Positions 1 through 34,207 of a DNA stretch of 34,207 nucleotides are shown here, piece after piece. A model generated the notes under the pieces. The model did no database searches, had not been told where the DNA came from, and worked only from the letters and a program-made list of their open reading frames with translations. Numbering within the stretch: position 1 is the first letter of the stretch; every line of letters begins with the position of its first letter. The DNA is from Candidatus Saccharimonadota bacterium. Lineage in GTDB: Bacteria; Patescibacteriota; Saccharimonadia; Saccharimonadales; UBA4665. The translations under genes and the position numbers were made by a program. Location: assembly GCA_003164595.1 (NCBI GenBank), contig PLTT01000004.1, positions 1-34,207 on the forward strand, given 5' to 3'.

Positions 1-75
1 TGGCTCCGGGGACTGGATTCGAACCAGCGACCTAATGATTAACAGTCACCCGCTCTACCGCTGAGCTACCCCGGA
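1..75 (-). tRNA. tRNA-Asn (anticodon GTT)
   Basis: Read on the minus strand this folds into a full cloverleaf. The 7-bp acceptor stem TCCGGGG/CCCCGGA is followed by discriminator G and an encoded CCA. The D arm is GCTC-AGCGGTA-GAGC, the anticodon loop CTGTTAA sits on a stem with two G-U pairs, and the T arm contains GGTTCGAATCC. The anticodon GTT lies at plus positions 41-43. The CCA tail is at the first three bases of the window, so the gene is just complete. Confidence 0.96.
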
Positions 76-145
76 ATAACACCGAACAGAGTGAATTATA
101 CTAGAAAATCTATAGTAACCGCAATAAACTAATGATTAAACTTTA

Positions 146-601
146 TTATTTTGGTCTCAATGCGCGGTTAATCTGCCTTGTTTCGTCTCTTTTCTTTAAG
201 GTCTGGCGTTTATCATAATTCTTTTTACCCTGACCGATAGCGATACGTAATTTGATGTGCCTACCCTGCGTCAAGACCTCTAGGGGCACGATTGTCCTCC
301 CCTGTTTCTTAACCTCCATAAGGTGGTTTATCTCACGCTTTTTTGCCAATAGTTTACGGTTCCTAGTTTGGTCTTCTTCGCTGATTGGTATGCCACTGGT
401 TGGACTGATTGTAGCGTTTACTAGCCAAAGTTCACCATTGAAGATATTAACGTAGGCGCCACGAAGCTGACCATGTCCCATTCTTAGGGCTTTGGTCTCG
501 GCACCGGTCAAAGCTATGCCAACCACCAAGCTATCGCTCAGCGTGTAGTCATGCCTAGCGCGGCGGTTAGATATCAGTTTTGGCTGATTAGGTTTTTTCA
601 T
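146..601 (-). CDS. smpB: SsrA-binding protein SmpB
   Basis: This 151-residue protein binds tmRNA and delivers it to stalled ribosomes for trans-translation. Family hallmarks are visible: the N-terminal NRRARHDY segment, the GIALTGAETKALR core, a GQLRGAYV motif, and a basic tail (residues about 127-151, including KKNYDKRQTLKKRDE) of the kind that becomes helical in the decoding site. Length is normal for the family. The ATG start has no Shine-Dalgarno sequence; a possible -10 (CATACT, minus strand, 611-616) lies 9 nt upstream. The tmRNA gene itself is not in the window. It lies between tRNA-Asn and a glycoside hydrolase-like gene on the same strand. Confidence 0.95.
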   Translation of the reverse strand: MKKPNQPKLISNRRARHDYTLSDSLVVGIALTGAETKALRMGHGQLRGAYVNIFNGELWLVNATISPTSGIPISEEDQTRNRKLLAKKREINHLMEVKKQGRTIVPLEVLTQGRHIKLRIAIGQGKKNYDKRQTLKKRDETRQINRALRPK

Positions 602-668
602 AACATATTCAGTATGACTGAAGTTAAGCTATTTTGAAATCATAGTTTAGTAAGCCTAACCCTTGTCG

Positions 669-1781
669 TTAGTTGCTGTGGGCAAACTGTTGTTTAGCGA
701 CATTCCAAAGTGATGGGTCGTGTAGGATTGTCAGTCGGTAATACCAATACTCCGCTCCCCACATATAGATAGTTTTCATGCCGGTTGCTTTGGCAAACTG
801 GAATGAGGCTTGGAGTCGGGCTGCGTCGAGTGATTTGTTTTGTTCGACGAGTGACGTCTGGGGTATTGTTTGCCCATGTGGTGGCCACGCTTCAGCCTGT
901 TCCTCGTCAATAATCATGTTTCTGCCAGTAGTAATTTTTTCGACACCTGCCAGGAAAGCATAGAACCAGGCTGGGAATGGATACTCCAAATAGCGATGAG
1001 TATAACCAGCGTCCCAAACTCGGTGGTAAATGCTAATACCGTATAGATCAGGAGTTGGAGCGCCAATCGGCGTGCCAACGTCATTGTTGCTGCGACCAAC
1101 AATTATGGGGTGCTGCGGATCTAGGTTTTTTACAAGATTGTATTCACTGACTAGACGGCTGCGGCTATAGTTAGCACAATCCCCGAAGCCTTTTAAGAAG
1201 TACTCGTTCTCCAGCTGGTAGCTTTCCAGGGCGGGGTTGTTCTTATAGCGATTAATAACAACAGTCATATACTGTTCGAGCTCTGGTTGCCACTGATTAA
1301 CAGGCGCAGCGGTATTAACCCAACTTGGGGGGTGGCACTCTGGCCAACGTGGTTGGCGTAGCCCAACTACTAGAGTGATTTTGGCGTGAGCTTTATCCGC
1401 TTGGGCGAATTCCCAATCTAACTGGCTGAAGTTGTAAGTGCCTTTGGTTGGCTCGACGTCACTCCAATAACTGGTTAGGCGAAAATGTTTGACATGTAGC
1501 TGGTTGATTAGGGCACTCATGGTTTGCTCAGGGTTAAGCCCTAACGAACTGGCATAGTCTGGGATAAAGCTAACACCTAGCTGGAGTGGTATAGATGATT
1601 GGCTGGCGATATACCAGCGGGCGATACCGTACATGCTGCCAAACCAGACAGCAACAATGATAACGATGATACTAAGCACCTTATGCCAGCGCGAACTGCG
1701 CCAGTAACGTTTTGGCCAACCAATTATTTGTCTTAAGCCCTTATGAAGCTTATTGGAGTAAAATGATATAGGTTTTGTCAT
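669..1781 (-). CDS. Membrane-anchored glycoside hydrolase-like TIM-barrel protein
   Basis: This 370-residue protein has a basic N-terminus, one membrane helix at about residues 34-53 and then a domain resembling clan GH-A glycosidases (GH5/GH39/GH42 type). The barrel signature is seen in YWSDVEPTKGTYNF (about 105-118). A candidate acid/base is in QLENEYF (Asn192-Glu193), and a candidate nucleophile is in IDEEQAEAW (Glu293/294). The segment WGAEYWYY (about 341-348) is also typical. It probably acts outside the membrane on glycans; the substrate cannot be read from sequence. Its ATG overlaps the ATG of the divergent glycosyltransferase gene, so the two promoters must lie in each other's coding region. 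A -10 box TATACG (plus 1790-1795) ends 8 nt before its start. Family assignment is moderate; the anchored barrel is clearer. Confidence 0.6.
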   Translation of the reverse strand: MTKPISFYSNKLHKGLRQIIGWPKRYWRSSRWHKVLSIIVIIVAVWFGSMYGIARWYIASQSSIPLQLGVSFIPDYASSLGLNPEQTMSALINQLHVKHFRLTSYWSDVEPTKGTYNFSQLDWEFAQADKAHAKITLVVGLRQPRWPECHPPSWVNTAAPVNQWQPELEQYMTVVINRYKNNPALESYQLENEYFLKGFGDCANYSRSRLVSEYNLVKNLDPQHPIIVGRSNNDVGTPIGAPTPDLYGISIYHRVWDAGYTHRYLEYPFPAWFYAFLAGVEKITTGRNMIIDEEQAEAWPPHGQTIPQTSLVEQNKSLDAARLQASFQFAKATGMKTIYMWGAEYWYYRLTILHDPSLWNVAKQQFAHSN

Positions 1782-1795
1782 GATGGATACGTATA
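1767..1795. promoter_or_regulatory. Interlocked divergent -10 elements over overlapping start codons
   Basis: The minus gene starts with the complement of CAT at 1779-1781 and the plus gene with ATG at 1780-1782. For the plus gene an extended -10, TG-A-TATAGG, ends at 1772, 7 nt before its ATG and inside the minus gene. For the minus gene TATACG (complement of 1790-1795) ends 8 nt before its ATG and lies inside the plus gene. No Shine-Dalgarno sequence fits either start, so both transcripts would be leaderless. This is inferred from spacing; -35 elements are not clear. Confidence 0.5.
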
Positions 1796-2598
1796 AACAA
1801 GAACAATTACACGTTAGTTTAGTTATACCAGCTTATAACGATGAGCGCTACTTGAGGGCAGCCTTAGATTCCGTAGCCGCTCAAACAATCCTGCCCGATG
1901 AGGTTATTGTAGTCGATAACAACTCGACTGATGGCACGGCGGCGGTAGCCGTGTCTTATCCATTTGTAAGATTAATTCGGGAGACGCAACAAGGCGTAGG
2001 TTTCGCTTCCCATGCAGGTTTTTTGGCTGCCAAATATGAGCTAATCGCTAGAATTGATGCTGACACCGTGTTGGAGCCCAACTGGGTGGAGACGGCTCTA
2101 CAGTATTTTGCTGATCATGACGGGGTAGCGGCAATTACTGGCAAGTGCGATTTTTATGACTTCCCCTTGAAGCGTTTGCTCTGGGCCGGGCACACATTTG
2201 CTTATGAGTATTTGCAGGGTGTCATTGCTGGAACATCGACTCTTTGGGGGTCTAATATGGTTGTAAGAAAATCTGCTTGGGATGCCGCCGTTTCCAAGCA
2301 ACCGGTACCGTCTATCAACGAAGATATAGATATGTCTTTAAAGCTTCATTCTCAGGGTTATTCCATTAAGCGTTTACCTAGCTTAGTGGCTCATGTTTCC
2401 CTTCTCCGGGGTCAGTATTCGCCAAAGTATACGTACAATTACTTGAAGCCTTGGCCGCAGACCTATGTTCATAACGGACAAATTATCAGGAGTTATCTTA
2501 TTCGTTCACTCAAAAATATCATCTTTATAACCGGTCTTTTTATTATGCCGCTGCACTACTTACTCCGCAGGGCCAAGACAAGCAAAGTTTCAGATTAA
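1780..2598 (+). CDS. Family 2 glycosyltransferase
   Basis: This 272-residue GT-A enzyme transfers a sugar from a nucleotide donor. Motifs appear in order: VIPAYNDERYL near residue 16, VVDNNSTDGTA near 46, the metal-binding ARIDADT (DxD) near residue 90, and NEDIDMSLKLHSQG near 180, which matches the ED acceptor-side motif. One hydrophobic segment near the C-terminus (about 245-262) suggests membrane association. The gene diverges from the anchored glycoside hydrolase with overlapping start codons, and its stop overlaps the end of the convergent kinase gene by 9 bp. A cell-surface polysaccharide or glycolipid role is likely; donor and acceptor are unknown. A second ATG follows immediately (1783), so the start could be one codon later. 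Confidence 0.85.
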   Translation: MMDTYKQEQLHVSLVIPAYNDERYLRAALDSVAAQTILPDEVIVVDNNSTDGTAAVAVSYPFVRLIRETQQGVGFASHAGFLAAKYELIARIDADTVLEPNWVETALQYFADHDGVAAITGKCDFYDFPLKRLLWAGHTFAYEYLQGVIAGTSTLWGSNMVVRKSAWDAAVSKQPVPSINEDIDMSLKLHSQGYSIKRLPSLVAHVSLLRGQYSPKYTYNYLKPWPQTYVHNGQIIRSYLIRSLKNIIFITGLFIMPLHYLLRRAKTSKVSD

Positions 2599-3114
2599 GT
2601 TACGGGATATTAAAGCCGTCTTGACTATCTCGGTGTTGATGCTCGAGCCGTCTAGAATAATCGGGTTTTCATTCTCCCTAGGTATTTCAATTAGGTTGGC
2701 TATTCTAGTGAACATATCTTGCGGAGTCTCACCCTTTGGCCAGAGTTCCTGCCTTTGTTCTTCGATAGCCCGTTGCTCAGAAAGATCCCTGGGAGTATTT
2801 AACCAAACCAAAATTGGCTTGGCGTTGGTCTGCCCGCAAATCCTATATTTATCAGATCGGTGGGTATAGCGGTTTAGATTGGCGTCGTATATAACGCTTT
2901 TCCCGCTGGACAAAAGCTGGGCTGTTTCCTCATCTAGTTGGCGATAAAGACTATCATGCTCATGGGGAGTAAACTCTGGGTATGGAAATCTTTTTAGCCT
3001 TTCCTCGTCAGAAGACAAACGTTTAGCTCCCGTTAACTGTTCAATAATCTTAGCTGTAGTAGTTTTGCCAGCTCCCGGGTAGCCGAGCAGCATATACAAA
3101 GTTGGTTGTGTCAC
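2590..3114 (-). CDS. P-loop kinase, AAA_33/zeta-toxin-like fold
   Basis: This 174-residue ATPase has a Walker A loop GYPGAGKTT at residues 11-19 and an SSDEERL segment after it. The YDANLNRYTHR stretch (about 98-108) resembles the acceptor-side region of predicted polynucleotide or small-molecule kinases. It has the size of single-domain AAA_33 kinases. The GTG start is chosen because a -10 box, TACAAT (complement of 3121-3126), ends 6 nt upstream; there is no Shine-Dalgarno sequence. It ends with TGA, overlapping the stop region of the convergent glycosyltransferase by 9 bp. No antitoxin-like partner is adjacent, so a toxin role is not supported. The substrate is unknown. Confidence 0.7.
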   Translation of the reverse strand: MTQPTLYMLLGYPGAGKTTTAKIIEQLTGAKRLSSDEERLKRFPYPEFTPHEHDSLYRQLDEETAQLLSSGKSVIYDANLNRYTHRSDKYRICGQTNAKPILVWLNTPRDLSEQRAIEEQRQELWPKGETPQDMFTRIANLIEIPRENENPIILDGSSINTEIVKTALISRNLI

Positions 3115-3183
3115 TCGGCTATTGTAGGGTCTCGAGCGGAAAAATAAAAGTCTTTAGTTTGAAGTTGGTTATAATGCTTATGT

Positions 3184-4143
3184 ATGGCAAAGCCAAATAA
3201 TGTTCGTCAGCTAAAAATTAGTAAGACGGCGATAGTCTCTTTAGTGGTTGTAGCTATAGCCATATATGTTTTCTTGCCCCAGATACATGATCTTAAAACA
3301 AGTGCTGACTTGGCCGAGCGTGCCAATAGAAGCTTGCTATTTTTGGCTCTAATTCTGGTAGCCGTCACCTATTTCTTTGCAACCTTAAGCTATCAACTGC
3401 TGGCCTGGCATCGTCTAAAAGTTTTTCGAACAGCTATCATACAAATATCATCAGCCTGCGCCAATAGGCTGTTGCCGGCAGGAATTGGTGGACTTAGTCT
3501 GAATACGGCATATCTATACAAGAACAAGCATAAACTTGCCGAGGCATCTACGGTTGCAGCGACCAATAACTTACTTGGTATTGGTGGGCATTTGTTGGTG
3601 CTGGGAGTGGCGCTGATTTTTCTACCCTCATCTTTGCATTTGAACAAAGGCGCTCATCTGTCTAGGGGTATTATCATCAGTATTGTGGTAGTTATGGTTG
3701 GCCTAGCCGTTAGCTTGCTGGTGTTACCCAAGATTCGGCACTGGCTAGAGAATTTCTCCTGGCAAGTTATTCGCGATATTGCTTCCTACCGACGGCGTCC
3801 TTCGCGTTTAATAGCTGCGCTGGGTAGCTCAATTTGCTTAACTTTGTGTTACGTTCTAGCACTTCAGGCAAGTATGTTGGCCTTTGGAGTGCATCTAGAT
3901 TTCACCCAAGTCTTGATAGTATTTACACTCGGATCGATTGTCGGTACGGCCACGCCAACGCCTGGTGGGTTAATCGGAGTGGAGGCCGGGCTGATTGCCG
4001 GTTTCGTGACGTTTGGCGTTGGTAGTCCGGCGGCACTGGCCATAGTACTGACTTTTAGGTTTATTTCTTATTGGCTGCCTATATTGCCCGGGTTTATTGC
4101 CCTTATATATGTTCAGCGCCGGCATTTGATTGCCAGTTCATAA
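3184..4143 (+). CDS. Flippase-like integral membrane protein (LPG synthase transmembrane/UPF0104 family)
   Basis: This 319-residue protein has about eight membrane segments. It carries the features of the lysylphosphatidylglycerol-synthase membrane domain family: a first loop with LLPAGIGGLSLNT and a late TPTPGGLIGVEAGL segment. Only the membrane part is present; the C-terminal aminoacyl-transfer domain of MprF is absent. The family is thought to move lipids or lipid-linked glycans, so a link with the nearby glycosyltransferase is plausible but not shown. TATAAT at 3170-3175 ends 8 nt before the ATG, indicating a leaderless transcript. An ATG at 3180 is out of frame. Confidence 0.75.
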   Translation: MAKPNNVRQLKISKTAIVSLVVVAIAIYVFLPQIHDLKTSADLAERANRSLLFLALILVAVTYFFATLSYQLLAWHRLKVFRTAIIQISSACANRLLPAGIGGLSLNTAYLYKNKHKLAEASTVAATNNLLGIGGHLLVLGVALIFLPSSLHLNKGAHLSRGIIISIVVVMVGLAVSLLVLPKIRHWLENFSWQVIRDIASYRRRPSRLIAALGSSICLTLCYVLALQASMLAFGVHLDFTQVLIVFTLGSIVGTATPTPGGLIGVEAGLIAGFVTFGVGSPAALAIVLTFRFISYWLPILPGFIALIYVQRRHLIASS

Positions 4144-4175
4144 ATCTTCAGTAGCTATTAGACTACTCCCAGATA

Positions 4176-4204
4176 TTGCTCGATAGTTCAAAAAATGCTA
4201 TAAT
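4176..4204 (+). promoter_or_regulatory. Promoter of the cytidine-deaminase-like gene
   Basis: TTGCTC at 4176-4181 and TATAAT at 4199-4204 are separated by 17 nt, with TGC directly before the -10 (extended -10). The ATG at 4213 is 8 nt after the -10, so transcription should start at or just before the start codon. Confidence 0.7.
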
Positions 4205-4212
4205 ATTGTTCT

Positions 4213-4974
4213 ATGACTACCCATAATCACGGTAAACCAGTCTTTGAACAAGACCTTAGCTATCTAAGTAATATTGATCCCTACGTTGCTGTTTTCGACT
4301 GGGGATTTCATGGACTTGATGTTGCCACTGGCTTAATGGACAGTGAATCTCGCTCCTACCGAGTTAACGTCGGTACTGTGGTGACAAATTATGATGAACT
4401 CAGCGAGAAGATTATAGGTTATGGCGGGGCAAATTATAAGCCATACCAGGGTGTCGATAAAGAGTGCGCTGAATTAACAGCTCAATCCGAGGCTATAAAG
4501 CGGCGCGATAGAACGGCGGACAGAGGAACTCTGGTACCGATATTATTCGACGTAGTATCTTCGGCAAGCCCATCACAAATAGAATCTGTTATCGGCATTG
4601 AACTGCCTACTCTTCCTCCTTGTACTACCTGCCGAACCAATCTTTTGCCTAATCACGCAGTTGTAATTACTCAGTCAGTGCAGAAGTATAAGTCTAGGCG
4701 GACTCCTGAGACCACAATAGTCGAGGTCCATACCGGGCTAGAAACTGCCCTTATTGGCGATCCACATCGTTTCCCAGTAAAATCCCGAGCTAAAGATATT
4801 GCAAGATTATACCCACCGAGAATATTGGAATATCCTACAGAAGTTAATTTTTACTATGCCAAACAGGAATATTTAGAGACGGTTAAGATTTTAAAACCAG
4901 ATCAGCGGGATCGCAGTTTACGAGCGTTTCTAGCAGTTGCCGCATTGTCTAATAATCTTTCAATCGACAGATAG
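4213..4974 (+). CDS. Cytidine-deaminase-like zinc protein
   Basis: This 253-residue protein shows the split zinc motif of the cytidine deaminase superfamily. The CAE segment (Cys85, with Glu87 as candidate proton shuttle) is followed by PPCTTCR (Cys137 and Cys140). The segment before CAE, with GGANYKP, resembles the substrate-binding stretch of CDA. The distance from Cys85 to Cys137 is 52, longer than the 30-35 typical of free cytidine deaminases. There is also an extra C-terminal region of about 100 residues. It may therefore act on a modified base, nucleotide or other aminated substrate. The gene is monocistronic and ends 1 nt from the convergent diacylglycerol-kinase-like gene. The fold call is moderate and the substrate unknown. 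Confidence 0.5.
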   Translation: MTTHNHGKPVFEQDLSYLSNIDPYVAVFDWGFHGLDVATGLMDSESRSYRVNVGTVVTNYDELSEKIIGYGGANYKPYQGVDKECAELTAQSEAIKRRDRTADRGTLVPILFDVVSSASPSQIESVIGIELPTLPPCTTCRTNLLPNHAVVITQSVQKYKSRRTPETTIVEVHTGLETALIGDPHRFPVKSRAKDIARLYPPRILEYPTEVNFYYAKQEYLETVKILKPDQRDRSLRAFLAVAALSNNLSIDR

Positions 4975-4975
4975 T

Positions 4976-6004
4976 CTAGGGTCGTTTCCGAGTGCTGAGT
5001 ACCAAAACTTCCTCGGCAGTGCGGGCAATGTGAACATGGTCGCCCTCGGCTACGTTGAAGTGATCACCACCTTTTTGCATAACTGTTGGTTTGACGATAT
5101 CGAAATCAACCGACTCACCGTCCGGTATGTCGACTCCGGTTAGCCCGATGGTATATAAACGAGCGAAAAATAGCTTTGAGCCAATACCCGTTCTTGAGCT
5201 GTGACTAATTTCGACCATTTTTGCGTCAGATAAGTGACTATTTCTGACATGACCTAACCAGGCAATACGACCAAGATTGGTATAAGTTAGCTCTTTATAG
5301 GTATTTTCCTCTCGGTCATCTACCTGGCCGCTAGGATCCTTCTCCCCCCACTTGACCGAGAAAGGTTCACCTAATTTGATAGCTTCAGCTGTTACTCTTG
5401 CATCAGCGGCGGCTTGCTCTAATAGAGTTAATGACTGTCTTTCGTCGCGGTGGTCTACGGCATTAAGTGCTTGAGCAGCAAGGCCTGATTCGCCAAAACC
5501 TACCAAATCAAGTGCCACAAAATCATATTTCAAATTACCATTTTCGTCAGTTACAACACAGGAAACCGGTTTGGTTCTGGCAATTTTTGCATGACGCAAG
5601 ATATAGCCCGGGTTACCGCGGTGACTCATCTGAAAAGACTGTCGCCCGATGTTGTCACCATGCCCGGCTTTCCACTTCCACAGTAAGGCACTATTGCCTA
5701 GAGTGGCTCTGACTGAGCTTTCTGAACCACCATCACCTGTGGCTGGGGCAACGACTGCCTCGTCACGGTTATCGCCCATGGCGTCTTCAATTATTGCCGT
5801 GGTTTCCAATATGTCTGGTGTAGTTTCAACTGAGACTACATCAAAGTGATGGTCAAGTTTTTGAAATGCTTCGTATTCTTTATCAGCTCGTTTTTTGTTT
5901 GATACTGTGGGGTGTCGAACAACAACTAGCCTACTATAGTCCGCTATTGTTCTATCGGAGAAAATGGACTGTTGCTCCGGTACTACCTCAAACGATTTTT
6001 CCAT
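4976..6004 (-). CDS. Diacylglycerol kinase/NAD kinase-superfamily protein
   Basis: This 342-residue protein matches the DAGK catalytic fold. The nucleotide loop GGDGT appears as PATGDGGSESS (Asp91-Gly92), and the downstream GTGND motif appears as AGHGDNIGR (about 113-121). The middle part (VALDLVGFGESG) resembles the beta-sandwich domain start. It may phosphorylate a lipid or sphingoid-type substrate, but both key motifs are variant, so activity and substrate are uncertain. A TATAGT -10 (complement of 6011-6016) ends 6 nt before the ATG, so it is probably leaderless. It lies downstream of cobO on the same strand but seems to have its own promoter in the 24-nt gap. Confidence 0.55.
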   Translation of the reverse strand: MEKSFEVVPEQQSIFSDRTIADYSRLVVVRHPTVSNKKRADKEYEAFQKLDHHFDVVSVETTPDILETTAIIEDAMGDNRDEAVVAPATGDGGSESSVRATLGNSALLWKWKAGHGDNIGRQSFQMSHRGNPGYILRHAKIARTKPVSCVVTDENGNLKYDFVALDLVGFGESGLAAQALNAVDHRDERQSLTLLEQAAADARVTAEAIKLGEPFSVKWGEKDPSGQVDDREENTYKELTYTNLGRIAWLGHVRNSHLSDAKMVEISHSSRTGIGSKLFFARLYTIGLTGVDIPDGESVDFDIVKPTVMQKGGDHFNVAEGDHVHIARTAEEVLVLSTRKRP

Positions 6005-6028
6005 CAGACTACTATAACACGATAATGC

Positions 6029-6598
6029 TTAAAAATCAATACCTTTATTGGCAAGGTACTTATCGTCGAAGTGGTGTTTAACCTTTTCCATGTTGGTGTA
6101 TATGTCCGTTAGTTCTGTGAGGCCGGGGGGAAAGTCCCTGCCGGTTAGGCATAGGCTGGTTTTGGGGCTGCGCTTTTCGATCAAGTCTCTGAGCTGCTGT
6201 TCGCTTAGCAAACCATCGTGTACGGCATTATTGATTTCATCACAAATTACCAGATCGTACTCGCCGCTTTGCGCTGCCTTCAGTGCTTCCTTGTATGTGT
6301 CCTCAGCTGCGCCAACGTGTTGTTCTTTGGTTATTTCTTTGGCTGATAGATCCCCGGCATTAAAAAAGCCTTTGCCGCCTTTGTAGAAATAAAGCTGGTC
6401 TTTGAATAGTGGCTGGATATCTCTAATAAAGACGTGCTCGCTAACTCCCCAGTGTTTAATAAACTGGATAAAGGCGACTTTGCCCCGATTGCCCAGGCTG
6501 CGGCTCAAAAGTCCAAGAGCAGCGGAAGTTTTACCTTTGCCCTCTCCAGAGTAGACAATAACAACAGACGGTTTGGTCTTATAATCCTCAAAACTCAT
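6029..6598 (-). CDS. cobO: Corrinoid adenosyltransferase, CobO/BtuR family
   Basis: This 189-residue enzyme should transfer adenosyl from ATP to cob(I)alamin. It has the P-loop GEGKGKT at residues 18-24. Later come the Walker B-like LVICDEINNAVHDGLL and the family-typical LCLTGRDFPPGLTELTD (about 152-168). The C-terminus with HHFDDKYLANKGIDF also fits. Length is normal. No other B12 synthesis, transport or B12-dependent gene is visible here, so it may salvage corrinoid or have been repurposed. A TATACT -10 (complement of 6605-6610) ends 6 nt before the ATG, inside the 16-nt gap from the glutaredoxin gene, so it is probably leaderless. Confidence 0.85.
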   Translation of the reverse strand: MSFEDYKTKPSVVIVYSGEGKGKTSAALGLLSRSLGNRGKVAFIQFIKHWGVSEHVFIRDIQPLFKDQLYFYKGGKGFFNAGDLSAKEITKEQHVGAAEDTYKEALKAAQSGEYDLVICDEINNAVHDGLLSEQQLRDLIEKRSPKTSLCLTGRDFPPGLTELTDIYTNMEKVKHHFDDKYLANKGIDF

Positions 6599-6614
6599 GG
6601 ATCTAGTATATCAG

Positions 6615-6866
6615 CTAAACGAGCTTGGCAGTTTTTAGGGCATGCTCAATTTTTGGTACGTCAAAACCGACGATAATTGTGCCGTTTATATCAATTACTG
6701 GGATACCGCGTTGACCCGATTTATCTTCAGACTCCTGGGCAAACTTAGGGTCTGACTCGATGTCTTTATCAACGTATTTAACGCCGAGTTTATCGAAGTA
6801 ATTTTTGGCGGCGTGGCAGAAGGCACACCAGGAAGCGCTATAGACTGTTACGTTTTGTTCATTCAT
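6615..6866 (-). CDS. Glutaredoxin-like thiol-disulfide protein
   Basis: This 83-residue thioredoxin-fold protein has the redox motif Cys14-Ala-Phe-Cys17 in a SASWCAFCHAA context, the cis-proline in RGIPVID (Pro56), and a C-terminal GFDVP in place of the glutaredoxin glycine motif. Size fits glutaredoxin or NrdH-redoxin. It likely reduces disulfides in the cytoplasm, but its electron donor is not in the window. TATAGT (complement of 6874-6879) ends 7 nt before the ATG, again without a Shine-Dalgarno sequence. It is back to back with the ATP synthase operon. Confidence 0.85.
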   Translation of the reverse strand: MNEQNVTVYSASWCAFCHAAKNYFDKLGVKYVDKDIESDPKFAQESEDKSGQRGIPVIDINGTIIVGFDVPKIEHALKTAKLV

Positions 6867-6915
6867 AACCCTAACTATAACCTACTATACAAAGTAAAGT
6901 AAAGACTTAACTCTG

Positions 6916-6944
6916 TTGCTTTACAGAGTGGAAACTGCTAATAT
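6916..6944 (+). promoter_or_regulatory. ATP synthase operon promoter
   Basis: TTGCTT at 6916-6921 and TAATAT at 6939-6944 are separated by exactly 17 nt, with TGC before the -10. The in-frame ATG at 6952 follows the -10 by 7 nt. A TTG at 6916 would lengthen the first gene, but it is the -35 element itself, so the ATG is preferred. Confidence 0.75.
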
Positions 6945-6951
6945 TAAAGAA

Positions 6952-7251
6952 ATGATCAATAATTCTGCGCCGAGAATGACGCCGAAGCCTTCTTTGGGTG
7001 CGGTAAGCACTCAAAACAAGGATGGCCGAGTTGTCTTTATGGGGGCTGTCATAGATATGACATGGCAGCTTGCTATTGTTGTGCTTATACCAATTGTTGG
7101 TGGTTATAAGCTCGATCAGCATTTCAAGACTACGCCGCTTTGGCTACTTGTTGGCTGTGCCTTGGCTATTGCCGGGACAGTCGCCGTGTTACGCCGAATT
7201 CTATCTGGGCTTAATCAGAGTTTTACCCATCCCGGAGAAACTAAGAAATGA
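6952..7251 (+). CDS. atpZ: ATP synthase accessory protein, AtpZ/AtpI family
   Basis: This protein of about 99 residues has two membrane helices and the family segment GGYKLDQHFKTTPLW (Gly-x-x-Leu-Asp ... Thr-x-Pro) between them. AtpI/AtpZ proteins help assemble the c ring or act as small Mg2+/Ca2+ transporters in other bacteria. It is the first gene of the atp operon. The start is ATG 6952, because the upstream TTG falls in the -35 box. Its TGA stop overlaps the atpB start in an ATGA, which implies translational coupling. Confidence 0.75.
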   Translation: MINNSAPRMTPKPSLGAVSTQNKDGRVVFMGAVIDMTWQLAIVVLIPIVGGYKLDQHFKTTPLWLLVGCALAIAGTVAVLRRILSGLNQSFTHPGETKK

Positions 7252-8072
7252 GATCCTTATTCGCCGATTCTAGTCCAGCAGTTCACATTGCCCCTGGCGG
7301 CGTGTTCCATCTTGGCGGCCTGACTATTACCAACTCGATCTTTTATGGCTGGATATGCTCGGTAGTTCTAATAATTACTTTCATCTGGGTTGCCAGGAAG
7401 ATAACCGTTAAGCCAAAAGGCGGTTTTATCCAGTTCGTTGAAGTCGGCGCTGACTTTATAACCAATTTGGTGGTCAATGCCTTTGACGATAAGAAAAAGG
7501 GGCGAAAGTATGTTCCCTACTTCGTGACACTATTCTTCTTCATCTTGTTTAATAACTGGCTGGGGCTGGTGCCCGGTGTCGGTGAAGGGGTCCACGTCGG
7601 TAGCTTACCACTGCTTCGACCGTTTACCGGAGATCTTAATGCTACTCTAGCTATCGGTTTGATCACCATGCTTGTGGTTTACGGTTCTTCGATCCGTGAA
7701 TCTGGCAGTATTCGCAATTACTTACGCCATTTCTTCGTCGGTAACCCACTCAACCCACTGTATCTCATTATTGGGCTGCTGGAGATGTTAACCGATCTAA
7801 CCAGAGTTTTTAGTCTGTCGCTTCGACTTTTCCTCAATATTGCCATTGGCGAAATTGTTATAGCCGTCTTCTCTTACCTGGGGCACGTACTGGCACCGGC
7901 TACCGCCCTGCCGTTTACCCTGCTCGAATTATTTGTTGGTGCTTTGCAGGCCTATATCTTCTGTGTCCTGAGCGTAAACTACCTGGCTATCGCCGTTAAC
8001 CATGCCCACCACGACTTGACTGAGGAGGACGTTCCTGAAACAATTGGGATGGAAATGGAAACCAATGGTTAA
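7248..8072 (+). CDS. atpB: F-type ATP synthase subunit a
   Basis: This 274-residue membrane subunit forms the proton half-channels against the c ring. The essential arginine is in SLRLFLNIAIGE (Arg193), equivalent to aArg210 of E. coli. The FFFILFNNWLGLVPG segment (about 96-110) is also characteristic. Five or more membrane helices are evident and length is normal. The start overlaps the stop of atpZ (ATGA). The C-terminus is acidic and extends beyond the last helix. Confidence 0.95.
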   Translation: MRSLFADSSPAVHIAPGGVFHLGGLTITNSIFYGWICSVVLIITFIWVARKITVKPKGGFIQFVEVGADFITNLVVNAFDDKKKGRKYVPYFVTLFFFILFNNWLGLVPGVGEGVHVGSLPLLRPFTGDLNATLAIGLITMLVVYGSSIRESGSIRNYLRHFFVGNPLNPLYLIIGLLEMLTDLTRVFSLSLRLFLNIAIGEIVIAVFSYLGHVLAPATALPFTLLELFVGALQAYIFCVLSVNYLAIAVNHAHHDLTEEDVPETIGMEMETNG

Positions 8073-8136
8073 GGGGTGGTTATGATTTTAGTTGTTAAAA
8101 AATTTAAGTTTAATTAATAAGGAGAAGGAAAATAAT

Positions 8137-8370
8137 ATGGTATCACTAATCGCATCTACAGTAGACACAGCCATCATAGGTAAAGGACTTATGATCGGCG
8201 GCGGTTTCATCGGGCCGGGAATCGGCATTGGCTTAATCGGCGGTAACTATTTGGCCGCAGTTGGTCGTAATCCAGAAGCTGCTAAGTTCTTAGGTCAAGC
8301 ATTGGTCTTCGTGGCTATTGCTGAGCTCTTCGGCTTACTAGCCTTCGCTTCAATATTCATCGTTAAATAA
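8137..8370 (+). CDS. atpE: F-type ATP synthase subunit c
   Basis: This 77-residue hairpin has two membrane helices: the first is glycine-rich (GGGFIGPGIGIGLIGG), the loop is RNPE (Arg44-Asn45-Pro46), and the second carries the ion-binding Glu63 in AIAELFGLLAF. The residue after the glutamate is Leu, and helix 1 lacks the Gln of sodium-binding rings, so a proton-translocating ring is expected. The ATG at 8137 is chosen because AAGGAGAAGG lies just upstream; an in-frame start at 8092 would add a non-conserved polar extension. The strong Shine-Dalgarno sequence fits the high copy number of this subunit. Confidence 0.95.
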   Translation: MVSLIASTVDTAIIGKGLMIGGGFIGPGIGIGLIGGNYLAAVGRNPEAAKFLGQALVFVAIAELFGLLAFASIFIVK

Positions 8371-8387
8371 GGACTTTAGAAAGATAT

Positions 8388-8924
8388 ATGTTTCTATCTC
8401 TACTGAATAATTTTGGTGACAGTTCGTCCGGTCTGGGCGCGCTTGGCATAAACGCCTCGGCGTTTGTTATCCAACTTATTACATTTATCCTGGTATTCCT
8501 AGTGCTTAGGCAATGGGCTTTTAAACCAATCCTAAAGATCCTGAATGAACGACGTGAGACGATTGAAAAAGGCGTTAAACTTGGTCAAGAAATGGCTGAG
8601 GAAAAGAAGCTACTTGAAGCCAAGATAGACAAGGCTTTGCATGAAACTCGGGCTAAATCCGACAAGATTATTGCTGAAGCTCAACAAGCTGGGCGGCAGG
8701 TTATCTCCGACGCCGAGGATGCCGCCAGGGGCAAGGCTGAGAACATCATTAAAGACGCCGAGTCACGCATCAAGCAAGAAACCTCTAAGGCTTGGAAGGA
8801 TCTCCAGAAAGATCTGGCCTCACTTATATCCGAAGCAACCGAGGCTATTATTGAAGAAAAGGTTGATACCAAAAAAGATATCGAGCTTATTGATAAGGCC
8901 CTATCCAGCCGGAGAGCAGCATGA
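8388..8924 (+). CDS. atpF: F-type ATP synthase subunit b
   Basis: This 178-residue peripheral stalk subunit has a single membrane helix at about residues 22-42 (AFVIQLITFILVFLVL). A long charged helix, rich in Lys, Glu and Ala, then runs to the end and is expected to form the right-handed coiled coil. The juxtamembrane FKPILKILNERR is typical. Its TGA stop overlaps the atpH start (ATGA). Confidence 0.92.
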   Translation: MFLSLLNNFGDSSSGLGALGINASAFVIQLITFILVFLVLRQWAFKPILKILNERRETIEKGVKLGQEMAEEKKLLEAKIDKALHETRAKSDKIIAEAQQAGRQVISDAEDAARGKAENIIKDAESRIKQETSKAWKDLQKDLASLISEATEAIIEEKVDTKKDIELIDKALSSRRAA

Positions 8925-9325
8925 GTAAAACCCCGCGAAGTTTGATAGCTACTACCGTTGCTGAGTGGACTCTTTCGGGTGGAATAACCAAGCGCCTGAC
9001 TCGTCAGCTAGCCGCCTATTTACTGTCTGAGAATCGAACTAGTGAACTTGATCCCTTGATGCGAGATGTTCAGGGACAATGGGCTAAGCAGGGCTATGTT
9101 AATGCCCTAGCGATTAGCGCTCACCCAATTGACGCCAAGAACCGAAGCCTTATACAAAAAGCCGTGGCACAAGCCTACCCCAAGGCCAAGACAGTTGTTA
9201 TTAGTGAAAGCCACGACGCAAGTGTCATTGGGGGCGTGCGTATTGAATTATCCGACCGACAGCTTGATCTATCGGTTGCTACCAAGCTAAATAAATTTAA
9301 ACAGTTAACTACCGGAAAGGATTAA
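8921..9325 (+). CDS. atpH: F-type ATP synthase subunit delta, short form
   Basis: This subunit links the stator stalk to the top of F1. It is only 134 residues, against about 175-180 in most bacteria. The C-terminal signature is present in IGGVRIELSDRQLDLSVATKLNKFKQL (last 35 residues). The N-terminal six-helix domain appears shortened, with about 40 residues missing. It overlaps atpF by 4 nt and is followed by atpA after 3 nt. The operon position confirms identity despite low similarity. Confidence 0.85.
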   Translation: MSKTPRSLIATTVAEWTLSGGITKRLTRQLAAYLLSENRTSELDPLMRDVQGQWAKQGYVNALAISAHPIDAKNRSLIQKAVAQAYPKAKTVVISESHDASVIGGVRIELSDRQLDLSVATKLNKFKQLTTGKD

Positions 9326-9328
9326 ACA

Positions 9329-10882
9329 GTGTCAGAATTATCGATTAAAGATTTGTCAGCCGATATCCGAGCAGCCATCGCCGAGCTGAAAACTCGACCA
9401 GAAATTGAAGATGTCGGTATTGTTACCCGTGTGGGTGATGGTATCGCTTGGATTTACGGACTAGCTAAGTGTGGTTATAACGAAATGATCGAGATTGAAG
9501 GAACTGACGGCAGCAATATTACGGCCTTCGCCTTCAACCTAGCTGAAGATGAAATTGGAACGGTATTACTTGGCGATGATGTTGATATCAAGGCCGGTGC
9601 CAAAGCCAAATTGACTGGTAAGGTCTTGGAAGTTCCAGTTGGCCCCGAGCTAGTTGGCCGAGTCGTTGATCCCTTGGGCCGTCCACTCGACGGTGGTCCG
9701 GCAATCAACGCCAAACTAAAAAGCCGTGTTGAGCAGCCAGCTCCCGGCGTACTCGACCGAAAAAGTGTTCATGAACCTTTGATGACCGGAATTACAGCTA
9801 TTGATGCTATGGTACCAATCGGCCGCGGTCAGCGTGAGCTAATCATTGGTGACCGACAGACCGGTAAGACAGCCATTGCCATTGATACGATGATAAACCA
9901 GCACCGCCAAAAAACCGGTGTGGTTAACATTTACGTGGCCGTTGGTCAGAAACTTAGTAAAGTTGCCCGACTGGTTGAGCGACTAAAGCGTGAAGGCGTC
10001 ATGGATCAAACGATTATCGTGGCCACTTCACCAGCCGACCCAGCTGCCCTGCTCTACTTGGCGCCTTATGCCGGCGTAGCTATGGGTGAATATTTCCGCG
10101 ACAACAAACAACACGCTCTGATTATCTATGATGATCTTTCCAAGCACGCTGTAGCCTACAGGCAGATGTCCCTGCTACTTCGTCGCCCACCAGGCCGCGA
10201 AGCTTATCCTGGAGACGTTTTCTACTTGCACTCACGATTACTAGAACGAGCCGCTAAACTCAATGACACGCTGGGTGCCGGCAGTCTAACAGCCTTGCCA
10301 ATTATTGAGACCCAGGCCGGAGATATTAGCGCCTATATCCCAACCAATGTTATTTCTATAACCGATGGTCAAATATTCATGGAAACCAACCTGTTCTATC
10401 AGGGTATTCGCCCAGCTATTTCGGTAGGCCTGAGTGTTTCCCGAGTTGGCGGTAATGCCCAAACTAAGGCCGTTAAGTCCGTAGCTAAGTCGCTGCGAAT
10501 TGATTTGGCCCAGTTTAGAGAGCTAGCCAGCTTCGCCCAGTTCTCAACCGATCTTGATGCCGAGACTCGTCAGCGAATTGAACGCGGACAACGCCTGACT
10601 GAACTGCTAAAACAGCCACAGTACAGCCCTTATGCTATCTGGCAAATGTACGCCAGCCTGCTAGCTGCTACCGAGGGAGTTTTTGACAAAGTACCAGTTG
10701 AAAAGATTAAACTAGCCGAGGAGAGTCTTTACCGTGAGCTAAGTTCCAAGCATGCCAAAATGATTGAGACCATCAACACCGGTAACGAACCACCAGAAGC
10801 TGACCGTAAGACAATTCTCAAAGTAGCCGAAGTAATTGCCGATTCCTATAATGAGAAAACATCCGCTAAAGAGGAAAACTAG
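9329..10882 (+). CDS. atpA: F-type ATP synthase subunit alpha
   Basis: This 517-residue non-catalytic nucleotide-binding subunit has the Walker A loop GDRQTGKT at residues 174-181. It also has the conserved [14 protein letters not shown] barrel-to-core junction (about 109-122) and the [12 protein letters not shown] and [25 protein letters not shown] stretches. Length is normal. The start is GTG at 9329, supported by AAAGGA about 8 nt upstream and 3 nt spacing from atpH. Confidence 0.97.
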
Positions 10883-10894
10883 GAAAAGAAGTTT

Positions 10895-11761
10895 ATGCCA
10901 AGTACTACTGCCCTGAAGCACCGAATCAAGTCTATTAGAAATACTAGACAGATAACCAAAGCCATGGAGCTAGTTTCGGCTAGTAAAATGCGCCGAGCTC
11001 AGGACAGGGCGAAACTTAGTCGTGATTATCAGAACGCCGCATATGATTTACTGCTGAGACTGAATAGTTTGCCAGACGTTGGCTCTCACCCGCTGTTCGC
11101 TAAGCGCAAAGTTAGTTCGCGTCTCTACGTAGTGATTACCAGTAACAGTGGCCTGGCCGGAGCCTACAACTACAATGTGCTCCGTGAGTTTACGGCGGCC
11201 TTAAAAGCCGACCGCGACTCTCAAGTTACCAGCTATGTTATTACTATCGGCCACAAAGGCGCGCAGTTTGCCCGCCGACTGGCAGGCGTACACTTACTGG
11301 CTGTTTATCCAGCTTTCGGCGACGAGCCCACTGCTAACGATATCCGTCCGGTGCTAAATACCTTAATTGATGAATACCGAGATAAGAAAATTGACGAAGC
11401 CCAGATACTCTACACGGTTTTTAAATCTAACATCTCCCAACAAGCTACCAATTTGAGTATTCTACCGGCTCACGTGACCGATGGTACTTCAGCCCCAACC
11501 ATGGCCTTCACTAATTTCGAGCCATCGCTTGAGGAAGTTCTCGATTCAGCAGCCATAAGATTGATCGAAGTTCAAATATGGCAGGCGCTGCTGGAGAGTC
11601 TGGCTTCCGAGCACTCCATGCGCATGCTGGCTATGAAGAATGCTACCGATAATGCCAACGACCTAATTGATAACCTTACTCTAGAGTTTAATACCGCCCG
11701 CCAGGCGGCAATTACGCAGGAGCTGGCTGAAATTACCGGTGGAGCCGAGGCTATAAAATAA
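10895..11761 (+). CDS. atpG: F-type ATP synthase subunit gamma
   Basis: This 288-residue rotor shaft has the conserved N-terminal helix (LKHRIKSIRNTRQITKAMELVSASKMRRAQ region) and C-terminal helix (NATDNANDLIDNLTLEFNTARQ region), which pair as the central coiled coil. Length is normal and no plant-type regulatory cysteine insert is seen. It starts with ATG after AGGAAAAG, 12 nt past the atpA stop. Confidence 0.95.
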   Translation: MPSTTALKHRIKSIRNTRQITKAMELVSASKMRRAQDRAKLSRDYQNAAYDLLLRLNSLPDVGSHPLFAKRKVSSRLYVVITSNSGLAGAYNYNVLREFTAALKADRDSQVTSYVITIGHKGAQFARRLAGVHLLAVYPAFGDEPTANDIRPVLNTLIDEYRDKKIDEAQILYTVFKSNISQQATNLSILPAHVTDGTSAPTMAFTNFEPSLEEVLDSAAIRLIEVQIWQALLESLASEHSMRMLAMKNATDNANDLIDNLTLEFNTARQAAITQELAEITGGAEAIK

Positions 11762-11790
11762 TGAATCTATTTAATGCTAACAACTGCTAA

Positions 11791-13197
<1,407 letters not shown>

Positions 13198-13205
13198 GTC
13201 TAACT

Positions 13206-13634
13206 ATGATTCATTTTCAGCTATTTACGCTCAGCGGTAAGAAATTCGATCAAGACGTCTATGAAGTCGTCTTGCCGACGCTTGATGGCCGGATTGGCGT
13301 AATGCCGGGGCACATGCCTCTGGTGTCAGTGGCCACTACCGGTATTATTTCAATTCGTCATGACCAGAAAGACTCTGATCTAAAGCTGGATAACTTTGCG
13401 ACTTACGGCGGTATCATAGAAGTTGAAAACGATAATCTACGAGTTCTCGTTGATGAGGCTGATCATTCCGACGAGATCAACGAGGCTGAAGCTAAGGCGT
13501 CGTTTGAGCGTGCTAAAAAGATGTTAGCTGAAGCTAAGAACCAAACTAGCCTAGAACATGCCCAAACTTTGATTGATCGACAAACTGTTCGTTTGCAGGT
13601 TGCTCAGTTACGCAGACGTATTCCCCGCCGATAA
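13206..13634 (+). CDS. atpC: F-type ATP synthase subunit epsilon
   Basis: This 142-residue subunit has the N-terminal beta-sandwich with GRIGVMPGHMPLVS (about residues 29-42) and a C-terminal helical hairpin rich in Ala, Glu and Lys, which in other bacteria can inhibit ATP hydrolysis. It is the last structural gene of the operon, 8 nt after atpD. I see no hairpin terminator directly after it; the next gene has its own -10 box. Confidence 0.93.
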   Translation: MIHFQLFTLSGKKFDQDVYEVVLPTLDGRIGVMPGHMPLVSVATTGIISIRHDQKDSDLKLDNFATYGGIIEVENDNLRVLVDEADHSDEINEAEAKASFERAKKMLAEAKNQTSLEHAQTLIDRQTVRLQVAQLRRRIPRR

Positions 13635-13679
13635 ACGCCACTAGGCTGTTTGATATTTTTAGGGTGTATACTAAAGAAT

Positions 13680-13952
13680 ATGCTAAAGAATATATTTTCT
13701 AAATCGAGACCGTTTAATAAGTTCTGGGTTATTGCCTCTGTAGTTGGTCTTATAACAGGTGTTGGTTTATTGCTTGAAGCTCGCTATCTAGCAATCCACT
13801 ATACTGTTGTTTGGGCTACGCCACAGATTAGATATTGGTACTACGTAACCCACTTCTCCGGAGCCATTGTACTACTAATTAGCTTTTTGCTTCTGCTGGC
13901 TCATACCGTCTACGTTTTCATGGCTGAACCGATTGAAATAGATACCATTTAA
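13680..13952 (+). CDS. Small membrane protein, function unknown
   Basis: This protein of 90 residues has two hydrophobic segments (about 16-38 and 56-80) separated by an aromatic, Tyr/Trp-rich loop. I do not recognise the family. The start is ATG 13680: an extended -10, TG-TATACT (13667-13672), ends 7 nt before it. An upstream in-frame TTG at 13650 would place the promoter inside the gene. It follows the atp operon by 45 nt and is 3 nt upstream of the next gene, so the two are probably co-transcribed. Confidence 0.65.
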   Translation: MLKNIFSKSRPFNKFWVIASVVGLITGVGLLLEARYLAIHYTVVWATPQIRYWYYVTHFSGAIVLLISFLLLLAHTVYVFMAEPIEIDTI

Positions 13953-13955
13953 TAT

Positions 13956-14330
13956 ATGTCAGACCCTGAGCGCATAGACGCTACTACCGATGTTTTTGAT
14001 TCTGAACTTTTAGCCGGACAATATGGAGAGTGGCCACCGATAGATCTTGCCGAATACGAAAACAGTGTCGTTAAGCACGTGAATTGGAAATTACAATCAT
14101 CCAATGGTCAGGTAATTGACCTCCGCGGTAAACCATTGATTAACCATGGCGGCCTAAAGGCTGAACATGATGGGAGTGAGCCACTAAAACCCGGTGAGTC
14201 CGAACCAGAGACAGCCCGTAAGCCAATTAGAATCGTTGCTGGGATTGGTGTGGCGGTAGTTGTAGGCAGTTTTGCGCTATATGAGGTAATTAGGGCTGTT
14301 AACAAAGCACGACCCAAGAAAACACAGTAG
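13956..14330 (+). CDS. Tail-anchored hypothetical protein
   Basis: This 124-residue protein has an acidic soluble N-terminal part (about 1-85) and one hydrophobic helix near the end (about 92-113), followed by a basic KARPKKTQ tail. This suggests C-terminal membrane anchoring with the bulk in the cytoplasm. I do not recognise the family. It starts 3 nt after the preceding membrane protein gene and is likely translated from the same mRNA. Confidence 0.6.
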   Translation: MSDPERIDATTDVFDSELLAGQYGEWPPIDLAEYENSVVKHVNWKLQSSNGQVIDLRGKPLINHGGLKAEHDGSEPLKPGESEPETARKPIRIVAGIGVAVVVGSFALYEVIRAVNKARPKKTQ

Positions 14331-14360
14331 AGCGCGAAAGAACAGTACCCCTAAGCATAA

Positions 14361-14388
14361 TTGCTTTCGATAGTATTTATGCTATAAT
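14361..14388 (+). promoter_or_regulatory. Promoter for two small membrane protein genes
   Basis: TTGCTT at 14361-14366 and TATAAT at 14383-14388 are separated by 16 nt, with TGC before the -10. The expected transcription start is near 14395, leaving a leader of about 45 nt before the GGGAG-led start codon at 14441. This promoter is therefore not leaderless. Confidence 0.65.
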
Positions 14389-14440
14389 ATTGCCTGTTCT
14401 TCAGAGAGAAGAAAGTTCTTTACCAATTGAGGGAGTAATT

Positions 14441-14617
14441 TTGATATTAGCGACTATATCGCACTGGGATGTTTTCATCATTTTCTTCGCAGCCGGTCTA
14501 TGCTTTGTCTGCGCAGCAATATTGTCGTTTTCTCAACCGAGAGAACCTTTAGCTGCACTAGTTTGTTTTATAGTGGGACTTGCGTTGACGTTAGTAGCTG
14601 CTTCCCTGGTTTACTGA
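14441..14617 (+). CDS. Small two-helix membrane protein, function unknown
   Basis: About 58 residues with two hydrophobic helices joined by a short SQPREP turn. The TTG start at 14441 is chosen because GGGAG at 14431-14435 lies 5 nt upstream. A TTG at 14390 lies only 1 nt past the -10 hexamer and cannot be on the mRNA. Family unknown. Confidence 0.5.
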   Translation: MILATISHWDVFIIFFAAGLCFVCAAILSFSQPREPLAALVCFIVGLALTLVAASLVY

Positions 14618-14671
14618 TTAAAATAATTGCTATTAGCCACCGAAGTACCTACCAAACAAGGAGAAATATGT

Positions 14672-14971
14672 ATGTCAAAGCTTAATGAGGAATCCGACGA
14701 CCAATCAGAGCATCAAGCAGTGTTTAAAAGAGAGGGCATAGACATTCTGTTCGCAGTTTGCTGGGCAATCTTTTCGACAATAGTCTTTATATCGCTTATC
14801 GTGCTCTTCGTGAATGCGTTTACCGACCCGACTGGATCAGGTTACGTTCAAACTATTGATATTATCGGTGCTTTACTAGTGCTTCTCCTAGGTCTTTATA
14901 CCAACGACTTTTTGTTGCGAAAAGACCCAACGGCAGTGTCCCGGCACTGGAAGAATATTCACAAGAAATAA
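14672..14971 (+). CDS. Small two-helix membrane protein, function unknown
   Basis: About 99 residues. A charged N-terminus (about 1-25) is followed by two hydrophobic helices (about 28-52 and 63-82) and a basic tail. The ATG at 14672 is preceded by AAGGAG (14658-14663) with 8 nt spacing, so translation is Shine-Dalgarno led. It lies 54 nt after the previous small membrane protein and is probably co-transcribed. I do not recognise the family. Confidence 0.6.
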   Translation: MSKLNEESDDQSEHQAVFKREGIDILFAVCWAIFSTIVFISLIVLFVNAFTDPTGSGYVQTIDIIGALLVLLLGLYTNDFLLRKDPTAVSRHWKNIHKK

Positions 14972-14987
14972 GCGACAAGCCAGTTTC

Positions 14988-15144
14988 CCCTCAGGGTAAA
15001 GAAGTTCGTCTAGTTCACTTTTTGTGAGCAAGGATGCCCTGAGGGACAAACGCCGTAGTGCAAAATGAAATTGTCATTGATTGACGGAGATTTGAACCAT
15101 TTGGTTCTCACCTTCTCATCAACAACACTTTTCAACACTACGGC
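14988..15144. repeat. Structured intergenic region with two consecutive inverted repeats
   Basis: The 241-nt gap after 14971 holds two exact 9-bp inverted repeats. CCCTCAGGG (14988-14996) pairs with CCCTGAGGG (15037-15045), and GCCGTAGTG (15052-15060) pairs with CACTACGGC (15136-15144). Inside the second is a smaller AACC-ATTT-GGTT hairpin. No T-tract follows the arms, so they are not simple terminators. An RNA element, a small RNA or a regulatory region are all possible; I could not match a known family. Confidence 0.45.
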
Positions 15145-15212
15145 ATTTTCATGCCCGCAAATACGACGGTAATTGAAAAACATATGACAAAATGTTATTA
15201 TAATCTTTCACT

Positions 15213-15449
15213 ATGCCAAACGAATTAAACCCCGAAGATAGTTCATTTATTCCCGAGCACTCAAAAGCCGAGAATGCTTTTCGTATTGGGGTTGGTTTAT
15301 CGGCAGTCTCTGGGGCTGCCGACCTTTTGCATGAACATCTTATTGCAGGAAATACACTAGGCTTAGCTCTGGGCTGTATTGCGATATCTGCCGAGTTAAA
15401 GATTGCTGAAAATATTCCAAAACTCTTTCACCGAGTCTTTGATCGATGA
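15213..15449 (+). CDS. Small hypothetical protein with a hydrophobic core
   Basis: This 78-residue protein has an acidic N-terminus and an alanine/glycine-rich hydrophobic stretch (about 26-60) that may be one or two short membrane helices, with a basic end. TATAAT at 15199-15204 ends 8 nt before the ATG, indicating a leaderless transcript. Family unknown. It precedes the beta-carbonic-anhydrase-like gene on the same strand, but that gene has its own promoter. Confidence 0.55.
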   Translation: MPNELNPEDSSFIPEHSKAENAFRIGVGLSAVSGAADLLHEHLIAGNTLGLALGCIAISAELKIAENIPKLFHRVFDR

Positions 15450-15528
15450 TTATTTGATCGGATTTAAAGTCTGTATTCATACTCTAAAGAATAAGACTAA
15501 GTAGACCATTTACTCTTCAGGAATACAC

Positions 15529-15557
15529 TTGTGATATTTGTCACATCGTGCTAATAT
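15529..15557 (+). promoter_or_regulatory. Promoter of the carbonic-anhydrase-like gene
   Basis: TTGTGA at 15529-15534 and TAATAT at 15552-15557 are separated by 17 nt, with TGC before the -10. The ATG at 15568 follows by 10 nt. A TTG at 15538 in the same frame lies inside the promoter spacer and is rejected as a start. Confidence 0.7.
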
Positions 15558-15567
15558 ATCGTTTGCT

Positions 15568-16443
15568 ATGACAACAAGTATGCCTCCTGAGGTCGTTGAT
15601 GATGCCCGTGAAATCTATATGGACGCCGATATATATGCTGATTTTAGCCACACCGCTGATCATCGTTTAATAGTCGGCTGTTGTGACCCCAGGGCCTATA
15701 AGACAAGTGGCCGGATGAAGATCTACGTTAACACCCCCGGCGGTGGCTATGGGCTTGGAGTGGATTCAGTAATAGCGACTGACGCAGTTGAAGGTCGGCA
15801 GCTTAGTTTGCCAGACGGTATGGAGAAGAATAAGCAGGAACAGCTAGGCGTAGTGGCTAATGTTCATTCAGATTGTAAGTTTCAGCTTGGTTTGGTGGCA
15901 ATTATTGGGGAGATGGCCAGTCTCGGCGATCAAACAAGCTACCGAGTCGAGTCATTAATGGATCGCTATCAGCTTAATGACATTGAACCTCATATTAAAA
16001 GGGCTCAGCGAGCAGCTGAACATATGGTAGAGCTTCTGAAGATCGCTCCCCTAGATGAAGATACGATGCTGGCGGTCGCCGATCGCTTGCACCCCAAGCA
16101 TAAAAATGTCCGAGTGCCGGTCGGAGAATCGCAGCCCGGATTCTATATTATGAATCACGACACACAGGTGGGCTTGGATCGCCACGTTGTTCACCGTGAG
16201 ATTGGTTTAGGTGCGCACGCTTATCATGATAGCGTCGCTGCGATGTTGGGTGTATCTATGAATATTGGCGGCCAGAGCCTAGCCATGGGGGCGCACCGTG
16301 TGGCCTCAGGCTTACTGCGGTCTGCAGCCACGGCTACTGTATTGTCTAAAAATGAAGATGGCAGTCATAATGGCCTGACAATTATTAATGTTTCTGCTTC
16401 AAATAGCGGCTCAGGCTTAAAATTTGATGAGGAAATGGCCTAA
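15568..16443 (+). CDS. Beta-carbonic-anhydrase-like zinc protein
   Basis: This 291-residue protein carries the zinc-site pattern of beta-carbonic anhydrases. CxDxR is seen as CCDPR (Cys38-Asp40-Arg42), a glycine-rich NTPGGGYGLGVDS segment follows, and then HxxC as HSDC (His100, Cys103). The 62-residue spacing from Cys38 to His100 is close to that in E. coli enzymes (Cys42 to His98). The expected ligand set is Cys, His, Cys with an Asp/Arg dyad. However, the usual HTDCGG is HSDCKF, and a further region of about 190 residues has no match I recognise. It may hydrate CO2 or be a paralogue with another role. It is followed by the Hyf-like operon on the same strand after 247 nt. Confidence 0.5.
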   Translation: MTTSMPPEVVDDAREIYMDADIYADFSHTADHRLIVGCCDPRAYKTSGRMKIYVNTPGGGYGLGVDSVIATDAVEGRQLSLPDGMEKNKQEQLGVVANVHSDCKFQLGLVAIIGEMASLGDQTSYRVESLMDRYQLNDIEPHIKRAQRAAEHMVELLKIAPLDEDTMLAVADRLHPKHKNVRVPVGESQPGFYIMNHDTQVGLDRHVVHREIGLGAHAYHDSVAAMLGVSMNIGGQSLAMGAHRVASGLLRSAATATVLSKNEDGSHNGLTIINVSASNSGSGLKFDEEMA

Positions 16444-16608
16444 TCTATCAAATATGGTTTTATATTTTATAATCAGGGTGTAGAATTGTACGGTATCATT
16501 AAAACTCAAATTTGATGTGACACGGAGTAGGCAGGTATTTATTTATTATGTGTCCTCGGATATTGCTAGAGTTAATGTAAATATTAATTTTTTAAAAAAG
16601 GATTGAAC

Positions 16609-16680
16609 ATGGGCCCATTTATATTGAAAGTTATAAACACTCCAAAGAACTTAATATCTCCACGTAATATTATTAAATAG
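16609..16680 (+). CDS. Possible 23-residue leader peptide or relic of a ferredoxin subunit
   Basis: This short reading frame starts with ATG after AAAAAGGAT (Shine-Dalgarno-like) and ends 10 nt before hyfI. The peptide begins MGPFILKVIN and is basic and amphipathic. It vaguely resembles the N-terminal membrane-surface helix of HyfH/NuoI-type ferredoxin subunits, which are otherwise missing from this operon, but 23 residues cannot prove this. The remaining 16444-16608 holds only a TATAAT (16468-16473) that could be the operon promoter. Confidence 0.3.
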   Translation: MGPFILKVINTPKNLISPRNIIK

Positions 16681-16690
16681 GTTCTGACAG

Positions 16691-17149
16691 ATGACTGGCA
16701 TGGAGAGAAAAATTGAGGAGCGTGTAAAGAAATTATTTCGGGGCTCATTGGCTATCCGTCAAATTGATGCAGGTTCAGATAATGCTGTCGAACAAGAGCT
16801 AAACGCCCTAACCAATAATTTTTATGACATATCGAGATTTGGTATACATTTTGTCGCCTCGCCTCGCCACGCCGACATGTTAATGGTCAGCGGCCCGGTA
16901 ACCCGCAATATGAGAAAGGCCCTGGAGCACGCCTACCGCGCAACTCCCGAACCTAAGATTGTTGTTGCCGTTGGCGATGATGCCATCGACGGAGGTATCT
17001 TTAAGGGTTCTTATGGCGTTTACGATGGAGTCAGCTCGGTTATTCCGGTAGATTATACGATTCCCGGAGACCCGCCTTCTCCGCTTGTTATCTTGCGCTC
17101 TCTGCTTGAGATTCTAGATAAAGTAGATGATAGTAGGACGAAAGAATAA
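16691..17149 (+). CDS. hyfI: Hydrogenase-4/NuoB-like small subunit lacking all cluster cysteines
   Basis: This 152-residue protein aligns with HyfI/NuoB throughout. GSCNGCE appears as GSDNAVE (30-34), FVASPRHADMLMVSGPVTRNMRKAL is nearly canonical, GDCA is GDDA (95-98), and IPGCPPSP is IPGDPPSP. The four ligands of the N2-type 4Fe-4S cluster are therefore Asp30, Val33, Asp97 and Asp127. No cluster can bind in the usual way. The surrounding motifs are intact, so the protein is maintained, probably as a structural or metal-binding subunit of the connecting arm. It is the first gene of a six-gene operon, and the next gene starts after 1 nt. ATG 16691 is used; ATG 16700 is an alternative. Confidence 0.88.
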   Translation: MTGMERKIEERVKKLFRGSLAIRQIDAGSDNAVEQELNALTNNFYDISRFGIHFVASPRHADMLMVSGPVTRNMRKALEHAYRATPEPKIVVAVGDDAIDGGIFKGSYGVYDGVSSVIPVDYTIPGDPPSPLVILRSLLEILDKVDDSRTKE

Positions 17150-17150
17150 T

Positions 17151-19193
17151 ATGCTAGCTTCAATCGTATCTCCAAGCGGCTTAATTATTTTGTTTTCAAT
17201 CTTTGGTATTGGCGGAATTGGGACTACCCTGCTGCGAGGTAATAACAGAGCACAAAATCTTTGGGCGCATATTTTTTCTATTACCGGCGCACTTTGGGGG
17301 CTGATATTTGCTGCCTCCGCTTTAATTAGTAACCGTGAGTTTTACGTCAATGGTCTTGCTACCAGTTTCCCGTTCCTATCGCTTAGCTTTCATATCGATA
17401 AGCTATCCAGTCTTTTTATAATTATTATTTGTCTGAGCGTTTTATTTTGCTCGATTTACGGCATAGGCTACGTTAAATCGTTTTATGGTAGGTATAACGT
17501 TGGTAATTATGGATTTTTCTACAACCTCTTCATAGCCGCTATGTTGGCCGTAGTAACGTCCTCGAACGGGATTTTATTCTTGTTCGCTTGGGAGATTATG
17601 TCACTAGCCAGTTATTTTTTGGTGGTCTACGAACGACACGATCATAAGAACGTCAAAGCCGGCTATCTATACCTGATCATGACTCATGCCGCCACAGCTC
17701 TAATTACCCTGGCTTTCATTTTACTTTTCAACCACGCTCATTCATTCGATTTTAACACTATCAGGGCAAGCGTTCCGAGTATGTCTATGGCTCTCAAGAA
17801 TATTGTCTTCTTGCTGGCTTTCGTTGGTTTTGGCACCAAGGCTGGTATCATTCCCTTCCATATCTGGCTACCAGCGGCTCACCCGGCTGCACCGTCGCAT
17901 GTTTCGGCGTTAATGTCTGGGGTCATGATTAAGACCGGTATCTATATGATGATCCGTTTGTTCCTGGGTATCCTACTGCCTATACCGCTGTGGTGGGGTT
18001 TGACGCTGATTATTGTCGGGTCTATCTCCTGTGTTTTGGGAGTGCTCTACGCCCTAACTGAGCATGATATCAAGCGACTACTGGCTTATCACAGTATAGA
18101 AAATATTGGCATTATCCTTCTCGGTCTTGGTGGTGCGATGGTATTCTATTCTCTGCACCTCCCGACTCTGATGCTTTTGTCGCTAGCGGCTGCTCTATTC
18201 CACACTTGGAATCATGCGACGTTTAAGTCGCTATTATTTCTAGCTGCTGGCTCTGTAGCTTTGGCTACCGGCACCAAGAATATTGAGAAGTATGGTGGGC
18301 TGATTAAAAGCATGCCGCAGACGGCGATCCTATTTCTAATTGGAGCTATGGCCATCTCAGCCCTCCCGCCGTTCAATGGTTTTTATAGCGAGTGGCTAAC
18401 TTTTCAGTCGTTAATACACGGGGTACTATCTGGTGATATATTGGTTAAATGGGTCTTCCTGGGCGGACTGGTGTCGCTTGCCCTAGCCGGTGGTCTGGCA
18501 CTGGCCTGCTTCGTTAAGGCTTTTGGTTCGACATTCCTAGCTAGGCCAAGATCGGTCATGGCCAAGGGGGCTAAGGAAGTGTCAATCTGGATGCGCAGCG
18601 GGATGGCTGGTTTGGCTGTCTTATGTCTGGTACTTGGCGTGGCATCAGCCTACATTATTAAGTCACTAGAGAGCCTCGGCCGGGAGATAACTGCCTCACC
18701 ACGCGCCGGCCTAATTACGAGTGTCTCCAGCCGGCAGACGCTGCAAATTGGTCATAATTTTGGGTCAATCTCCGCCCCCTTTATTACGGTAGTCGCAGTC
18801 GCTACGCCACTGCTCGTTTGGTTTGTTTCTAGGTACTTCATTAATCGTCATCAAAAGATTACCTCGAGCCCAACTTGGGACTGTGGAACCGACATTACGC
18901 CGCGAATGGAAATAACCTCAACTGGTTTTGCCCGTTCTCTTACAATGATCTTCCAGCCACTGCTTCGTTCTAATTTGTCATATGACACTGCGCCTGCTGG
19001 CTCTCTTGCCCCAACTTCTATTGTGGCCACCGTCGGTATTGTCGACATCTACAAGAAATATATCTACGGCCGGATGTATAGCCTGATCAATATCCTGTCG
19101 ATTTACTTTAAGAAGATTCAAAACGGCAACATCAACGCCTATATTTTGTATATCCTCCTAGCATTAATAATAGCTTTGGCGATGGGAATCTAG
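17151..19193 (+). CDS. hyfB: Hydrogenase-4 component B-like antiporter subunit (NuoL/HyfB family)
   Basis: This membrane protein of about 680 residues has about 14 or more helices and is homologous to Mrp-type antiporter subunits that carry protons in complex I. Pumping residues are retained: the Glu in FAWEIMSLASYF, the Lys in GTKAGIIPFHIWLP, the MIKTGIYMMIR segment, and the Lys in HATFKSLLFLAAGS. The long C-terminal part contains DCGTDITPRMEITSTGFARSL, typical of HyfB. The start ATG 17151 is 1 nt after hyfI; an upstream in-frame ATG (17127) would overlap hyfI. Proton transfer should therefore be possible even though the redox arm is altered. Confidence 0.9.
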   Translation: MLASIVSPSGLIILFSIFGIGGIGTTLLRGNNRAQNLWAHIFSITGALWGLIFAASALISNREFYVNGLATSFPFLSLSFHIDKLSSLFIIIICLSVLFCSIYGIGYVKSFYGRYNVGNYGFFYNLFIAAMLAVVTSSNGILFLFAWEIMSLASYFLVVYERHDHKNVKAGYLYLIMTHAATALITLAFILLFNHAHSFDFNTIRASVPSMSMALKNIVFLLAFVGFGTKAGIIPFHIWLPAAHPAAPSHVSALMSGVMIKTGIYMMIRLFLGILLPIPLWWGLTLIIVGSISCVLGVLYALTEHDIKRLLAYHSIENIGIILLGLGGAMVFYSLHLPTLMLLSLAAALFHTWNHATFKSLLFLAAGSVALATGTKNIEKYGGLIKSMPQTAILFLIGAMAISALPPFNGFYSEWLTFQSLIHGVLSGDILVKWVFLGGLVSLALAGGLALACFVKAFGSTFLARPRSVMAKGAKEVSIWMRSGMAGLAVLCLVLGVASAYIIKSLESLGREITASPRAGLITSVSSRQTLQIGHNFGSISAPFITVVAVATPLLVWFVSRYFINRHQKITSSPTWDCGTDITPRMEITSTGFARSLTMIFQPLLRSNLSYDTAPAGSLAPTSIVATVGIVDIYKKYIYGRMYSLINILSIYFKKIQNGNINAYILYILLALIIALAMGI

Positions 19194-19196
19194 TTT

Positions 19197-20117
19197 ATGC
19201 ATATATTAGCCTGGGCATTACAGATACTGTTCGTACCGCTTCTCGCCCCCTTGGGCGTTGGCATAATTAACAAGATTAAAGCCAAGGTTCAAAGGCGTCA
19301 GGGAGCCGGTTTGTTGCAGCCTTACCGTGATATCCGAAAGCTGCTTCATAAGGATGAAGTGATTAGTGAAGATGCCTCATTTATTTTTAACATTGCGCCG
19401 TATATTGTTTTTGGAATTACTCTAATCGTTGGTGCTAGCGTTCCGCTATTTACCTCGGTTATTCACTTGCCTAGCAGCGATCTTATTACGGTCGTGCTGC
19501 TACTGGCTACTGGGACTTTCTTTTTGGCGCTAGCTGGGATGGACACCGGCAGTTCATTCGGCGGTTTTGGCTCCAGCCGTGAGATGACTCTCTCGGCATT
19601 AGTTGAAGGATTATTTATTGCTTCAATTCTAGTTCTGGTAATTCTGCACCGCACCACTAACCTTTACTTGATTGCCGGAAGCGTTCACCTGGATTACGCG
19701 GATTTAATAGCTGTAGCCTTGGCCGGAGTCAGTTTCTTTATTGTCTTACTGGCTGAAACAAACCGGTTTCCTTTTGATAACGTCGATACTCACCTGGAGC
19801 TAACAATGATTCATGAAGCGATGTTACTGGAATACTCAGGTAAAAAATTGGCCCTGATGGAATGGGCCTCGGCAAATAAATTGATAATATTTGCAGCCAT
19901 GCTGGTAAACCTATATTTCCCGGTAGGCCTGGCGTCTAATCTTCAGTTTGGAACAATAGCTCTGGCAATTACGATATTTATAGCCAAGTTACTGGTTGTT
20001 TATGTGGCGATTGCCGTGCTAGAATCGGTCATTGCCAAATTAAGGTTCTTCAGACTGCCGGGACTACTTTTCACGGCTTTCATTCTCTGCCTAATAGCTA
20101 TAGGATTGGTTAAATAA
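19197..20117 (+). CDS. hyfC: Hydrogenase-4 component C-like subunit (NuoH/HyfC family)
   Basis: This 306-residue membrane subunit sits, in complex I, at the interface between the soluble arm and the proton channels. Signature segments are AKVQRRQGAGLLQPYRDIRKLLHKDEV (about 29-55), and ETNRFPFDNVDTHLELTMIHEAMLLEYSG. The latter is the conserved acidic loop that transmits conformational energy. Length is normal and the acidic residues are retained. It overlaps the next gene by 1 nt (TAATG), so translation is coupled. Confidence 0.92.
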   Translation: MHILAWALQILFVPLLAPLGVGIINKIKAKVQRRQGAGLLQPYRDIRKLLHKDEVISEDASFIFNIAPYIVFGITLIVGASVPLFTSVIHLPSSDLITVVLLLATGTFFLALAGMDTGSSFGGFGSSREMTLSALVEGLFIASILVLVILHRTTNLYLIAGSVHLDYADLIAVALAGVSFFIVLLAETNRFPFDNVDTHLELTMIHEAMLLEYSGKKLALMEWASANKLIIFAAMLVNLYFPVGLASNLQFGTIALAITIFIAKLLVVYVAIAVLESVIAKLRFFRLPGLLFTAFILCLIAIGLVK

Positions 20118-20767
20118 TGTTAAAAATTCATTTCTTTCAAGTTACCGTCAGTGTTGTTTTCTTAAGCAGTATATATTTCCATTTAGCCAAGAGAAATATT
20201 CGGATATCAATGGTCTATGGCCTGCAGTCGGCTGGCGTAGTTGCCCTGCTTTTCTACTCATACCTGCAGAAAGGCAGCCCGCTAATTTTGGTAGTAGTGC
20301 TGGCCACTTTAGCCGTCAAAGTAATTATCGCCCCGACATTCTTCATAAGACTTATCAATAGGCACAAATTTAAGTTTGCCGTTGACCCGCACGTTAAGAT
20401 GGCTCTAGGACTAGCGATCATCGGTCTAATCTCGGGACTGGTAACTTTGCATATCTTCTCGCCCCTGACTACCATTATCCCGGCTAATCAGACGTATTTG
20501 ACTCTGGCTCTAGCGTCAATGTTAATATCCGTCTTCCTGATCGCTAATCATAAGGATGCCCTGTCGCAGATTGTCGGCATCTTATCGCTTGAGAATAGTA
20601 TTGTTGTGTTTGCAATTTTTGCCGGGTTAGACCAGTCATCAATTCTAGATCTTGGAATACTGTTTGATATTTTCGTCTGGCTGTTTGTGGCTATTGCCTT
20701 CATTTCAATGATGTATCGACATATTGGGTCTATTGACGTAACTCGAATGAAACGGCTAAAGGATTAA
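20117..20767 (+). CDS. hyfE: Hydrogenase-4 component E-like subunit (NuoK-like)
   Basis: This 216-residue membrane protein has about seven helices. The C-terminal half contains GILSLENSIVVFAIFAG, matching the conserved Glu-Asn of HyfE/NuoK (cf. the GxELMLNA motif of NuoK). It contributes to the proton path in related complexes. Its start overlaps the hyfC stop by 1 nt, and the next gene follows after 3 nt. Confidence 0.85.
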   Translation: MLKIHFFQVTVSVVFLSSIYFHLAKRNIRISMVYGLQSAGVVALLFYSYLQKGSPLILVVVLATLAVKVIIAPTFFIRLINRHKFKFAVDPHVKMALGLAIIGLISGLVTLHIFSPLTTIIPANQTYLTLALASMLISVFLIANHKDALSQIVGILSLENSIVVFAIFAGLDQSSILDLGILFDIFVWLFVAIAFISMMYRHIGSIDVTRMKRLKD

Positions 20768-20770
20768 GCG

Positions 20771-22213
20771 ATGGCACTACTCATAATCATTTTTAGCCTG
20801 GTTGCCGCCACCATTATTTGTTTAGTAAGTAAAAATGTCCGTAGCATGGTGCTGGCTTCAACCGCTGCTTTTGGGATATCGGCCGCCAGCGCCAGCCTAA
20901 TTGCCGATAAGGTTGCTAGGCATGGAGATTATGCTCCTTTTCGGTTTGTTCAGATTAATTCTCTGACAGCTATCGTTCTGCTGCTAATAATGATCGTTGG
21001 TTTCTTTTCGGCGATTTACGCCTATCCTTATCTGGCCGAGGAAGCCAATAAGAAAATTATCGGACGCACCCGAACCAAGCAGCTGTTTATTCTGCTGAAC
21101 GTCTTTATGCTGCTTCTGGTAATGGCGGTGACTGCCAGCTACCCAATTTTGTCCTGGGTTTTTCTAGAATCTACCACCCTGGCTGGGGCCTTCTTAATCA
21201 GCTTCTATAACAAACCCTCAACCATTGAAGCGGCTTGGAAATATCTAATAATCAATTCTGTCGGTTTGCTGCTAGCTTTCTTCGGAACACTGCTGTTCAT
21301 CACCAATCTCCCGGGGTCAGTGTCAAATGGCTTTGTAACTTGGAGCATTTTAGGATCTTTTGCCCCTCACTTTAATACAGTGATCACTAAAGTTGCCTTC
21401 ATCTTTATTTTAATCGGCTATGGAACGAAGGTAGGCCTGGCGCCAATGCATACCTGGAAACCGGATGCCTACTCCAAAGCTCCTGCCCCTATCGGTGCGG
21501 TCTTCTCCGGTGCTCTGATGCCAGTGGCTCTTGTTATAATCTTGAAATTCAGGGTAATCACTGACGTCGCCGTCGGTACCTCTTTCAGCCAACATCTACT
21601 GATCGCCTTTGGACTGCTATCAGTTATCGTAGCGGCCTTAAGTTTCATAACGGTCGTAAACTATAAACGGATGCTTGGCTACTCGTCCATTGAGCAGGCC
21701 GGCCTAATCACTCTTGGCTTTGGTTTCGGGGGTATTGGCAGGTACGCGGCCATACTGCAGATCATCTACCATTCACTTATAAAATCTTCCCTGTTCTTTA
21801 CTAGCGGCAATTTCCTCCTTAAATTTCATTCCAGCAAGATTAAAGTCGTTCGAGGGGCGCTCAGTGCTCTGCCAATCAGCGCCGGTCTGTTCCTAGTTGG
21901 GCTTTTGGCAGTCGCCGGATTGCCGCCATTTGGGATTTTTATCTCGGAGATTATGACAATATCTTCCGGCCTTAAACACTATATTGCCTACGCTCTAGTG
22001 GCCATGGTATTCATCGTTATTGCCTTTATCGGATTATTTAAGCAAGCCAGTAGTTTGACCCTTGGCGAAAAGCCCAAGGACATTAAAGCCGGCGAAGGTA
22101 GTCGTTGGCTGCTTTTCCCGCCGCTGGCAATTTTAGGTCTGGCCTTAGTCCTGGGGTTCTATATGCCACCATTTCTTCATACATTAATTCGTCAAGCGGT
22201 AGTGAGCCAATAG
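20771..22213 (+). CDS. hyfF: Hydrogenase-4 component F-like antiporter subunit (NuoN/HyfF family)
   Basis: This 480-residue membrane subunit has about 14 helices. Retained residues include the Glu in FLESTTLAGAFLI and the Lys in YGTKVGLAPMHTW. Also present are GYSSIEQAGLITLG, the Lys in HSLIKSSLFFTSGN, and AGLPPFGIFISE. The usual HSEAPSP is YSKAPAP, a small deviation. It is the second proton-channel subunit. The operon has no HyfD-like third antiporter. Confidence 0.9.
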   Translation: MALLIIIFSLVAATIICLVSKNVRSMVLASTAAFGISAASASLIADKVARHGDYAPFRFVQINSLTAIVLLLIMIVGFFSAIYAYPYLAEEANKKIIGRTRTKQLFILLNVFMLLLVMAVTASYPILSWVFLESTTLAGAFLISFYNKPSTIEAAWKYLIINSVGLLLAFFGTLLFITNLPGSVSNGFVTWSILGSFAPHFNTVITKVAFIFILIGYGTKVGLAPMHTWKPDAYSKAPAPIGAVFSGALMPVALVIILKFRVITDVAVGTSFSQHLLIAFGLLSVIVAALSFITVVNYKRMLGYSSIEQAGLITLGFGFGGIGRYAAILQIIYHSLIKSSLFFTSGNFLLKFHSSKIKVVRGALSALPISAGLFLVGLLAVAGLPPFGIFISEIMTISSGLKHYIAYALVAMVFIVIAFIGLFKQASSLTLGEKPKDIKAGEGSRWLLFPPLAILGLALVLGFYMPPFLHTLIRQAVVSQ

Positions 22214-22214
22214 A

Positions 22215-23774
22215 ATGACTAGAAAATATATCCCAACTAGATTTAGTAGCGTTGACCACGGTAATATTGCCACCTTTGAAGTTCAACCTAGTGAAATATT
22301 AACTGTCTTTGGGGAGTTATTGAGTAACGATAAATTAGAATTTAAACTAATTGAAGCCACCGACGAATCTAGCGATCAGGCTGGTTTTGTGATTTGGTAT
22401 ATCTTTGGAGTGCCGGGAGACAATAGTTTCATCGCTGCCTATATTAAAGTTCAAGACGGTGTCTTTCCCTCAGTGGCTTCCCTTCACCCTGGTGCCACCA
22501 ACTATGAGCGTAAAATTCAGTCTTTGTTTGGGCTCAAAGTCGATGGTATAGCTGATGAGCGACCTCTGCTGCTGCACCAGAATTGGCCCAAAGGCCTCTA
22601 TCCGCTGAGGAAAGACTTTGATTATGAGAAACGGCCAGCAGTCGCCGCCAATTCGTACGTCTTCAATCACGTCGGTGGCGAAGGAATCTATGAGATATCT
22701 GTCGGCCCAATCCACGCCGGGATTATTGAGCCTGGTCATTTTAGGTTTAGTGTCGCCGGTGAGGAGATAATGCTACTTGAACCAAAACTCGGTTATACCC
22801 ATAAAGGCAGCGAGAAGTTACTTGAACGTCTTGGGCTCGAGCAGAAGCTTAAACTATCTGAGAAAATATCTGGCGATAGCTCATTCAGCCATTCGCTGGC
22901 TTTTGTTGGTGCTGTTGAAGAGTTGGCTGGAATTAACGTACCTCGTAGGGCTGAGTACCTAAGAACTGTTTATGCTGAACTGGAGCGTTTAGCCAACCAC
23001 CTCGGCGATATTGGTTTTATTATGCTGGACGCCAGTTATAACTTCGGAGGAGCCCAAGGTGCCCGTTTGCGGGAGAGACTGATGCAGATCAATGACCATT
23101 TAAGCGGCAGCCGTTTCTTGCGTAATGTCAACGTATATGGCGGCGTAAGCAAGGATATAAGCCCCGAGCAGTCGCACGAACTGATTAAAGATCTTACGAG
23201 TATTGCTAAAGATCTCGGTCAAGTTATTGCAGTTGCTGAGAATAGCGTGACTCTGATGGGTCGGCTAAAAGGCGCCGGTACCCTTCCTAGGAAGGTGGCT
23301 GATGATCTTGGGATTATGGGACTGGCTGGCAGAGCCGTTGGCATCAAGTCTGATACGAGGGTAGATTACCCCTACGGCGCCTACGATGAAGTTGTCCTAA
23401 AGCACATAGCCCTGGAGACTGGCGGCGATGTCTATGCCAGGTTTAGCGTCAGGATAAAAGAGGTTCACTCTTCAATTGAACTAATCCTCAGCGCCCTTAA
23501 ATCAATGCCTGCCGGGCCGATTTGTGCGCAGCAGTCAACTGAACTCATACTGCGTAAAAACTCGCTGGCTATCTCTAGCGTTGAGGGCTGGCGCGGCGAG
23601 ATAATCTATTTCATTAGAACCGATAGCCGGGGGGAGATATGCCGGGTTGCTGTCAGAGATCCTTCAATGGTGAACTGGCAGGCGCTACCATATGCCGGTT
23701 TTAGACAGATGGTTCCTGACTTCCCCCTGATCAACAAGAGTTTTAATATGTCCTACAGCGGTAACGACCTATAA
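22215..23774 (+). CDS. hyfG: Hydrogenase-4 large-subunit-like protein (NuoCD-type) lacking all NiFe ligands
   Basis: This 519-residue protein fuses a NuoC-like domain (about 1-140, with NYERKIQSLFGLKVDG) to a NuoD/hydrogenase large-subunit domain that keeps VGPIHAGIIEPGHFRF (163-178), LLEPKLGYTHKGSE and RRAEYLRTVYAELERLANHLGDIG. The first NiFe motif ERICGIC is EKISGDS (216-222), so Cys becomes Ser219 and Ser222. The last motif DPCYSCTDR is NMSYSGND (511-518), so Cys becomes Ser513 and Gly516. No NiFe centre is possible. Like HyfI, it is a cofactor-free homologue in an intact operon, of the general type called Ehr in other bacteria. Electron transfer or H2 chemistry is not expected. The real reaction is unknown; it could be a structural or regulatory arm, or bind another ligand in the old active-site cavity. 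Confidence 0.88.
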   Translation: MTRKYIPTRFSSVDHGNIATFEVQPSEILTVFGELLSNDKLEFKLIEATDESSDQAGFVIWYIFGVPGDNSFIAAYIKVQDGVFPSVASLHPGATNYERKIQSLFGLKVDGIADERPLLLHQNWPKGLYPLRKDFDYEKRPAVAANSYVFNHVGGEGIYEISVGPIHAGIIEPGHFRFSVAGEEIMLLEPKLGYTHKGSEKLLERLGLEQKLKLSEKISGDSSFSHSLAFVGAVEELAGINVPRRAEYLRTVYAELERLANHLGDIGFIMLDASYNFGGAQGARLRERLMQINDHLSGSRFLRNVNVYGGVSKDISPEQSHELIKDLTSIAKDLGQVIAVAENSVTLMGRLKGAGTLPRKVADDLGIMGLAGRAVGIKSDTRVDYPYGAYDEVVLKHIALETGGDVYARFSVRIKEVHSSIELILSALKSMPAGPICAQQSTELILRKNSLAISSVEGWRGEIIYFIRTDSRGEICRVAVRDPSMVNWQALPYAGFRQMVPDFPLINKSFNMSYSGNDL

Positions 23775-23846
23775 TCTTTAGCGCAATGGGGGCAATTTGG
23801 GTTTTTTAGATACGTGCATAACTATTCCCTATCTGTTCAATGCCGC

Positions 23847-23874
23847 TTGCCATCTTGACGTAACGTGATATGCT
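23847..23874 (+). promoter_or_regulatory. Promoter of the MIP channel gene
   Basis: TTGCCA at 23847-23852 and TATGCT at 23869-23874 are separated by 16 nt, with TG-A before the -10 (extended -10). Transcription would start near 23881, giving a leader of about 27 nt that carries GGAGG at 23899-23903 before the ATG at 23908. Confidence 0.5.
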
Positions 23875-23907
23875 TAAATCATAAATATTTAAATTAACGG
23901 AGGAATA

Positions 23908-24582
23908 ATGGAGATATCAAAAAAGAAAATTGCTATGTTGGGAGCAGAGTTCCTAGGAACTGGGCTACTAACACTAGCCATCATATCTGTTAAGACATCA
24001 GGAGTAGGTTACTCCTTTTTTGTTGCCCTAGGCGCAGCACTAGCTTACGCAGTGTTAACATTTGTACTTGGGTCTAACTCAGGCGCTCATTTAAACCCTG
24101 CTCTAACTATCGGCCTATGGACATCTCGTAAGATTAAGTCAGCACCAGCAGTTCTCTACGTTGTAGTACAGCTTCTTGGTGGTTGGGCTGCTTACGGACT
24201 ATACATATACCTAGTTAAGACTCACCTTCAGAACACCGGCGGAGCTTTCTCCGTTCGCGTAATGGTTGCTGAGGCACTTGGAACACTAGTATTTACTTTC
24301 GGTTGGGTTGCAGCTGTAGCTCAGAAGTACGAAGGTTTACTGCTTGGTGTAACAGTTGGCGCATCACTAGCTTTGGGTGTCTTGGTTGCAGCAATTGCCT
24401 CCAATGGTCTAATCAACCCAGCTATAGCTATTGGTACCCACGCTTGGGACGTATTTGGTTCTAGCGGTTGGGGCAACTACGTACTTGGTCCAGTAGTTGG
24501 TGGCGTTGTTGGAGTTAACCTCTACAACTACGTTTTCTCACCAGTTACTGCAAAAGTAAAAGTAGCTTCTAAGAAGAAATAG
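23908..24582 (+). CDS. MIP-family (aquaporin/glycerol facilitator-like) channel with a variant selectivity filter
   Basis: This 224-residue protein has six membrane helices and two NPA half-helices. The first is SGAHLNPALTIG (about 66) and the second NGLINPAIAIG (about 173). The second normally reads NPARxxG; its Arg, part of the narrow selectivity filter, is Ile here, and the helix-5 His is replaced by Val. The pore should thus be wider or more hydrophobic than in classical aquaporins. The helix-1 Glu of the family is present. All ten Tyr codons are TAC and Leu favours CTA/CTT, unlike flanking genes, which points to high expression. It is monocistronic, with GGAGG upstream and a strong terminator 26 nt downstream. 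Confidence 0.85.
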   Translation: MEISKKKIAMLGAEFLGTGLLTLAIISVKTSGVGYSFFVALGAALAYAVLTFVLGSNSGAHLNPALTIGLWTSRKIKSAPAVLYVVVQLLGGWAAYGLYIYLVKTHLQNTGGAFSVRVMVAEALGTLVFTFGWVAAVAQKYEGLLLGVTVGASLALGVLVAAIASNGLINPAIAIGTHAWDVFGSSGWGNYVLGPVVGGVVGVNLYNYVFSPVTAKVKVASKKK

Positions 24583-24607
24583 TAAAGTTTTAATTAAACT
24601 TTGAATG

Positions 24608-24645
24608 CCGCCCCCAGGGTCTAACCTACCGGGGGCGGTTTTTTT
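24608..24645 (+). terminator. Intrinsic terminator after the MIP channel gene
   Basis: An 8-bp GC-only stem, CCGCCCCC (24608-24615) with GGGGGCGG (24631-24638), is followed by seven Ts. It sits 26 nt after the channel stop codon. The T tract contains the stop codon of the convergent helicase gene (24644-24646). Confidence 0.95.
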
Positions 24646-27600
24646 ATTGTAGCGAGTCTATCAGGTCTTGTTCGAAAGCCAGAATGCCACTTAGATCTTT
24701 TTTATATTTTGTGACATCGGGGAAATCCAGGTTTTGGATATGCTGCCAGACGGCCTTGATCAGTAGCGTAAAGTGAGCCAGTTCTGTTTCGTCAATACTC
24801 AGTACTAGGTCATCGACCAAGTTTTCGCGGTCATTGGGCTCGATAAACTCTAGAGCCCCAGTGTTGACTACTAGTTTTTTCTGATAACTGGCTGAGTGTT
24901 CGATTAATAGTTTATAGAACATTAACTGATAAGCGTACTGATGGAGTTTAACTTTCTCGTAAGAGTCTTTTGGTTGCCAGGAGGTTTCGGGCTTGCCGGT
25001 TTTAAAGTCTACGACATGAGCCTTATTGCCATTAATCTGTAGTTTGTCGATCTTGCCGCTTAGCCTGGCCTCGCCGATCAGTACTCCGTCGTTATGAAAG
25101 CCTCGTTCGATTACGTCGTTCTTATTAAACTTTGCTCCGCGCTCTGATATATATTGGTTCAAAGTGCTTATTCCCCGCTCGTTCATTATGGTAAGGTCAC
25201 TTGGGCGCAGGTGCTTCTTACTTAGTACGTCAGTAAAATATTCATTGATTAGTTTTTGACCGGGCAGTTTATCGTCTTTACGCAGATTGAGGTAAGTCCA
25301 CTGCAAGGTTTTATGGACGGCATCGCCGTAAGCGGCGGCCGGGCTGGGAGCCATCGGAAAGCGCAGTAGATTGTGCGTTAGAAAGTAGTTTGGCCCTTTG
25401 TCACGGCTGACGTCCAGGAAATTGTTTAAATGGGTAACCGGTAGCTTGTAGTCTTTGAGGATTGGCTCGAAGAGTTGTTTTTCGTCGGCAATTACCTGGT
25501 GGAATCGGTAAGCCCAGTCGGTAGATAGGATCTCTATGGCTTCCGCTGAAGTTGGCTTTAGGTTCAACGTTGGAGCCAGACGAGGATCAGGCGCTTCGCC
25601 CTCAACGCTATTGCCACCAATGAAACTTAAGCCCGGAGACACTTTGGAATCGAGGTTATGGGTGTAGCTAGTAATTATTAGATCGTGTTTGGCTCTGGTC
25701 ATGGCTACGTAGAGCAGTCGTAGTTTATCGTTATCCTTACTACCGGCCGGTTCGATCGGTAAGTTGTTGGGCAGAGCGATGCGTGAGCTGCGGCTGCGGG
25801 CGGTCGGTCCCCAGACTTCATCCTGAGCGTTGATAACAAATACTATTTCGAATTCTAGGCCTTTGGCTTTGTAGGCGGTCATTAGCTGGACGGCGTTGGT
25901 GGTCTGGGTGTGGGGGTTCTCGTCAATTATCTTGAGCTTGGCCTGCTGATGAAGATCGCAAAAACTTATTAGATCCTCTGCCTTCAGGAAGCTATTTGGC
26001 TGCCACTGACGCAGTCTCTGTCTTAGTGTGGCAATTTGTCCTAGTAATTCTAAATAGCGGTCTGTGGCGTCGCTGAAACGCTTAGGAGAAAAATGATAGC
26101 TTCTCATTGGCGAGTTGTACTGATCTTTGGTCGGCTGTTCCTCGCCCATCAGCTCATCAAGGATATATTCCAGCGGTTCGAGACTGCTGGCTTCGGCTAG
26201 TTTGTTAAACCATTTTACGATTGCGACAATCTTTTGATTTTTTGATTTAAGCAATCCAGCTAGCCAGTGGATATGGTGGTCATAACAATCCAGCGAAATG
26301 TTTATAAGCTCGATGGGGTCGATATCAAAAAACTCATAAGCTAGCACCCGGCTGATTAGCTCATCGACTTGATCCTGCTGGTTGTGACTTAGAGCTACTA
26401 TTAGCTTGGTCATAGTAATCAGCTGCAGGATAATCGGCGAATCTAGGATATCGTCGCGGCGCTCGTAGGCGATTGGGATATCCTGATTACCAAGATATGG
26501 CAATAATCTCTCCAGGTATTTGTGCTTTGGCGATAGGATGGCAATTTGTTCGGGAGCAATCCCAGCCTCTAAGTAACTTTTGACGCTCCTAGCTATCCAG
26601 TCATATTCGGCAAGCTCACTGGAGAAAACATCGTGTTGCAGCTGTTTGGTATCAAATTTTTTCTTGGCCAGCAGTTCTTTAGCGGCAATCGGCAAGATCG
26701 ACTCCAGCCGATCGGTTACTTTTTGAGCTATAAGACTACTTACCTCAATAATGTCCTCACTCGAGCGGTAGTTCTCTCTTAGGCTAATAATCTTAACGTC
26801 TTTGTACATTGAGGCAAAACTAACCATATTGGACACTTCAGCTCCTTGGAAGGCATAGATTGCTTGGTCGTCGTCGCCGACCACCATGATATTGGGACGC
26901 TGTTCAAATAGCGGGTTATCGCCAAGGCTAGTTAGCATTTTAAGCTGGGCTTTGTTGGTGTCCTGGAACTCGTCAACGAGGATATATTGGTATCTCTCCT
27001 GCAGGGTTAGCCTTAAGTCGGCCGATTCTTCCAGGGCGCTGACTACTTCTACGATCATATCGTCAAAGTCGTATAGTCCGGTTTCAGCCATCTTGTCGAT
27101 CATTTGTTGATAGATGTTGCCAACGGCGTGCATTTTGCGGTAATTCTTGCCAGCGTCTTTGAAGACGTGCTGATTATCTTCATTTTTGTTGCACCAGTCA
27201 TTGCGCCAGGCGGTAATTAGCGGAGCGTAGCGTTTGGACTCATCAGTGCCGGCAATTGCCTGCTCCAGTTCGTTGGCGATAGACGTAGCGTAATCCGGGA
27301 AACCGTAAGAGTGCTTGGGGCTAGCCAGCTTTCTAATACTACTTAGGAGTTCTATGTAGTTCGGTAATTCTTTGGGGGAAGTTTTAGCGGCAAAGACCTC
27401 GGCTATTTGTCCTGAGAGAGCGTCCATAGTTGCCTTGTTGGCTTCCAGGATAACGTGCAAGGCGGTTGGGGTAATGGCATTTTGTTTTAGATAGCTGATT
27501 AGGCTAAGAGTATCTTTTAAAAATAAGAAGTCATCGCCAAGACGGGCGCTCAAAGGATTGGAATGGCTAAGCGTTTCAAACAATCCGTGCATAATTTCAT

Positions 27601-27964
27601 AGCGGCCTAGTTCATCAACTTGTTGGGTAAGTTGGCGGCTCAGAAAGTAGTCCGGGTTATTCATAATGATTTCACTGCCGAAACTATGGAAGGTTTGAAT
27701 AGCGACGTGAGATGAGGCCTGCCCGATAATTGATTGCAGTCTATCTCGCATATTTCTAGCAGCGTTGTCGGTGAAAGTCAGACAAAGAATGTTACTGGGG
27801 CTGGTGTCGATCTGTTTAATAATATTGGCTACCCGAACTGATAGTAGCTGGGTTTTACCAGTTCCCGGCCCGGCCAGAACCAGCAGTGGCCCGTCAATAT
27901 AATCTACGGCGGCCTTCTGGGCATCGTTGAGCTGTTTATAGGCAGTCACAAAACTGGTTTCCAT
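24644..27964 (-). CDS. UvrD/PcrA-type helicase fused to a RecB-family nuclease domain
   Basis: This 1106-residue protein combines a superfamily 1 helicase with a C-terminal PD-(D/E)XK nuclease, as in RecB, AddA and AdnA. Helicase motifs appear in order: Walker A AGPGTGKT (31-38), CLTFTDNAARNM, YILVDEFQDTNKAQ, VVGDDDQAIYAFQGA, SLRENYRSSEDI, AYKAKGLEFEIVFV, and LLYVAMTRAKHDL. Nuclease motifs are GDAVHKTLQW (about residue 883), GKIDKL, DFKTGK (about 986-991), and the LHQYAYQ tract (QxxxY type). All catalytic residues appear present. It probably processes double-strand breaks for recombination. TAATAT (complement of 27972-27977) ends 7 nt before the ATG, so the transcript is probably leaderless. 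Confidence 0.9.
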   Translation of the reverse strand: METSFVTAYKQLNDAQKAAVDYIDGPLLVLAGPGTGKTQLLSVRVANIIKQIDTSPSNILCLTFTDNAARNMRDRLQSIIGQASSHVAIQTFHSFGSEIIMNNPDYFLSRQLTQQVDELGRYEIMHGLFETLSHSNPLSARLGDDFLFLKDTLSLISYLKQNAITPTALHVILEANKATMDALSGQIAEVFAAKTSPKELPNYIELLSSIRKLASPKHSYGFPDYATSIANELEQAIAGTDESKRYAPLITAWRNDWCNKNEDNQHVFKDAGKNYRKMHAVGNIYQQMIDKMAETGLYDFDDMIVEVVSALEESADLRLTLQERYQYILVDEFQDTNKAQLKMLTSLGDNPLFEQRPNIMVVGDDDQAIYAFQGAEVSNMVSFASMYKDVKIISLRENYRSSEDIIEVSSLIAQKVTDRLESILPIAAKELLAKKKFDTKQLQHDVFSSELAEYDWIARSVKSYLEAGIAPEQIAILSPKHKYLERLLPYLGNQDIPIAYERRDDILDSPIILQLITMTKLIVALSHNQQDQVDELISRVLAYEFFDIDPIELINISLDCYDHHIHWLAGLLKSKNQKIVAIVKWFNKLAEASSLEPLEYILDELMGEEQPTKDQYNSPMRSYHFSPKRFSDATDRYLELLGQIATLRQRLRQWQPNSFLKAEDLISFCDLHQQAKLKIIDENPHTQTTNAVQLMTAYKAKGLEFEIVFVINAQDEVWGPTARSRSSRIALPNNLPIEPAGSKDNDKLRLLYVAMTRAKHDLIITSYTHNLDSKVSPGLSFIGGNSVEGEAPDPRLAPTLNLKPTSAEAIEILSTDWAYRFHQVIADEKQLFEPILKDYKLPVTHLNNFLDVSRDKGPNYFLTHNLLRFPMAPSPAAAYGDAVHKTLQWTYLNLRKDDKLPGQKLINEYFTDVLSKKHLRPSDLTIMNERGISTLNQYISERGAKFNKNDVIERGFHNDGVLIGEARLSGKIDKLQINGNKAHVVDFKTGKPETSWQPKDSYEKVKLHQYAYQLMFYKLLIEHSASYQKKLVVNTGALEFIEPNDRENLVDDLVLSIDETELAHFTLLIKAVWQHIQNLDFPDVTKYKKDLSGILAFEQDLIDSLQ

Positions 27965-27998
27965 CTAAGCTATATTATGGCACGGACTACGAAATTAA

Positions 27999-29192
27999 TT
28001 AGTCTTTTGCGAAATTATCGCTGCACTGAGGGCAGTCTTCTTGGCTGCCGAACTCGGTAATAAACTGGCGGGAAGCTTTTTGCAAAGGCTCAAAGCTTTT
28101 AAAAGCTTTTAAATCAGCCGCTTCTCTTAGCCACCAGCCAAGACGTCCATAGATAATGTGACTTCCCCACTGGACGGCTGCCCATTTGGGGCCGGCTGGA
28201 ATGATGGTGATCGGTTGTTTGGCTATGTACTTTCTTGGTTTCTTGCCGGAAGCTCCGCGGATAAGATTACGGGCTACAAATTCGCCGTCATGAATTGCTG
28301 TTTGGGCCATACCGCTGTAGGCAGTGGCGGCGTCATCCCCAATAACATAGATATTGTCCTCGGCTTGCAGATAATCATTAACCACCACTTTGCCGTGGTC
28401 GCTCATAATAAAGTCATTGGCCTTAAAGAAGGGGTTGGTCGCCATGCCGGCTGTCCAGATTACGCTATGGCTGGTTAGTGGTTTGCCGCTGATCATCAGG
28501 CTATCGGCTGTTTCGCCCTCTACGGTCTGCCCGACGTAGATTTTTACTCCTTGGTTACGCAGCTGGTGGGCGATTGTGCGGCCCATACTTTTAGGCAGTC
28601 TTGGCAGTAACCTAGGGGCGGCTTCAACTAGATCAATGTGAGCCCGGCGGTGCCGAATGCCGTGACTAGTCATAATCTGCTTCATATAAACACTCATCGC
28701 TCCGGCCAGTTCAATACCTGTTGGTCCACCGCCAATGATGATGTAGTTGTTGTCCGGTTCCCGGCCATCGGTCAGCTGAGCATGCAGGTGTTTTTTTAGT
28801 TTCTCTACTTCCTCAATAGATTTGGTGCCGTAGGCAAATTCATCAAGTCCCTTAATTCCAAAGTAATTGGTTACTACTCCAAGCGACAGGATTAGTTTAT
28901 CGAAGTGAATCGTTTGTCCGCTCTCCAGTTTAACTTCGCGGGTATCTCTATCTAGACTTACGGCTTTACCAATAACAATGTCGATATTGGGCGTACTAAA
29001 GATGTCAGCGAAAGATAGCCTAGATTGGGCTATTCGGCCACCGGTAGCCGTATGGTACAAACTTGGGAAATACTGAAAATAGTCCTTGTCTGAAACTAGA
29101 GTAACGGCGTAACGAGAATCTTTAGCTAGATCCAGTGCGGCCTTGATCCCGCCGAAACCACCGCCAACTATAACTACGTGAGGAATTTTCAT
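27999..29192 (-). CDS. ndh: Type II NADH dehydrogenase (Ndh-2)
   Basis: This 397-residue flavoprotein oxidises NADH and passes electrons to quinone without pumping protons. The FAD dinucleotide fold is at VVIVGGGFGGIKAALDL (7-23), the NADH fold at IIIGGGPTGIELAG (about 151-164), and a flavin-binding ENIYVIGDDAA follows (about 288). The C-terminal part is amphipathic, as in membrane-associated Ndh-2. It may be the main NADH entry point, since the complex-I-like operon here cannot transfer electrons. TAAAAT (complement of 29201-29206), preceded by TGC, ends 8 nt before the ATG. A palindrome separates it from the divergent FAD-linked dehydrogenase. Confidence 0.9.
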   Translation of the reverse strand: MKIPHVVIVGGGFGGIKAALDLAKDSRYAVTLVSDKDYFQYFPSLYHTATGGRIAQSRLSFADIFSTPNIDIVIGKAVSLDRDTREVKLESGQTIHFDKLILSLGVVTNYFGIKGLDEFAYGTKSIEEVEKLKKHLHAQLTDGREPDNNYIIIGGGPTGIELAGAMSVYMKQIMTSHGIRHRRAHIDLVEAAPRLLPRLPKSMGRTIAHQLRNQGVKIYVGQTVEGETADSLMISGKPLTSHSVIWTAGMATNPFFKANDFIMSDHGKVVVNDYLQAEDNIYVIGDDAATAYSGMAQTAIHDGEFVARNLIRGASGKKPRKYIAKQPITIIPAGPKWAAVQWGSHIIYGRLGWWLREAADLKAFKSFEPLQKASRQFITEFGSQEDCPQCSDNFAKD

Positions 29193-29219
29193 TTATTTCT
29201 ATTTTAGCATAAGCACTCT

Positions 29220-29239
29220 TGCCAAATTTAACTTTGGCA
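29220..29239. promoter_or_regulatory. Palindrome between divergent respiratory genes
   Basis: TGCCAAA (29220-29226) and TTTGGCA (29233-29239) are perfect 7-bp inverted arms around TTTAAC. It lies in the 63-nt divergent gap between ndh and the D-lactate dehydrogenase-like gene. Either arm offers a TTGNCA-like -35. It could be a repressor or redox-sensor operator controlling both genes; the regulator is unknown. Confidence 0.5.
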
Positions 29240-29255
29240 GTTAAGCTATTTATCA

Positions 29256-30920
29256 GTGGATGAAATAAAACAAAAATTAGTTGAATCAGGCTTCGCTGGC
29301 GATATTGACGATTCGGCGACAGCTAAAGAATTTTACTCCCATGATGCCTCATTTTTTGAAGTTAGGCCGGAACTGGTTGTTAAGCCTAAAGATGGGGCTG
29401 ATGTCTCCAAGCTTGTTGCACTAGTCGCTGGCTGCAAAGCCAGCAACCCTAATCTGTCGGTTACTGCACGCTCAGCTGGAACTTGTATGTCCGGCGGCTC
29501 GATAAACGATTCTATTATTGTAGATTTTTCCAAGTACTTTACGGCTATTGAACATGTTGATGCGACCTCGGCCCAAGTTCAGCCGGGAGTCTTTTATAGG
29601 GACTTTGAGGTTGAAACTTTTAAACATAAAGCTTTGATGCCATCTTTCCCGGCTAGTCGTGATCTGTGTATGATTGGTGGCATGGTTAACAATAACGCCG
29701 GCGGAGAAAAATCCCTGGAGTTTGGTAAGACCGAGAACTTCGTTACCCAGCTTAGAGCCATCTTTGCTGACGGCGTCGAGAGAACAGTTAAGCCACTTAG
29801 TAAGACAGAGCTCAATATAGTAATGGGACAGAACAACTTTGAAGGTGAAGTCTATTCCAAGATCTTTAAGTTAGTTGATGATAATTATGATGCTATTAAG
29901 GCTGCTAAGCCGCATGTTACCAAGAACTCCACTGGCTATAACCTATGGGATGTCTGGGATCGTGAGACAGGGATATTTGATCTGACCAAACTGATTGTAG
30001 GAGCTCAAGGAACGCTATGTCTGACTACCGATGTCTGGTTTAAGCTGGTACCGCAGCGGCTGCACTCTGGACTACTAGTCCTTTTTCTAAGAGATATCGA
30101 TGACCTTGGAGAAATTATTCCAACAGTTATGGCCACTAAGCCGGCGACTTTCGAGAGTTTTGATGATGCTACGCTTTGGTTGGCGATTCGTTTTATGCCA
30201 AGCTTCTTAAAACTACTTGGTTGGAAGAAGTTTATTCATTTGCTTGTTACCCTTATACCAGATGGCGTGCAGTTACTGCGCGGTATTCCAAAGCTTATCC
30301 TGATGGTTGAATATAACGGCGACAGCGAAGAGGAAGTTCGGGAGAAGATTAAATCTCTTCACCGAAGTTTAAAACAGCACAAAGCCCGTTATGAGATTAA
30401 CGGTTTTGAAGAGGACGCCACTGAGGGCAAGAGTGAAAAGTTCTGGGTTATGCGCCGTCAGAGTTTTAACCTACTTAGATCCAAAGTTAAAGACAAGCAC
30501 ACTGCCCCGTTCATCGATGACCTGGTAGTTAATCCTCCCTACTTAACTGACTTCCTACCTCAACTTAGAAAGATTATTAAGAAGTATCAGCTGATGGCCA
30601 CGATTGCCGGGCATATGGGTGATGGCAACTTCCACATTATTCCGCTTATGAAACTGGAAGAGCCAAGCGAACGGGCTAAACTTTTACCTGCTATGAAGGA
30701 GGTCAATGATTTGGTGCTGAAATATCACGGCAGTCTAAGCGGTGAGCATAATGATGGACTGATCCGCGGGCCGTGGCTCGAGCAGATGTATGGCACCGAA
30801 GTTCTAAATCTATTTAAAGAAGCCAAAAGTATTATGGATCCGCAGGATATCTTCAACCCGCACAAGAAAACTGATGCTAATTGGGACTACAGTTTTAGTC
30901 ACATTCGTTCGCATTTTTAA
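29256..30920 (+). CDS. FAD-linked dehydrogenase, D-lactate dehydrogenase (cytochrome)/GlcD-like
   Basis: This 554-residue flavoprotein of the vanillyl-alcohol oxidase/PCMH family has an FAD-binding domain with VTARSAGTCMSGGSI (about 68-82), IGGMVNNNAGGEKSLEFG (about 142-160) and VGAQGTLC. The C-terminal oxidase domain carries AGHMGDGNFH and SGEHNDGLIRG, and it ends in MDPQDIFNPHKK. The family oxidises 2-hydroxy acids such as D-lactate or glycolate and gives electrons to quinone. No C-terminal iron-sulfur domain is fused. GTG 29256 is the start; an ATG at 29260 is out of frame. It is divergent from ndh. The actual substrate cannot be decided. Confidence 0.8.
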   Translation: MDEIKQKLVESGFAGDIDDSATAKEFYSHDASFFEVRPELVVKPKDGADVSKLVALVAGCKASNPNLSVTARSAGTCMSGGSINDSIIVDFSKYFTAIEHVDATSAQVQPGVFYRDFEVETFKHKALMPSFPASRDLCMIGGMVNNNAGGEKSLEFGKTENFVTQLRAIFADGVERTVKPLSKTELNIVMGQNNFEGEVYSKIFKLVDDNYDAIKAAKPHVTKNSTGYNLWDVWDRETGIFDLTKLIVGAQGTLCLTTDVWFKLVPQRLHSGLLVLFLRDIDDLGEIIPTVMATKPATFESFDDATLWLAIRFMPSFLKLLGWKKFIHLLVTLIPDGVQLLRGIPKLILMVEYNGDSEEEVREKIKSLHRSLKQHKARYEINGFEEDATEGKSEKFWVMRRQSFNLLRSKVKDKHTAPFIDDLVVNPPYLTDFLPQLRKIIKKYQLMATIAGHMGDGNFHIIPLMKLEEPSERAKLLPAMKEVNDLVLKYHGSLSGEHNDGLIRGPWLEQMYGTEVLNLFKEAKSIMDPQDIFNPHKKTDANWDYSFSHIRSHF

Positions 30921-30939
30921 GAAGTAAAAGTCAATACAT

Positions 30940-30969
30940 AAAAAAAAGAACCTTTTTAGGGGCTCTTTT
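30940..30969 (-). terminator. Intrinsic terminator, minus strand
   Basis: On the minus strand AAAAGAGCC (from 30969) pairs with GGTTCTTTT (one mismatch) around a short CC-TAAAAA loop, and a run of eight Ts follows (30947-30940). It ends the predicted small RNA. In the plus direction the same hairpin may also slow transcription from the dehydrogenase gene. Confidence 0.75.
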
Positions 30970-31035
30970 CTTTGGCTTCCATTATTGCTAATTTGGCCTC
31001 ATTACCTTTCGGTAATGGTCACCTCACGATGACAA
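30940..31035 (-). ncRNA. Candidate small RNA of about 95 nt
   Basis: A near-consensus promoter points into this region, and no gene of useful length lies in it. The RNA would begin near 31034 and contain two hairpins: GTCA-8 nt-TGAC, and CATTACC-GAAA-GGTAATG, a perfect 7-bp stem with a GNRA tetraloop (31017-31000). The terminator follows. The longest reading frame encodes only 8 residues. It did not match tmRNA, SRP RNA, 6S RNA or a riboswitch I know. It lies between the dehydrogenase and the TatA-like gene. Confidence 0.6.
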
Positions 31036-31040
31036 TATCT

Positions 31041-31069
31041 AATATAGTCTCATGTAAATAGGCTGTCAA
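31041..31069 (-). promoter_or_regulatory. Consensus promoter of the candidate small RNA
   Basis: On the minus strand TTGACA (complement of 31064-31069) and TATATT (complement of 31041-31046) are 17 nt apart. This is the strongest promoter match I found in the window. Confidence 0.8.
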
Positions 31070-31156
31070 CAGAAAATACAAATATTACAACGTTTATTTA
31101 TTTCGTATCTGTTATTTCTCTACCTTTTTATTTATTTTGATTTAAATATTGGTAAA

Positions 31157-31288
31157 TTAAGCTGATTTGTTGTGATGACTTTTCAAAGAAAGTCTAAGGC
31201 TTTTAGTGGCTGATTGCACCTTCTTGGATCCCATTAGGATCAGTATTATAAGAACAGCAACTATTACCATCTCTGTTTTTTCTAACAT
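31157..31288 (-). CDS. Very short TatA/E-like membrane protein (43 residues)
   Basis: This 43-residue frame starts MLEKTEMVIVAVLIILILMG, giving one membrane helix. A GSKKV hinge follows (TatA proteins have FGxKKLP), then an amphipathic basic stretch with SATKSLRLSLK and a tail SHHNKSA. This is the helix-hinge-amphipathic helix plan of TatA, the pore-forming part of the twin-arginine exporter, but TatA proteins are normally 60-90 residues. GGAG (complement of 31297-31300) lies 8 nt before the ATG, supporting translation. No TatC or Tat substrate is in the window. It could instead be an unrelated small membrane peptide. Confidence 0.5.
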   Translation of the reverse strand: MLEKTEMVIVAVLIILILMGSKKVQSATKSLRLSLKSHHNKSA

Positions 31289-31336
31289 TTTGTTTTCTCC
31301 ACATTTATTTTTAAACTACTATTTTAATCTTACAAC

Positions 31337-31366
31337 AACCATTTTTAATACGCAAATGGTTTTTTA
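31337..31366. terminator. Weak bidirectional hairpin downstream of the HAD phosphatase gene
   Basis: AACCATTT (31337-31344) and AAATGGTT (31354-31361) form a perfect but AT-rich 8-bp stem. On the plus strand TTTTTAT follows; on the minus strand the follow-up is only TGTTGTA. It may weakly end the phosphatase transcript. Confidence 0.4.
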
Positions 31367-32005
31367 TCCTACTATATCCAGCACTTTCTTAAAATCGTCG
31401 ACTATGTAGGTTGGTTTAAAGTTTTTGAACTCTTCTAAGTCATAGTAGTGGGTATGCTCCGGTGGAAAGAATAGTACTGAGTCTATGCCGACATTGTTAG
31501 CTGCTCCTATATCCTTGTCGCTATCGCCTATCATGATCGTATCCGATTTGGTAGCCTTAAATTCATTAATGGCAATCTCCAATGGTTCTGGGTGAGGTTT
31601 GGTGTTTACTACATCCTCCCTAGTGACAATTACGTCAAAAATCTTGCTTAGGTTATATTTCTTAAGACTATGTAGCACCAAGTGTCGGTTAGATGAGGTT
31701 ACTAGAGCCAGTTTCTTGCCTTTAGACTTCAGGATTTCTAGAACATATAATGCATCTGGGTAGAGTTCAACCTTGGGTAAAAGGTTTTGGACTTCCCCCT
31801 TGATTTCATCAACAATTCCCTCTACGTCTTGAATGCCCAGGCGTTTCATCAACGACTGTAAGTCTGGCAGCCCTTCGATAACTTCCTCTTTGGTATGTTT
31901 ATGATCGTACTTATTGAGTACATCTATAGTGGCTTGGAGCCAAATGTGGAGTGTCTGGGCTAGATTACCATCCCAATCTAGTAGGATGTATTGGTAGGAG
32001 CTCAT
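31364..32005 (-). CDS. HAD-superfamily phosphatase, phosphoglycolate phosphatase-like
   Basis: This 213-residue hydrolase has HAD motif I DWDGNL (Asp nucleophile, about residue 10), motif II TSSNRH, the motif III lysine in TKPHPEP, and motif IV IGDSDKDIGAA. A helical cap domain lies between motifs I and II, as in subfamily IA enzymes such as Gph. Substrates are small phosphorylated metabolites. TATCAT (complement of 32012-32017) ends 6 nt before the ATG, so it may be leaderless. Confidence 0.85.
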   Translation of the reverse strand: MSSYQYILLDWDGNLAQTLHIWLQATIDVLNKYDHKHTKEEVIEGLPDLQSLMKRLGIQDVEGIVDEIKGEVQNLLPKVELYPDALYVLEILKSKGKKLALVTSSNRHLVLHSLKKYNLSKIFDVIVTREDVVNTKPHPEPLEIAINEFKATKSDTIMIGDSDKDIGAANNVGIDSVLFFPPEHTHYYDLEEFKNFKPTYIVDDFKKVLDIVG

Positions 32006-32154
32006 GTGATTATGATATCAGAATTTGTTGTAATAGCTTTCGCTACTACTGAGAATATTTTTCATAGGATATATGGCTCCTGAAGGTTTCTCAAGACAAA
32101 GAGGCATCAGATAGGTTTGAACATTTACGCTCGTTGTAAGTCGCTCGATATGAG

Positions 32155-32256
32155 TTACGTCCCCAGCTTCTGAGTGGTCGCATTAATATCCTGCATGGTT
32201 ACTTTGGTAATATCACTATGATTCAACACTACACCCATAAGGGATAACATTGTCAT
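32155..32256 (-). other. Short frame of 33 residues in a 263-nt gap
   Basis: The gap 32006-32268 after the membrane glycosyltransferase holds one frame beginning MTMLSLMGVV and ending in TTQKLGT, with no Shine-Dalgarno sequence and no -10 box. It may be untranslated sequence or a gene remnant. I see no hairpin with a T tract, and no other feature, in this gap. Confidence 0.2.
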
Positions 32257-32268
32257 GTAGTTAGCTTG

Positions 32269-33651
32269 CTAAGTAGTTACGTTTTGTGTTCCTCGTTTTG
32301 GAGATATCCAAGTAGATGAGCTTTTTTCTCGGTGGATGATGTGTTCGTATAGGTGCAGAGTCTTGAACATGGCATAGAGCTGTACTACGTCCATGATATA
32401 GAAAAGACCGTATATCCAGGTTGCTGATAGGCTTAGCTTGAACTTGTCTTTAGTCGTAAGGTGCTCGTCAGGCCATAGAACACTCATGGTATAGAGAGTT
32501 ATTGTCAGGTATGCTCCAATGACTATACCTAGTGTTTGGAAGTGGATACTTAGATAGATAATGTAGGCGATCATTAGGGGCTCCATTAGGAGCAGTATCT
32601 CGCTGACTATGGCCATTGGCAGTCTATAAAGAGTTAGCATGCGGCTGTATTGTCCTGGGTTATAGTTGCCTATTAAGTGTCGGTATTTGTATAGGTTTTG
32701 CAAGTTACCCATTTTCCAGCGGTAGCGTTGCCTCATTAGATCCTTTAGTGAGCCTACGCCCTCGGTTAGTGCCACGACGTCGCTGGCATAGACAATCCTA
32801 TGATTCTTGTTGCCTTTTTGAGAGACGATTTTTAGGCTCAATCCAATGTCTTCAGTCATGGTGTCGTCATCATAGAACTTAACATTCTTTAAGACGCTTT
32901 TACGGTAGGTGGAAGCTACGCCTCCAATAATGAACTCGGAGTTGGTCATGGAATAGAACTTCTTGGATCGATAACCAATCATGTGTTCGAAGCGCTGTAC
33001 CCTGCCGAGTAAGCTTTTGCTTTCAATCACTCTGACATTAGCGGCCACGCCGATAATGTGATTGTCTTTAAAATAACCCACGGCCTTTTCTATGGCCCGA
33101 GGGTGGAGTATTGAGTCGGCATCTAGACACATAATCAGCTGCCCTTTTACGAAGTTTCTCATGGCATTATTCATAGCCGTGGCTTTCCCCTGGTTTTTTT
33201 GAGTGATTATCCTAACCTTGGTTTGGTTTCGGTTTATTCTTATGTAGCGCAGTCTATGGCTGCCGGCGTAGCCTTTGGCGTCAAAGTATGACCAGACGCG
33301 CATGTTCTTAGCTTTCTTCAAGCGCTTAATATATTCTTTGGTAATATTAGCCGTATCATCGGTTGACCCGTCGTTTACAACTATCACTTCAATATTCTCA
33401 TAACTACTGGCCATAACTGAATCCAGGGTTCGCTTAATTACCTTGGCTTCATTGTGGGCCGGTATGACCACGCTGACTAACTTTAGTCTAGGAGCCTTGG
33501 TTACTTTTCGCTTTTGACTCTTCTTGAGTTTGTCATGTTCTTGTTTGAACCGGATAATGTCATAACTATTGGCCCCCACAGAATACAAACCAATATGGAT
33601 CATACAGATCAGGTTAGCGGTAGCTAGAACGTATAGGAACGCGATAGGCAT
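32269..33651 (-). CDS. Processive membrane glycosyltransferase, family 2 (PgaC/hyaluronan synthase-like)
   Basis: This 460-residue enzyme has an N-terminal membrane helix and a GT-A domain with VVIPAHNEAKVIKRTLDSV, VVNDGSTDDTA and CLDADS (DxD). TEDIGLSLK and QRYRW (the QxxRW motif of processive synthases) follow, and then about four C-terminal membrane helices. The set is typical of enzymes that polymerise and export sugars such as poly-N-acetylglucosamine. It starts 2 nt after the sortase stop codon, so the two form an operon. It may make a surface polymer. An insertion between the GxTDDT and DxD motifs (residues about 95-140) is larger than usual. Confidence 0.85.
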   Translation of the reverse strand: MPIAFLYVLATANLICMIHIGLYSVGANSYDIIRFKQEHDKLKKSQKRKVTKAPRLKLVSVVIPAHNEAKVIKRTLDSVMASSYENIEVIVVNDGSTDDTANITKEYIKRLKKAKNMRVWSYFDAKGYAGSHRLRYIRINRNQTKVRIITQKNQGKATAMNNAMRNFVKGQLIMCLDADSILHPRAIEKAVGYFKDNHIIGVAANVRVIESKSLLGRVQRFEHMIGYRSKKFYSMTNSEFIIGGVASTYRKSVLKNVKFYDDDTMTEDIGLSLKIVSQKGNKNHRIVYASDVVALTEGVGSLKDLMRQRYRWKMGNLQNLYKYRHLIGNYNPGQYSRMLTLYRLPMAIVSEILLLMEPLMIAYIIYLSIHFQTLGIVIGAYLTITLYTMSVLWPDEHLTTKDKFKLSLSATWIYGLFYIMDVVQLYAMFKTLHLYEHIIHREKSSSTWISPKRGTQNVTT

Positions 33652-33653
33652 GG

Positions 33654-34207
33654 CTAAAGAACCTTCATGAGGGTGAAGGTGTAGAACTGGCGGTCTTGGA
33701 AGAATAACCCGGTACAGGTTTGAATTGTCAGGATTGGTGGCCCCTCATACGTAAAAACTGAGTCATCGTAGGGAGTAGTGGTTTTGATGCTACTTAGCTG
33801 ATAATAAAAAGTGTGGCCGTTGCTGGTTTTAACTATTGCCTGGGCGCCAGATTTAATGGTGTGCAAGTAAGCGAATACTTCGGGGCGGTAGTGACCATAG
33901 AAGAAGGTATCACCCCCTAGGTTGTTGGGCTCAGGGGTAATCGTAGCGTACTGGGCTTCGCTTAGAGTTACGTTCCAGGTCTGAGTGGCCTTGTTATAAT
34001 AGCCAGGAATTACTTTTAAATCGAAGTTTAGACTTGGGATAAGTAATTCATCGGGCATGCCGGAGATTTCACTGGTATTTGATTGCATCGGGCTCAGGCG
34101 GTACTGAGGTGGTTGAATAATGTCTGATGCGCTGACTGCCTGGGAACTATAGATATAAAGAATAAGGCTGACACCGAACGCCAACATTACTAGTCCGACA
34201 ATTGTAG
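33654..34207 (-). CDS. Sortase-like cysteine transpeptidase, 5' end outside the window
   Basis: The visible part has a hydrophobic anchor and then the sortase beta-barrel. Catalytic His is in FYGHYRPEVFAYL, Cys in the TIQTCTG motif (TxTC type), and Arg in DRQFYTF. An ATG at 34187 lies inside the anchor helix. The frame stays open and hydrophobic upstream to the window end, so the true start is probably beyond 34207. Sortases attach proteins to the cell wall or join pilin subunits; no LPxTG-type substrate gene is in the window. It is co-transcribed with the glycosyltransferase downstream. Confidence 0.8.
   Translation of the reverse strand, partial: TIVGLVMLAFGVSLILYIYSSQAVSASDIIQPPQYRLSPMQSNTSEISGMPDELLIPSLNFDLKVIPGYYNKATQTWNVTLSEAQYATITPEPNNLGGDTFFYGHYRPEVFAYLHTIKSGAQAIVKTSNGHTFYYQLSSIKTTTPYDDSVFTYEGPPILTIQTCTGLFFQDRQFYTFTLMKVL

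Follow-up and report, generated by a model that had tools for sequence, protein, structure and literature searches.

The window analysed here, a stretch of 34,207 nucleotides from a Candidatus Saccharimonadota genome (G000; 868 kb, 95% complete), carries a six-gene operon whose small subunit has lost all four cysteine ligands of its Fe-S cluster. This is the decisive feature of the locus, and it was absent from an earlier sequence-only reading, which had dealt with the large subunit. We propose, on the strength of sequence comparison and with about even confidence, that the six genes encode the subunits of an Ehr-type complex, within the complex I and group 4 hydrogenase superfamily, which would now operate as a redox-free transporter driven by an ion gradient. 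Ehr complexes are relatives of the group 4 hydrogenases without the Ni and Fe ligands (PMC6349859). The unusual part is the loss of the proximal-cluster ligands, the loss of the NiFe site being already known in relatives.

The large subunit lacks the NiFe ligands

The large subunit and its two altered motifs are positioned as follows:

22215..23774, + strand: large subunit, a NuoC+NuoD/HycE-like fusion of 519 aa without NiFe ligands (ORF, Pfam, HycE alignment)
22863..22880, + strand: KISGDS, at the RxCGxC position of NiFe hydrogenases (S219, S222; alignment)
23751..23768, + strand: SYSGND, at the CxxC(T/N)D position of NiFe hydrogenases (S513, G516; alignment)

The sequence-only reading had described this protein as a hydrogenase-type large subunit unable to hold a NiFe site, with Ser/Ser/Ser/Gly at the four NiFe cysteine positions and the surrounding motifs retained. 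The description is borne out by alignment to HycE of the E. coli formate hydrogenlyase (7z0s_E, E 8e-68), in which RVCGIC corresponds to KISGDS and DPCYSC to NMSYSG, with GPIHAGIIEPGHFR and FPLINKSFN preserved around them. The same alignment was used to check whether the NiFe ligands might lie elsewhere in the protein; the HycE cysteine positions fall on S219, S222, S513 and G516. The subunit contains two Cys in total, C437 and C476, and no Cys column is invariant among nine patescibacterial large-subunit homologues. A functional second large subunit, which would have overturned the claim, was searched for in the window genome, where neither a further homologue nor a PF00374 NiFe large subunit was found. 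The position of the quinone tyrosine of NuoD (Y87, as given in PMC7684303) is occupied by Gly220 in the alignment to 7z0s_E.

The earlier reading had also pointed out that the C-terminus ends right after the second motif. It does so (...NMSYSGNDL), but the absence of the C-terminal peptide had to be rejected as a sign of NiFe loss: relatives from Firmicutes and Omnitrophota with RICGAC...ELCYSCTDR stop at CTDR and lack the peptide too, which makes the feature uninformative. In two Patescibacteria loci (L120 and L122) the subunit ends in SYSAFDR or SYSGFDR, not SYSGNDL.

Comparison with Ehr large subunits, which had been recommended, recovered the same Ser/Ser/Ser/Gly state in these homologues. 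Since a replacement of this type is common to some 20 Ehr sequences spread over several phyla, the substitution is not due to chance, and the large subunits of Ehr in Proteobacteria, Methanoperedens and Rhodococcus have undergone the same change at the NiFe cysteines. Taken alone, NiFe-ligand loss in the large subunit is thus ordinary for Ehr complexes and has already been described (PMC6349859).

The small subunit has lost the proximal-cluster ligands

The first gene of the operon encodes the small subunit, in which the four ligand positions of the proximal [4Fe-4S] cluster are located at the following codons:

16691..17149, + strand: small subunit, NuoB/HyfI/HycG-like, 152 aa, zero Cys (PF01058, E 4.7e-24; best PDB relatives 7z0s_G and 6cfw_J)
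16778..16780, + strand: ligand position 1, codon GAT, D30 (Cys in Ehr relatives)
16787..16789, + strand: ligand position 2, codon GTC, V33 (Cys in Ehr relatives)
16979..16981, + strand: ligand position 3, codon GAT, D97 (Cys in Ehr relatives)
17069..17071, + strand: ligand position 4, codon GAC, D127 (Cys in Ehr relatives; Patescibacteria all have Asp or Asn)

In a seven-row alignment, Cys occupies all four positions in each of the six relatives and none of them in the window protein, and the pattern CCCC is found in all 20 Ehr relatives of the conservation alignment. The ligands lost are those of Fe-S cluster N2 of the NuoB type. The proximal [4Fe-4S] cluster is the sole redox centre of this type of operon besides the lost NiFe site; because the ligands of both are gone, there is no ligand set left for any known redox cofactor. 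No second small subunit able to supply the missing ligands was found in the window genome, and the large and the small subunit each occur once per genome. The predicted fold is nevertheless intact (AlphaFold pLDDT 94.9 from a 52-sequence alignment), and the model superimposes on MbhJ (6cfw_J) with Z 20.1 and rmsd 1.6 over 138, and on HycG (7z0s_G) with Z 19.6.

Positions 16608-16690 hold, in another frame, a leader of 23 codons (MGPFILKVINTPKNLISPRNIIK) with homology to the N-terminal end of related small subunits; it runs into a stop just before the small-subunit ORF. The frameshift may be natural or may derive from assembly; despite it, the conserved body of the protein is intact.

Distribution of the ligand loss

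Among 93 genomes from the family to which the window belongs, a search detected the complex in the window genome alone. Two further carriers were found in the order (G370 and G428, 58% identity), and ligand positions 1-4 read DVDD in the window, DCGD in G370 and DCDD in G428. A third match in the order (G388, L013/L016) was a chance match of 22 residues and was dropped. A contig scan added Magasanik-, Wildermuth-, Uhr-, Kerfeld- and Moranbacteria, with the states DCDD, DVDD, TCDD, SEGD and SEGD; the Kerfeldbacteria contig is without a small subunit.

In a sample of 380 Patescibacteria genomes, 16 had a NuoB-like match, and 12 of the matches belong to the Ehr type. Of the 12, 11 were readable, each lacking at least three ligands; the small subunit of the remaining one (G669) is partial and has Asp at position 1. 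The other four matches are more distant hydrogenase-like proteins, and the three that could be read are all CCCC. Although built from Cys-poor sequences, the profile with which the phylum was searched did recover these distant CCCC homologues. Altogether, each of the 18 readable small subunits of this type in Patescibacteria is missing three or four of the ligands, and a single Cys, at position 2, is kept in 9 of the 18 loci. The residues now found at the former ligand sites are D/S/T30, C/E/V33, D/G97 and D/N127, with Gly at position 3 in 6 of 17 sequences and Val at position 2 in two.

Outside the Patescibacteria, small subunits with four readable positions are CCCC, except for one Chloroflexi locus (L069) and some distant or unrelated matches that lack the first aligned position. 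This Chloroflexi locus (FW602_bin.22) exhibits the reverse combination: its large subunit (9443-11503) keeps the NiFe-type Cys (ACGAC...ELCYACTDR), and its small subunit (11463-12365) has lost all four proximal-cluster ligands (DADD). Most of the sequences come from metagenome assemblies, and one carrier (G636, L117) is a single-contig genome. Judged from the sequences compared, the ligand loss is a lineage trait and not an error.

In the large-subunit tree, the first nine Patescibacteria form one clade (100/100), located inside a 48-row group of Cys-less sequences (92/98). When ten more Patescibacteria were added, the G739/G676 and G625 lineages fell outside the main clade. The starred branches of the enlarged tree force at least three label changes, one of them in Chloroflexi; its backbone is weakly supported, and the number of independent losses within Patescibacteria is therefore uncertain.

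Membrane subunits and operon organisation

Between the two soluble subunits, the operon encodes four membrane proteins:

17127..19193, + strand: HyfB/NuoL-like antiporter subunit, 688 aa; E156, K238, K269, K316 and K367 conserved (NF005086, E 1.7e-194; 7z0s_C; motif alignment)
19197..20117, + strand: HyfC/NuoH-like subunit, 306 aa; Glu-rich loop THLELTMIHEAM.LEYSG conserved (PF00146, E 1.9e-44; 7z0s_D)
20117..20767, + strand: HyfE-like membrane subunit, 216 aa; K68 and E159 conserved (NF008556, E 5e-9)
20771..22213, + strand: HyfF-like antiporter subunit, 480 aa; E133, K220, K299 and K338 conserved (NF005044, E 9e-108)

The listed ion-path residues of HyfB, HyfF, HyfC and HyfE match those of redox-active relatives in a motif alignment, bar single-sequence exceptions and gaps; the residue numbers for HyfB, HyfF and HyfE were counted from the motif positions in this alignment. 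The order of the six genes is kept over phylum-level distances. The flanking genes showed neither a ferredoxin-like HyfH/A subunit nor an input module of the NuoEFG/FdhF kind, by ORF inspection and, for part of them, by Pfam. The membrane genes of the operon comprise the HyfB/C/E/F set only; an MrpE/F/G-type cation module is absent, and no Na+ site could be recognised in the complex. In the Magasanikbacteria locus L022, a frameshift near TM5, perhaps a sequence error, interrupts hyfB (962-2957).

Selection on the former cofactor sites

The identity of the small-subunit gene to that of L020 at codon positions 1, 2 and 3 is 0.68, 0.78 and 0.34, and codon-position identities indicate purifying selection in all six genes. 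Within Patescibacteria, the small-subunit columns at most four residues from a former ligand site have an entropy of 0.42 bits versus 1.10 for the rest, and the large-subunit columns near the former NiFe motif 0.65 bits versus 1.42 elsewhere. The low entropy at the former cluster and NiFe sites indicates that the pockets are still used. The sequence-only reading had considered that the cavity of the large subunit might take another ligand or serve only structure; the strong conservation of cavity and pocket, as seen in the sequences, argues against a purely structural role.

That the operon is decaying and non-functional is extremely unlikely. The split N-terminal leader of the window small subunit and the frameshifted hyfB in L022 would be expected of such decay. 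The frames are open in many genomes, including the single-contig one, and the strong purifying selection, the conserved gene order and the confidently predicted fold all stand against it.

The conservation of pocket and cavity, which is very strong, would also be compatible with an enzyme that is still redox-active, through a metal ligated by Asp, Ser, Thr or Glu, an incomplete cluster, or a quinone- or flavin-like substrate in the cavity exchanging electrons with an unlinked partner. The half of the loci that hold one Cys, together with D/T/S and D at other sites, could be read in this manner, and in MBS the proximal cluster remains functional after the loss of one Cys ligand (PMC7684303). 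However, the ligand set is variable, as the Gly and Val states at positions 3 and 2 illustrate, no Cys is invariant in either soluble subunit, and the genes around the operon, checked by ORF inspection and in part by Pfam, showed no electron-input module of the types named above. We regard a retained redox function as distinctly unlikely. A conserved alternative metal site was considered separately and is unsupported: positions 2 (V/C/E) and 3 (D/G) vary, and only position 4 is near-invariant.

Host genomes and neighbouring genes

SufBD and NifU_N are absent from the window genome, G370 and G428, and SufBD was found in none of 22 genomes of the window's order. Cluster loss in this order fits hosts that are unable to make a cluster. 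It can be hypothesised on this basis that the ligands were lost by necessity, the hosts having lost Fe-S assembly and the complex being a remnant, which would explain the ligand loss and not the role of the complex. Nevertheless, SufBD is present in 5 of 14 tested Patescibacteria carriers (G513, G606, G676, G743 and G669), which still lack the ligands, and a Chloroflexi genome has lost them as well. Loss of Fe-S assembly was therefore rejected as a full explanation and can be a partial one at most; we consider loss by necessity quite improbable.

An F-type ATP synthase operon lies upstream:

7248..13634, + strand: F-type ATP synthase operon upstream of the hydrogenase-like operon (subunits a, c, b, alpha, beta and epsilon by Pfam; delta and gamma presumed from where they lie)

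ATP synthase genes are found near the operon in five Patescibacteria loci (the window, L018, L117, L124 and L125): they adjoin the small-subunit gene directly in G428 and are close to the operon in G636, G739 and G676. The majority of loci have no such linkage. ATP synthase genes also occur near the operon in Methylovirgula (L005) and Sulfuriferula (L064). The c subunit of the window (8092-8370) has AELF at its ion site, which we take to suggest coupling of the H+ type rather than Na+. The proximity in five loci and the presumed H+-type c subunit would be consistent with a ligand-gated or structural membrane assembly (such as a proton leak, a pH valve or an ATP synthase partner) that performs no coupled transport. 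The paired Lys/Glu residues are kept in both antiporter-like subunits, which is more than a plain scaffold needs, and most loci are unlinked to ATP synthase, so that we deem such an assembly unlikely.

Among the three genomes tested (window, G370 and G428), a COX1 oxidase was found in the window genome only. Window positions 27999-29192 encode a pyridine-nucleotide oxidoreductase, possibly an NDH-2-like NADH dehydrogenase, beside an FAD-linked oxidase (29256-30920); the oxidoreductase pair and the COX1-type oxidase suggest a short aerobic chain in the window genome. Other neighbours are an aquaporin/glycerol facilitator-like protein (PF00230, 23908-24582) directly downstream of the large subunit, an ATP:corrinoid adenosyltransferase (PF02572, 6029-6598, - strand) in this 0.87 Mb genome, and a 301-aa protein without Pfam match (15538-16443) between the ATP synthase genes and the operon. 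In a Saccharibacterium, a nuoL-related gene near ndh and ATPase has been reported without recognition of a complex (PMC6031116).

Comparison with known systems

The closest relatives outside Patescibacteria are the six-gene Ehr operons of Rhodococcus, Rhizobium, Burkholderia, Variovorax and Methylovirgula. The window complex shares with Ehr the same six subunits, including Mrp antiporter-like membrane subunits and a NuoH-like subunit, and the same SGD(S/T)...SY(S/A)G replacement in the large subunit; identity to proteobacterial and Rhodococcus Ehr is 35-37% for the large and 45-56% for the small subunit. Patescibacteria moreover group with the Cys-less, not the Cys-retaining, large subunits, at the support given above, although the backbone is weak when the tree is enlarged. 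Unlike the Patescibacteria, the Ehr members found keep the proximal [4Fe-4S] cysteines. As the small subunit departs from Ehr in precisely these ligands, we classify the complex as a redox-centre-free relative of Ehr rather than as a typical member.

The group 4 [NiFe] hydrogenases (FHL, MBH) have the same fold, subunit types and membrane arm, and provide the best PDB relatives (7z0s, 6cfw), but the window complex lacks the NiFe cysteines and the proximal-cluster ligands, and no HyfH/HyfA-type ferredoxin subunit was seen in its operon. The sulfane-sulfur reductase MBS is likewise hydrogenase-like, with NiFe ligands lost and the proximal cluster altered (PMC7684303); MBS retains a catalytic three-Cys cluster, whereas the window protein has no ligand left. 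Mrp antiporters possess homologous MrpA/MrpD-like subunits with paired Lys/Glu, and in them the same membrane module is driven by cation exchange without redox cofactors (PMC7419157). Mrp has no NuoH/B/CD-like subunits, whereas the window complex keeps the hydrogenase-like arm and is without the MrpE/F/G-type module. With respiratory complex I it shares homologues of NuoB, C, D, H, L and M; it differs in having no NADH module, Fe-S chain or N2 ligands, and in the glycine at the position of NuoD Y87.

Proposed function

We propose that loss of the NiFe site, which is old, was followed in Patescibacteria lineages by loss of the proximal [4Fe-4S] cluster, and that the complex may have abandoned electron chemistry. 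It would then act as a secondary, ion-gradient-driven translocator of H+ or cations, or as a gated H+ path, in which the hydrogenase-like arm would serve as a coupling and gating cap. The acidic or polar pocket of the small subunit would have replaced the cluster and may change its charge by taking up a proton or cation where the cluster would have taken up an electron. This transporter reading is supported by the intact antiporter and E-channel residues, the conservation of fold and operon, and the nearby ATP synthase in five loci. It is also supported by the precedent of Mrp, in which the membrane module is run by cations without redox (PMC7419157). It is weakened by the single Cys in half of the loci, by the lack of an MrpE/F/G module and of a Na+ site, and by the window leader lying in another frame. 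The window lineage could represent a further step beyond the stepwise loss of NiFe ligands and the change of the proximal cluster seen in MBS (PMC7684303). More tentatively, and as a possibility that we hold to be rather doubtful in its full form, a complex-I-like machine would have reverted from being redox-driven to being ion-driven, with an acidic pocket in place of the cluster and the binding of a proton or cation in place of the arrival of an electron; this would have arisen in Patescibacteria, probably more than once.

Significance

Ehr has been described as redox-coupled (PMC6349859), and electron transport chains are considered ancestrally lacking in Patescibacteria (PMC7507113). No description of this complex in Patescibacteria was found in the open-licence literature. 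If the proposal is true, the genes of such operons in Patescibacteria would have to be read anew: their family names, of the hydrogenase or NADH-dehydrogenase type, point to respiration or H2 metabolism, which the cells could not carry out with this complex. It would also bear on the long-standing question of how, in complex I, electrons transferred at one end set ions moving at a distance: a natural, conserved version without a known redox centre would separate the ion part from the electron part and make their coupling directly testable.
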